Made by a program: the position numbers and the translations under genes. Under the pieces are notes generated by a model that was not told where the DNA came from, did no database searches, and worked only from the letters and a program-made list of their open reading frames with translations. From Psococerastis gibbosa (lineage: Eukaryota > Arthropoda > Insecta > Psocodea > Psocidae), in NCBI GenBank assembly GCA_963971405.1, contig OZ020489.1:11036001-11100000 (forward strand): a DNA stretch of 64,000 nt, in the 5' to 3' direction. Position 1 is the stretch's first letter; each line of letters opens with the position of its first letter. Of this stretch, positions 1-64,000 are shown piece after piece.

Positions 1-147
1 ACTTAACTTATCTATTATAAATTAAGTTATAATATGGTAGAGACTTATTAATGATGTCTGCTACCACGTCATGCACTTGCATTATGGAAAACGAGGCCGG
101 TGGTATAGCCGCCATAGTGAAGCAAGTTAGTCGGTGGAATAGCCGCC
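1..147. mobile_element. Harbinger-type palindromic MITE, right part, cut by window edge
   Basis: The right half of a palindromic MITE ends at about 113 in a GGTATAGCCGCC terminus. A second short terminus, GGTGGAATAGCCGCC, ends at 147. The inside carries the AT-rich core and the 17-mer TGTCTGCTACCACGTCA that recur at 43269-43474 and 54192-54457. The left end lies outside the window. Confidence 0.65.
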
Positions 148-634
148 TATGACGACTCCTAGCAGGCTATGGACAGTGAAATAAGACATTCTATTCCTAT
201 TCTGTCGAGAATGGCGGCTGCTGTTGACTTTTTTATCTATTGCCACTTCGGAAATCGGTAGCAGTGGAAATAGCAGCCACCAAATATGCCCTTCTTAAAT
301 TCTAATAGCCTACCCAGAACCCAGCCTAATTATACATCTAAATTTTGTGTTAATTTTAAATCAGATTGTTTAGCTAAAGTAGCTAGGGTAGACAGTCAAT
401 AATATAATATTATAGGCCTATGAATCATTTCGTTAAATTGGCGTTAAGCATAGCTGACGAGCAGTTTGCTGACCAAAAAATCTCACTAGTGCATTATTTA
501 TTGACTTAATGACTTTGACTGTAATTTAAGCGCTATAGTTGTACAGATTTTACGTCTGTTGATGGTGCAAACAAAATAGTCCAGAAATTTAATTTGGTGT
601 CCTCTCCGGAACTTTTATTTTCAGTCATAATCAC
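148..634. other. No gene seen
   Basis: AT-rich unique-looking sequence. A weak MITE-like pair (GGCGGCTG near 214 and TGGAAATAGCAGCCACC near 265) is the only structure noticed. Confidence 0.4.
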
Positions 635-1662
635 AGGACATGTAGAGCAGTGGTACAGACTCCAACTGTCACCCGAAAGGTTGCTGTTCGTGTCTCACAC
701 TTGCCAAATTTTTTGCTTCGGAGGGCTGGTAAAGCAGGCGGTTCCTGGGTCTTCCTAGTTGAGTGTAAGAGAGGGCTTTGTAGCCCTAACTACGCTAGGT
801 TGGCTTAGAACATTGGCGTAAATTCCTAAAATTTCTGGGGGGGGGGGCCTTAGGACCCCAAGACCTTGAAACCTTCAAATCGATAAATTGGCCCAAATTA
901 TTGAGGTTTTACTCTCGTTATACCCTGGAGAAAGGGGAGCCCCGGAGAAAAAAATTGATGAATAGGATCAAATTAAGGAGGTTTTACGCATTTTGCAAAG
1001 AGTACCGCTGAGATTATACAGACGAATAAACCTACCACTGAGGGGGGCCCGGGGGTCAGCCCCGAAGAAAATTTTTTAAAAAATAGGTCTGAAAATATTG
1101 GGGTTTTAAGCATTTCGAGTAATATATTTTTTGTGAAAGTACATGGTCAATATGTTGATTTTTTTCATGATGTCTTTCAAGTGAAATAAGCATGCCAAGA
1201 ATTAATTTCCCTTTCGTTTTTGTGGATACTATGCCTTTCGCCTCCAAAACGTCTTTGTCACCAGAAATCCTGGGGGGGGGGGCAGGACCCCCCTAATTAC
1301 GCCAATGTTTGCAAGAGGTACAATTGAGTTATTATAACGACGAATAAACCTATACCATCGAGGGGGGCCCGGGGGAGAAAAATTTGGAAAAAATAGCTCT
1401 GAAGTATTGGGGTTTTAAGCATTTTGAATAATAAAATTTTTGTGAAAGTATTTGGTCAATATGTTGATTTTTTTCATGTAAAATAAGCATCCTAAGAATT
1501 AGTTTCCCTTTCATTATTGTGGATACTGTGCCTTTAGCCTCCAAAACGTCTTTGTCACCAAAAATCCTGGGGGGGGGGGGCTAAGCCCCCCCCAGGACCC
1601 CCTGTTTACGCTAATACTTAGAAATAGAACAAAAAAGTCAATTTTTATTTATTTTATTAATC
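635..1662 (+). repeat. tRNA-derived SINE (family A), split by a hAT-type insertion
   Basis: The head looks like a tRNA gene: AGCAGTGGTACAGACTCC serves as A box, and a weaker B-box region follows. The body has the family words AAAGCAGGCGGT and GTAAGAGAGGGCTTT...CCCTAACTACGCTAGG. The SINE stops at 810 and its tail (AATAGAACAAAAAA, then TTTATTTATT) resumes at about 1617 after an inserted element. Other copies lie at 8218-8400, 21408-21500, 27458-27575 and, reversed, 44945-45090. Confidence 0.65.
811..1616. mobile_element. hAT-type non-autonomous element nested in a SINE tail
   Basis: Ends CATTGGCG and CGCTAATA are imperfect terminal inverted repeats. The flanking CTTAGAA (804-810 and 1617-1623) is a target duplication, since removing the element restores the SINE tail. 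The inside holds two tandem copies of a roughly 290-bp unit (about 1020-1310 and 1330-1600) with G-runs. No transposase is visible. Assignment to hAT rests on end sequence and similarity to the better copies at 8802 and 10353. Confidence 0.6.
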
Positions 1663-1924
1663 ACGCACCTAAACGTATTTGTCAGATAATCGTTAATTAA
1701 TTATAAGTCAAACAAAACCATATAGACAAGAAATAGGCACAGAATTTTTACATTTGGCAATGATTCTGGTACGGTACGGTCGCACCTGAAACTTTTTTTT
1801 TCTGAACTAAAAGATCACAGGTACCCCACCGTGAAAAAAAATAATTTTAAGGTACTATATTGATTTACATAGTACCTAGGTACATAGGACTATCACAGGG
1901 GCGTCATTTATCCATAATATCTTC

Positions 1925-2455
1925 ATAAGATTTTTTTTCAACACTAAGGTTTGCTTGGGTAAGCAACCTGTTCAGTTTTGTTACTCTATTTAACTTAACA
2001 CCTAAAACATACCTGAAGTTCGACAGCGTCAATGCGGAAAAATGTTTTTTTTTTTTTTTTTATATATATTTTGGCACCCAGAACCAAACTATCAAGGTGT
2101 AAGTGACCTAGGGCCTATTGGGTTTTGTTTAAATTAATAACTTGTACTACAATAGGTATGTGAATTGAAAAGCCGTTTTTGAGGAGAAAAAAAATTATCT
2201 ACTTTTTGGGGTAAACCTCTTAAAATTGGCAAAAAAAAAAATAACTCAAGATATGAGTTTTGTGAACCTAAATACCTAATTTCATCAAAATTCACCGAGA
2301 AGTTTGCCAACATCGACGAATATGTGCAGACTGACATTTCGTAATTTCCTGGGACTTCAAAACGTGTAAATTCCTTAAAATCTCGAAATTGAACATTTCA
2401 ACCATCACTAGGCTTTCCTTGTACTTTTAACGTACAAATAGAAAGGAAATTTATG
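1925..2455 (-). repeat. CAGA-core dispersed repeat, degraded copy
   Basis: The copy shares, in order and in reverse orientation, the landmark words of the full copy at 34165-35008. These are the CTGTTCAGTTTTGTTACTC segment, the ACCAAACTATCAAGG segment, the AAATTTCATCAAAATTCACCGAG segment and the AACGTGTAAATTCC segment. The CAGA microsatellite itself is eroded. Confidence 0.6.
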
Positions 2456-2750
2456 CTAACTCATAGGAAAGCAAGACGCTGCATGCCTATAATTATATTT
2501 TAATTAGCCAATGACACATAGGCCTACATAGTCAATACATAGCTCCTTGATTTGCCAACTGTTTTAACTGCAAAACTTAAATTATTTTCTATTACATTTA
2601 TTACTTCCAATTGTATCTGCAAGCCTGTAAAAAATTTGAATATTCTTGGCTGAAGTGCAGGAGATACATAGATTAAAACCACCGGAAAAAACTTAGAAAC
2701 ACTCTCCCGAAAAATTAGAATTAGCAGTTACAACTGTACTGTATAGTATG

Positions 2751-3783
2751 CAGGGTGTTCCAGACCACCCGGACACCCCCTATATCTCGGTTATTATATG
2801 AGGAATGTTGTTGAAATGCAGTAAAAAGCTCAATAACAAAATCAGGGTCGAACTACCTTATGGTGGAATCAAATGTTTTCTCGGGGTCCAAAAGGGGGGT
2901 TTCAGGGGGTCACAGAATATGTCTCGGAATTTTCAAATACAAAGGTCGCACATCAAATGGAAGCCCATTAGAAGGGCTTCCATTTGAAAATTCCGACACA
3001 CCAATTTGTGACCCCCCTGAAACCCCCCTTATTACACATTGAACGGATACCTGGACCTGGTCAAAAACTCTGTACTTAGCTTGTGCAGGCTATTTTACCC
3101 GACGAATTGCGTATTTATCTTGTGCAGTCTACACTAGCAGCCATATTGATAACTCCAGCCACGGGACGTAAAGGAGAAGGACGCCGAACACTCGAACAAG
3201 CCATTTTCGTACAGTGAAATCAAATCGAAATAGATTTAAAACTTTGGCGGCAAAATTCAAACAATACCATTGATTTATTTTTCTTGCAAAATATCTTTTT
3301 TTTTTTTCAAAAGTTATCGATTTGTTCGATAAATGAAAAAACGGGACATTATCGCGTCCCGACAACAATTTGACGGGACACGGGACAGTAAGCTAAAAAA
3401 CGGGACGAATGGTAGCCTTACCCCTTTTGGACCACAAAGAAACATTTGATTCCACCGTAAGGTAGTTTGACCTTGACTTTGTTACCGTACTTTTTACCAA
3501 TTTTCAAATTCCTCATAATAACCAATATGTAGGGGCCGGGGGTGGTCTGAAACTGAATAAATGGGCTTCATTTGATGTGCAACACGACACACCTTTGTAT
3601 TTGAAAATTCCGAGGCACCTTTTGTGACCCCCCTGAAACCCCCCTTTTGAACCCCCGAGAAAACATTTGATTCCGCCATAAGGTAGTTCGACCCCTATTT
3701 TGTTATTTCGTTTTTTACCGCATTTCAATTTTCCTCATAATAACCGAGATATAGGGGGTGTCCGGGTGGTCTGGAGCATCCTG
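2751..3783. mobile_element. Fold-back MITE with long terminal inverted repeats
   Basis: The left end begins CAGGGTGTTCCAGACCACCC and the right end is its reverse complement with few changes. Pairing continues through the CTATATCTCGGTTATTAT segment and the ATCAAATGTTTTCTCGG segment. Arms are about 200 bp and the centre (about 3040-3410) is unrelated. No transposase ORF is present; open frames inside are by-products of the repeat. The superfamily is not decided, because no clear target duplication was found. Confidence 0.65.
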
Positions 3784-4397
3784 TATATGTAGGCCTATTT
3801 AAGATAACGTAGGTACTTACATCCCTGTGTTAATATTATGGGTTATTTATATTATAATATGTATAGGATCAGAAAAATGTTTTTGAAGAAAGTGTTCAAG
3901 TCAGCATTGTAGTAACTATCATAGCTGATCTGCCTGGCTTACAGATGAAGTGGTAGCAGAAAGACTAGCGAAGCAATTTTATAACAAAAACTTATTATGT
4001 CTTGTGCGGTTGACGAAGGCACAGCATTTGTATTAATACTCCTATAACACAAAATGATGAGACATCAAGACGCGATCGTAATCATTTCGTATTGCATGAA
4101 CTGCTGACATACGCACTCACTTACTTCCCGGTAATCGAGCCAGCTCTGTTTCGTCAATCGGCAATTGCAAGAGTCACATTCTGGGATCTCTTTGACATAC
4201 GTTTAATAATAATAACAATAATAAACGTCTTATATTAACGGGGCGAGACTTAAGGCTAGAAAGTCTTATTCTACCCACCATGGCTGTATGTGAGCCCACA
4301 TTGCCAAAAAAAGTCTTTTTCTGCCTAACCCACAATTTCATTTTTTAAAATTTTTCAACCCTCATTCAGAACATGCTTTTTGCAGGCAACCCTATAT

Positions 4398-5041
4398 CAG
4401 AGGCATAGCCAAGGGGGGGGGGGGGTCAGCTGGGTCCGGATCCCCCCCAAAATTTAGCAAAATAGCAAATTTTTCCGATATTTATCTGTAAAAAATCCCC
4501 GGGGAGACCCCGATCCCCCTGTTTCCAGTTTTGTTAATAAAGTTATCGTCTGCAAAATCAAAAAATTTTTGCCGACAAACTGTTTCAGGTGTATGTTTTA
4601 AAAAACATTCCCCGGGGTAGCCCCCAGGGCCTCCTTGTTAACTTCACATGTAAAATATAAACATAACTGCTTTCAAAGTGCGTAAATTCTACTTTTAGGG
4701 CCTATTCTCCTTCAAAATAATTTCCCCGGGGGAGACCCCCTTGCAGGAGGTCTACTATTCATCGGCTGTAAAACCTAAACATTAAATATTAGAATAAGTT
4801 ACAAAACTTATACACATCAAAATGTGCGAAACTCCACAATTTCAGGCCTATTTTTTTCTTTCATAAACCTTCCTAACCTTCCTCGGGGGAGACCCCTTCG
4901 GCCTCCCGACCCATCGGGTGGGGAAATTAAGATCATGCCCCTACTGAGAAGATGCGTACGTCCATGAGAACGGCTTTCCTCTTTTTCTACTAGCTTACGA
5001 AAACAGGACCCCCCCTCCAAAAAAATGTGGCTACGCCACTG
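4398..5041. mobile_element. hAT-type non-autonomous element (644 bp)
   Basis: Termini CAGAGGCATAGCCAAGG and, read from the right, CAGTGGCGTAGCCACAT are inverted repeats. The flanks CCCTATAT (4390-4397) and CCCTAGAT (5042-5049) match at 7 of 8 bases, the duplication size expected for hAT. The inside is rich in short CCCCGGGGAGACCCC-like palindromes and has no transposase. Truncated relatives lie at 15310-15845 and about 26160-26870. Confidence 0.8.
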
Positions 5042-5691
5042 CCCTAGATCATCGTATTTGCAATAAAACAGCGCTTATTTTTATGTTTAATTTATTGATT
5101 AAACAAGTAGGTGAAGATACTGCTGTATATTCTAAGTACCTGGTAAAACCTGGCAACCCAATAGTAAGGCCGGCTAAAATATAGGCAACCCCACGTTTTC
5201 ATACTGTATAGGCCTAGTACTTATGTATGTCTAGTGTAAAATATTTCGTTAAATACATCTGTGCAAATTCAACAAAAAAAAGTAATTTTTTAGAACTTTG
5301 AATTAATGATAGCCTGACCAGGATTTTTTTCAGACAACTAATTTTTTTATAATTCTTAGGTTACTAAATTGCTTATAAAGCTATTTTCATCCATTAAACT
5401 GATCGGGGAATCGGTCGATGTTACTTCGGATCTCCCACAAAGCCCTGTGGCGGCACAGACCAGTGGTTACAGGACTCAACAAAAAGTGACATACATGTGT
5501 ATACAGGAAAATAAGCGGTATTTTCATAGAATCATACCTCAATGATCAAAAGCGACAGCAGTTTGCTCCTCCCAGTCTGTGTGAGGTCCAAATGGACTGG
5601 ACCAGGGAACACAGCAATTGGTTCACTTTCTGTTGTTGATATTGGAACGTAAGTATAAAATCATGGGCATCAACCTGCAAAGAAAAACAAA

Positions 5692-6546
5692 AGAACCGGT
5701 CCGAGTTTACTCGAACATGCTTTCCAATTTATCAAGTAGTAGCTAGAGAAAATGAGTAATTTCATGGTAAATAATTTTCCTATAGTTAAATTTCGGGCAT
5801 CTGAGGGGGGGGGGGCATTGTCCAGCTGACGTCACTGGAGGTGAGGTAAATTCTAGATAGGTCAGACCAACAAATTACCACACAGCAATAATGGCAGGGC
5901 GCGCAATGCATTTGAGCGCGAATTGTCTATCATTTTTCAAAAAATAATTTTTTGTGCAAAACTTAATAGTTTTTTGGGAAAGCAACATGTCCAGTTTCAT
6001 TACTAAATTTAACACCTAAAACATACCTGAAGGTAGAAATCATCGATAGAAAGGTTTCGCAGAAAAATTATTTTTTAGTCATTTTTCATTAAAATTTAGT
6101 TATTTTTATTTTTTTACCCCCAGAAGGAAACTATCAAGGGGCAAGCGACCCCCCGCATTTTGTCAACATTAATAACGACTACAATACATGTGAATTCATA
6201 AGAAATCGTTGGAGCCGTTTTCGAGAAATAATTTTTTTAGACGTTTTTTCGGAGTATTTTGAAAATAAAACCCCCCCAAATTGAGTTAGCCCAAAATAAA
6301 AATAAAATGGTCCCGAGGTATGATTTTTATGAACCAACATGCCGAATTTCATCAAAATCGACCGAGTAGTTTGCCCGGAAATCGACGCACAGACAGACAG
6401 AGCGACAGATAGACATATCGTAAAAACCACTTTTTTGGGTTCCTGGGACCTCAAAACGTGTAAATCCGTTGAAATCTCGGAACCGAAAATTTCGACCATC
6501 ACAAAGCTTTCCTTATAGGCTACTACGTATAAATTGGAAAGCAATA
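5692..6546 (-). repeat. CAGA-core dispersed repeat, near-full copy
   Basis: Reverse-oriented copy of the family at 34165-35008. It runs from GAACCGGTCCGAG through a G-run, the ATCATCGATAGAAAGGTTTCG segment and a short CAGACAGACAGA tract to ATAAATTGGAAAGC. Near its end it carries a 5-bp extra GGCTA (TAGGCTA at 6516-6522) that other copies lack. The 121-residue open frame inside is only the translated repeat. Confidence 0.75.
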
Positions 6547-6839
6547 ACTAACTCCGGCCCCCAAAAATTATTATTGTGACTAAGTTAAATTAGCCTACGT
6601 TTAAGACAATTCATGACACAATCAGATACCCCCCCCCCCTCTACCAAAAGAAATTTTGATCGACCCTAGAGCAATACAACATAATTTTATCACAGCCATT
6701 CATCTAAATTTTTATGCACACTACAATCACTAAAAACTATTTTTAAACTCTGAAGACGTGAGTCCAGAAAGTTTTGGCGGGGTGATCGTGACACTATCTT
6801 TCATCCCCATTGGCTGTCTGATTACCTATTCATTTCCCA

Positions 6840-6986
6840 CTCTTGTTGAGCCTTGTCCAACGCGTTCGAGTACTCTTCGCATTACTTTTCAAGTGTTAAA
6901 TTAAAAGTTAACTTCTTGTTCTAGTGATTTCTGCTTCGGTTTGTTTATTACTTGGTTGGTGCTCATCTGTTGACGTCTACTTGCTG
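6840..6986 (+). other. Possible 5' non-coding exon (weak)
   Basis: A stretch without ATG ends CTTGCT followed by a good donor, GTAAGT. It could be an upstream non-coding exon of the gene beginning at 17243, but nothing here ties the two together. No promoter motif is recognisable. RNA data would be needed. Confidence 0.2.
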
Positions 6987-8217
6987 TAAGTACCAAAAAT
7001 GACTATATATCTTTACAGCTCGTATGGCAGGAGGAAATGCGGCTGCCACACATTCGAAATAGATGTTGGCGTGATCATTGAAGAAGGACTCTCAAATAGT
7101 CCTCAGGCTCAGGCCCTAGACCCTAAATGGCTGTCTACTTTGTAAACTGTAAAACTACAATTAATGAATTTATTGCTGTTAACCGTTACATAATAGGCAG
7201 AAGAATGTTGTAGGCCTTTTTGGACCGAACATGACAAAGCAATTAAAACTATTCTGCTTAGTTATACGTGAGGGTTAATTCTAAACACGATAGTTTATCA
7301 TTTCTGTGAAGGAGTTATTGGGCCTGCCGTCTGCGTATAATGCACAGAAGTCATGTCCTGTCCTGTCCGTAAGTGAGGGACGCATAAACCACGCACCAAT
7401 GTTTAGCTTAAGGCGCGGACTCTCATTCGTCGCCATACCGCCCGTACTCTGGCCACCTATTAGATTTTCACCTGTTCAATTCTGATCTCTATGTAACTTA
7501 TTAAGTGTTTTGACTGCTCATAATGTGGATTAGTGGATTGAATATTTCTTTTTATCTTGGTGTCTCTGTAGCTTACGAAGAATATCCATATACCTTTACA
7601 TACCGTAGCTATTTTAGTATACTGTAATGCATCTAACATTCCGTATTTGTTAGCAATTTACAATCAAATTTCAATGGCCCGGTACTAGTATAATAGTTCC
7701 TTGGTAAATAATTGTCCTAGGAACATAATTACAAAGGCTTTCACGGCCTGAGTTGCTACTGAGTCTCCGAGATACAACCTTAGAAGTCTATGCAGTTCCA
7801 CTGAAGATGTTAATGGCAGATGTTGATGAAACGTTCGGAAGTAAGCTATCAGAACGACCACGACCTATCTTCCCGGATTCTAATGCTTCGTCAATTATCC
7901 TAGGGTTAAATTTCTAGTTTCCCAACCCCAAACCAAGAAATTAATCGTTAGGACGATTGTGTCTATGGTCAAGAATGGGTAGACAAATATAATACGATAC
8001 AAAACAGTATGCTACGCTATGTATTGAGGCATGAAATGTCTTATTATTTCTTCAAAACCATTTCTTTGATTGGGAAAGGAACTTGTTCGGTTTTGATAAT
8101 CTATATCAGAGTGAATACACATCGTTTGCAGCCCGAAAATTAATACTTTTTATATTTTTTTATAAGCTAAGCTAAGCATGTTATTCAAGATTTGACCCAT
8201 TAAAGTTGTAGAAAGAC
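6987..8217. other. No gene seen
   Basis: Intergenic or long 5' intron sequence. A segment at about 7765-7810 (AGTCTCCGAGATAC...TTAGAAGTC) recurs in the introns at about 21955, 22793, 23528, 28588 and 29266, so it is part of a repeated module of unknown nature. Confidence 0.4.
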
Positions 8218-8400
8218 TACTTCATGCATCATATACGGACTCCACTGGCTTTCACCCGAAAAGTGCCACGCTTCTGAGGCCATATAAAGCAGGCGGTCCC
8301 GGGCCGTTCTAGTTCAGTGTAAGAGAGGGCTTTATTGCACTAACTCCGCTAGGTTGTCTTAGTAATAGAACGAGAAAGCCCGTATTTATTTATTTATTAT
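8218..8400 (+). repeat. SINE family A copy
   Basis: Contains GGACTCCACTGGCTTTCACCCG, a tRNA-like head, then AAAGCAGGCGGT, GTAAGAGAGGGCTTTATTGC and TAGTAATAGAAC, with a TTTATTTATT tail. Confidence 0.6.
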
Positions 8401-8689
8401 AATACGGTATTTTTAATTTTCGAAATTGAAGTTTTTTTTCATAAGCATGATAATAATAATAATTTATAAGCAATAATTTTCCACGTAAAATTGATACTAT
8501 GAAAAAACTACATTTTCGAAAATTAAAAAAATACTTCGCTATTTTGATGCATGAAGTAGTCTTCTACACCTTAAATGAGCCAAAACCTTTAATAACGAGC
8601 TTAGTTAATTAAATAAAAATTAAAAAGTATTATATCTGGCTGCAAATTTCCTACGGGACGTACAATCTTAACATTTAAAGCATACAGTA

Positions 8690-10312
8690 TATAATCAGAA
8701 GTAAGAAAGCGTCGATAGAAAGGTTCTGCGGAAAAAATATTTTTTTATTAATTTTTTCTTGAAAATTGAGTTTGTTTTGGCCTCAGAACCAACCCATCAA
8801 GCAAGGCCGTGCCCAGGTTTTAATGTCGGGGGGGGGGGGGGGGGGGTCCAAACATTTTTTTACGTAATTTATTAATGAATTAATGGAAAAATTCTTAAGA
8901 CGTTACAGGTTAACGTACAAAAATTTATTTCGGGGGGGGGGGGGGTCCGGACCCCATGATCCACCATCCCCCCCCCCCCCTGGGCACGGCCATGCCATCA
9001 AGGGCAAGCGACCTATTGGGTTTTGTTGACCTTAATAACAAATAAAATACAAGTGAATTTTAAAAAAAATAAAAAAATAAAAAAAAATAATTGGAGCTGT
9101 TTATGAGAACTACTTTTTAACGGTTTTTTGGAATTAGCCCAAAATTAAAAAAAAAATATCCCGATGTACGATTTTTGAGAAAAAAGAAAAATAATTTTTG
9201 GTGCAGAACTTAATAGTTTTTGGGGAAAGCAACATGTCCAGTTTCGTTACTAAATTTAACACCTAAACCATACCTGAAGGTTGAAATCATCGATAGAAAC
9301 GTTTCGCAGAAAAAATATTTTTTAGTCATTTTTCATTAAAATTTAGTTATTTTTATTTTTTTACCCCCAGAAGCAAACTATCAAGGGGCAAGCGACCCCC
9401 CGAATTTTGTCAACATTAATAACGACTACAATATATGTGAATTTAAAAGAAATCGTTGGAGCCGTTTTCGAGAAATAATTTTTTTAGGCGTTTTTTTTTT
9501 TAGTTTTTTTAGAATAAAACCCCCCCAAATTAAGTTAGCCCCAAATAAAAAAAAATTTCCGAGGTATGATTTTTGTGAACCTACATGCCGAATTTCATCA
9601 AAATCGACCGAGTAGTTTACCGGGAAATCGACGCACAGCCAGACAGACAGAACGACCGACAGACAGAACGACAGACAGACAGACAGATTTGAGCGTAAAT
9701 TTTTTTCAAAAAAACATTTTTTGTACAAAACCAAATACTTTTCTGGGAAAGCAACCTATCCGGTTTCTATACTCAATTTAGCTCCTATAATATACCTGAA
9801 GGTAGAAATCATCGATAGAAAGGTTTCGCAGAAAATTTATTTTTTAGTATTTTTCATTAAAATTTAGTTATTTTAATTTTTTTACCCCCAGAAGCAAACT
9901 ATCAAGGGGCAAGTGACCCCCCGCATTTTATCAACATTAATAACAACTGCAATATATGTGAATTTAAAAGAAATCGTTGGAGCCGATTTTGGGAAATCAT
10001 TTTTTTAGACTTTCTTCTTTTGGAGTTTTTTTTAGAATAAAAACCCCCCAAATTGAGTTAGCCCAAAATAAAAATAAAATGGTTCCGAGGCATGATATTT
10101 TGTGAACCTACATGCCGAGTTTAATCAAAATCAACCGAGTAGTTTGCCCGGAAATCGACGCACATACAGACAGACAGAACGACAAACATTTCGTAAAAAC
10201 CACTTTTTTGGGTTCCTGGGTCCTCAAAACGTGTAAATCCGCTGAAATCTCGGAATCAAACATTTCGACCATCACAAAGCTTTCCTTATACTATGAATAA
10301 ATCGGAAAGCAA
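8690..10312 (-). repeat. Three head-to-tail CAGA-core repeat copies
   Basis: Three reverse-oriented copies abut: about 8690-9180, 9180-9690 and 9690-10312. The second stops inside its CAGA microsatellite (about 9636-9687) and the next copy begins immediately. That is what recombination or slippage at the microsatellite would leave. The first copy is interrupted by the hAT-type insertion at 8802-8994. The final copy ends in a GGAAAGCAATTAAC terminus. Confidence 0.7.
8802..8994. mobile_element. hAT-type MITE with perfect 8-bp target duplication
   Basis: Terminal inverted repeats CAAGGCCGTGCCCAGG and CATGGCCGTGCCCAGG flank two long G/C runs. CCATCAAG at 8794-8801 is repeated exactly at 8995-9002. 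Excising the element restores the host repeat (compare ATCAAGGGGCAAGCGACC in other copies), so the insertion is certain and younger than its host. Confidence 0.9.
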
Positions 10313-10352
10313 TTAACTGACGCTACAAAGAAGGAGGTTGAAGGGTTGAAGT

Positions 10353-10679
10353 CAGGGGCGTAAAGTTGGGAGGGGGGGGCACGGTCCAACAGGCCCCTCC
10401 CAGCTCCTTTGGGGGGGGGGGGCTGTGCCCCCCCCCCAGCCTCGAGCACTGTAAGACGTGGTTCATACTTCATGGCCCCTTTTGCAGCAATATGAATATA
10501 GGCATCCCTTTTTTAGCTTTGTAAAATCTACAGCTATAGGCTACTTTACAACTATTGATATGCGTAAAACCCTACTATTTTGCTCTTATATTTTCAATTT
10601 TTCCTAAAATCCTGCGTGATGACGTCATAAGGTCTACTTAGTTTTGCCCCTGCCATCATTCTAAAATTTTACGCCTCCG
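10353..10679. mobile_element. hAT-type MITE with perfect 8-bp target duplication
   Basis: The left end is CAGGGGCGTAAAGTTGGGA and the right end, reverse-complemented, is CGGAGGCGTAAAATTTTAG. GTTGAAGT at 10345-10352 is repeated exactly at 10680-10687. The inside has G-runs and no transposase. Confidence 0.88.
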
Positions 10680-10937
10680 GTTGAAGTATACTGAGCATGT
10701 TTTCATTTGGAAACAACAGGTTCAGGCCAGGATCGCCACCCTCCAGACTGGCGGCCTGACGTCGTCCTTCCTTCCCTGACTCCCCGCTGTGCAATGCTAA
10801 CTCACTATATTCGCATTGTCAGCGGTCGTCAGCAGGTTCAACACACCAGGCCCCAACGTAGGTCCAGAGGCGTACCTATAACATGGGCGTACACTTCATG
10901 CCAATATGAGTACCACATATTTTTCCTTGCCAATTTA

Positions 10938-11620
10938 TACGTAGTATAAAGAAAGCTTCGCGATGGTCAAAATTTTCGATTTCGAGATTTCAACGGATTT
11001 ACACGTTTTGTCTGTCGCTCTGGTTGTCGTTCAGTGTGTTCATCGAATTCCGGGCTTAACTACTCGGTAAATTTTGCTGAAATTTGGCATGTCGGTTTAC
11101 ATAAATCATACCTCGAGACCACTTTTTATTTTTATTTTGGGCTAGCTCAATTTTGGGCGGTTTAATTCTCAAAAAACGACTCGAACTATTTCTTTTAAAT
11201 CTACATATTGTATATTGTAGTCGTTATTAAAGTCAACAAAATGCGGTGGGTCACTAGCCCCTTGTTAGTTTGCTTCTGGGGGTAAAAAAAAGTCAATTTT
11301 CATGAAAAATGACTAAAAAGTAATATTTCTGTGGAACCTTCCTATCGATAATTTCTACCTTCGCACGTATGTTTTAGGTGTTAAATATATAAAAAAGACC
11401 GAGCAGGTTCCTTGATCCCAAAAAATATTTGATGGTTTTGTGTAAAAATTTTTTTTGTAGAAATTATGCATAGAAAATTCACGCTCCAATATATTGCGTG
11501 TTATACACTAGATAGAATGGAGTTTTAAGGATTCATAATTATATATTCAAGTATATATACATATATAGATCACCTCACCTCCGGTGACGTCAGATGGACC
11601 CCCCCCCCCCGTCTCTGCGG
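10938..11620 (+). repeat. CAGA-core dispersed repeat copy
   Basis: Forward copy from CCAATTTATACGTAG through the GATTTCAACGGATTTACACG segment, a TCTG-rich remnant and the GCGGTGGGTCACTAGCCCCTTG segment to a TCACCTCCGGTGACGTCAG segment. It lies just after a hAT-like left end (CAGAGGCGTACC at 10867). Confidence 0.65.
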
Positions 11621-11984
11621 GAGACTTTGAATGAGTGAATAACGACTTTATTGCAACAATACAATGCCGGTACGTTTTCTGAACAATAGCTGACCACCGG
11701 CCTTACAATGGTTGTTTTCAGCTCTTTCGACTTTCGAGCTAAATAGAGACTACCTTATGAATGATTAGTCAGTAGGGAGTACTTTATATTACTATTATTA
11801 TTATTATCATCATCAATGCTAGAAGCTTGCAGAGCCGGCGGTCTAGCTGCGTGTCCGGGTTATACCGTGCCACTCCCCATGTATTGATGTAGGTACCCAG
11901 GATTGATTGATTACTTGATTTTTTTTTATTAGTTTTGTTTGCTTTGCTACTAAATAGTGCAACTCATTTTCAACCTTTCAAGCT
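11621..11984. other. No gene seen
   Basis: Short unique-looking gap between repeats with an (ATT)n stretch near 11795. An open frame overlaps the following repeat only. Confidence 0.4.
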
Positions 11985-13250
11985 TTGTGATGGTCGAAAT
12001 TGTCGATTCCGAGATTTCAACGGATTTACACGTTTTAAGGTCCCAGGAACCCAAAAAGTGTTTTTTACGAAATGTCTGTCTGTCTGTCTGTCTGTTCATC
12101 AATTTCCGGGTAAACTACTCGGTGGATTTGAATAAAGTTTTGGCATGTAGGTTTATAAAAATCATACCTCGGGATGATTTATTTTTATTTTGGGCTAACT
12201 AAATTTGGGGGGGGGGGGGTTTATTCTCAAAAAACTCCAGAAAAACGTCTAAAAAAATTATTTCTCAAAAACGGCTCCAACGATTTCTTTTAAATTCACA
12301 TATATTGTAGTCGTTATTAATGTTGATAAAATGCGGGGGGTCGCTTGTGCCCCTTGATAGTTTGCTTCTGGGGGTAAATAAAAATAAAAGTAATTAAATT
12401 TTAATGAAAAAGACTAAAAAATAATTTTTCTGCGAAACCTTTCTATGGATGATTTCTAATTTCAGGCATAATTTAGGTGTTTAATTGAGTAACGAAACCG
12501 GAGAGGTTGCTTTCCCAAAAAACTATTGGGTTTTGTGCAAAAAATTTTTTTTTGAAAAAATGAAAGCAAATTCACGCTCAAATGCATTGTGTGCCCTGCC
12601 ATTATTGCTGTGGGAATGTGTTGGTCTGACCCATCTAGAATTTAGCCCGAATTGGACACAGAATGGCTCACTAAGACCAGCTGCGCTTCTTACTCTTGTA
12701 GAGCATTCAGCGTCCATATCCTGGATGGAATGGAATTTTTGGCTACGAATCCTCTTTTCTTTAGACATTCCCATATTAGGCTTCTTGAGATTCTGTCATA
12801 AGTCTTCTCGAGGTCAATAAAAACGGTAGTGTAGTGGCTTTCGAAACTCCCTGCTTTTTCTAGCATTGTACGCACAATGTATATTCGGTCAATCATCGCC
12901 TTTTCATGAATCCAAGTAGGTTTCCGGCTCTCTCGTCCTTTAAGTTGCAGAGCTTCCGGGAGGCGCTCATAGGCTGGCATTTCATGCAGCCGCTCATCAA
13001 TTCTATAGGACTATAGTTGTTGCAGCTTTGACTAAAAAATAATTTTTCTGTGGAACGTTCCAATCAATGCTTTCTAACTTCAGGTATGTTTTAGGTCTTA
13101 AATAGAGCAAGAAAACCGAATAGGTTGCATTCCCAAACAAATGTGTTGGCCATGAATGAAAACTTAATTTTTTTTAAAAAATAAGGATAATTCATGCTCC
13201 AATACATTGCATACCCTGCGGTTATTACTGTGTTGTAATATATTAGTATG
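11985..13250 (+). repeat. CAGA-core repeat copy with an embedded RT fragment
   Basis: The forward copy starts at AAGCTTTGTGATGGTCG and carries four CTGT units near 12074. It runs to the TGACCCATCTAGAATTT segment near 12650. Unrelated reverse-transcriptase sequence follows, then a second partial copy at about 13020-13250. Either two repeats bracket a retroelement fragment or the fragment inserted into one copy. Confidence 0.6.
12690..12980 (-). pseudogene. Non-LTR reverse transcriptase fragment (N-terminal RT motifs)
   Basis: About 96 codons on the minus strand match the first part of a non-LTR RT domain: the TWIHEKAMIDRIYIVRTMLEK segment and then the metal-binding motif area VFIDLEKTYDRI (family norm F-x-D-L-x-K-A-Y-D-R). 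The YADD box and everything downstream are missing. It is a dead fragment, probably of the same broad clade as the RT at 23895-25001. Confidence 0.7.
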
Positions 13251-13724
13251 CCTCTTATAGACTAAGCAATCATCCCATCTATCATTTCAGTGTTTTGGGA
13301 TAGGGAAAGTCGAGGCAACCGAAATGTAACACTAGAACAATGGCTTAACATGGAACTAGCCACTTATTTTATCTATCCCTGTACTTATTATAATTCATAA
13401 CTAGGAAAGCATGTACGGGATCACTCGTACAGGTTCTATTATTAAATTCCGAAAATATGATATGGTGCAAATGCAAGCTTAGATGTAACAGGTAAGATTT
13501 CTACCTATTATTTGACATGCTTTATTATTGATGTTCAGAAGTTTAGATCATGATGTTCATTGTTCATCATAGGCTAGTCTTGTGTTATCACTACATAATT
13601 CGTCACAAATTTGAAATGAAAAATGTTGCAGAATTCAACAAATTCTTAAACGAATTTACAGCTGCGGCTTCTACCTAGCTACAGTACGAATACATGAATA
13701 GTATACATAATCGCGTCATCATAA
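13251..13724. other. No gene seen
   Basis: Unique-looking AT-rich sequence with no coding or repeat signal that I can name. Confidence 0.35.
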
Positions 13725-13823
13725 GGCGCTGATTCCACCAACGTCAATAGTGATATTAAATGTTTTTTGACGTGGTAGTAGACATTTTTAGTATGGCTAA
13801 AATTGTCTGGTGGAATTTGCGCC
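13725..13823. mobile_element. Harbinger-type MITE (99 bp)
   Basis: GGCGCTGATTCCACC at the left pairs with GGTGGAATTTGCGCC at the right. TAA (13722-13724 and 13824-13826) flanks both sides, fitting the 3-bp TWA duplication of PIF/Harbinger. The inside has TGACGTGGTAGTAGACA, a variant of the subterminal 17-mer shared by this group. Confidence 0.8.
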
Positions 13824-14356
13824 TAAACAACCTGATTCCTGGTAATTTTTAGAGGGATAGGCTAGTTGGCTTTTATTTTCCAAGTTTCTTTTCTAGTTAA
13901 TTGTATTCTTGGTTGATCTTCATTTTTAGGAGATGACATTAGTGTGCCCTCAACGAGCAGAGTGAGAAGCAGCTCACTTGGTAACGACGACTCAAGGGGG
14001 GGGGGGGGGGCACGTCTTTAACATAATCACTGGGAGTGAACCACCATTAGGGTACGCACTGTTTACATTTTGATATAAATAGAACAAAAATCCACTAATT
14101 TAGATGAATCCTGGCCTGTGAGGTCCTACCAAATTGATTGAAAAATAATTTCATGCCTGGACGCTGGAAAACACATGGTTCCTAGTCTGTCCAAAAACAC
14201 AAAACGCGACAAAATAAAAAAATGCTATTTTGTGCGTGTATATATTTTTCTTTCCTTACATTTTAATTACATTTTAAGACTCAAAATGTCTTTAACTGTA
14301 TGCTCACTGGAAAATAGTACGCAGTAGATATTTGCATAAAGCGCTTTCTTGACTAT

Positions 14357-14622
14357 CAGTGACGGCGCTACGGGGGTGCCCGAGGGGGCCTGGCCCACCC
14401 AAATGCTTCTCCGGCCCCTCCGGGGCCCCCAATTTTGAGATATTTTACATGTTGAATGTAGTTAAATTGCAGAATTATTTTAATTCAAAAACGTCCGGCA
14501 CAACTGGTAACAAGTTACATACTTCCATTACGGCATACCTACTAAAATGTTTTGTTTTTTCATTGGCTCCCCAGATAGAAGTCATGCCCCCTATGGCCTT
14601 AAAATTTGTAGCGCCGCTACTG
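14357..14622. mobile_element. hAT-type MITE (266 bp)
   Basis: Termini CAGTGACGGCGCTACGG and, from the right, CAGTAGCGGCGCTACAA are inverted repeats. The flanks TTGACTAT (14349-14356) and TTGACCAT (14623-14630) agree at 7 of 8 positions. G/C-rich inside, no transposase. The 111-residue open frame over it is not a gene. Confidence 0.8.
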
Positions 14623-15309
14623 TTGACCATGCGCACTTGCTGTGTAGACCAACCACTCATTTTTGTCAAGCCATCAGTAAGGCAGTGTCTCTGAAATTTT
14701 AATCTCCTTTTCGGACAGACTGGGAACTCGTAGGCCTACACATAGGCCATGTGTTTTCCAGCGTCCAAGAAATTATTTTTTAATTAATTTGGTATGACCT
14801 CAAAGGACAGACCAATAATCAAAATTAGCTGATTTTTGTTCTATTTATATTAAAATTAAACAGTACGTACTCTAACGGAGGTTCACTTCCAGCGATTTTG
14901 TCCAAGACGTGTCCTTCTGTGTCCTCGTTACCAAGCACCCGTTCCTTCCTATTCTTGCTGGTTGGGAGCGCACTAATGTCAACTTTTAAAAATATAGTCA
15001 ATAAAGATGTTTTATCAAACAAGAATACAATTAGCTAGAAAATAAACTTGGAACATCAAAGCAAACTATCCCTCAAAAAATTAGCGCAGCTGTAAATTCT
15101 TTCGAAGACTTTGTTGAATACTTTCAGCATTTTTCATTGCCAATTTGTAACGTATGAGTTATAAAGTGACAAGACAAGACTGGCCCATGAGGAACAATGA
15201 ACATCATGTTCAGAACTTCTAACATCAATTATAAAGCACGCGAAATGAAATGTAGAAAACTTGAATGTTACTTCTAGGCTTGCATATTTTGCATCATGAT
15301 GCATCGTCA
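14623..15309. other. No gene seen
   Basis: Intergenic sequence. Some words echo 13560-13680 and 14100-14170 in reverse (for example the AAAAATAATTTCATGCCTGG / CCAAGAAATTATTTTT pair). This suggests a large eroded inverted duplication around 14.4 kb. Confidence 0.35.
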
Positions 15310-16115
15310 GTGGCGTAGACAAGGGGAGGGGGGTCAGCGGAGCCCGGACCCCCCTCCCCCCAAATTTAGCAAAACAGAAAAATTTTCAGATATTTTAACC
15401 AAAAAAAAATCCCCGGTGAGACCCCGGTCCCCCTGTTTCCAGTTTTGTTAATAATGTTATCGTCTGATAAATCAAATTTTTTTTGCCAACAAACTATTTC
15501 AGGCCTATCTTTTAAAAAAACATTCCCCACGGTAGCCCCCGGGCCCACCTTGTTAGCTGTAATATTCTTCATATTATGTATTATTATTTCCCTATTTCGG
15601 CCTATTCTATTTCAAAATAATTCCCTCGGGGGAGACCCCCGCCCCCCTTTCTTCCAGTAGGTCTACTATTCTTCGGCTGTAAAACCTAAACGTTATTACA
15701 ATAGGTTACAAGACGTATATACATCAAAATGTGTAAAATTCCACATTTTCAGGCCTATTTTTTCAAAACCTTCCCCGAGAGAGACCCCCGGGCCCCCCTT
15801 CTGCCCCTGACCCCTCGGGTGGGGAAATTAAGATCATGCCCCTCAAGCACGTAGCCAGGATTTTATTTCGGTCGGGGCTAACTACCAGGGGGTCGAGGGG
15901 GTATGGAATACCCCTAGTAAAACGGTGGGTCCGCCCCCCCCCCCCCGGAAATTTGTAAGAATTGCAAAAACACACAGTTTTAGTGTTTTAGAGGGAGAAA
16001 AAATATGCAGGTGAAACATCAAACAGAACAACGCAAGGTTTTTCTCTTCTTTACAATTCGGGGGGGGGGGGGGGGGGAGGCTTCATTCGAACCATGCCAA
16101 TAAGAGCATAAGTAG
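15310..16115. mobile_element. Truncated hAT-type elements
   Basis: CAGTGGCGTAGACAAGG at 15310 begins a copy of the 4398-5041 family. Shared landmarks are CAGTTTTGTTAATAA..., GGGGGAGACCCCC and GGGGAAATTAAGATCATGCCCC. It is cut at about 15845, where another end-like sequence (CAAGCACGTAGCCAGG) starts a second fragment with long G-runs up to about 16080. Right termini were not found for either. Confidence 0.55.
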
Positions 16116-16149
16116 AGGATTTGGAGATTGCTGGTCTTATCGGGGCTTG

Positions 16150-16197
16150 TGTTCCAGCGGTTTAGGCGTAGATCGTGGGTTCAAATCCCGCCAAGTC
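16150..16197 (+). repeat. tRNA-like sequence (SINE head or tRNA remnant)
   Basis: TTCCAGCGGTTTAGGCG resembles a tRNA A box and GGGTTCAAATCCC is a good B box. They are only about 20 bases apart and no cloverleaf closes, so this is not a working tRNA. Confidence 0.5.
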
Positions 16198-16200
16198 CAG

Positions 16201-17242
16201 TTTTTTCCATATCCTCTAATTTCGGTTATAAAGATAAATTAATGTCAGTGTTATATATGCGATATAATACTTCAATGTATTAAAACTGACTTCAGAAACT
16301 ATATTTTGAATTTTTGATACCACTTTTAGACGATCAATCAGATGGATTCTGAGATTTTCGAGCCGCAAGTCCATACCATCATATTATACAGAATATGCAA
16401 CCAAGCCAGAAAGGACTTTCTCTGTTCTTAAACGCTTAAAAATTATCTTAGAAATTCTAATGGCCGGGAAAGATTATATGGTTTAGCAGTAATGACCGTG
16501 ACGGGCCAGGGCCGAAAGGGATTTTTATATAAGCCATACGAATGATATGGGCCCGTCTATAATGCCTATCGCAAACAATTATCGAAATTGACACAAAAGA
16601 CACTGTTGAGGACTTCAGGGGGATGGAATGAGAAAACTGTGTTCATTCGTTGTAAGTGACGGCCACATATCATTTTCAATTTCTTGTTAGGGGTTCAACT
16701 TTTTTGTTAACTACACCCTAAAACCGTGCTCGGATGTGAGCTCAGCGAGAAAAATATTTTAAATTAGACTTGGTTTTACGCCAAACCCATTAGCTCCAAA
16801 GACGTATTTCCAGGCGTTTCACCGGCGCATGAATCGTTTTTGTACACCAGACCTAGTTAAATACGAATGGTGCCTTGTTGTAATTGATTCGAATAATTTA
16901 AGCCCTACTGTACAAGACACACGTAATATTGGTCATTAGGATATAACGTTTTATTCTAATGACATTGGAGTAAACTTAAGTTTCTTACGTGAATCCTAAT
17001 ATGGAACGCCCACTATGGTCTTTACAAATGAAGTTTCCGCATCAGCATCAGCATTACTGCTAACCAACGACTCGTCGACCCTGCTCAGGAAGTGAGCCGC
17101 CTGGGAATAATCGAAAATCATATTTGTAACAGTCCTGGGTTAAGCTTGTTGAGGGGCAATCGGCATAGTACCGAAGTGCCACCCCCGGAAAAGTAGGAGC
17201 TCGAGGTGAGAATTGGAATAGTAGTTTTTCTCTTTTTTACAG
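16201..17242. other. No coding exon assigned
   Basis: Sequence upstream of the first assigned exon of the modular gene. ATGAGAAAACTGTGTTC... followed by GTAAGT at about 16631-16659 looks exon-like, but its phase does not fit exon 1, so it is not used. Confidence 0.35.
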
Positions 17243-17327
17243 GCGTGATGGTTAAGACGGAGGTTCAACGTCTGGAAGAGGCCGCCGAGTCCATGTTCAG
17301 GGGCGGTCCAGTTATGGGCAGGACGAG
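17243..17327 (+). CDS. Modular gene exon 1 (first coding exon, 85 bp)
   Basis: TTTTTTACAG acceptor and GACGAG/GTAGGT donor. The ATG at 17248 is the proposed start. The encoded peptide is charged (MVKTEVQRLEEAAES...), unlike the later Pro-rich exons. The exon leaves two bases (AG) that join the G of exon 2 into an Arg codon. Confidence 0.5.
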
Positions 17328-20183
17328 GTAGGTTAAAAAAGTATAATGGGGAAGTTGCTAACCCTTACTTGTGCAATGCAGTTCCAACCACAAAAAGTTC
17401 AATATAGTGAACTTAGACTTTTTATGTACTTTTCTAATCAAAATAGAACTCCTGCTAGTATGTAAACACAGGGAGAATCTGTCAGTTGCTGCTGCTTTTG
17501 TGGACAAATAATTTCTGATCACCATCAAATGGAATGGATCGTGCTTTAGATAGACTACGTCACATTTGGCACAGTCATTCAGTGACAACAACTGCCATTT
17601 TTTATAAGACTCAGAAGGATGGGAAACGTCATTTAAATGGGTGAGGACTGCAGCCTAACAAAATTTACAAAGCAAGCATGACGGGAAGAAGGAAAACCGT
17701 TGGGAGGAAGACTTAAAGCCAACCTCCGTGAGTTGGGAGTCCGTAGATGGTGGGACGTCCAACAAAACCGAGGTGGCTGGATGAGTGTTGTAGAGCAAGA
17801 AGAGGAACGAACAATTCACAAAAACTAAAAACTTATGTAAATTAAAACGGCCAAGATGAGCATTTCTTGTACATTGTGAACCTCATTTACGGCTCTTCTA
17901 TTAAAAATTGCGGAGAAATTAGATTTTTACACCAGTAATATTTTCCCCGTGCGATTTTCTCTTTCAGATATTGTTTGCAACTTAACACAGTTGTCAGGTA
18001 CCTACCTACTACCTACAGTTCCCCATATATTTAAAGAATGCTCCAATTACTCCATCTACCAAACCTTCCCTCCCAATACAAATTTCTATTTCAGCATACC
18101 CTTACATTTACATCTAGTTATTATAGCCGAAACAAATTCGCATTAAACACAAATATCGTATCAATACAAGCAATGGGAAACTGTGTTGGACGGTCCACTG
18201 CCCAATGTGCCCCCGACAGCAGTAGGTACTAAACCAAGGACCCAACTGCCAATTAAAACGTCTACACATAACAACTGGACTGAGTTGTGCGATAGAAATA
18301 TTTCAGCATTTTACACTCCATAACTGTGGCCAATCGGTGTCTAGGTGATAGCAACATGTACTATATATCAAAGTGTTGAGGAATATATTTTATAGTTGAT
18401 GACATTTTATTTACTGCTTAACGATCGATAATTAAAGAGAAATTCAACTTGGCGCAAAACTGGAATTTGAGTTGAATGTAAAAATTATGAAATTTAAAGG
18501 TTGATTTCAATGCGACCCCTGCTGTTACAAACGTTTATTAATTAATTGATAATAATGGATGTAATTATATTAAAAAAACATTATACGAGATTATATGTAT
18601 ACTATAAGATACGAGTAAACGATCTGTCAATTGCTCTTTTTTCCTTCAACAAAATTTGCTGAGATGTAGGTTGTGTTTTAGGCGTCCTACACCCTATTCA
18701 AGGGGGATAGCCCCACAATTGCCAACGCGCAGAAGAACATCGAGGCGGCCGCCCACCGCCATTCAGCCCACTTCGCCGCAGCCACAGCCGCAGCCGCCCT
18801 CGCCGCAGCCACCGACGTCCTCGCCGCAGCCACCGACCCCACTCACGCCAAAGCGGCCCAACAACAGCAGGGACTTTGGTCCAGCGGCCAAAAGGTAAGT
18901 GCAACAAAGTACATTTATATTTGCAGTCAGTGCCGGATTAACCCCTGGGGGGGCCGGGGCACAAGATAGGGGGGGGGGGGCGTGGCTGCAAACCAGAGGC
19001 GGAGGAGGGGGCCCCAGACAGAGGCGGTCCCAGACCTCATAAAAGGGGGAGGCACTTGTCAGTGGCGTAACGATAGGTTTTCGAAGGTGTGGTACAATTT
19101 GGTGCCTCTGTACCCATTTTCATAAAAGTTGCTCAGGAGACAGAGGACTGTAATATTGGGGTTTTCCACATTTTGAGAGCAAGAAAGCTTACCTACATAT
19201 TACAAAGAATCAATATAATTATGGACAAGGGGGGCGCGGGTGTCTCCCCCGGGAGAACATTTTTTGAAAAATAGGGCTGAAATGGTGAGGTTTTGCGCAT
19301 TTTGAGTGCTGTAACACTTAGATTTTAGAGGCAAAGAATATAACTGCCTTCCAAAGGGGGGAGGGGGGCGATAGCAGGTCGCTTCGTCAGCCTCTGGTGC
19401 AAGTTGCAGCCTCCTCTAAAATTCATAAATCTACCTACCAGCATTGCAGGAAAAAATAATAATAATACTATTTCCCGCCAATTTCAAAACTTTTAAATTC
19501 TAATTTTTTTATATTTTAATCTTAAAATATCTCATTCTGGGGGGGCCGGAATTTTAGGCATTTCTGGGGGGGGGGGCGGGGGCCTGTGCCCCAAGTGCCC
19601 ATGGGTTAATTCGGCACTGTTTACAGTTCGCAGAGACTTATCGTTTGATATTGACTGTAAGCACTTTAGAAAGATAGTCAGGGAGCCTCGTAGTTTCAGG
19701 CGAACACTATCTTTTTTATTCGAGCTGCCATGAAATTAATTAAATATGTTCATTGTTAATGTAGTGGGCCAGTGAAAATCGACATTACGGTGTATCTCTG
19801 ATTTTTTTAATGTGGGGTTAGTGTTTACCAAAGTTGCAACTCTCACAAATTTTGCACAACTAAATGTTCATTGTTCTCCCGGTGTTCTCTTCAATCGCCA
19901 TTTTAAAAAAAAATTGTTTTATTAGAAAACCAAAACTTTGATTGGGAAATCAACCTGTTTGGTTTTGTTAGGTACTCTATTTAACACTTTAACCTGAAGT
20001 TGGAAATCGTCGATAGAATGAAATTTTTGGAGCCATTTGTAAGAAATAACTTTTTTATAGTATATTTTAGGGAGATTCATCTACCTATTGAGATGGCGAC
20101 CAATGTTCGACTTTCGGAAAATTTCTTCACAAATTTTCATTTCATGACCCCCTGAGCCTAAAACCACCCTCCGTTCAAAATGT

Positions 20184-20214
<31 letters not shown>

Positions 20215-23200
20215 GTATATATATATGTATGTATAAACATATGTATATCGATTTTAGGAAACACTCCAAATTCCGTAAATATTATGCGATTTTGATGAAA
20301 CTTGGCACAGAAATTAATCGTACAAATTAAACAACGCGATCCACTATTTAGTTACAAGATGGCGGTCGATTGAAACCTTGTATAATTCATATCTAAGGTA
20401 ATATTGGTTACAGAAGAATGAATTAAAATCTGACTGAAAGTTCGTATTATTATCTACGATAATGGTAATAACCACTTTTTACGACAAATCAACCATTTTA
20501 AGATGGCATCCAGTCAAAGTGAAAATAATTTGATAAACAAAAATTTCATAGCCGGCATTGTGGTTCGAAATTTGGAACAAAAGAGTGTTTTGTGTGTTGA
20601 TGTTGTGGTCGGGACAATAATGAAGTATTTTCTATTTGTTATTACATGCATATAGCGTAGGCAGCGTAGAGGAAAAGCAAGGCCTGCGGAATCTCCCTAT
20701 TCCTGATCGGCCAGAGCCGAAAGGGATGTTTTAGGTTCTTGGAGGTAAAACGCTCCAAAATTGAGTACGATAGCCCAAATTAAAAAATGTTACCGAGGTA
20801 CGAATTTTGTGAACCTACGGGTCAAATTTTATTGAAAGCCACCGAGTAGTTTGCTCACAAACTGGCGAACAAACAGACAGACCGACGTTTTGTAAAAACC
20901 ACTTCTTTTGGTTCCTGGGACCCCAAAACCAGGAAATCCTTTGAAATCTCGGAATCAAAAATTTCAACCATCAAAAAGCTTTCTTTATATAACTAACCTA
21001 TAAATAGGAAAGCAAAAATTAACACTGTCAAAATGCAAAGTGGTCCAATATCAATGTCCCAGGGTAATACTTGACGTTAGAAAGCACAGATAAGAATGTC
21101 CCCCAGAAAAATTATTTTCGCTTTCCTATTTATACGTAGTACACACAGGTATGGAAAGTTTGTGATGGTGGAAAATTTTTTCAATTTCGAGATTTCAGTG
21201 GATTCACACGTTTTGAGGTCATAGTACCCCAAAAAAGTGGTTTTCAGTTTTGGCGGGTTTTAAATAGCCTACTTGGAAAAGTAAGCATCAATTTGAAATT
21301 TTGAAATAACGTGGAAACAGACAAGTGTCATCATTGCACATAAAACTTACTATTGAAGCAACCAGAAAAAATCAAAATGGAAATTTTTTCCCTGTTCAAC
21401 ATCCTTCATAGTTGAGTCTAAGAGAGGGCATTATAGCCCTCACTCCGCTAGGGTGGCTTAGTAATAGAACAAAAATCATTATTAATTAGTATTTATCAGT
21501 CACGGTATGGGTCTAGGCTAGTCTAACTTTAATCTGACTTTAGAATTCATATAGCTTTTTTTTCAATACACGTATGATATACCTGTATAGTATGTATGGA
21601 AGACAAGAGAATAAAGTGATTTTAGTGAATTTTAAATATTTGTTCCTTCAGATGGTCTCCCGCAGCAGCAGCGGCACCGGCATCGCCCGACTCTCGACCG
21701 TAACTGTACTTAACTTAACACTTCACAGAAGCAACAAAGTACTTTATTTACATCAACGAACAGTAAAATAAAAAAACTTCACCCACTTCAGTAATATGGT
21801 ATATAACTATTCTCATGCAAAGGCAAAATACGAAAGCACATATTATACAGGCTAACTGCTATCAGTTCTTGTATGAATATGAAAAGGAACAAATCTTAAT
21901 TTGTTTTTCCTTAAATAAATTTTACTGTCTGGCAATAACTTAATGATGAGTCTCTGAGATGCCTACAACCTTCCAAGTCAATGCAGTCCAGTGCCACCGA
22001 AGGTCAAGTGATGTAACAATTCATTGAGCTTTTTTTTCAATACAAGTATTCTAATGCGTGTGTATGTAAGGCAGAAACTCAAGCAATTTTAATACATTTA
22101 AAATTTTTGTTCTTTCCGATTATCATCAGCCAGCCCTTCGGCACTATCGCCGTATGTGTACTTAACTTAACACTCCACAGAAGTAACAAAGTAATTTATT
22201 CACATCAACGAACAGAAAAATAATGAAAATTCTCTCACTTCAGTAATAATGCGGTCTATAACTATTCTCATGCAAAGGCTAAATACGAAAGCATATATTT
22301 TACAGGTTCACTTCTATCTGTTCTTGTATGAATATGAAAAGGAACAAATCTTCATTTGTTTTTCCTGACACACATTTTACTGTCTGGCAATAACTTAGGT
22401 GCCATTCCACTGACCGGCTAGGGCTATTTCCAAAAACAGTGACATGGTAGCAGACATTCAAGACTTAGGTTGCGTTTCCACCGATCTCGCATTGCAGAAT
22501 GCAAATGACATTGACGGAAATTAGAATTTTTCTTTTTACAGAAATCTATTATAATGTTTGTACTTAACATATCCCATGACGCCATTTTTTAATTTTAGTT
22601 TGTTTGTTTGTGATTTTACTGTATGATCATTCATCAATTTTAACTATGGCATAGAGGAAAATAAACATTTCCGTCAATTCTGTCAATGCGAGGTCGGTGG
22701 AAACCCCGCCTAAGTCTTGAATGTCTGCTACCACGTCATCGTTTTTGTAAATAGCCCTAGCCGGTCGATGGAATGGGCGCCTTAATAATGAGTCTCTGAG
22801 ATGCCCACAACCTTCCAAGTCAACGCAGACCCGTGCCACCAAAGATGTTTGGAAGAATGGTTGCCCTTTACCTTGCCAGTAGTCGACGAAATTTCTTCTC
22901 TTCCAAACGTCTGTCTGCCAAGTGACTATTTTGATTTGAAGAAATTCGGCATAAAAGAATATGGGGTGATGTACGGAATCTGACATTGTAATCACTTGTG
23001 CGCTGTTTTATTTCAGGCCCGCTCTGTCTCCCGGGACGCTGTACGCGAGGAGCTTACCAGCGGCCTTGCCAGCAGGAGTCCCATCGGGGTCCGGGCTGCA
23101 GCCCCAACCAAGGGAACCCCCACCGGGTTCAAAGAATCTACTGTAAGTACTGTGACATTTTCTATGCAACTTAGTTTACCTAGAGTTTTATATAGGCGAG

Positions 23201-26200
23201 ATGGGACATTCGCTTGCCGCGTCACCTATACAAACATCCATTTCTTGACGTTACCTACCGGTTGCTCCCTGTTTTTTTGGCGTGAGTGAATGTCCCGCAT
23301 TCATCTACACTGAGCTTAGACTTTCAAATATTTATTCCAGCGAAGGAATATAAATTAACATATAAATGTGTAATAAGATGGAATTAAATTATCAACGTGA
23401 AAATTGCAATTTTTATGACAATTCTTTTGTTGCGATCAGTTTAGTTTTGCTGACGGTACCGACGACCGGATTCAGTTGATCTTCAATATTGCCATTAATA
23501 CTTAACTTCTAAGCGTTGCTATAAAGACTCCGAGATACAGATTAGAAGACTGCCTTGTGCCTCTGAATACTTGTGCCGTTGTTTGTAAGTTCATGCCAGG
23601 ATTTTGATGCCTGATCATCTGTGAAAACCTTTTGTAATTATATTATTTGCCTGTAATAATTCGGTTATTTTCACTGTCTTAGTATCTGGTATGACTATGT
23701 CGACTACGAGGAAAGGATCCTGCCCCCCGAGCCGTCCACACCGCCCGCGCCGTCCACACCGCCCACGCCGGCCACAGCGCCCACGCCGGCCACAGCGCCC
23801 ACGCCAACTTGTAAGCGGCCATTTGAGGGGCCGGACGGCGGCCCGACCGAGAAGCGGTAAGTGCAGTATTTTTTCTTCTTATGGTGCACAACCACTAGGG
23901 GTTGGTTTGCAGCAGCATGCTCCGGATCCTCCATTCCGTTCTGTCCTCGGCCAGCCTCTTTAGGTCCCTGTACGTCGTGCAGTTGAAATCTCTGAGCAGC
24001 TGGTCCAAGTACTCAGCACGCGGGCGGCCTATCGCGACATAACCATACATATGCCCTTCCAAGATTGTGTGAAGTAATCCATCGTGGCGTAACGTGTGAC
24101 CGATCCAATTGGCTCTCCGCTTAGCAATAGATGCCCCAATTTTTCTCTCTTCCCCTATGCGTTGCAGTACTTCCTCATTGGTTACCCGGTCCATCCACGT
24201 AATGTTTAACATTTTCCTATAGCACCACACTTCGAAGGCTTCAATTTGGCTCCGCATAGTTTCCGCTATGGTCCATGTTTCGCACCCATACATCATTATA
24301 CTCCACACAAGAGACTTGAGGAGAGATTTTCTTGTGTCAAGGGTTATATTTCCAGACTGAAATATCTTTATCTTCTTATTCAATGCCAATCTCCCCAGGA
24401 ATATCCGATTCTTTATTTCCTTGTTGCTTCGCCCATCTTCCGTTACTATTCCTCCCAGATACGTGAATTCATTCACTTGTTCAATTCTTACGTTATCAAG
24501 GGTTACATCTATTCTACCGGGAGGTCTCTTGCCAACAGCCATTACCTTCGTTTTGGATTTGTTTATTTTCATATTGTATTCCTCCAGTATCCTGGCTAGC
24601 TGGTTGAGTGCCTCGTTCAACTCTTCAGGGCTATCCGCGAGCATGGCAATATCGTCTGCATACCTTATTGATAGTATCTTGACACCCTGTATCCTTATTC
24701 CCGATACCTCTTCAAGGGCTTCATTTAGTTCATCAATGGCTTTTTGTATGTAACAATTGAACAAGGGTGGGGATACTGAGCAACCCTGCCGGACTCCTTG
24801 CCTTATTCTTGCCTCCGCCTTACTGTCAGCAAGTACGACAACAGCCAACTCATCTCGGTACAGGTTCCATAGAAGCCTTCTATCCTTGAGTGCAGTATAA
24901 TAGGCTATAATGCTTACAATTCGTTTGATATTGACTGTAAGTAGTTTGTAAATCAAGCCAGGCAGCCGCGTGGTTGCACGAGGAGACGCTAAATCTGACA
25001 AACCCTACGTAGTGTTGGGATCGAGTGAACCCTGGGCCCTGATTAGACTAAGCCTAAGCCTAATTGGAACTGCAGCCTGATCATGGCGATTATAATAACG
25101 GTAATTATTTAATCCCCTGGTATTAAAAATGTAAACAATATAATTTTATAATGGAAAGTGTTATTCAAAATTTGGTTATTTAAATTTTTAATATAATTAT
25201 AATATTTAAATAAATACTGGTATTATAATCGCCATGATCAGGCAGCTGGTCAACTGTCTTCGAAATACCAGAATTTTTAAAGTAGACCATTTTCTGCAAA
25301 ACGTGAAATTTTTATTTCAAATCTTTATATAGACCTAAATTGTGGCTAAACATACGGGTCGAATGTATGCTCTGGAAGTTGCAGGCAATTCAATTCAGTG
25401 GGAACTGTAGGTCTCGTACGTAGGCTTATAGTAGGCTAGTTCTTTAACAATCACAAAAGAATTGAATTTTTTGCCAAATGTTCAGAAACCTATTCTCCTT
25501 TCTTTTTTTGTTGGTGTGGTGTGGTAATGGAACAAAGGGCAAGCAATAATTTAAAAGAAAACAAAAAAAAAACGGTGAAATACAGTCCGATAATTTGGCA
25601 GTTTTTCATGGGCTACACTTTTAGCCGCACTTCGTTATTTTTCCTGATTACTTTCAACAATTATTGGGAGACAAACTGAGTTCAAAACATGATTAATTGG
25701 ACACAATACCCCCCCCCCCTCCCCCCAGTCATTAGAGTCCCATAATTTGAGTTGGTTTGCCCATTGAAAGCTTATAAATAAATATATATAAATGTTGACT
25801 CTTTTGTTCTATTTCTCACCTATTAATTTATTTTGACCATCGCAAAAGCTTTCTTAATACTAATCATAGGAAAGCAAACATTAACACTGTCAACATGCAA
25901 AGTGGTCCAACAACAATGTCCCAGGGTCAACAACAAATTCATCAGAAAAATGGTTTTTGGTTTCCTATTTTAATACGTACCATAAGGAAAGTTCTGTGAT
26001 GGTGTAAAATTTTCAATTTTGAGATTTCAGTGGATTCACATGTTTTGAGGTCATATAGGAACACAAGAAAGTGGTTTTCAGTTTTGGAGGGTTTTAAATG
26101 GTACCTGGAAAAGTAAGCATCAACAAAGTCTTTGAAAAGACGTCAAAGCTGGCATGTGTCATCTTTGCCCCCAAAATTTAGCAAAACAGCAAATTTTTCA

Positions 26201-29200
26201 GATATTTAAATGTAAAAAAAATTCTGCGGGGAGACGCCGGCCTCCCTGTTTCCAGTTTTGTTAATAAATTTATCGCCTGCAAAATCAAAATTTTTGGGCG
26301 GCAAACTATTTTAGGCCTATCTTTTACAAATCATTCCCGGCGGTAGTTCCCGGGCCCCCTTTTTAGCTGTTATATTCTTCACATGTAATATGATCAAAAA
26401 TGTTTTCAAAGTGCGTAAATTCCACTACTTTGGGCCTATTCTCTTTCAAAAATGTTTCCCCGGGGGAGTATTTTTTATTTTATTTTATTTTTTTTCTTAC
26501 AAAAAGATAAATCGCATACAACAAGATCTATACTATTCTTTGGCTGTAAAACCAAAACAGTATTACAATAGGTTACGAGACGTATATACATGAAAATGTG
26601 TAAAACTCCACAATTTCAGGCCTATTTTTTCCCAAGAACCTTTCCCAGGGGAGACCACCGGGCCCCCCTCCGGCCCCTAGAAATTTAGATCATGCCATTA
26701 ATTAGGAGATGCGTACATCCATGAGAACGGCTTTCCTCGTTTTCTTCTATTTTTTCAAAAATACGGGGGGGGGGGGGGCAAATGAAACACCACTCGATTC
26801 GATATCGTGTTGCATGAAAACTGGACCCCCCCCCCAAAAAAAAAAAAAATCTGGCTCCGCCGCTAATAATAATAATTGTGTATTGACCAGAACTTTGACA
26901 ACTACAATAGACATTTAAGATAAAATAAATAAATTTCCGATAGTACATCATTGACGGCAATGAGCGTAAGCCCATATAACCCAAAAATGTACCCTATGTC
27001 CAGATTGTGTTAGTAGCCTGCGTGCTAAGCAATCGCTTCAATTCTTCAATTATGTTCATATGTCTTGAGATTACGCTGTGAAGTCGTACCTATGTACGGT
27101 ATACCTCACCACAACAAATGTGAGTTTCAAGTTTCAAGCTGCCACTTTGAAAAGACGTAGAAGCTGGCAAGTGTCATTTTTGCCCGTAAAAGTTATAGGC
27201 TACTTTTGAAACTGTTTGAAGTGATGTAAAGCAGGCAATGCGCATAATATAACACACAGTATGTATGGAAGAAAAGATGATCAAGTGATTTTAAATGAAT
27301 TTTAAAGTTTTGTTCCTTCAGATGGTCACCCGCAGCAGCAGCGGCACCTGCATCGGACTCTCAACCGTAAATGTGCTTAACTTAACACTTCATAGAAGCA
27401 CAAAGTAATTTATTTACATCAACGAACAGAAAAATAAAGAAAATGTCGGAACTGTAGTAGTGGGGAGGGAGTAGTGGTACAGACTCCGACTTTCATCCGA
27501 AAAGTTGTTGGTTTGAGTCACACACTTGATGCATTTTTGGCCATGTTTCGGAGGGCATGTAAAGCAGGCAATACACATATAAATGCAGTATGTATGAAAG
27601 AAAAGAAAATCATGTGATTTTAATGAATTTTAAATTTTTGTTCCTTCAGGTTGACACCAGCGACAAATACACCCCCAGCCGACTTACCGTAAGTGTAATT
27701 AACTTAACACTCCTCTGAAGCAACAGTTATTTATTCACTTCAAAGAAAATTCACTCACTTCAGTAATATGGTCAAAAGTAGGGCTCTAAATAGCTTTTAG
27801 GGTAGGAAAAATTGTCCAAGTGGAAATTGAACACCTTTGGTAGGTACCTATCACCGGTACCTTTCATTAAACCCCGCCATGTGCAAGACGAGTGGACAAG
27901 CGAACCAGTTATGATCCACTTGTTTGAAATAAATAAAATCATTTGAGAAAGACAATGTATGCATAATATGCAGTACCTAAGTTACTAATTTACAACAAGG
28001 TACGGTATATCTTCGTCCTCATTGGCGCAATTGTGAAATGCGAGGATATTTGTTAGATTTAGAGGGCATGACAAAACGGGGCTATACAGTAGTTTTAATC
28101 CATTTGTTCAATTGTTGTTCCAGATCTGACGGGAGGCCGATGGAAATCAGCCCGGAGACCTGGGCCGTTTGGTTGTGGTGGGGTGCCATCTCCGTAATGG
28201 TCCCCACCGTGCGCCCCCCCCTACCCGACCGCCAATATCCCGCAGTTGCGGAACCGTAAGTGTCACCAACTTTATTAAAAGGACCTCTTTCGCATAGGAA
28301 ATTTTGTTGTTATGTTGTTAAATGTTGGGCAAGTTTTTAGACGTTCGGAGATGCATTCCAGATCCATTGAGCTATCAAAAATCAGATACCAAGGTATCAT
28401 TTATATTCAACAATATAATGATACAATAGTAACTCTTTGTACCATATGCGGTTATTTCTATACTTTGGGAATGGGAATATCGTGACAGCTCATAATTCTT
28501 GTATGAATTTGAATATGAGCAAATCTTATCATTTATTTTTCCTGAAACGCATTTCACTGTCTGGCAGCAACTTTATAGGTAATGATTCTCCAAGATACCT
28601 ACAAACCTTGCAGGTCAACGCCGCGCCGCGCCACCGAATATGCGTGGACCGAACGTTTGCAAGTGACGTAACCCTTTTCTTTAGCCAGTACTGCACAAAA
28701 TGTCTTCTCTTCGAAACGCCTGCCTGTTAAGTGACTATTTCGATTTGAAGAAATTCGGCATAAAAGACTATGGGGGGGGGGAAGGTGGTGTACCGAATCG
28801 GACATTGTGACCACTTATCCGTTGTTTGTATTTCAGGCCCTTGCTGCCCCCAGTCGAGGAGGAGGAGGAGGAGGAGGAGGAAGGGTAAGTGCTGTGAAAT
28901 ATTGTGTGGAACTTATAGTTTTCCTTGAGTTCTATAAAGGAGAGATGAGACAAATCCCCTGCGAAAAACCATTTGTTGAAGTTACCTACATTTTTGGCGT
29001 GAGCGAAGGCCCCATCTATCCTATATTGAACTTACACATTGAATACAGTATTTATTCGTGCGAAATTAAGAAATATAAATTAAAATATTTATATTTATAA
29101 ATTTGCAATAAGGGGGAATTAACCATCAACGTGAAAATTGAAATTTTTATAAAAATTCTTCTGTTGCGATGGCCAGCCGTGATTAGCTTTGCTGACGGGA

Positions 29201-30289
29201 CGGGATTCAGTTGATCTCTTATTATTATTATTATTATTATTTAACTTCTAAACTTTGCTGTGAAGTCTCCGTGATACAGTCTTAGAAGTCTCGGAATATA
29301 AGTTTGTAAGGTCACGCCCAGATTCTGCTGCTTAATTATCTGACTCCGGCCTTTGCAATTACATTGTGCGCCTGTAATAATTCTGCTATTTTCACTCTTT
29401 TAGCCTGCACCAGCAGCAACCACACCAGCAGCAACCACACCAGCAGCAACCACACCAGCAGCAACCACATCAGCAGCAACAACCTGAGAGCGACAGCGAA
29501 AGCGACAGCGAAAGCGACCCTCCCCCGTCCCCGTCCCCCGACCCTAGGAGGCGACGGCGCACGGAGCTTCAGCTCCTAACGGACAATGGAGATTGGCTGT
29601 GGTGGGAGGGTTTAGACACCCTCCCAGCAGTCAGGGTAAGGCGCGCCCCAAGCCGCTACGGTCTGTAAATTTTTTTTTTTTTTTTTTAGGATGTTTCTGA
29701 ATGAATCAATATTGCCATTGGTACCCTGGCTTTTTTTCCAATTTTGTTATAATCACATTTAAAAAAAACCTTCATTAGGCCTAATAATATAATATAAGCA
29801 TTACTTATCCATGCGTGTACGGGTTACCCACAAACTTAAAAATTCTTTAAAAAGCAATTCAATTAAAATAAAGAATAAAACATTCAAAAGTGATGGTTGG
29901 CAATGAGTTGGTATCACGCTGTTATGGTATCATGCCTACTACTATAGTAGGCCTATAACGGGAAAAAAATGGGGCCTGTATAGTTAGCCTGAAAGATGTT
30001 TTAACCCATAAAAAGTGGTCTATTATAAATCAATTTTAACTGTTTTTTTAACTTTTAAGAATATTTTAATTTTGTATGTTTTTAATATTATTTTGTTCTT
30101 TACACAGCCCAGCACAGCTACTGTAGTAAGTCTGAAAAACAATTTTAACTTTTGAAAATTTTATCACTTATTACTACATTTAATTTGATGATAGCAACTG
30201 ATGCTGGATTCATTTTATTTTAGCATGGTCGTTTTTCGCAGCTTGATTACCCTACCTCTTTTCTCCTGAAAGTGGCATTTTTTTGGTAG
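17248..30289 (+). CDS. Predicted 13-exon gene for a Pro/Ala/Gln/Glu-rich modular protein, unknown function
   Basis: Thirteen segments with AG acceptors and GT donors (mostly GTAAGT) join into one frame of 412 codons from an ATG at 17248 to TAG at 30287-30289. Internal exons from exon 2 to exon 10 are all multiples of three and split codons after the second base. Exons are GC-rich against AT-rich introns. The predicted product has no recognised domain and no signal peptide. It has a charged start (residues about 1-27), long Pro/Ala/Ser/Thr tracts, a Glu run, His-Gln-Gln-Gln-Pro repeats, an Asp/Ser/Glu acidic patch followed by five Arg, and three Trp/Tyr-rich patches. Exon cassettes 6/7 and 11/12 lie in clearly duplicated introns. 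The true start could lie in an unseen upstream exon. The function is unknown. Confidence 0.6.
17590..17826 (+). pseudogene. Retrotransposon RT tail remnant
   Basis: A plus-strand frame reads about RWEEDLKANLRELGVRRW and then a WMSVVEQ segment. This matches the C-terminal tail typical of some non-LTR retrotransposon polymerases (W-x-D-D-L-x-x-x-L-R-E-L-G). It is flanked by an in-frame stop and is intronic in the modular gene model. Confidence 0.45.
18682..18894 (+). CDS. Modular gene exon 2 (213 bp, Pro/Gln-rich)
   Basis: TTGTGTTTTAG acceptor and CCAAAAG/GTAAGT donor. The frame is fixed by exon 1. It encodes an Arg-rich start and then Gln-Pro and Ser-Pro repeats (PQPQPQPPSPQPP), closing with KRPNNSRDFGPAAK. 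The KRP...K(R) close is shared with exon 6, so the two are probably paralogous exons. Confidence 0.65.
18928..19619. mobile_element. hAT-type element (692 bp) in intron 2
   Basis: CAGTGCCGGATTAACC at the left pairs with GGGTTAATTCGGCACTG at the right. TTTGCAGT (18920-18927) and TTTACAGT (19620-19627) form an 8-bp duplication with one change. A second hAT-like end, CAGTGGCGTAACG, at 19060 suggests a nested insertion. G-runs occur at both ends. Confidence 0.82.
19636..19715 (+). repeat. Short repeat shared with the edge of the RT at 24.9 kb
   Basis: CGTTTGATATTGACTGTAAG and the following CAGG-x-AGCC-CGT-GTTTCA-GCGA words recur at 24918-24990, where they form the start of the RT-bearing block. 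Its identity is unknown. Confidence 0.5.
19915..21010 (-). repeat. CAGA-core repeat copy interrupted by other sequence
   Basis: Left part (about 19915-20080) and right part (about 20740-21010, with AACAAACAGACAGACCGACG) belong to one reverse-oriented copy. The interruption contains a TA/TG microsatellite (about 20184-20232) and a segment resembling other dispersed repeats (GATTTTGATGAAACTTGGCACA). A small forward fragment follows at 21115-21245. Confidence 0.6.
20184..20232. repeat. (TA)n/(TATG)n microsatellite
   Basis: An uninterrupted run of alternating T and A, then ATGTATATGTATAT units. Confidence 0.9.
21408..21500 (+). repeat. SINE family A, 3' part
   Basis: Begins at about TAGTTGAGTCTAAGAGAGGGC. 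Includes CCCTCACTCCGCTAGGGTGG and the AGTAATAGAACAAAAA tail. Confidence 0.65.
21652..21699 (+). CDS. Modular gene exon 3 (48 bp, C-type cassette)
   Basis: TGTTCCTTCAG acceptor and GACC/GTAACT donor. Encodes a Trp-Ser-Pro start, then an Ala run and PASPDSR. The flanks (TATGTATGGAAGACAAGA... before, ...ACTTAACTTAACACTTCAC after) recur around exons 4, 8 and 9. Confidence 0.6.
22134..22151 (+). CDS. Modular gene exon 4 (18-bp micro-exon, C-type cassette)
   Basis: The second AG of CATCAGCCAG is used as acceptor and GTATGT as donor. It encodes six residues (P-S-A-L-S-P) and keeps the frame. Using the first AG would give 22 bp and break the frame. Surrounding intron sequence is the duplicated C-type module, but the exon is shorter and diverged. 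Confidence 0.4.
22398..22781. mobile_element. Harbinger-type MITE (384 bp) with a second inner pair of termini
   Basis: Outer ends GGTGCCATTCCACTGACCGG and CCGGTCGATGGAATGGGCGCC are flanked by TTA (22395-22397 and 22782-22784). Each arm contains an inner terminus-like sequence (TTAGGTTGCGTTTCCACCGA and TCGGTGGAAACCCCGCCTAA). Each arm also has the shared 17-mer near TGTCTGCTACCACGTCA. A half copy lies at 55205-55415. Confidence 0.8.
23017..23142 (+). CDS. Modular gene exon 5 (126 bp, D-type cassette)
   Basis: TTTTATTTCAG acceptor and CTACT/GTAAGT donor. The frame given by the previous exons is open and reads Leu/Pro/Gly-rich sequence ending QPQPREPPPGSKNL. The upstream intron (TTGAAGAAATTCGGCATAAAAGA...) is nearly repeated before exon 11, but the exons share only their first dozen bases. 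Confidence 0.6.
23683..23856 (+). CDS. Modular gene exon 6 (174 bp, Pro/Thr/Ala-rich)
   Basis: CACTGTCTTAG acceptor and GAAGCG/GTAAGT donor. Begins with an aromatic/acidic patch (IWYDYVDYEERILPP), then Pro-Thr/Ala repeats, and closes with CKRPFEGPDGGPTEK. Its upstream intron is clearly related to that of exon 12 (CTGACGG...GGATTCAGTTGATCT, GCCTGTAATAATTC). A 76-residue minus-strand frame here is a shadow. Confidence 0.62.
23895..25001 (-). pseudogene. Non-LTR retrotransposon reverse transcriptase, 5'-truncated
   Basis: A 368-codon open frame on the minus strand. Family landmarks run in order: IRQGVRQGCSVSPPLFNCYI, then the catalytic SIRYADDIAMLAD box, NKSKTKVMAVG, FTYLGGIVTEDG, and the thumb and tail segments LLKSLVWSIMMYGCETWT and EAFEVWCYRKMLNITWMDRV. 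The N-terminal endonuclease and first RT motifs are missing. Residues before about 45 look foreign. The tail matches the fragment at 59331-59783. It lies in the intron of the plus-strand modular gene, 38 bp after exon 6. The RT core is unbroken, so the insertion is probably fairly recent. Confidence 0.88.
25076..25242. mobile_element. Fold-back element with 22-bp perfect arms
   Basis: CCTGATCATGGCGATTATAATA at 25076-25097 is exactly reverse-complemented at 25221-25242. The loop is very AT-rich. It sits at the 5' edge of the RT-bearing block. Superfamily unknown. Confidence 0.7.
25243..26159. other. Intron sequence, repeat fragments only
   Basis: Contains a C-run near 25710 and fragments related to 21000-21400 (for example CAACATGCAAAGTGGTCCAAC and GTTTTGGAGGGTTTTAAAT). 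No exon of the modular gene was found here. Confidence 0.4.
26160..26870. mobile_element. Degraded hAT-type element (4398-5041 family)
   Basis: Shares TTTAGCAAAACAGCAAATTT, CCAGTTTTGTTAATAA, GGGCCTATTCTCTTTC and TTTAGATCATGCC with the 4398 copy. It ends near CTGGCTCCGCCGCT, a worn terminus. The left end is missing. Confidence 0.6.
26871..27321. other. Intron sequence with C-type module flank
   Basis: From about 27240 the sequence (TATGTATGGAAGAAAAGATG...) repeats the upstream flank of exons 3, 4 and 9. The rest is unremarkable. Confidence 0.4.
27322..27366 (+). CDS. Modular gene exon 8 in position order (45 bp, C-type cassette)
   Basis: TGTTCCTTCAG acceptor and CAACC/GTAAAT donor. Almost a copy of exon 3: same Trp-Ser-Pro-Ala-rich peptide with one codon fewer and DSQ for PDSR. 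It is the seventh exon of the joined model; I number it 8 because a decayed exon between 23.9 and 27.3 kb is possible. Confidence 0.6.
27458..27575 (+). repeat. SINE family A, 5' part
   Basis: Best preserved head of the family: AGTGGTACAGACTCCGACTT, ATCCGAAAAGTTGTTGG, TTTGAGTCACACACTTG, then TGTTTCGGAGGGCATGTAAA. The promoter boxes are recognisable. Confidence 0.65.
27650..27688 (+). CDS. Modular gene exon 9 (39 bp, C-type cassette)
   Basis: TGTTCCTTCAG acceptor and TTACC/GTAAGT donor. Encodes LTPATNTPPADL. Flanking intron sequence is almost that of exon 8, while the exon itself has changed in sequence and length but kept a multiple of three and the same phase. Confidence 0.6.
28124..28255 (+). 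CDS. Modular gene exon 10 (132 bp, Trp-rich)
   Basis: TTGTTGTTCCAG acceptor and GAACC/GTAAGT donor. Encodes SDGRPMEISPE, then the Trp-rich patch TWAVWLWWGAISVMV, then a Pro-rich close (RPPLPDRQYPAVAE). The patch is reminiscent of DWLWWEGL in exon 12. Confidence 0.62.
28837..28884 (+). CDS. Modular gene exon 11 (48 bp, poly-Glu, D-type cassette)
   Basis: TTTGTATTTCAG acceptor and GAAGG/GTAAGT donor. Encodes PLLPPV followed by nine Glu from a GAG repeat. The acceptor side (ACATTGTGACCACTT...TTTCAGGCCC) is homologous to exon 5, but the rest of the exon is unrelated, which suggests replacement by triplet expansion. Confidence 0.6.
29404..29635 (+). CDS. Modular gene exon 12 (232 bp, Gln/His/Pro and acidic-basic)
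   Basis: CACTCTTTTAG acceptor and GTCAGG/GTAAGG donor. The inherited frame reads five HQQQP-type repeats, then PESDSESDSESDPPP, five consecutive Arg, and GDWLWWEGLDTLPAVR. Another open frame (SSNHTSSNHT...) also spans the repeat, but only the first connects in phase on both sides. Confidence 0.62.
30108..30125 (+). CDS. Modular gene exon 13 (18-bp micro-exon)
   Basis: TTCTTTACACAG acceptor and GTA/GTAAGT donor. Encodes PSTATV in phase 0 on both sides. It fits exon 12 (phase 0 end) and the last exon. Confidence 0.45.
30224..30289 (+). CDS. Modular gene last coding exon
   Basis: TTTATTTTAG acceptor, then an open frame of 21 codons (HGRFSQLDYPTSFLLKVAFFW) to TAG. It closes the model with the total length divisible by three. 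No nearby poly(A) signal was picked out, so the 3' end is uncertain. Confidence 0.4.
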   Translation, partial: HGRFSQLDYPTSFLLKVAFFW

Positions 30290-30989
30290 AAGGACCTCGA
30301 AGCATCCAGATTGGTAGGAAACATGACATGGGAATACCTGCAGATCCTACAACACGCCTTGCACAGTGTATGTTGTGTGTGTTGCATGCACATATGATGT
30401 GTCTGACCTGCATTACATGCCGCCGTTGAGGAAGTAGCAGCTTTGGAAGCAACGCTGCCATTCTCGGTTTGCTATATCTTGGCGCCCAGAGCTAATGTAC
30501 GAGTATGTATTGATGATAAGGCTCGATAGCGTCAGTAGCTACTTGACTTATCGGTTGCTGCTGCGTACACCCTGCGATGTATGCCAGATAAGGTCTTCTT
30601 CATACGGGGCTGAGGAGATCTTCTAACGTGTTTTTCTGAAGATTGCTTTGCAAAATGAACAACAGCTAGCCTATAAGTCCTTCAAAGCTAGTTTAACTTC
30701 AGTTTGGCATACGGCTGGGTAATTGGAGTGGATTATTGGAATAACCCAGTCAAGTGTAGAGTTGTATAACGAACCAACGATCGTAGCTGAGCACAATCAA
30801 TGCATACATTTTGGATGGACGGTTCACCTAGAGAACTCCAGACAGATGAGCGATGAAGGTTTGCAGCCCTGGCATGACCTACCATATTCATTTAGTAACT
30901 TGGTTAGTTCTTCTTCAGGTATGTAACAACGTGTTAGGTCTTCTGCCATTCTTTGCATCCCTCCTTTTCATCAATAACTCCATTTCCCA
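30290..30989. other. No gene seen
   Basis: Presumed 3' UTR and intergenic sequence. Nothing identifiable. Confidence 0.35.
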
Positions 30990-31200
30990 ATACTTTGTCC
31001 AATCCATCTTCCCATGGCAATCCATGCACTTTTGAAGCTTCTTTCTCCCTCTAGCCTACGCTCTACACGCTACAGCACTTCATCATTGGTGAGCCCAGCA
31101 ATCCCCGGGATTTTTAACATTTTAATGTACCACCGCATGGCCAACGCTTCTCTCTCGACCACCAAGTATCATACTTTCCGAGTTGCAAGTGCAATGTTTC
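30990..31200 (-). pseudogene. Non-LTR RT tail fragment
   Basis: The minus strand reads AMRWYIKMLKIPGIAGLTND, matching the E-A-F-E-x-W-x-Y-R-x-M-L-K-I-x-W...V-T-N-E-E-V segment of the RT at 23895-25001. Stops and frame breaks surround it. Confidence 0.6.
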
Positions 31201-31715
31201 TTGGTTTTAATATCATCTTTATTTTTTTTTCTTCCTCTTCCCTCTTTGTGCCGCGTGCACAGCGTGAGGGGGTCGTCCCGGACCCATTTCTTAAATTATA
31301 CCCGGTCAGTAACCAACGTGTTGTACTTATATCTTCTTCCTGTTACTTCTCCTGTCCAGTGTTATCAGCAATCCTCACAGAAACTTAACTTCATCCACAT
31401 GTTCTATATGCATCTTTAGTTAGCATTTGTAACCAAGGTGTTAAATTAACGTGGCATGGTCATGCTAAGACTACTGGATGTGGAAGCCAAAGTGGACGCA
31501 CTTCAGAAGAGCCCAGACTTTGACTTCCTCAGGCAGTTGGGAGAGTCTATAGGGCTAGGTGAAGTGACTGTGAAATTGATAATTGACCAAGATGGAAAAC
31601 ATCGTGAAGTGCTTATGCTTACAATAGGTCTTTGGTGAAGTGAAATTATGATTTGATGAAGGCAGGAAGAAAGAAGAGGATATTTTTTCGACATTGTGAT
31701 GTAGTTGGACCCTAA
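31201..31715. other. No gene assigned
   Basis: A 60-codon plus frame at 31456-31638 (MVMLRLLDVEAKVDALQKSP...) is unassigned and has no supporting splice sites or relatives in the window. Confidence 0.3.
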
Positions 31716-31790
31716 GTGAAGTGAAGTGAAGTGAAGTGAAGTGAAGTGAAGTGAAGTGAAGTGAAGTGAAGTGAAGTGAAGTGAAGTGAA
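31716..31790. repeat. (GTGAA)15 microsatellite
   Basis: Fifteen uninterrupted GTGAA units. A minus-strand frame of LHFTS repeats is only its translation. Confidence 0.97.
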
Positions 31791-32707
31791 GTGGGGACGC
31801 TTCCCAGCTGCCTCAGGTGATATTTTACTGCTATTGAAGCATGGCTCTTTCCCAACAGCAGCGCCCACGGAACCTTCTTAATTCAGAGTTCCTACTAACC
31901 TCCTCTGTGTGAGGTGCCCTTTAGATGTGTTCTGAACACCAAAGTTTGCTTTTCTTGGACTCAGCTACCATTATTGCTCCGCTATACAACTCTTACACCA
32001 AACTGTTAGTTCCTATCGCCGCTTTATTGCCCATTGGCTATATATAGACACTGGCCAGTTCACTGGCGTTTAGGCGAATTACAATATGAAACTACAGGAA
32101 CTCACCGCATTCCATGAACTGAATTTCAACCCAAGCGATTAAGTCATTGCTTGAGATCGAAGACGAATTGTCCGATAACCATGTGAATACATTGTCATTC
32201 ATGTAGTTGTCTTATAGATTCATCACAGATACCAAGGAGTGGCATAACGTTTGAAGAGCTTGTACGCTGCAGGAGTTCAGGGTGCGAAGATTCCTTTTCT
32301 AAAAACACGTTTTAAGAATTCTACTCGGCGCCTTAGGAAGTTGATCTGCAACTGGTGCAGATGGGGGGGTGTAATGCACGAATGCCGCCGATGAATTAAG
32401 TCGTTACTGAGCTGAATCTTATCATTAATAGTATAGTAGCTTGTACGGGATCTAAGATTCAGCACGTTGAGAATGAAGAGCGCAGTTTTTAAAGCTGGTG
32501 CATCCTCAGGCAGCATGCACTGCAGGTTAGACACAGAGTATGTGCTACAACATATATAGCATGAACCGTGCATGGCATGATGTGGGATCAGTAAGGATTT
32601 CCCAGTTATGTTTCCCACCAACCTAAATGTTTTAAGGTCCCGATATTAAGAAATGCTGCTTTCCTAAGGAGGAAAGATTAGGCTTCAATCAAGCTGCTCT
32701 TTAAATA
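31791..32707. other. No gene assigned
   Basis: A 114-codon minus frame at 32277-32621 shows no family motif and is probably chance. Confidence 0.35.
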
Positions 32708-33577
32708 AAAACCCATTAGTGTCCTGAATTATTTTGGTATTTCCATTTTAATGTTTACGCCGATTTTACAGTTTTTAAACGGTTTTTACATTTCTCGAGA
32801 ATTAGGTAGCGACCAATGGCCACATGCATGAAAACCCATTAGTGTCCTGAATTATTTTAGTATTACCATTTTATTGTTTACGCCGATTTTACAGTTTTTA
32901 AACGGTTCTTACATTTCTCGAGAATTAGGTAGCGACCAATGGCCACATGCATGAAAACCCATTAGTGTCCTGAATTATTTTAGTATTTCCATTTTAATGT
33001 TTACGCCGATTTTACAGTGTTTAAACGGTTTTTACATTTCTCGAGAATTAGGTAGCGACCAATGGCCACATGCATGAAAACCCATTAGTGTCCTGAATTA
33101 TTTTAGTATTTCCATTTTAATGTTTACGCCGATTTTACAGTGTTTAAACGGTTTTTACATTTCTCGAGAATTAGCTAGGTAGCGACCAATGGCCACATGC
33201 ATGAAAACCCATTAGTGTCCTGAATTATTTTAGTATTTCCATTTTAATGTTTACGCCGATTTTACAGTTTTTAAACGGTTTTTACATTTCTCGAGAATTA
33301 GGTAGTGACCAATGGCCACATGCATGAAAACCCATTAGTGTCCTGAATTATTTTAGTATTTCCATTTTAATGTTTACGCCGATTTTACAGTTTTTAAACG
33401 GTTTTTACATTTCTCGAGAATTAGGTAGCGACCAATGGCCACATGCATGAAAACCCATTAGTGTCCTGAATTATTTTAGTATTTCCATTTTAATGTTTAC
33501 GGCGGTTTTACAGATTTAAAACGGTTTTTAAATTTCTCGAGAACTAGGCGGTCGCTGCGGCGACCACTGGCCACATG
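32708..33577. repeat. Tandem array, seven copies of a 123-bp unit
   Basis: Units begin at the AACCCATTAGTGTCCTG word, with spacing 123, 123, 123, 127, 123, 123. Unit landmarks are TTTACGCCGATTTTACAG, TTTCTCGAGAATTAGG and GACCAATGGCCACATGCATG. The 127-bp unit has an extra GCTA at 33174-33177. The last unit is the most diverged and ends the array. No ORF persists across units. Confidence 0.97.
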
Positions 33578-34164
33578 CCCCAAGCCATATACGAGGATGG
33601 TCTGACAAGTTTCCATTATGATTTACTAGAGAAGAGATGTGCGAGAGAAAATTCCAAAGTCGAAACTCCAGTGTGAAACAGATGAGGAGCAAACTTTCAA
33701 AATGTCACAAATCCAAGAAATTTAAAAATTGATTTAATCATCAATTTCCCATCTTGAAGAAGAGTTGCATCTGGGTTGCTAATCAAAACAAACAAAATCA
33801 AAAAAATCCCCGAAATGAAAACTTGAGAATTAAATAAATCTAGTTCGGTAGCATGAATATACTTTTCTCAGTAAATTATAGGCTAATCTATACTGCTGTT
33901 AAAATCGTACAACCTCACTATTTCGGACTATTTGGAGCAATATGACTATGCATTCCTTTGCAAACTTTCCTGCTGTAAGCCCCACGTTTTGCATTTCAAA
34001 TTTTCAAATTTTTGGATGCCATATTATTTTTATGAATTGAAGCATTCTTTTCTAAGCTTTGTAAAATCCACCCCTTACAGCTGTTAAAATAAAACCACAA
34101 ACCACCGTAAAGCCACACTATTTTGCACTTATATTTTCAAATTATGTTAAATTCAATATTATTG
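33578..34164. other. No gene seen
   Basis: AT-rich sequence. The first lines after the array (CCATATACGAGGATGGTCTGACAAG) look like the start of a mariner-type copy but were not confirmed. Confidence 0.3.
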
Positions 34165-35008
34165 CTTTCCAATTTATACGTAGTATAAGGAAAGCTTTGT
34201 GATGGTCGAAATTTTCGATTCCGAGATTTCAACGGATTTACACGTTTTGAGGTCCCAGGAACCCAAAAAAGTGGTTTTTACAAAATGTCTGTCTGTCGGT
34301 CGGTCTGTCTGTTCGTCGATTTCCGGGCAAACTACTCAGTGGATTTGAGTGAAATTTGGCATGTAGGTTCACAAAAATCATACCTCGGGACCATTTTTTT
34401 TTTTGGGCTAACTCAATTTGGGGGGGTTTTATTTTCAAAAAACTCCAAAAAAACGTCTAAAAAAATTATTTCTCAAAAACGGCTCCAACGATTTCTTTTA
34501 AATTCTCGTAGATTGTAGTCGTTATTAATGTTGACAAAATGCAGGGGGTCGCTTGCCCCTTGATAGTTTGCTTCTGGGGGTAAAAAAATAAAAATAACTA
34601 AATTTTAATGAAAAAATGACTAAAAAATGCGAAACCTTTCTATCGATGATTTCTACCTTCAACCATGTTTTAGGTGTTAAATTGAGTAACGAAACCGGAT
34701 AGGTTGCTTTCCCAAAAAAATATTTGGTTTTGCCCAAAAAATTATTTTTTGAAAAAAATGATACAAAATTCGCGCTCAAATGCATTGCATGCCCTGCCAT
34801 TATTGCTGTGTGGTAATTAATGTGTTTGTTTGACCTATCGAGAATTTACCTCACTTCCAGTGACGTCAGGTGGACAACCGCCCCCCCCCCCCCCCGAGAT
34901 ATCGGAAATTTAACCATAGGAAAAATATTTGCCATAAAATTACTAATTTTCTCTATCTAATAATTTTGATAAATTGGAAAGCATGTTCGAGTGAACTCGG
35001 ACCGGTTC
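34165..35008 (+). repeat. CAGA-core dispersed repeat, full reference copy
   Basis: Starts GCTTTCCAATTTAT (34165-34178), which is inverted at 34969-34982 (ATAAATTGGAAAGC). A conserved tail, ATGTTCGAGTGAACTCGG, runs to ACCGGTTCT. In between lie the GATGGTCGAAATTTTCG segment, CTGTCTGTCGGTCGGTCTGT, the TTTCCGGGCAAACTACTC segment, a G-run and a C-run. No protein is encoded. The microsatellite core recalls the bivalve pearl elements, but the family is not established. Confidence 0.8.
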
Positions 35009-36833
35009 TTTCTACACTGTCGACACCGTCGTAATGTCATCATTTCGTTTTGGTTCTCACATCCGCGAAATATTATAAGCCTGTGCTCGCACCGAAGCTA
35101 AATCCTCCAATAAATTGACGTTTGATGTGCCTGTGCTATCATATATACGAGTAACACCACAACCTCTAAAGAATACACTATGTACAGTTGAATTCTCAAG
35201 AAATAAGTTTACACTAGATAGGATCACAGTCACCACAGCCACCCCCGAATAATAATCCTGGCTACAGGCTTGCCTTCAATACGATCCGATCAAAAAAATG
35301 TGAACATATCCAATGTTACTCTCTATTACTACAAACGAGATGCATTCAAAAAGGCACAACTCCAAAATAAAAGTGGCCCTATCTTCATTGCCGGTCATCG
35401 AAAATCTATCATATATTAGTTAACCCTACTTGTGGTTATTAAAATATAATTAAGCTATGGTTCCACAAAAATGTGTTATAATTATTATTATACATAAAAA
35501 TGTGTTATAATTAAGCGGAAATATGTTTTTCGTGTTTCCTGAACAATTTACGAAAATGGATTAGTGCCGTTTTGAAAGTTTGCTCCTCAAATAAGAAATG
35601 ATGAAAATGGTGAAATCGCTATTGGAGAACTTGCTGAACACATCATCACATCTCGATTGTCAGCTTTGTTCCTCAGTTTGCGCCATACATTTTTTTTAGC
35701 TGTTTAGGGCGTGAGATTTATCCCATGCTAATGAAAAAAAAACGCATAGGTATTGACTTACTCAAACGCTTGTGAAACAAATACTTGTCGATTCCGAAAT
35801 GGCTTAAATTTTGGGGAGTGCCTGTAGCAATAGTACTCCCTCAGTAGACTTGCCTTAAGCTGCCATCATCATGCTGCGACCGGAAAGTTTTCAGACCACC
35901 TTCAGACTTGGTGCCGGGTATGGCTATGGGGCCTACAAAAAGGCGCAAAATATAACATGAAAAAAATTGATTAAAAAAACAAAAACGACAAACTAAAGCA
36001 AATAAATAAACGTGTCGAAATATTCAGAGGGAAATCGGAACGTGCCGTGGCATGAATGATTAATCGCCTTACTCTATTGCTGTCAATTCTATTTTGTAAC
36101 CTGTGCCTCTATTCTATAAATGTTAGTGGAATATTCGTGTAAGGTTGCAAGACTTCTGCCCGAGAAAAGGAGCCACACAATTCCGGCCCAGGGGCGCCCC
36201 AACAAGGCCAAACCCGGCACTGAATCCTACTGACCCTTAGAAGTGCTCTTGCACATACTTTGTTTTTATATCACAACCAATTAGATTGTCTTCAATTTGC
36301 TGACGATGAGCAAGAGCTCGTGGCACAAGGAAATGCTTGAAATTATGAATACCGTACTCACTAAGATAACTTTTAACATGTGGCCATTGCTCTAGCTGAA
36401 TATTTTTATGAATACCGTACTTCTATTATGCATTCAACTAATTTTTTTTATTAATTTTAAAATTTGTTCCATAGTTTTACCTTCAATACCTAGTCTAGCA
36501 AGATGTTCTGTTACTAAAATATGCCAAATCTTTGCAATTATCAGAATTATTATAATTGATTGTTTAACTCTAAAGCAATAAAATAAGTTATTCGAAATGT
36601 CGCCCTCCAGCTTCACCGCAAGCAGTGGCTCAAATTAAAAAAAAATTATCTACCTTTTAAACTTATATACAGCATGTGATCCCCCCCCCCCATAAATTTT
36701 CTGCTGGATCTGCTCTTGAACGCAAGCCCTAAGTCTGAGTGACCACGCAGCTATCGCACCACGCACCGTTTCTTGAGGGGACAAATAAATTACTGTGTTC
36801 CTTAGACCAGGCCTTGGTCTCTAAACCTGTTCA
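35009..36833. other. No gene seen
   Basis: Intergenic AT-rich sequence. Small open frames at 35057-35242 and 36434-36616 (minus) show no family signature. Confidence 0.4.
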
Positions 36834-37614
36834 CTATTTATAATCCAATGGGTGGAGGTCCGGGTGGGCTACTAGAGGGCCATTCTTCTGCCTTATTGAT
36901 AACTGATAACTGAAGGATATTGAGCTGTAGCCATTCTTGTGTGGTTTTGGCTTTAGGCCAGGGGCAGAGTCTTTCTGGAATTCCCACTGTTGGCCATTGA
37001 ACATGGTCTGGGTTAGAGCCTTCACGTGCCGCTCAAGAACCCGTCTTTACCCCTTTTTTAGCAGAAATGGAGCCCTTGCCACCAGACCATTACTGAAAGG
37101 TGGTGGCCATTTTGCCTTCCTGAGATGATCTGCGTAGACCTTGTCAATGTTTTTATTTAAAGATTCAACGGTGAACATTTTCTCATCGGTAACAATGAAA
37201 GGAAGAAAGAAAGAAAATTGTCTTTATTTTCCATGTGCCCATTACTTGCGTGCACCTTAAGAGGGCTTTTGTCCTTTTGTACCGTATCTTATTTCCTTAA
37301 GACGGGCATTTAAGAAATGACCAGTGGTATGACGGTAGGCCTTTAGTTGCAGATCATCCCTTAATAGGCGGCTTACGGATAGCTTCAACATCTTCTTGCT
37401 GTCACGAGCCAACACAGTCTGGTTGCGCGTTGGATTTTTGGGGTGAGCGAGCTGAGCGAGGTCGACCCGATTTTGGTTTGTCCTCTATTCTGCATGTCTC
37501 ATTATGTCTAGCCACGGTACGATAAATATACGCGAACCAACCAAACAAGGGAATCGCAGTTTTGCTGGGTCCACACTTATAGAAGACTATAATCTGTTCT
37601 CTGTAGTTCCCCAT
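36834..37614 (-). pseudogene. Tc1/mariner transposase pseudogene
   Basis: Reading the minus strand from 37614: a helix-turn-helix region (YKCGPSKTAIPLFGWFAY, then ETCRIEDKPKSGRPRSA). Next come a SVSRLLRDDLQLKAYRHTTG segment, the first catalytic block VTDEKMFTVES, and further on FNGQQWEFQKDSAPGLKPK with the second Asp. HPDLHPLDYK follows with the third acidic site. The blocks lie in different frames with stops between, and a (GAAA)n insertion near 37200. The order is that of a whole transposase, now dead. Terminal inverted repeats were not located. Confidence 0.85.
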
Positions 37615-38784
37615 AATTCAGCCATTATTTAGAATTTTTCAATGAAGCTGTCAGCGACTAATACCTAACAATCAACAGTCAAAAAAATAAGATTAAAACT
37701 TTTTGGCATGTAGTGGAGTAAACATTTGTAACAGAACATACAGTGCGGCTAGACAATTTCATACACCTCCCCCCCCCCCCCGCCAGATAGATCTGAAAAA
37801 AAATGAGTTCATGCGTCGTTATGGCTAAAATTGGTCCGTTCTAACCCGTTCTGACACTTACAACAACTCCCCCTTCCCCTAAAAAAATGTTGGAACGGCC
37901 TTGTGGTTAGACTAGGTAGTAACTTGGAAACTAATGGGATGGCCTTGACTAAAACAATACTTTCACTATATTTCTTCAAATATAAATATTTTTAAACACT
38001 TACAAATTTGTAAGTGAAAATAAAAATGTTCGATCACGCAACAGAAGAAATAGCTATTTTTATTAGAACCGGTTCAGATTGAGACCTCTAAAAGCGAAGA
38101 AGGCAGAAGCCATTCTCTTGCTTGCAAATTTTTCAGTAGAACAAAATTATTTTGAACATTTAATGTTCATTACCGGCCGAATGGCTGTTAATATTGTAAT
38201 TGCATAGTATTGTTTCACATCATTTTGCCTGCATGAAAGCAATTAGCTGAGGAATAAAAGCGAAAAACTGTTATAATGGCCATTTTGAAACAAATCATTG
38301 GGTCACAAGATAAGTCAATTTCGAGGAAAAAACAGAGATAGGCACTATGAGGTCTCAAAAACGTAGTACCTAGTATTAGCAGCGGCTGAAAGTTTAAATT
38401 TTAACCGTCAAATATTGGCAGATAAAATCCAAAAGTACGTACCGTATTAATGAATGGAACCGGTTCAAATTTGCAATATTTATATTTAAGAAAAAGAAAA
38501 AAAACAATTAAAGAATTTATCGACTGCGATGGCCTGAAACTACAGTACCTGTGCTGTGGGATATATATATATATATATGGATGTCATACATACAGTTGTA
38601 CAATAGGCTGATGCTAATACCACTGCTGGGTGGTTTGATAGAGAAAATAAGGTCCTGTCTGGACCATACTACTCATACCGTGTCGGGTATCTAGACTTTC
38701 CCCAGACCCCCCAGGGATACGCCAAGCACACTCATGACCAGTCATTTAAATGCTCCAGCTTTAATTAATTAATTTCTAACATTC
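37615..38784. other. No gene seen
   Basis: AT-rich, with a C-run near 37770 and a (TA)n stretch near 38565. Confidence 0.4.
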
Positions 38785-39455
38785 AAAACAAAAACTGCGA
38801 GTATTTGCTTCATACAAATGTATTAAAATATGGGAGGCACCAATTGGAGAGCTACTGTATAATAATAGGATGGGTGCCACCATGAAGGGCGTTGGCTGGG
38901 GCTCTTCATTCCAAAAAATATTAATAATAATAATAATAGGCTAACGTTTACAGAGCCCACATGGCCAAATTGGGTCATGGTGGTCCCGCCGTCTGCCGCC
39001 ACCGCCATGAGTCGGAGGACACCACGGAACACGCGGTTGGCCACTGTCCAGCCCTGTGGCGGGCGCGGTTGGACTGTTTTGGGGCTGCCTACATCGACCA
39101 GGTCGATCTGATTGACCTGCCGTTGAAGGACATGGTTGTCATTGCCAACAAGGTTAAGCCGCTGTTTTTCGACAGTTATTAATTGGCAATGGTCATAATA
39201 TGAATGATTGGGGTACACTGATGTGATCCTAGTGATTATGCTGTTCAAAGGGTCCCCAGACCTATATTAGCCCAACACTCTAAATAATAATAATAATAAT
39301 AACATTCAAAACAAAAACTTCATACAATTATTTTAAAATATGGGAGGCACCAATTGGAGATCCACTGTATAATAATAGGATGGGTGCCACCATGAAGAGC
39401 GTTGGCTGGGGCTCTTCATTCCATAAAATAATAATAATAATAATAATAGGCTAAC
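38785..39455 (+). mobile_element. Duplicated retrotransposon 3' end with an ORF tail between
   Basis: The segment AACATTCAAAACAAAAACT...GGGAGGCACCAATTGGAGA...GGGTGCCACCATGAAG...(AAT)n AGGCTAACGTTTA occurs at 38785-38953 and again at 39301-39455. The sequence between ends in its own (AAT)n tail. Two (AAT)n-tailed non-LTR 3' ends in a row, one inserted into or duplicated with the other, explain this. Confidence 0.65.
38961..39182 (+). pseudogene. Jockey/R1-type non-LTR ORF2 C-terminal remnant
   Basis: An open frame of 73 codons contains ESEDTTEHAVGHCPALWRARL. It resembles the E-x-E-T-x-E-H-x-x-x-x-C-P-A-L segment that follows the RNase H domain in this retroelement group. The upstream Cys pair is degraded. 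The longer minus-strand frame over it (38823-39248) is a shadow. Confidence 0.6.
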
Positions 39456-39579
39456 GTTTATTTTAATTGTATATATGGGCGACCCATTCACAAAATAAAA
39501 GAATCAGTACATACCCGTATTTGTGTGATACCAACTCACTGTTAGTCTTCTTAGTAACGTGATAAAACTTTCTGTCACT

Positions 39580-39690
39580 CATTGTGAAAAAAATTACCTA
39601 CTTGTTAAAGTTTGCGTTAATAGATACAAAAACGCACAACCGGTTTCGGCTCACGCCATCGTCAAGTGTAAGAAAACAGTAAAAACCGAA
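39580..39690 (-). ncRNA. Hammerhead-like core, partial element
   Basis: The minus strand reads TTGACGATGGCGTGAGCCGAAACC: a near-CTGANGA box, a GGC-GTGA-GCC stem, then GAAAC (39640-39665). The flank TCACTCATTGTGAAAAA matches the left arm of 53926-54097, so this is a partial copy. The first box has T for C, so activity is unlikely. Confidence 0.4.
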
Positions 39691-40094
39691 CGGCATGCAA
39701 AATAAAATAAAATAAAACACATTGTCAAGATACCCACGGCATAGCATATAGTAAACAAATAAACATTTAAAAAAGTGGTACCTAACCCCAACAAGTAAAA
39801 ACTATACTTAAATAGGTTCTGTCATTAAGTAAAGTCTTATTTTCAAACCTAGCTTAAGTTATCTAATCTCAATACTTCCTAAATTATCAAGTAGCTTTCC
39901 ATTATTGGCTAAGTAATATCTTTACTTAGACATAAACAGGCCACCCAAATTCAAAACATTTCAGGATAAATTTACATGTAAAATCTTAAAATTAAATTGC
40001 TGTAATTATTCATCATCTAGCCTATATAATATCGTGCTACAGCCGTGGTTTACAGTGGCAATAATGATTTCATTCAGAAACGCTATTTTATTTT
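39691..40094. other. No gene seen
   Basis: AT-rich; nothing identified. Confidence 0.4.
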
Positions 40095-40690
40095 TATTTT
40101 TACAACTTTGTGGAAATTTTTTTCTTTTAGTGGATATTTTTTTTTACATTTTTGTGGGAAACGTTTTTCTTTTTATACTTATATCTTACACCTTACTGGA
40201 AAATGTTTTTTTTTTAGAGGATAATGTTTGTTTCTTTTTTCTACAACTTTGTGGAAAATGTTTTTCTTCTTATAGCCTACTTATATCTTACACCTTACTG
40301 GAAAATGTTTTTTTTTTAGAGGATAATGTTTTTTTTATTTTTACAACTTTGTGGAAAATGTTTTTCTTTTTATACTTGTATCTTACACCTTACTGGAAAA
40401 TGTTTTTTTAGAGGATAAGGATAATGTTTTTTTTCTTTCTACAACTTTGTGGAAAATGTTTTTCTTTTTATAGCCTACTTATATCTTACACCTTACTGAA
40501 ATATGTTTTTTTTTTAGAGGATAATGTTTTTTTTCTTTTTACAACTTTGTGGAAAATGTTTTCTCATTACGATTAACTTATTGGGTAATGTTTTTCCTTT
40601 AGTAAATAATATTTTTTTTCTTTTTACAACTTTCTGGATGGGAATGTCTTTTTTTTACAATTAACTTAATGGATAATGTTTTCTGTTTTT
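40095..40690. repeat. T-rich minisatellite, about 98-bp unit
   Basis: The words ACAACTTTGTGGAAAATG and TTACACCTTACTGGAAA recur at about 100-bp spacing from 40100 to 40630. Two units contain TATAGCCTACTTATATC where others have TATACTTATATC. The 125-residue open frame here is its translation. Confidence 0.85.
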
Positions 40691-41200
40691 TTATTATTTA
40701 TTATTTTTATAATTAGTCTGTCTATCCGTCCGTCTCTGTTTGTAGCGGGTTGGCTGGCCTACCATATCCTGCCTCCATTTCCACGCACTCCCACTTCTGT
40801 TCTGTGCGTCGTGTGGGTCTGCCCTTGTTCCATTGAGTGTTTTATATTTTGCGTCATTATATATAATGTGAATCACAGGTGTCAAAACCAAAACGATCTC
40901 ATTTACAAAATACACCAGGGTTCCTACAGTACGCATACGGCATAGGCATATATAAGTTGAAATAACAACAGTATGCATTCAGTTGTCATTTCCACTTAAA
41001 TACAAAGTCACCTGATCAGTCTTTTTTTTAAAAATAGGTTACGATTTACGTCCCATTGAGAACGGGTCAACATCCACTGATCCAATAATTTGTAAATCCC
41101 ATGTAAAAGATTCTCAGAGTGACCATTAAGAATAAATAACTCTCGGTACCGAAATGCTCTCGCGTTTACTCTAATTGGGATAATTATATTTTATTGTTAT

Positions 41201-41374
41201 TGAAATACCAAAAGGCTAACAATAATAAGACTATTAAGTCTTAAATAAATATAATATATAAAATATTATATATTATATTATTATAAAAAATATATATAAA
41301 TATAAAATAAATAATAAATAATAAATAAAGTCTGAAATACCAAAAGGCTAACAATAATAAGACTATTAAGTCTT
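41201..41374. repeat. 42-bp direct duplication around an AT-rich segment
   Basis: TGAAATACCAAAAGGCTAAC... through ...ATTAAGTCTT at 41201-41242 is repeated exactly at 41333-41374. The 90 bases between are only A, T and one G-bearing edge. Confidence 0.85.
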
Positions 41375-41399
41375 GTTTTCATGCTAACCCAAAAAATGA

Positions 41400-41906
41400 T
41401 TATAAAATCAAATAAATCGAGAAGAAAAAAAACGAGAGAGAAAGAGGGGAAAAAGAATAAAGTAGGCCTATATGCACGGGGGATCCTTTGATATCACCAT
41501 TACAAGACCGGAGAGAGTCTCGAGCGTTATCTAGGATATATTGTTTAATAATTTTCCTAAAGCTGTTGATTGAATTTGCTGCCCTAACCTCCAATGGTAG
41601 GTGGTTCCAGTGGTGAATAATGTTAAGAAGGGTACTGTAGATTGCCCACGTCTTGTGCGTCTTATGTAACTATAGTGGCATTCCGTATATGTTGTGCTAT
41701 TGCGCTGTGACTGAAATTTTGTATATTTTTGTGTGATGAAGGAAGGTGCGCTTGAGTTGGTTACTTTTTACATTAGTATCAGTGCGTGGTATTGCCATCT
41801 TTGATAGGTGGTCAGAAAATTTAGTACCGTACTGTGGGCTGATATTATGGTCACGGCGCTTTGAATTCAAAATAAATCGGATGCAACTGTCCATTGCCCG
41901 GTGCAA
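41400..41906 (-). pseudogene. CR1/Jockey-type RT C-terminal remnant
   Basis: The minus strand first reads HRAMDSCIRFILNSKRRDHNISP and then, after frame breaks, EVRAANSINSFRKIIKQYIL. These two segments close many non-LTR RT proteins (Q-N-x-C-x-R-F-x-x-x-x-R-R-x-D-H-I-S and L-P-x-E-V-R-x-A-x-S-x-x-x-F-K). The RT core is absent. Confidence 0.65.
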
Positions 41907-42288
41907 ACGACAAGACAGATAGGCCTAATCTGTGCGAATGGATGATAGTACAATTACAATAATCAATAAATAGTGGGGCAATAAGCTTAGAAACAATATT
42001 TTTCTCTATATTAAATAGCCCGATCAATAGACTTGAAAATAGTTGTCAAATAGCAAAAATTCCGAGAGAGCCAAATTTTGACACTTTATCATTATAAACA
42101 AAATGACAAAGTTGCCAAAGATCCCGTGTGTGCAATAATAGTTATGCGGGGTATACTTGTATATTGTATATGGTACCGTACCTGATTTCTGCTATTCGTG
42201 AAAAGTTGTCATGAAAATATTGTCGTTAAAAGTCAACGAAAAGAGGTAGTTTTTAACTTTTATATTCCACATTTGCTGGATTTCTTAA

Positions 42289-43226
42289 ACACGTTGAGTG
42301 CCGGTGCATACTTTTCTATACACACTCGATCGCTTCCCTCAGGCCGCGTGTATATACTTTTGTCACACATGTCACAGATTCATTCTGGGCCTCGTGTATG
42401 CTTTACTATACGCGTTATTATCTGTTTTGCTATATGCTGACTTAAAGTCATGGCCTGTATCAATGAAATGGTGACTTGGGGTTTTGTTTTGACTTAGGGG
42501 AGTACGATAAAGGACATGACATGTCAGTCAAATCGCAACTGCAATGAATCGAATGCATGCAACATCTAACGGTGGGAATTGAAGTAATGGCGGCACATAT
42601 AAATGGGGTTTTCGGACATCCACTGTGGAGCTCTCTTCATTTTACCAGCTAATTACTATGTTTCCATTCCTGCCCAAGTTTTGGTAACATGGAGAGCACC
42701 GGCCATTCACTGGAATGTTGCTGTCTTTTTTTTTCTTCACAATTATTAGCTTGTGTCTTTCAGTCAATAGGTTGGGCCTACCGCTTGTATTTAGATTCTC
42801 TTTCAAGTTTACAAGAGACGATACGACTACTTCTCTGAATTCCCACTGTTGTGTTACGCAAATACAGAAAATGGGCGCTCACTAAGCTAGTCCCCCAAAT
42901 CAGTTCAATGATCACCTTTCTGTACCATTTGTTGCATCGTCTCAATGCTGTGTTGTAGGACGCGAGTTGGTCGCTGACATCTATACTCAGTCCGCAATAA
43001 CTTGGGGCACTACTTTTTGTATTTCCCTCTGCGTTAGAGGACGCTTCATTGCCTTAAGATTCATACTCATTATATTCAAAATAATTGAAATTTGAAGCCT
43101 TGCAAAAATGTTCAGAAGAGGAAGAGGATTACAATAAGTAAGCAAAGTAATTTAGGGAACGTGATACCTTAGATAAATAAGTAAATTCGAGTGTGTATAC
43201 AAAAGTATACACCGGCAGTCAACGTG
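42289..43226. mobile_element. piggyBac-type non-autonomous element flanked by TTAA
   Basis: The left end ACACGTTGAGTGCCGGTGCATAC pairs with the right end GTATACACCGGCAGTCAACGTG. TTAA lies outside both (42285-42288 and 43227-43230), the duplication that defines piggyBac. The shared inverted sequence goes on through CTTTTCTATACACACTCG. No transposase motif was found in about 940 bp. Confidence 0.8.
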
Positions 43227-43268
43227 TTAAGTTTATTCATTACCCGTGTCAAAAGGTTGCATACCTAA

Positions 43269-43474
43269 GGCGGCTATTCCACACATTGTGCATGTGCATG
43301 ACGTGGTAGCAGACATCATTAATAAGTCTCTACCATATTATAACTTAATTTATAATAGATAAGTTAAGTATCAACATTATAGTCCCCTTAAAATATGGCA
43401 GAGACTTATTAATGATGTCTGCTACCACGTCATGCACATACACAATGAAAAACGACGTCGGTGGAATAGCTGCC
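43269..43474. mobile_element. Harbinger-type MITE (206 bp)
   Basis: GGCGGCTATTCCACAC at the left and GTGGAATAGCTGCC at the right, with TAA on both sides (43266-43268, 43475-43477). The two arms carry the 17-mer TGTCTGCTACCACGTCA in opposite orientations around an AT-rich palindrome. The window's first bases are a copy of its right half. Confidence 0.88.
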
Positions 43475-44144
43475 TAATATAACTTGTTACATTGTACATA
43501 AATTTATATACTGTATATATAATACTGTTGATTAGGGAAGAGTCGAGCTTATTACTTATCTACACCATGCTGATTGTCAAGCTACCAATTTTGCAAATCT
43601 AAATCATCAATTTCAGTGGAAAATGAATAAAAAGCTCAAAAAATGAAGTAGATATTTCGTGCTTTATTCTTTAAGAGGATAGGAAAATAGGCACTCCACA
43701 ATTAAATACTTTATATTTTTTATTTAATTAACACAGCAAGTTATTAAAAATTTGGCTCGTCTAAGTTGTAGAAGACTACTTCGTGAATCATATAATCGGG
43801 TATTTGTTACTTTTCGGTTTTTAGTTCTTCCCAAAATCCCAGAATACGCGTAAATTTAGTCCGTTCTGGTATTTATGAAAGAACTAAGGTAACAAAAGGT
43901 TAATATTTCCTTACACGATGCATGAAGCAGTCGCCAACAACTTCCATGAGCCAAATCTTTAATTACTTGCCCTGTTAATTAAATAAAAAAATTAGAAGTC
44001 AATAAAAACAAAAACAAAATTGCGGTGCTCATTTTCTACGTAGCTTATCCTCTTAAGCAATTGTTAATCGGATTATTCTAACAGATATGACGTTTAGCCG
44101 TTTAGTTGTCTTACCAAAATGTCCTTAAACTAATAACAATAATA

Positions 44145-44230
44145 ACTTAAATCGTCTTTATTCAACAGCGTAGTTAGGACCCTTCGGCCCTTTCTTACAC
44201 TACAATACGACTCTTGCCGAAAATTTATCG
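44145..44230 (-). repeat. SINE family B, 3' part
   Basis: Reverse-oriented GTAAGAAAGGGCCGAAGGG, then the CCTAACTACGCTGTTGAATAAAG end and an AT tail. The same 3' end occurs at 60380-60478. Confidence 0.5.
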
Positions 44231-44252
44231 AAGATGAGTTGTGGTCCGATAA

Positions 44253-44438
44253 GGCGGGTATTCCACTTCATTTTACTTCATATTTGATTTTGTCATTGAT
44301 GTTTGTTTTGTTTTAAGGAGGCTATTATGCCGATACTTAACTTATCTATTATAAATTAAGTTATAATATGGTAGAGGCTGTCTGCTACCATAATGACAAT
44401 ATCAAATATGAAGTAAAATCGCCGGTCGAATAGCCGCC
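44253..44438. mobile_element. Harbinger-type MITE (186 bp)
   Basis: GGCGGGTATTCCACTTC and GGTCGAATAGCCGCC, with TAA on both sides (44250-44252, 44439-44441). It shares arms with 54192-54457 and has lost most of one inner half. Confidence 0.85.
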
Positions 44439-44475
44439 TAACTTTTAATGGCACCTGTCAATCGCAATAAACTTT

Positions 44476-44614
44476 GGCGCATATTCCACCAACGTCAATA
44501 GTGATAGTAAATGTAGTATTGACGTGGTAGCTGACATTTTTAGACTGTTTTAATGTCTGCTACCAGGTCAATACTACATTTACTATCACTATTGACGTTG
44601 GTGGAATAAGCGCC
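44476..44614. mobile_element. Harbinger-type MITE, near-perfect palindrome (139 bp)
   Basis: Ends GGCGCATATTCCACC and GGTGGAATAAGCGCC with TTT on each side. The arms pair almost without mismatch for about 60 bp (ACGTCAATAGTGATAG...). Transcripts would form a long hairpin. Confidence 0.82.
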
Positions 44615-44944
44615 TTTCGAAAAGTAACCGTATGATATCGGAGACTAAAAGTTTTTTTTTGAGCGGTCAAGCCCCATTTAAGTTATCGGATGAATTTGCA
44701 CATGCTCAGTTCGGAATTGGTAAAGGTTCAGTTCAGCTACCCCAGCTGCGTATATTATAGAGCCAGTGGAATAATAATAAGCAATTGTAGTATTTACTTG
44801 GTTATCTTCTGCAATTTTGGGCCCATTATCAGGTAGCCAGTGAAATCATCAGCATTGACTGGATGACCATGATTGGATTTCTGTAGCCTACTATTTTGGT
44901 TTCAATGAGACATTTACCTTTCATGCAACCACGATGCCTTTATA

Positions 44945-45090
44945 AAATAAATAAATAAATAAGGACATTTTGTTGTCCTAGTACTAAGCCACACTAGCGG
45001 AGTTAGGGCTATAAAGCCCTCTCTTACACTCAACTAGGATGACCCAGGACTGCCTGCTTTACATGCCCTCCGAAGCATGGCCAGAAAAAA
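44945..45090 (-). repeat. SINE family A, reverse copy
   Basis: Starts with the (AAAT)n tail, then CTAAGCCACACTAGCGGAG, CCCTCTCTTACACTCAACTA and CCTGCTTTACATGCCCTCCG. The tRNA-like head is absent. Confidence 0.7.
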
Positions 45091-45287
45091 AACAAAAAAA
45101 AAACACAAATTGTAGTCGCATGGAAGGAAAATTACTCATGGCAAGATATAGAATAATTCAAAATAGATTCGCGTTAGTTTGGGACATATATAGACCTTCA
45201 ATCAATCAATCAATCTTTGTCCATGAGTCCGCATGACCATCACCAAGGTGGGATAGACGGTGTCCATTTGTAAACCAAAATAACATA

Positions 45288-45446
45288 CAGTAGAATCCGT
45301 TTATTATGACATCGAAGGAAATTGACAAACACGTCATAATAAGCAGAGATGTCATATAAAGCGTATATACAAAGCCGTAAAGAAAACCAAACTTCCTTGT
45401 GTAATTACGTCAATATATGCGGAGTCATAATAAACTGATTCTACTG
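45288..45446. mobile_element. pogo-type MITE with TA target duplication
   Basis: CAGTAGAATCCGTTTATTATGAC at the left pairs with GTCATAATAAACTGATTCTACTG at the right. TA flanks both (45286-45287, 45447-45448). Termini starting CAGTA with an internal TTATNA word are typical of pogo/Tigger relatives. Confidence 0.85.
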
Positions 45447-45448
45447 TA

Positions 45449-47422
45449 TATTATTATTGATATAAATTATAATAAAAAAATATAAATTATATTTTTACAT
45501 TCGATGTTACATTTTTTATAAATGCATTGTATTGGTGGTTCAGAGGGGCACCTTTTGGAATTCCTAAGAGCTAATAAATAACACTTTTATTTTATATTAA
45601 AACTAACTCTAAACTTAGTCTACAAGACAAAACAAATTCTTTGAATTTGTGTTATAAAAAAAACAATATAATATAAATATAACTTCCAAGATTAAAAAAA
45701 TATACACTTATGATTTCATGTAGGCTAACTATAAGATACTATTCTTGACCGACCGTTATTTTTTTTCACAAACTGACTTCTTTTGAACTAAGGAATCGAC
45801 CGGTAATAAAATGTAACGATTTTGTTAGGGGTAGCTAAACTGAACCTTCACCATATTCTCAATTTGGTTGTTCAATTTATTGTAAATTGTGTATGTTTCT
45901 AATTTGTCAATATACTGAATATATAACTTACTAGCTTGTGTATAATGCAGTCAATAAACCGTGGTAGTAAGATGCATGCTAATTTAAGGATTTACAAGAT
46001 TTAATATACATACCTTCGATACCTTTACGACTTTTGCAATTAATGATAACATCGAAGGACTAATAAATCAACTTCATTAGCCACTCAATCTCAATGGGGC
46101 AGTGGCCATTGCAATTTGCGACGCTTCGCCAATGTAGCCTACTTCTCTACAGCTACAGCCAGACAAAATAATTATATAATTACTGTGACAAAAACTGCAC
46201 TAGTTGGTAGCATTTTTTAATGCTGGTAGACTTCAATTCTACCATCCTACCCACAAAAGGCGCACAATTTCATCACAAAGGCAAAATGCCCAAAACTACA
46301 CACCGAATGCTACCAACGCCAACCTCCATGTTTGAAGGTCGAAGGGTCGAACCTGACTGGCTCACTAGTCACTGGTGCAGGCCGCAGTGGCGCGTGGCGT
46401 GCCTTACTGTCTGCTGATTGTCTGATGCGCCATGCGGTCTGCAAGTACCGTCTGCCTAGTGCCTGCATTCAGCATTCTAAATTGTAATTGGCCAACAGTG
46501 TTGTCAGATCCAAGAAACCAAAACGCGGATTTTGAAATAAAAATTCTTAATGCAACCAATATTTACCGTACTTTAATATTAACAATCATTCAAATGTTTT
46601 GCTTTTGTTAAATCAAAATTTATTAAGAATGTCTAAGTCTAGCTCTAGGCTAGTTTAAGGGTTCGCGAACACACGTAGCCTTCTTGAGTGCTGCCCATCT
46701 GACATTTCGAAGAAAAAAAAAATGAATAAAATTTCTAGATTTTTTCAAGTTACGGTATTATATAGTTTGCTATTTTGTACGGCATAGGCCTATTAGAAAA
46801 AAGAGTAGGTAGGTAGCCTACGGTAGGCCTACCTAATGCAGACATTTGGTAACATAATTAGTACCTATACACCTGTTTGAAAAATGAAGTCGGTATAGAA
46901 GACAGCTTAATTCTAACGGGTATTTTCTGAGTTTCGAGTAAAAGTAAAGCTCAATTCATGCGCTACACAGCTCACAAAACGCGGAACTGGATTTCCCCCC
47001 AATTAAGCCTATAGCAGGCCTACACTATACCCAATCCAATACATATTCGAAAGTCTATAATATAAGCCTGTAAATTCAGATGAAAATCACATACTTCAAC
47101 ATAAACATTCCAAACATTTCTTCGATCAAATAAATATTCGAGTGTGCAATCAGGGCCTTTTACTCTATTTGATATAGCCTATTCACGTTTGAGTATTTGA
47201 ACTTAGCCTACAAGGGAAAGCGTTGTGGTGTTCCAACTTTGAAGGGCTAACGGTGCAATTAGAAAAATTTGAAGCCCATCTGACGACAATAAGTAGCTTT
47301 AAATGAGCTGCTCTACATGAACTGGAAAAAGAAGACCTATTCTCCCTTTTAAAAATATAGCATGCCAAATTCATTTCAACAACTCGTGCAGTCCGCGTTC
47401 GGCGTTAAGGGTAAGGGGTAAG
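45449..47422. other. No gene seen
   Basis: AT-rich intergenic sequence before the mitochondrial insertion. The plus frame at 46220-46417 and minus frame at 47183-47374 have no family signature. Confidence 0.4.
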
Positions 47423-47479
47423 GGTAAGGGGCCATGGGCTTATATTTACTAAGTGGTAAGGGTGATTTTGTGTTAACAT
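47423..47479 (-). pseudogene. cox3: cox3 5' fragment in NUMT
   Basis: ATG at 47479 opens 19 codons with the typical start of cytochrome c oxidase subunit III (MLTQNHPYHLVNMSPWPLT). Homology then ends at the NUMT junction. The ATG overlaps the atp6 stop, as is usual in arthropods. Confidence 0.85.
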
Positions 47480-48164
47480 TAATTAGTTTCTGTTGAATAT
47501 AGAGTGGCTAAAATTGCGAATACATATGATTGGATGAAAGCTACGGCTGTTTCTAAAGTTAACAAAAGAATTTGGGTAAAAATAAGGATATTCAATATAA
47601 TAATTGATAATGTAGGGCCAGTGTTACCTAGAAGAGTTATTAAGAGGTGGCCTGCGATTATATTTGCGGATAGACGAATAGCAAGAGTTCCTGGGCGGAT
47701 GATGTTTCTGATTATTTCAATACATAGCCTACTATAAAAGGTATTAAGATTGCAGGGGTCCCTTGAGGGATTAGATGGCTAAATATATGTTGGCTAAAAT
47801 TAATTCAACCAAATAGTATGAATGCGATTCATAAGGGTAAAGAAAGAGCTAATGTTATTGATATATGTCTGGTGCTAGTAAAAATATAAGGTAATAGTCC
47901 TAAAATGTTATTAAATAGAATTAATGAAAACAAAGAAATAAATATAATGGTGTTTCCTGTATTTAATTTATTTTCACCAATTAAGGTTTTAAATTCCTTG
48001 TGTAGGGTAAAAATAATTTTTATTCAGATCAAATTTAGTCGAGTTGGGACTAACCAGAAAATGAGGGGCAATATAAAAAAGATTAGAAATGTTCTTATTC
48101 AATTAATGGATAAATTAAAGATGGTTGTAGAGGTGTCGAAAACGGAAAATAAGTTAGTTATCAT
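47479..48164 (-). pseudogene. atp6: atp6 copy in NUMT with a 5-bp frameshifting insertion
   Basis: ATP synthase subunit a, an inner-membrane proton channel subunit in the source organelle. The frame runs from ATG at 48164 (overlapping the atp8 stop) to TAA at 47479-47481. It is 686 bp, five more than a 226-residue gene. The excess lies at 47725-47731, where FMVCIE is split by an inserted GGCTA (minus strand), giving TAGCCTA on the plus strand. After it the frame resumes correctly ([18 protein letters not shown]). No other damage is seen. Confidence 0.92.
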
Positions 48165-48319
48165 TTTCAATTAATGTTATTTTTAATATTTTTATTACTA
48201 AAATAATTAGTGTTTAGAGTATTTTTTGAATAAAAATAATTTAATGAGTTAGAAGAGACTAGAATTGTTACAAATATAATAAATAAGGAGAATCATCATA
48301 TAGGATTTATTTGTGGTAT
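48158..48319 (-). pseudogene. atp8: atp8 copy in NUMT, frame intact
   Basis: 53 codons starting ATA, MPQMNPMWWFSLF under the mitochondrial code, the standard start of ATP synthase subunit 8. One membrane segment and a polar tail follow, ending at TAA with a 7-bp overlap with atp6. Confidence 0.9.
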
Positions 48320-48320
48320 A

Positions 48321-48385
48321 AAAGATTATTTTTAAAATAATTTTAGGTTGACATTCTAATGTTATAAAGTTTTAACTAAATCTTT
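48321..48385 (-). tRNA. trnD: trnD (GTC), mitochondrial copy in NUMT
   Basis: Acceptor stem AAAGATT/AATCTTT is perfect and the anticodon loop contains GTC. It sits between trnK and atp8 in the ancestral arthropod order. Confidence 0.9.
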
Positions 48386-48455
48386 CATTAGAAGTAATTT
48401 TTTTTTACTATGATTTGGTTTAAGAGACCAATACTTGATTTTCAGCCATCTAATG
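48386..48455 (-). tRNA. trnK: trnK (CTT), mitochondrial copy in NUMT
   Basis: Acceptor CATTAGA/TCTAATG is perfect. Anticodon CTT lies in the GGTCTCTTAAACC arm. It directly follows cox2, whose stop is completed as T(AA). Confidence 0.92.
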
Positions 48456-49140
48456 ATTCAGAATTTTTTAATAATCAGTTAATAAATCTATTTTTAGAGG
48501 TTCTTTCTACCACGATTGGTATGAATGAATGTACAGACCCACAAATTTCTGAGCATTGCCCATAGAATAACCCCGGGTAGTTAATTAAAAATCTTGTTTG
48601 GTTAATACGCCCGGGGTTAGCGTCTACCTTCACTCCTAGCGAAGGTATTGCTCATGAATGTAAAACGTCCGCAGCGGTAACTAAAATTCGAGTTTGTGTA
48701 TTATAGGGCAGTACAATTCGGTTATTTACTTCTAAGAGGCGGAAGTCTGATTGTGCATTCTCGGAAGGAGGAATTATGTAAGAGTCAAATTCCACGTTTA
48801 TGAAGTCTGAATATTCATATGATCAGTATCACTGATGGCCGATAGTTTTTAAAGTTAAGGATGGAGTGGTTACTTCATCTAACAGGTAAAGAATTCGTAG
48901 GGAAGGGAGGGCGATAAAAATTAAAATTACTCCTGGGATAACTGTCCAAATTATTTCTACTAATTGATTTTCTATTAAAAATCGGTTTGTGATTTTATTT
49001 GAAATTATTGCAACTATTAAATACGAAATAGAGCATGTAATAATTAGTAAGATTAAAATAGAGTGATCATGAAAAAAGTTTAATTGTTCTATTAAAGGGG
49101 AAGAACTTTCTTGAAGATTTAAATTTGATCAGGTTGCCAT
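48456..49140 (-). pseudogene. cox2: cox2 copy in NUMT, frame intact
   Basis: 228 codons plus a terminal T (incomplete stop) from ATG at 49140. Cytochrome c oxidase subunit II, which in the organelle receives electrons at its CuA centre. Visible motifs: HQWYWSYEYSDF aromatic patch, [21 protein letters not shown], and the CuA ligands in [20 protein letters not shown]. Two N-terminal membrane segments are present. No lesion was found. Confidence 0.93.
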
Positions 49141-49141
49141 T

Positions 49142-49200
49142 TTCTAACAAAAGAAATACTTTATGAATGAAGCTTAAATTCAACGCACTAATCTGCCATA

Positions 49201-49205
<5 letters not shown>
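49142..49205 (-). tRNA. trnL2: trnL2 (TAA), mitochondrial copy in NUMT
   Basis: TCTAATATGGCAGATTAGTG start, anticodon TAA in the GAATTTAAGCTTC arm, closing TTAGA. Its position between cox1 and cox2 is the arrangement of crustaceans and hexapods. Confidence 0.92.
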
Positions 49206-50734
<1,529 letters not shown>

Positions 50735-50737
<3 letters not shown>

Positions 50738-50799
50738 GGAGTGACTGAATAAAAGGTGATAAATTGTAAATTTATTTATGGTGTATAAACCCTCTATTA
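50735..50799 (+). tRNA. trnY: trnY (GTA), mitochondrial copy in NUMT
   Basis: Acceptor AATGGAG/CTCTATT and anticodon GTA in ATAAATTGTAAATTTAT. It is on the strand opposite to cox1, as is usual, and touches the cox1 start. Only four bases separate it from trnW; trnC, normally between them, is absent. Confidence 0.85.
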
Positions 50800-50803
50800 A
50801 CCT

Positions 50804-50867
50804 AAGGCTTAAATTTTTATTTATTTTTAACTTTGAAGGTTACTAGTTTTATTTAACTTAAAGTCTT
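50804..50867 (-). tRNA. trnW: trnW (TCA), mitochondrial copy in NUMT
   Basis: Acceptor AAGACTT/AAGCCTT (one mismatch) and anticodon TCA in ACCTTCAAAGT. It follows nad2 directly. Confidence 0.85.
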
Positions 50868-50868
50868 A

Positions 50869-51861
50869 TTAAGAAATAAGGTTAAATAAAAATAAGGAGA
50901 AACATGAAATCATTAGGTTTATATTTCTAAATAAATTATGTCTAAAATTTATGTTAATGAAATATTTTTCGGTAAAATTAATTATAACCAGAGAATTAAT
51001 AATTAATCGAATATAGAAAAATGTTGTAATTAGGGCTGTTATGATTATGATTAGACATAGTATATTTATATTTATACACATTAGATTATTGATAATTAAT
51101 CATTTAGGTAAAAACCCCAAAAAGGGGGGGAGCCCTGCTAGGGACAATAATCTTACGGGGAAGTGAAATCTATTTTTAGAAAAAATTTGATTAAAATGAA
51201 TTGTATTTAATTTTATAAAATTTATTAGAGTGAAAACATTTAATATAAAGTATGTTGAAAAGTAAAAAATTAGTAAAAATTTGTTTATAAAAGTTGCTGT
51301 TATTATTCAACCCAAATGGTTGATTGAGGAGTAAGCTATAATTTTTTTTAGTGATGTTTGGTTAAGTGCGCCCAACGATCCTATAATTAAGGATAAGACA
51401 CAAAAAGGTATAATGATTTTTGGGGTTACGATATAGAATAGGATGAAAATAGGGGCAATTTTTTGCCAGGTTATTAAAATAAGACATTTTATTCATGTTA
51501 ATCCTTCTATTACTATAATAAATCAAGATTGAAATGGAGTTGCCCCTAGTTTTAATATTAGGCTAGTCGATAACAGAATGTTTAATAAGGTGGGGGTAGT
51601 AATTGATGAAATGATTGAAGAGTTGAAGGTGTTTAAAAGGCAAAAAGATAGAAAGGAGCATGAAGCAATTGCTTGGATTAAAAAATATTTTAGGGCTGAT
51701 TCATTCGATAGAACATTTTTATTATCTGTAATCAGAGGGATAAAGGAAATTATATTGATTTCTAACCCTATTCATGCACCTAGCCAGTTGGATGAAGAAA
51801 TTGAAATTAATGAGCTAACAATTATTATGAACGAAAATAAAATATTTAAATTATTTAAAAT
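50869..51861 (-). pseudogene. nad2: nad2 copy in NUMT, frame intact
   Basis: NADH dehydrogenase subunit 2, a hydrophobic subunit of complex I. About 330 codons from ATT near 51861 to TAA at 50869-50871. Conserved points: SSSNWLGAWMGLEINM near the start, [13 protein letters not shown]-like ([11 protein letters not shown]), KKIMAYSSINHLGWM, and LSLAGLPPFLGFLPKW. No frameshift is seen. The exact start is uncertain because it is not ATG. Confidence 0.88.
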
Positions 51862-51887
51862 TAATAAAGTATATTTATATTATATAT

Positions 51888-51952
51888 TACATTATGGTGT
51901 TTTTAGCACGAAAGATTTTGATTCTTTAGGAGTATTTAGTTTATATAATGTA
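51888..51952 (+). tRNA. trnQ: trnQ (TTG), mitochondrial copy in NUMT
   Basis: Acceptor TACATTA/TAATGTA and anticodon TTG in AAGATTTTGATTCTT, on the strand opposite to nad2. It overlaps trnI by one base. Confidence 0.85.
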
Positions 51953-52016
51953 ATAAAGATACAAAATAGTATATTATTTACCCTATCAAGGTAATCCTTT
52001 TATCAGGCACTTTATT
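51952..52016 (-). tRNA. trnI: trnI (GAT), mitochondrial copy in NUMT
   Basis: Acceptor AATAAAG/CTTTATT is perfect; anticodon GAT in TACCTTGATAGGGTA. Confidence 0.9.
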
Positions 52017-52072
52017 TTATAGTTTATTTAGAATATTAAATTGCAAGTTTAAGGGTATGTAAGAGTTAAAAT
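52014..52072 (+). tRNA. trnC: trnC (GCA), mitochondrial copy in NUMT, displaced
   Basis: Anticodon GCA in TAAATTGCAAGTTTA, with acceptor ATTTTAT/TTAAAAT (one mismatch). It lies between trnM and trnI instead of between trnW and trnY. At 59 nt it is short; one arm may be a loop. Confidence 0.65.
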
Positions 52073-52079
52073 TTAAATT

Positions 52080-52141
52080 AAAAAGAGACTTAGTCTATGA
52101 ATGAGGTATGAACCCATTAGCTTAATTTTAGCTTACTTTTT
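52080..52141 (-). tRNA. trnM: trnM (CAT), mitochondrial copy in NUMT, displaced
   Basis: GCTAATGGGTTCATACCTCA holds the anticodon CAT; acceptor AAAAAG/CTTTTT. It lies upstream of trnI and trnC instead of between trnQ and nad2. Confidence 0.85.
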
Positions 52142-52440
52142 AAAAAAAGTTTATATTATAAATAGTAATAATGGAATTATTTAAAATAATTTCATAATTA
52201 AAAATTAAGGCTATATTTTAAAAATTAAGGCTATATAATAAATATATAAATAAAAATAAATAAAAAAAGAATAATAGATAGAGATATATTTATAATATAT
52301 ATATATATATATTATAAATATATATATAATATATATGAATATATATATATATATATATAATTTATATATATATAATAAATATATAAATAAAAAAAAATAA
52401 AAAAAGAATAATAGATAGAGATAAAAAATTGAAAACATTC
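52142..52440. repeat. AT-only segment with two direct repeats, possible control region
   Basis: Almost pure A and T. ATAATAAATATATAAATAAAAA through AATAATAGATAGAGAT occurs at about 52225-52282 and again at about 52370-52424 around a (TA)n palindrome. It may be the end of the mitochondrial insert or a nuclear low-complexity region. Confidence 0.5.
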
Positions 52441-53925
52441 CAAGACATATACACAGTGTAGTCCAATTGAAGAAGAAGAGTCCAATTCTTCTTCTTTAAT
52501 TTAATGTAAAAAACTTTTAGTTTATAACCATAAAGAATTTTAAATAACTCCCGCTAATTTTCAAACGTTAAAAAATGGATTTTTGGTTAGTGAATATTCT
52601 AGATTGCTTTCTCGCATTTTCTTTGTTGAAATTATATGAAATAATACACAAATTATGTACAAATCTGAATGTCATTTTGAAAATTAAACGTTTTGAGGTT
52701 CCCCCAGGACTCCAGTGTTTTTTTTTTTTTTACAAAATGTTTGTCAGCTGTCTGTAGGCCTGCTTGCTCATGGATTTGTGGATAAACTAGGTATATACGC
52801 GATTACCTTAGTTGACATTCGTCATGTACTTGCGGTACTGTATGAATAGGTTGATAAGAATCATATATCGGGACAAATTTTTTTTCTATTTTGGGCTAAC
52901 TCAATTTTGGGGGTTCCCTAACAACCATTACTGTATGATAGAAGAAAAAATGTGGTGGGTATCATATGCCCTACATTCCTACATTACTTTACGCTGAAAA
53001 AAAATCTAAATGCTTCAATATAAGCTGCAAGTTTTACTTTACTTCATGTTGTCAGTCAGGAATGCAGCTACATTCATACATATCTAGAGAAAGTAAGGGT
53101 AAATCAAGTTACAACTATACCTTATACGAAATCAGGTAGGCTTTGAATATGCAAAGAAGGGTTTTGTGCGTATTATGTCTTATGTATTCTTTCTAAGGGG
53201 CAACTCGAGTTGCCCCATTTTGACGTTGTTTTATATTTAATCGGTATTGAGATTTTTTTATGTACTTTGGTGCTAAGATAATGAAGAATAACAGCCCAAA
53301 AATAATTATTATACTTTAGATGGCCCATGCTCACTGAATAGAATCATCAAATTTGCAGTAAGTACGACGGATTTTGTAGGATTGCTAGGGAGAGTAAGCA
53401 GAGTTACCAGAAACAAATAGTGTGTTACAAATAGGTATAATTTAAACCAAAAAGTGTAAACTATAAAAACACAACAACCTAAGCCCTAATTGCTTAAGCT
53501 AACAAATAAGTACCGTAAAAAAATGTAGCCTACATAAAAATCCTATCGGCTCAAAATATATTTTTCAATAAACTAAATTAATTGCTTACAAAATGAGAAT
53601 ATTAGATATTCGGCACAAATTGGGTCAACTTAGTCAACTTTCTTAACAATAGCAGTGAAGAAATTTAGGTTTGTAGCCTATCTGTTAGAAAAAGCTCTTA
53701 ACGAGGGTAAAATTTTTCAATTCTTCGCGGCGTTTGCAGAGACATCCATCAGAGATGCCACGCACATGCAGACAAAAAAATGCCGTCTGCTATGACTCAA
53801 CAAACATTGGGTTACACATGCTTAGCTTATGTAACTTGCGGAAAAACAATATTGTCCGTAGGAATCTCCAATAGTGATTAAACATAATGGTCTCCTTTGT
53901 AATTTTGTAAAACTTGCTGTCACTC
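52441..53925. other. No gene seen
   Basis: Contains an eroded forward fragment of the CAGA-core repeat at about 52690-52925 (CGTTTTGAGGTTCC, TTTGGGCTAACTCAATTTTG). Otherwise nothing identified. Confidence 0.4.
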
Positions 53926-54097
53926 ATTGTGAAAAATTATTACTTTGTACAGTTTTACTTAATAAAATGAAATAGATACACAACCGGTTTCGGCTCACGC
54001 CATCGTCAAACTTGCAATTGAAAACATAATTATTTTATTACATATTAAACATATTTTATTACGTAAAACTGTACAAAGTAATATTTTTTTTCACAAT
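53926..54097 (-). ncRNA. Fold-back element with a hammerhead-like core
   Basis: Left arm 53926-53958 (ATTGTGAAAAATTATTACTT...) is the inverse of right arm 54063-54097. Between them, on the minus strand at 53984-54008, lies TTGACGATGGCGTGAGCCGAAACC: box one, a GGC/GCC stem and the GAAAC box. The same core occurs at 39640-39665. Known Penelope-like retroelements carry hammerhead motifs in inverted terminal copies, which is the likeliest origin. One extra base before the stem and T for C in box one argue against strong cleavage. Confidence 0.5.
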
Positions 54098-54191
54098 CAG
54101 GTCCAATGGTGATTATTGTTACATAATAATAATATAAATAATAAAATTTCCATAAGCAGTGTGTCTCCTAGGCAGCTCACCGTATTGCTAA

Positions 54192-54457
54192 GGCGGCTAT
54201 TCCACTGGCGATTTTACTTCGTACTTTGACATTGACGTTTGTTTTGTTCTAAGGAGACTATTATGTAGATATGTACTTAACTTATTTATTATAAATTAAG
54301 TTATAATATGGTAGCAGACACCATTAAAAGTCCCTACCATATTATACCTTAATTTATAATAGATAAGTTAAGTATCTACATAATAGTCTCCTTAAAACAA
54401 AACAAACGTCTATGACAAAATCAAATATGGACTAAAATCGCCGGTGGAATAGCCGTC
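54192..54457. mobile_element. Harbinger-type MITE (266 bp), full copy
   Basis: GGCGGCTATTCCACTGGCGA and TCGCCGGTGGAATAGCCGTC with TAA on both sides (54189-54191, 54458-54460). The arms pair over most of their length (GTTTTGTTCTAAGGAGACTA...) around the AT-rich core. Confidence 0.88.
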
Positions 54458-55149
54458 TAAGGTTCGGCTAATTGTAGGTAACTAATAAAACCGGTCAAAC
54501 CTGATCACATGCAACTTCTGGTATAGCAGCCCTATTACTCTCCCCACTATGAAATTTACAGATTAACGTAACGCCGGGAATAGAAAGAGAGGAAGAATAT
54601 TGTCATACAAGTAACCCACAAGGCGTCACGCGACAAGAACAAAATCATTTAACTTAGCATTGTTACCCGGTGGATAAGATGAGCATCCGCATCGTAACTA
54701 TGAAGCGGCTAAAAGTTGTGACTGAGATTATGCTTGGAGGTTCTCGCTATAAGCTAATCACAGTCATAATAAAGCTATTTAGAATGCGAGTAACTTACTG
54801 CATCGGCTTCTGTTGACCAGCCTGCCTGCTGGAACAATTGTTCTTCATTTGCCCGAATTCAGATGCTTTTTTATATTGGACCCAAATAACTCATTACATT
54901 TCCTTTGCCATTTCACCTTACGTTTCGCCGTTAAAGGCCTCACTTAGGTTAAGGCTAGACGCCATCTATTCTATTTTATATCAATATATATATATATAAA
55001 TATATTCATTAATATTCATTGATTCATTTGTTTAAAAAAAAACTTATTGCAAAATGCGCGGGATATTCAATTTCATAAATTGAACCTCTGCTATAGTTTC
55101 GGTGTGTTTTTAACTATTTTCCCTTACACCTTTATTATAATTATTTTTA
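54458..55149. other. No gene seen
   Basis: Unique-looking sequence with a (TA)n stretch near 54985. Confidence 0.4.
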
Positions 55150-55203
55150 TTCAGCGGTCAGCACACCACTCCGGCAACGTGGAGATCCGGGCTCGAATCG
55201 CTT
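55150..55203 (+). repeat. tRNA-like sequence
   Basis: TTCAGCGGTCAGCACACC resembles a tRNA A box. GATCCGGGCTCGAATC is a B-box and T-arm match. The 5' acceptor half is missing, so it is a SINE head or a tRNA fragment. Confidence 0.5.
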
Positions 55204-55204
55204 T

Positions 55205-55415
55205 CCCATCCAATTAAAAAATGGCGTCATGGGATATGTTAAGTACAAACATTATGATAGATTTCAATAAAAAGAAAAATTCTAATTTCCGTCAATGTCA
55301 TTTGCATTCTGCAATGCGAGGTCGGTGGAAACGCCACCTAAGTCTTGAATGTCTGCTACCACGTCACCGTTTTTTTTATTGTAAATAGCCCTAGCCGGTC
55401 GGTGGAATGGGCGCC
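55205..55415 (-). mobile_element. Half copy of the 22398-22781 Harbinger-type MITE
   Basis: Reverse match to the left arm and centre of that element, from AAAAAATGGCGTCATGGGAT to TCGGTGGAATGGGCGCC, followed by TTA. The other arm is missing. Confidence 0.75.
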
Positions 55416-55452
55416 TTAGAGCAAGCCTTGCTGGACAATTCCAAACATCAAC

Positions 55453-56268
55453 AAGAACCGGTCCAAGTTTACTCGAACATGCTTTCCAATTTATCAATTT
55501 AGTAGGTAGAGAAAATGAGTACTTTCATGGTAAATAATTTTCCTATAGTAAAATTTCGGACATCTCGGGAGGGGGGGGGGGGGGTGTTCACCTGACGTCA
55601 CTGGAGGTGAAGTAAATTCTAGATAGGTCAGACATTACATTACATAACCACACAGCAATAATGGCAGGGCACGCAATGCATTTGAGCGTGAATTTTCATT
55701 TTTTCAAAAACATTGTTACTCAATTTAACACCTAAAACATGCCTGAAGGTAGAAATCATCGATAGAAAGGTTTCGCAGAAAATTTATTTTTTAGTCATTT
55801 TTCATTAAAATTTAGTTATTTTAATTTTTTTACCCCCAGAAGAAAACCATCAAGGGGCAAGCGACCCCCCGCATCTTGTTAACAGTAATAACGACTACAA
55901 TATATGTGAATTTAAAAGAAATCGTTGGAGCCGTTTTTGAGAAATACTTTTTTTAGACGTTTTTTTTGGAGTTTTTTGAGAATAAAACCCAACCAAATTG
56001 AGTTAGCCCAAAATGAAATAAAATGGTCTCGAGGCATGATTTTTGTGAACCTACATGCAAAATTTCATCAAATTCGGCCGAGTAGATGGACAGACAGACA
56101 GACAGCCATACATACAGACAGACAGAGCGACAGACAGACATTCCGTAAAAACCACTTTTTTGGGTTCCTGGGACCTCAAAACGTGTAATTCCGTTGAAAT
56201 CTCGGAGTCGGAAATTTCGACCATCACAAAGCTTTCCTTATACTAATACTACGTATAAATTGGAAAAC
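55453..56268 (-). repeat. CAGA-core dispersed repeat, near-full copy
   Basis: Reverse copy from AAGAACCGGTCCAAG to ATAAATTGGAAA, with (CAGA)n-rich sequence at 56089-56140 (ACAGACAGACAGACAG). Open frames inside are translated repeat. Confidence 0.8.
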
Positions 56269-56641
56269 AAAAATCCCGTCGTAGCTGCAAGGCGTCATTA
56301 GTATTGGCCGAATCTCTGATTGGTTGAAGAAGATGTGGCGGGTGACAACAGAAATTTAAAAAAAAGTTTATTTGGCGGGAGCAAAAGTCCCATCTCACCA
56401 TCTGTCCTACTACCTATATATATTTAGAGAGAACTTTAGAGTTAATTATTTTGAGTACCAATGAGCTAGCCATCAAGAATGTCGCAGACATGACGTACCA
56501 CGGCAGCTACCAGCTACCCCGCCTAAAGGAACGTTGCAGTACTAAAGATGCAACAATTTAACTTGCCTATTTTTTCTTGTGACTTTTGCTGACTTCTCAG
56601 AATTCTACAGGTGCCCAGCAAGGAGTCTTCCTGAACATTTT
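56269..56641. other. No gene seen
   Basis: Short intergenic gap without recognisable features. Confidence 0.35.
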
Positions 56642-57078
56642 TTAGCGCATGCCGCAATTGCATCTCTTTAGGGTTTTCCTCAACAGCGAAACCAAAATGC
56701 TGTAGCTCGTTTCAGCTTTTGTAGATTTCTCTGCTCTCGCTAATCTGCTCTCGTTTGCTTGAACTTGGAAGAGTGGCTGATTTTTCATCTGCTGTGTTTT
56801 TTTTGTCTTTCTGCTTCTTTGGCGATTTCTAATTAAAAGAAAAAGGAACTCCATTAGGAAATCTGCTAAAAAATTCATTAACACCGATGTTAAGACTTTA
56901 GGCATGCAGTATGTACGGTACTTACCTTAAAACTAAATCTGTTTTTGGAACCGAGCACACTATCACTGCGTCGCCTACTGACAGATAGTCTTTGCACCTC
57001 TTTGGACAGTTATTGAATGTCGCTCAGAACTCTTCCCCTCTCATCATCAGGTAGATGGACAGATATTTCTTGAAGTAC
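56642..57078 (-). pseudogene. Two exon-like segments of an unknown, probably dead gene
   Basis: Minus strand: an acceptor-like TTTTTTTTTCAG at 57078, an exon-like segment VLQEISVHLPDDERGRVLSD, an in-frame TAA, then RRRSDSVLGSKNRFSFK and a good donor AAG/GTAAGTACC at about 56925. The next acceptor, CTTTTAATTAG, at about 56830 continues in phase as KSPKKQKDKKNTADEKSATL. The internal stop suggests decay. The Lys-rich text recalls tails of DNA-binding proteins, but no family can be named. Confidence 0.3.
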
Positions 57079-57723
57079 CTGAAAAAAAAACAGATCTAGT
57101 TCAGATCTAGGTAGATCTACTGTTTGTACCAGTCTACCAATTTTCCATATCCACGCAGACTAAGTACTAAGTAGACCTCTTGACAGAGTAATGGATCTAT
57201 CTTCTATGTGTAGGCTGAGCTGCCGGCTACTAGCAGGAGGGGGATAGCGAAAAGGCCACCAGAAATGGTGGCTGGCTGCAGATATAACGTATTAGCAGTC
57301 CCCGACCAAGCAGCGGCATAATCAGAGGGTGTGGAGGTCCGTCTAGTGCTGTAGACCTGTCTAGAAGCTAGTCTAGCCTGAGGTGTGGGGGACATTTAAA
57401 AACAAAACGGGGACACTCACATTTAACCTAGTGGTTGAATATAGCCAGATATAACTAATAAAATTATCAATACGGTACTTCATGAACAATGTTTTGGCGT
57501 AAATATGTTTTTGTTGTAAGTAGATCTTTCCAGGTGCTGAAAAACACTTTCTCGGATTAAAACTTTGATATATATGCCACCAAACCATAAAGATGAATAA
57601 ATACAGTTCTCCAATACGGATACTTAATCAGGAGTAGATTCAACAGCATGTGACCTAATCCACAAAAAAAAAAAACGAACGAATCCGTGGTGACCAATTT
57701 CCTCCCAAAAAATTTTTATCAAA
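57079..57723. other. No gene assigned
   Basis: Minus frames at 57204-57395 and 57373-57588 carry no family signature. Confidence 0.35.
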
Positions 57724-58201
57724 CTATTCATTAACCGCTTCTCTTTTTAAATGTTCGGGCAGTGGTTCAATACTGATTTTTGTAACTTTTAGAGCAACCC
57801 CTTCCGGTAGCATTCTTTCAATGTATTCAATCATGGTGTAAGCAGTAGATCCTGTCATTTTATGCAAATGAATCCATGTAAAGTACGATCTAATCTCATA
57901 CTGCACCAAGTGTTTGCGATGCACATGAATCGACTTTCCAGCGTTCTCTTGAAGCTTTCCTCTGAGACCATACGTTGCCCAAAGTAACGCCCAAATGCTT
58001 TGCAGTAGTCGTTACAAAATACTCGTAGCTTTTTAGGACGGCAGGTTCACTACTCTTTAGCTCTAACTCCACGGTCTTAAATAATTTGTCGGGCATTGAA
58101 CTATCGCCATACGCGTTTAAGGTTTGATCACTCACTGTGCTTAAATGTCTGAATCGCCCAAAGAAATTTCTATTAATTGCACAATATTTAAATAAAGACA
58201 T
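57724..58201 (-). pseudogene. mRpS10: Intronless copy of mitochondrial ribosomal protein S10, frameshifted
   Basis: The first frame (from ATG at 58201) has a mitochondrial-targeting-like start (FKYCAINRNFFGRFRHLS), then DKLFKTVELELKSSEPAVLKSYEYFV and AKHLGVTLG. It loses register near RERWK. The second frame picks up KSIHVHRKHLVQYEIRSYF, MTGSTAYTMIEYIERMLPEGVALKVTKI and EPLPEHLK to TAG at 57724-57726. These are the conserved core and C-terminus of the uS10-family mitochondrial subunit S10. There is no intron and a few bases are missing around 57950, so a retrocopy is likely. A sequencing error in a real gene is the alternative. No poly(A) tract follows. Confidence 0.8.
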
Positions 58202-59330
58202 TTTAGATGCTTTTTCACAACTTTTTTTCTATTCTAACCTAAGTTTAAAATATATATATATAAACAATAATAGTCGTGTCATTAAAAAAAAGTGGTAGCA
58301 GAGCTATCTTTCAAAATTAGTTGCGTGTTATTTGTTGCAACTAATAGGTTAAAAATACATTAATTATCACTCAACAAAAGTTATAAAGCACTCAGTCGTG
58401 AAGGAATCAAGTATGGGTGTATTGAGTTCTTCTGGGTAATTTTTAGGAGTTTTTGTAGTTTTATATGGATAAATTTGTTTCAACTGTGAATATCAGTTTT
58501 GTGAGGATCACAATCATGCATTTCCAGTCCAGTCACCTCACCGGTAGCCTTTATCAATTTATACCATGTTTGGAATTATAGTGATTTGCCATATATTTGA
58601 CAGGTCAAGAAGCATTCAAGACATATGAAAGGCAAGTTTATTTAAAAGTACAATGAATATAAATCTTAAGTATGTGGAAAATAATGTAATCCTAATAGTT
58701 TCTGCACTTGGCGTACATAAAAGTAGTTTTCTTTTTACTCATAGTTTGTCAATCTCACAGGATAGTAGGCGACGATGTGTCAATACTCAATTCTAGAGTT
58801 GAGATATTTAAGCAGCCAAGCTGCTGGTTGTTGTTGTTGTTGTTGTGTTGTTGCTTGGTAGCCAAAGGCTAATTTGAACAACCTCTTGGTCCTAACGCCT
58901 CGAATAAATGTCTGCTCCCGCTGTACTACATCTGAAGTTGTACACTTGAATGGTGTTGAGTTTCTAAAGTAACAGTTCTCAAAATTACGCAAAAAACGCC
59001 GAGATCTCTACAAAATAGACTACACAGGGTCTAAATCAACATTCAGTATAACTGTCATAAATTTCTTGCTGCTAACAAGAGACATCTGACTGTTGATTAA
59101 TATTTAGATGCATCCGCGGACTATCCGATCCAGATTATTATTCTGTTCCATAGTTCCCATACCGATACCATTTTTATGTCAATCTTATCATTGAATGGAC
59201 CGGCCGTGAGTTTAGGTAATCAGCATTGTAGCTCCCAAGCTGCAGTCGAATACACTTAGCCAGACTAGCTTTTAACATAAAGTCAAATATATTCGAATCT
59301 ACATTTCGACACTATTCGAACAACATCGAC
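58202..59330. other. No gene seen
   Basis: AT-rich sequence with a (TTG)n stretch at about 58827. The minus frame at 58780-58992 is unassigned. Confidence 0.4.
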
Positions 59331-59783
59331 TTGGAAATAAGGAAAAGACTTCTCAAATCTCTAGTGTGGAGTGTGCTCTTGTACGGAAGTGAAACATGGT
59401 GGTGCATTTACGAACATGACAAAAAAAAACTGGAAGCCTTTGAGTTGTGGTTCTACAGAACAATCATGAAAATCCCATGGAGAGACCACATAACCAACGA
59501 AGAACTGCTCCATAGAATAAACGAAAAAAGAGCTATTATGGCCACCATTTCAACAAGAAGAGGCAAATGGATGGGGCATATTTTGAGGCACGAAGGGCTC
59601 CTCACGAACATAATTGAGGGTATGGTTGAAGGCATCAACTCAAGAGGACGACAGAGGAAGAAGTACGTAGAAGATGTCATAAAGGACCTAGGGAGCGACA
59701 CCTACAAAGAACTGAAAAGTACCGCAAAAGACAGACAAGAGGGGAGGAGAAAAATACAACATTCGCTGCAAACCAATCCTTAG
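59331..59783 (+). pseudogene. Non-LTR RT C-terminal fragment
   Basis: A 150-codon open frame is collinear with the tail of the RT at 23895-25001: RKRLLKSLVWSVLLYGSETW, EAFELWFYRTIMKIPWRDHI, TNEELLHRI, RRGKWMGHILRHEGLL, and an identical final LQTNP. The RT core is missing. It lies just outside or in an intron of the cadherin gene. Confidence 0.82.
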
Positions 59784-60076
59784 ATTGCAACTCAAGAAGA
59801 AGCTCCCAACACCACGATATGTTTGCCATAATTTCATTCTGTTCTACGACTAAGCGGGGTTAGGGCTATAATGATTTCACTTAAGCAGGGTGGTCTACTA
59901 AGTTTGTTAACTTAATACAGGTCTACTATTGATTGAGAAGAATACGTATTGTTAAACTTAGAGAAATACCGGTCCAGATGTCCTCTAATTACTGCGAAAA
60001 CCCCTGCCTGGAGGCGTCTCAGTGTGACATAATTCGTTTTTATTGGCTATATGATTAATATTTTTTTTATGTGCAG

Positions 60077-60216
60077 GGGGTGACCCGCGGGATGAGTTCT
60101 TCATAGGCCGTGACAATGGTAACATTCTACTGGCTAAGCAGCTAGACTGGGAGACTCAGCACCATTACAACCTCACTGTCAGCGTCACTGACGGCATCCA
60201 CACCGTGTACAGCCAG
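60077..60216 (+). CDS. Fat-type cadherin, exon 1 of 3 in window
   Basis: TTATGTGCAG acceptor and AGCCAG/GTAATT donor. After two bases completing a codon it reads GDPRDEFFIGRDNGNILLAK, then QLDWETQHHYNLTVSVTDG. This is the end of a cadherin repeat (F-x-I-x-x-x-x-G-x-I-x-L-x-x-x-L-D-x-E...Y-x-L-x-V-x-V-x-D-G). It ends in phase 0, matching the next exon. The protein would be a large single-pass cell-surface adhesion receptor; upstream exons were not found. Confidence 0.88.
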
Positions 60217-60379
60217 GTAATTCGTGCGTAGCACCAACTTAGGAGGACAAAAGCATTTAAGCTTGCTGTGTTTACACATAACAAAGTGTTTCCTTTCTAA
60301 TAAGCTGTAAAAATGTTTAAAAATAAGACTTCACCCTATGTAATCAGAGGGCGAAGCAGTTTATTGTAAGAAAGTAGTT

Positions 60380-60478
60380 TATTGTAAGAAAGGGCCCTTT
60401 CTAAGCCCCTAAGCCCCCTTTCTGGCCCTAACTACGCTGTTGAATAAAGGCTTTTAATTATTATTATTATAGTATTAT
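60380..60478 (+). repeat. SINE family B, 3' part
   Basis: GTAAGAAAGGGCCC, CCCTAACTACGCTGTTGAAT and AAAGGCTTTTAATTATTATT tail. It matches 44145-44230. Confidence 0.5.
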
Positions 60479-60582
60479 TATTGTTATATCGTAAGTTTTG
60501 GACGCTTACAATCAGTGTAGCGTAAAAACCGCCCAACTAGTCGTCAGGTCTGAACCCTGAACTTATCAAGGGTATTCACAAT

Positions 60583-60737
60583 ATCATGAGTAGAGGAAGA
60601 AGAACGCAATCAGACTCTGATGAAGGATTTTATCCGAAACCGGTCACTATTAAAGTATTTTACTGTGGATCATTGCGTTCTTCTTCCTCTACTCATGATG
60701 TTCTCCAAGTTCCACGAAGTCACCAAGGAAACTCTCA
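60583..60737 (+). ncRNA. 155-bp insertion with 28-bp inverted arms, hammerhead-like core and 16-bp target duplication
   Basis: The arm ATCATGAGTAGAGGAAGAAG... (60583-60610) is exactly inverted at 60672-60699. Between them is CTGATGA (60617-60623), a GGAT-TTT-ATCC hairpin, then GAAAC (60636-60640), the two boxes of a hammerhead with a stem between, apart from one extra A. CAAGGGTATTCACAAT at 60567-60582 is repeated exactly at 60738-60753. So the whole is an insertion with a 16-bp duplication, probably retroelement-made. Cleavage is untested. Confidence 0.6.
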
Positions 60738-61034
60738 CAAGGGTATTCACAATGTTGAAGTTATCGAGTTAAAAGTTACAAAACATCCAAGTTACCCCAC
60801 ATCTGGGTGTTGCAGGTGCACGGGGATAAACAAATATGGCGACAGTTGACATGCCCATTCAAATGTTGATCGCAGTGCCGCATAGACTCTTTAGCTTTAA
60901 CCGTTAACGTTGGTTAGCTTAGCTGTCTCCACGAGTGTTAGCTTAACTCGACTTAACACACTTCTTTTTTTAATTTATGTTACCTATGTGCACTTAAGCC
61001 TATTGGGCCTATTGTGTCCCCTTCAATGATGTAT

Positions 61035-61316
61035 TTACATCACTTCCTCGAGGCCTAGCTCCCTCAGGAGAGCCAGGATCTTGAGGGGGTTTAGAAGCTG
61101 TAAGTCTCTTACATGTAACTGCAAGCTTCCCAAGCATGCTGCTCTTCTTCGTGCGATTTCATCGCAGTGAAGGAGGATCAGCTCGGGGTCCTTCGCTTCT
61201 TCATTGCAGAATCTGCATGCTTTAGACTCTCTGACAACTATGTTAGTCAGATGTCCATTTAAGTGGCAATGCCCAGAGAGGAATCCTGTGATCACTCGCA
61301 GATGTCTCCTGTTCAT
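61035..61316 (-). pseudogene. Jockey/R1-type ORF2 C-terminal fragment
   Basis: 94 codons on the minus strand: LRVITGFLSGHCHLNGHLTN (end of RNase H region), then CRFCNEEAKDPELILLHCDE with the Cys-Cys-His-Cys spacing, then RRRAACLGS. Typical of the end of arthropod Jockey-clade polymerases. It lies antisense in the cadherin intron. Confidence 0.82.
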
Positions 61317-61538
61317 ATTAATTATGGGCTCTTTTGCGCTGGTGGCCTCCCAGGAGCATTTTGACTTGCCGAAGACACGGCAATGAACACACTAAACTAG
61401 GGATAACTATTTAACACCCTTAATATTAACTTGATATAATAGGACGAAATTAATGAGCTACTTTGTTGTGACTATTTTTGATGCATATCTTCATGCTATC
61501 TCTAGACTCCATTATATTTTCATTATTTTCTTTTTCAG

Positions 61539-61780
61539 GTGAATGTCATGGTAATCGACAGCAATGACCATCAGCCTGAATTCAGTAAGTGCGTCTACAC
61601 GGTCGACATCTCGGAGAGCGTTCCTGTCGGCACAGTGGTTGTAGAACTTCGTGCCACCGACAAGGACGAAGACGATAAAGTTTTCTTTACTATTCATGCT
61701 GCCCGCAGTTCATCTTCGCTCGACCTATTCCGTTTGGACTCAGTGACTGGTGCCTTAACTCTAACAAAACAACTAGATAG
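61539..61780 (+). CDS. Fat-type cadherin, exon 2 of 3 in window
   Basis: TTCTTTTTCAG acceptor and GATAG/GTAAGC donor. It continues the frame with VNVMVIDSNDHQPEFSKCVY, holding the calcium-binding D-x-N-D-x-x-P-x-F motif between repeats. A new repeat follows: ISESVPVGTVVVELRATDKD, then FRLDSVTGALTLTKQLD. It leaves AG, which joins the G of the next exon to make Arg (LDR). The TDKDEDD text corresponds to the D-x-D-x-x motif. Confidence 0.93.
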
Positions 61781-63786
61781 GTAAGCAGGTTGTTATTGTA
61801 GCTTGATTTGGCTGTAACGGTAAATTATTGTCCCCATAATAATGTCGTGAGTGATGGGCTTGTAAAAAAACTGGACGCCCCGGTCAACTTTCAAGGAAAA
61901 TATTGATCGTGAACTTATCATTGAGACATTAGTAGAATAAAAAAGTTGCTCTTCAGTATTTTGAAGTAAATCAATAAATATAAATATTTCTTTTTACATA
62001 ACTGTAAATATTGTATGTACCTACAGGGTGTCCCGCGAAAATCGTAATTATTGGGTTTGGATGAAATTTTATATGATGGTTTCTAAAGGTTCTACCTTAT
62101 AAATTTACTGTAAAAAATCTCCGCTCGATTATTTAAAAATCGTAGGCTACATATAAAACATGCACATTTTCGAAAAAGTTTTGAAATTGTATTTTATTAT
62201 CGTGCATTGTCGAAAAGCTCCACAGGCAAAATCCCATCGAGTTCAGAAAAAGGGTTTGTCCTCCGCCATCTTGGATGTTGTAGCTACGTAATGAATTTTG
62301 AATATATAAAATCTAACATATTGGTCATAAAAGTGTATTTAGTTCTCACTTACCACTCACGAATTAAAAACAAATAAAAACAGTTTAATTTAATAAAGTA
62401 CATGTTATGTTATTCTGTGCCCTGTGCCCTGTACCCTGTAGCGAACAAACTTCCGACCATGGGTTGATTGCTCAAAATGAACCCCCTACCTCTCCTTAAC
62501 TGATTATGCAGCGTTCGCGTACCCTGTATAAAAAAGTAAAAAGGAAAATGGGTCATCATTTTTCTGGCAGTTATTAGCAATTTTGTAGAGTAGTCGTAAG
62601 TAGTTTCTGGATTATCTTATACTAGATACGTGTACGTTTACTTGCCAATAATGAGCCAGAGATGTTTGAGATATGCCTTTTCCCGAAATTTCAAAACCCA
62701 AGTGAGGTTAATCATTTTCAAAATCGATAATTACAATCTACTCTAAACGCTGATGATGTTAAGAAAGTGGAAGCAGCAGAAGTTGTCTCAGTCTGAAAGA
62801 TTGCCGCTTAGCTCTCTCTAATTAGCGCCTTTAAGACGCCGCCTCCGTTACTTTATATTTTGATAAATGAAATATCTGAAATGCTAGGCTTTGGAAATTG
62901 AAGCCAGCCTCCGAAAGTTGCACAAGTTTCTTTACACTTGCCGAAAACCTTGCACTTGGAGTTTGGCCTTAGTTAAGAGAGTCTTCCTTTATTATTACAA
63001 CTCTGCCTTTTGCTGCTGTGCTGTGGAAATTATTACTTTAATTCTTTTGAGTTCCCCCTCCCACTTCGCTCTCTCTCAGGCTTTCTTATGCATCCAACCG
63101 ACATTTTCAGGCTATGCTTTGTATTTAAATACATTTAATTTTTTTTTTTATAAAGCTAAAGAAATTCCTGCAAGATAAATTAGAAATTAGGACTGTGTGA
63201 ATGCTGTTTTGAGTGGGCTCACGCTTAGTGACGTATTGTAGCATTTGTAGCAACTAATAAGATTAAAATTAATTTTTATAGTCTGCATTTAATAACTTTG
63301 ACCAACCGGGGGTGTCTTTTTCTAACCCACAGGTAACATATGCACTATTTCTGTGTCCTAGAGTCATTGGGGACAGGATGTTGGGTTGGGTCGGGGGTTT
63401 TTGACTTGGGTAGTGCTTTTTCAGATTACATTAATAGATAACTGAGTGGTGTAGAATGGTGATGGTGGATTGGGCGGCTATTACACTAAGTGTTTCCAGT
63501 GTAATAGCCGCTCAAGATAATGTGTAACCCTCTCACGCAACTATTACAAAAATTGTAAGGATTAGATATTGTAAATTTGCGTATATTATTATTATTATTA
63601 TTATTATTATTTGATGTATAAGTTAGCACTCCACCCTTGCAAGATGAGAGACTCGGCTTCAAATATCGCTTCCGATCATTTTACCTTACCTTCCAATCTC
63701 TAATCCCCTGCCCGTATCGTGGTGCTTGAAATTGCGGCACTTTGTCCATGCAGAACTTTTTATTGACGACTCTCTTTCGTTTTTAG
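61781..63786 (+). other. Cadherin intron
   Basis: Holds a lone repeat end (CAGGGTGTCCCGCGAAAATCG at 62024), a small Harbinger-like hairpin at 63470-63515 and an (ATT)n microsatellite near 63585-63611. No exon was found. Confidence 0.7.
63470..63515. mobile_element. Minimal Harbinger-like hairpin
   Basis: GCGGCTATTACACT (63474-63487) is exactly inverted at 63498-63511 with a 10-base loop. The arms resemble the GGCGGCTATTCCAC termini of the larger MITEs, so this may be an end-to-end deletion product. Confidence 0.6.
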
Positions 63787-64000
63787 GGAAACAATCGAAG
63801 AACATGTGCTGGTGGCCATGGTGAAAGACCACGGGACGCCCTCTAGACGACACTGCGCGCGTATTGTCGTGCGGGTGCACGATCATAACGACCACGCTCC
63901 CGAGTTCGCCAGCCCTATCATACAGAGCAAGGTCTACGAGACTGCAGAAGTGGGCTCCACTGTCGCCAGAGTGCTCGCTGTCGACCGAGATCGCGACGAC
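63787..64000 (+). CDS. Fat-type cadherin, exon 3, continues past window edge
   Basis: TCGTTTTTAG acceptor. After the shared Arg codon it reads ETIEEHVLVAMVKDHGTPSR, completing the repeat begun in exon 2. Then come VVRVHDHNDHAPEF (calcium motif) and the next repeat's start, VYETAEVGSTVARVLAVDRD. It is open to base 64000. Repeat spacing and motifs fit the Fat family of protocadherins; which member cannot be told from three exons. Confidence 0.93.

Follow-up and report, generated by a model that had tools for sequence, protein, structure and literature searches.

The window, as the whole analysed stretch of 64,000 nucleotides is called here, belongs to contig OZ020489.1 of Psococerastis gibbosa and carries a gene of 11 exons and 395 codons predicted from the sequence (Table 1). 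The segments are bordered by AG and GT and, when all are joined, give one open frame. The lengths of exons 2-10 are multiples of three in 9/9 cases and the internal exons share one codon split, as the earlier note had remarked. The probability of this length pattern arising by chance is (1/3)^9, about 5e-5, a figure that does not yet allow for the choice among splice sites. The split falls after the second codon base because exon 1, counted from the initial ATG, contributes 80 coding nt, and codon position 3 is the start of exons 2-11. The GC content of the coding exons is 56-71%, versus 23-58% in the 100-nt flanks. The locus looks like a real protein-coding gene of an undescribed family.

The earlier note had joined 13 segments in one frame of 412 codons. 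The borders and the open frame were retained, and exons 12 and 13 were dropped: the frame of exon 11 passes the supposed last donor and runs to a TAA stop, and the diverged copies L035, L037 and L038 likewise read through and have homologous C-termini with the same end point. The supposed exon 13 (30224-30288) also overlaps a repeat starting near 30238. Exon 4 is doubtful as a real exon. Three sister exons (family D2) have the acceptor CAG at a position where the exon 4 copy has CCG, and a cryptic AG is required for the predicted 18-nt segment.

Table 1. Predicted exons of the window gene and associated noncoding features (window positions)
Feature	Positions	Strand	Remarks
Exon 1	17243..17327	+	ATG at 17248, coding MVKTEVQRLEEAAESMFRGGPVMGRT; homologous exon of L033 has an ATG at the same offset
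Exon 2, 213 nt	18682..18894	+	RRPTPYSRG...Pro-rich...KRPNNSRDFGPAAKR; homologous exon of L033 is 183 nt
Exon 3, C-type, 48 nt	21652..21699	+	Only a relic that lacks the donor in L038
Exon 4, C-type, 18 nt	22134..22151	+	Doubtful; ancestral acceptor gone
Intron segment	22786..23016	+	Homologous to 28580-28836
Exon 5, 126 nt	23017..23142	+	Core SPGTLYARSLPAALPAGVPSGSGLQ kept in four subfamilies
Intron 5	23143..23682	+	Homologous to intron 10 (28885-29403)
Exon 6, 174 nt	23683..23856	+	Pro-Thr repeats, end KRPFEGPDGGPTEKR; homologue in L038
Young retrotransposon insertion, intron 6	23870..24889	-	Reverse transcriptase ORF
Exon 7, C-type, 45 nt	27322..27366	+	Frame, splice borders, C-type alignment
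Exon 8, C-type, 39 nt	27650..27688	+	Frame, splice borders, C-type alignment
Exon 9, 132 nt	28124..28255	+	Frame, splice borders, comparison with other copies
Exon 10, 48 nt, poly-Glu	28837..28884	+	Shortened partner of exon 5
Exon 11, terminal	29404..29668	+	Gln-rich, then RRRRTELQLLTDNGDWLWWEG...RRAPSRYGL; stop 29666-29668
3' flank, noncoding yardstick	30038..32801	.	78.7% versus L032-type copy, 2925 columns

The predicted product, rich in Pro, Gln and acidic residues and probably disordered, may be a regulatory protein of the nucleus; it has KR-rich motifs, a conserved tail RR(T/S)ELxLL..W.WW and one Cys among its 395 residues. Searches of Pfam and PDB with the 412-codon protein of the 13-exon model as query returned nothing above the cut-off. 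Inspection by eye, with the same outcome as in the earlier note, revealed no signal peptide, the N-termini MVKTEVQRLEEAAES and MARKNEAQRLQEAAAS being without a hydrophobic core.

The introns surrounding the duplicated cassettes align readily, as had been claimed, and do so right up to the splice junctions, both for the four C-type exons (3, 4, 7 and 8) and for two further exon pairs. These pairs, previously numbered 5/11 and 6/12, are in fact 5/10 and 6/11. The statement that paired exons differ holds for 5/10 and 6/11, which do not align with each other; the C-type exons 3 and 7 align well. A relative of the window gene, the L032-type gene, has seven exons; the window gene therefore looks like that gene with an internal block duplicated, in agreement with the cassette duplication proposed earlier. 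The noncoding DNA also differs greatly in length between copies. A dispersed repeat at 20777-21357 of the window is 80% identical to L032 and has related copies at other window positions. The ORF of the intron 6 retrotransposon (23895-25001) matches Pfam RVT_1 at 3.1e-20, and copies of this element, 98-100% identical, are present at other places.

Matches to exon 5 were located at 29 places on nine contigs of one genome, amounting to a family of about thirty copies; the matched part, which in some cases is only a portion of the exon, is free of stops at 29/29 places. In other copies, each live internal exon that was read has a length divisible by three, and the exon indels between the window gene and L039 measure 6, 3, 42 and 57 nt. 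As judged from the copies compared, large duplications of DNA, dispersed in the genome, have carried the gene and its introns along as one. More than 18.5 kb of the L032-type unit was read with no ends reached, and the window copy sits inside a larger duplication shared with C1; no mobile element with defined ends was found around the window or L032-type copies. Whether the copies are grouped by exon features or by noncoding distances, the window copy falls with L038, and L035 with L037.

Divergence between the subfamilies is strongest at silent sites, as follows from pN being lower than pS (0.32 and 0.80 over 221 codons, window versus L032-type genes) together with protein blocks conserved across four subfamilies. 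In 3/6 subfamily pairs, K at fourfold sites amounts to 1.0-2.4 versus 0.15-0.28 for noncoding DNA (window-L035 2.41/0.28, L035-L037 1.43/0.25, window-L038 1.00/0.15). The earlier claim that coding sequence diverges faster than introns was supported. Noncoding identity between subfamilies is 64-86%. Identity is 0.86 upstream of the ATG and, after the stop, 0.86 for window-L038, 0.79 for L035-L037 and 0.72 for window-L035, in each case above that of the coding sequence. When Met, Trp, Gln and Glu codons are left out, identical residues of L035 and the window gene share the same codon in 27/96 cases, the random expectation being 27.7. In the exon 5 core of L035 and L037, 22/22 residues and 4/22 codons are identical. 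Fourfold identity in hand-listed conserved blocks, with Met and Trp left out, is 13/47 for window-L035, 13/33 for L035-L037 and 19/36 for window-L038. An artefact of low-complexity alignment was rejected, as the contrast persists in these hand-picked blocks and in the exon 5 core. Hypermutability through CpG or methylation was rejected as the main cause, the CpG observed/expected ratio of exons (0.82) being similar to that of introns (0.76) and 6/8 silent changes of a young subfamily being transversions. Going beyond the earlier note, these alignments show conserved protein blocks retained while silent sites approach saturation.

A weaker silent excess was also observed within the L032-type subfamily, whose copies are 95-100% identical. 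In 13/17 copies, exons 9 and 5 display 8 silent changes at 6/75 silent sites versus 20/785 noncoding, a silent rate approximately 3-4x that of introns (Fisher test, p 0.0017 by changes and 0.020 by sites). Columns with fewer than 11/13 letters were left out, as was L036 from the pairwise means. The excess stems from 6 silent sites, spread over two exons; exon 8 lies beyond the stretch used. Two of the silent sites in this sample are triallelic.

The explanation favoured here, at a little short of an even chance, is that mutation input is high in the GC-rich coding exons and that purifying selection acts as a filter on it. The coding exons would receive about 3-8x the mutation input of the surrounding DNA, in-frame repeat slippage would add to it, and purifying selection on the protein would remove most amino-acid changes, so that silent sites would saturate first. 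GC content sets the coding exons apart from their flanks. A number of observations count against this explanation. The K ratio is just about 2-4 in the remaining 3/6 subfamily pairs, and the after-stop identities of L037-window and L037-L038 (0.67 and 0.66) hardly differ from those of the last coding stretch (0.65 and 0.64). The young pair window-L039 displays no excess (exon 10/469 versus noncoding 39/1967), and 4/4 changes in exon 8 between L032 and L036 alter amino acids. The last exon was read in six further copies, of which two, L032 and L036, carry frame-breaking indels and a third, L039, has lost its stop; in L038 the C-type exon survives as a mere relic. We know of no mechanism that would confine mutation to coding sequence. 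Error-prone polymerases have been proposed for conotoxin exons (PMC3862624). Exons with a higher silent rate than introns, tied to methylation, are reported for another setting in a cancer-genome paper (PMC5678748), so that the effect seen here could in part be an ordinary one. A more far-reaching claim appears somewhat unlikely, namely that germline mutation is targeted to the coding exons of one family, sparing introns and after-stop sequence and driving silent sites several-fold beyond the neutral level with the protein kept, or that wholesale codon recoding of a self-amplifying family allows it to escape homology-dependent silencing.

Concerted evolution would account for the contrast with old exons changing at an ordinary rate, gene conversion homogenising the introns and flanks in tracts that end at the diverged exons. 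This is considered unlikely, although it has a published precedent in the discussion of Hessian fly salivary genes by Chen et al. 2010 (PMC2955719), and the numerous family copies are available as partners. It is also in keeping with the sharp drop in similarity at exon borders seen when exons 5/10 and 6/11 are aligned and, in 15 pairs, at the donor, where ungapped identity is 0.20-0.75 over the last 40 exon bases and 0.68-0.92 over the first 25 intron bases; at the acceptor, indels make for mixed values (0.35-0.93). Against conversion, 18/22 core codons of exon 5 differ between L035 and L037, where the protein is almost the same and little should therefore block it. The noncoding identity between subfamilies is low for efficient gene conversion, the exon and noncoding groupings match, and the silent excess is present even within the nearly identical L032-type subfamily. 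That L035 and L037 keep the protein of exon 5 and change most of its codons is in line with selection for nucleotide change at the silent sites themselves, for example as an escape from small RNAs of sister copies that would leave recoded, RNAi-resistant versions of the protein. The random codon sharing of L035 and the window gene and the multi-copy nature of the family are compatible with such selection, which nevertheless seems quite unlikely: the after-stop region, presumably 3' UTR, lacks hyper-divergence in most pairs, and codon sharing is significantly below random in 0/6 pairs, so that active avoidance gets no support.

Silent sites would stand out against introns in just this way if introns and flanks were strongly constrained and the silent sites of exons evolved at the true neutral rate. 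This is very unlikely, the conserved noncoding DNA including the dispersed repeat and several kb of 3' flank and differing greatly in length between copies. The secreted, adaptively evolving effector or immune-type cassette gene suggested by the earlier note was not supported and is also very unlikely. Cassette exons of one phase that differ more than their introns do speak for it, and in the close pair L032-L036, 6/8 changes in exons 8 and 9 are amino-acid replacements (alignment read by eye); the unseen signal peptide, the excess of pS over pN, the blocks conserved in four subfamilies and the single Cys argue the other way. Exon replacement from intronless retrocopies is retained as a candidate.

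A family of this kind, with silent sites several-fold above the intron rate in genes for a partly conserved protein and with divergence graded over about 29 places of a single genome, would open to test an observation still unsolved for conotoxin and salivary genes, with less confounding by adaptive protein change. The use of dN/dS may mislead in families whose silent rate exceeds the intron rate.

The genes of snake venom phospholipase A2 isozymes have introns more conserved than synonymous sites, as in the window family; they encode secreted enzymes with strong protein diversification, unlike this family. Aphid bicycle genes share with the window gene numerous small internal exons of one phase, but those exons begin at codon position 2 instead of 3, and numerous bicycle genes encode a signal peptide and a CYC motif, the latter absent from some homologues, whereas the window protein has one Cys and no signal peptide was seen (PMC9168663). 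The pea aphid KQY/KHI genes also have cassette-like small exons, together with a conserved secretory signal cassette and, in KQY1a, 33/37 exons of at most 15 bp, neither of which is found in the window gene (PMC7495047). The methylation-type exon excess differs from the present case, in which CpG ratios are similar in exons and introns and transversions dominate the young silent changes (PMC5678748). In the Hessian fly SSSGP genes, one family of which is described with 35 introns, noncoding DNA including introns is conserved and coding sequence diverged, as here; they have, however, a conserved signal peptide, dN/dS above 1 and dS of 0-0.20 (Table 2 of that paper), whereas in the window family dN is below dS and silent sites are near saturation (PMC2955719). 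Conotoxins are secreted and laid out in signal, pro and mature parts, a layout that the window protein lacks by eye; their mature-peptide exon displays a Dn raised along with Ds (Table 5 of that paper) and of the same order, in contrast to the conserved protein blocks of the window family (PMC3862624). Conotoxin genes nevertheless resemble the window family in having introns conserved within a superfamily, an exon with raised Ds, and trinucleotide indels (PMC3862624).

The splice borders and the single open frame of 412 codons that the earlier note had assigned to the window gene were borne out, with the exception of the tail of that model (exons 12 and 13). The frame of exon 11 continues past the donor at 29635 to a TAA, the proposed splice is not required, and the corrected gene comprises 11 exons and 395 codons. 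Each of the nine internal exons (2-10) has a length divisible by three and the same codon split, as had been claimed. The tails of three other family loci (L035, L037 and L038) are homologous to exon 11 (RR(T/S)EL.LL..W.WW...R.RR.P.R), with the stop at an equal position. Exon 4, one of four similar small C-type exons (3, 4, 7 and 8), may be dead, because its copy lacks the acceptor used by three sister exons.

Features of the window (C14:11036001-11100000)
Feature	Position	Observations
Window gene	17243-29668 (+)	11 exons
Stop codon (TAA)	29666-29668	
Foldback element	22402-22776	93-nt arms; several copies nearby
Reverse-transcriptase element	23870-24889	within intron 6; copies elsewhere in genome at 98-100%
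Repeat	from ~30238	copies elsewhere
Tandem array	32708-33548	123-bp unit, ~7 units; a single matching unit seen in the L032-type copy
Abundant dispersed repeat	34159-35011	98-99% identity at >30 places among matches listed
Mitochondrial-type insert	47425-52245	97% identity to small contig C68; ORFs (47-52 kb) presumably COI, COII and ATP6 pieces
Mosaic of further duplications	55212-64000	95-98%; partners C14:10.98, C14:14.63, C14:15.47, C21:2.52 and C21:2.53 Mb; includes a cadherin exon and an ORF we take to be mRpS10

The mitochondrial-type insert is missing from the duplicates around C1:43603527-43604076 and C14:12849064-12849600 and is therefore probably a recent insertion.

A search of the 409-Mb genome with 361 bases from around exon 5 yielded 61 matches, some being two pieces of a single copy. 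The L032 subfamily comprises 16 full-length intron-containing copies, L032 included (95-100% identity; C1, C2, C3, C12, C13, C14, C15, C19 and C56). Its flanks are common to most copies across the 18.5 kb read, a stretch in which no ends were found; the leftmost 3 kb is present in at least 11 other copies and the right 4 kb is full length in at least 13 others. Close partners of the window copy lie at C14:9.45 Mb, C14:12.82 Mb and C1:43.57 Mb; for the one on C1, collinearity extends, interrupted by gaps, over window 1-17200 and 33600-55213 (86-98%), and the gene copies are therefore carried on large duplications. L032-type genes have seven exons, so that the window gene looks, from sequence comparison, like the same gene with a duplicated middle block.

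Judged from its sequences, the family is coding. A protein search with exon 5 of L037 found 29 places on nine contigs, which we group as 17 L032-type, 4 window-type and 8 others. The matched part, in some cases just a portion of the exon, is free of stops at every place. Exon lengths vary among copies yet remain multiples of three (183 nt for exon 2 of L033; 39, 114 and 171 nt in L032; 171 nt in L037; 144, 252 and 39 nt in L038; 45, 45 and 90 nt in L039; 171, 174 or 189 nt for exon 5 in 13 copies), exon indels between the window gene and L039 measure 6, 3, 42 and 57 nt, and protein blocks are kept in four subfamilies. Against the coding reading count the last exon, which among six further copies is open in L035, L037 and L038 but carries frame-breaking indels in L032 and L036 and has lost its stop in L039, and a relic C-type exon in L038 whose donor is gone.

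Silent sites differ between subfamilies more than noncoding DNA does. Window and L032-type genes show pN 0.32 and pS 0.80 (221 codons), while the intron preceding exon 11 is 75-80% identical; the same codon is used at 27 of 96 identical residues (L035), the random expectation being 27.7. Between L035 and L037, codons agree at 30 of 79 identical residues in exons 5 and 11, and in the exon 5 core at 4 of 22, all 22 residues being identical.

Pairwise divergence (K) and identity; same-base counts from conserved blocks chosen by hand
Pair	Fourfold K	Noncoding K	Fourfold same base	Identity after stop	Identity, last 120-150 coding bases
window-L035	2.41	0.28	13/47	0.72	0.60
window-L037	0.90	0.43	13/27	0.67	0.65
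window-L038	1.00	0.15	19/36	0.86	0.80
L035-L037	1.43	0.25	13/33	0.79	0.66
L035-L038	1.21	0.29	9/26	0.73	0.57
L037-L038	1.13	0.49	10/25	0.66	0.64

The noncoding DNA serving as neutral yardstick is of no special kind and takes in a dispersed repeat present in both the window and L032-type subfamilies (80% identity) and their 3' flank (78.7% over 2925 columns). Between them, identity falls from 0.86 upstream of the ATG to 0.66 in exon 1 and returns to 0.80 at the start of intron 1. Identity after the stop was compared with the last coding bases, also under protein constraint, and almost no contrast was seen for window-L037 and L037-L038.

An excess within one subfamily is suggested by 13 of the 17 copies of the L032 type, whose exons 9 and 5 hold 8 silent changes at 6 of 75 silent sites (two triallelic) and 6 replacement changes, versus 20 noncoding changes per 785 sites (Fisher p 0.0017 by changes, 0.020 by sites). 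Transversions account for 6 of the 8 silent and 11 of the 20 noncoding changes. In exon 8, outside that stretch, all four L032-L036 changes alter amino acids. Window and L039, which are 2% diverged, have no such excess in their exons (10/469 versus 39/1967 noncoding).

A coding family dispersed as intron-containing DNA, with silent sites exceeding noncoding DNA in divergence between subfamilies, is thus shown. On the reading favoured here, the GC-rich coding exons would receive a raised mutation input, which purifying selection would then filter. The main rival is conversion homogenising the noncoding DNA; it is hard to account in this way for the altered codons beneath the unchanged exon 5 core, or for exons and noncoding DNA grouping the copies alike. 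Escape from silencing is attractive as a cause of silent change, but the stretch after the stop is conserved in most pairs. CpG decay is unlikely as main cause.

Pfam and PDB searches with the protein of the 412-codon model returned no known family, and exon phase and motif set the gene apart from bicycle genes (PMC9168663). Hessian fly salivary genes (PMC2955719) and conotoxin genes (PMC3862624) differ from the present family, in which no signal peptide is seen, dN is below dS and silent sites are near saturation. Both systems have conserved noncoding and unconserved coding parts, a pattern like that of the present family, and in conotoxin mature exons Ds is raised too (PMC3862624).
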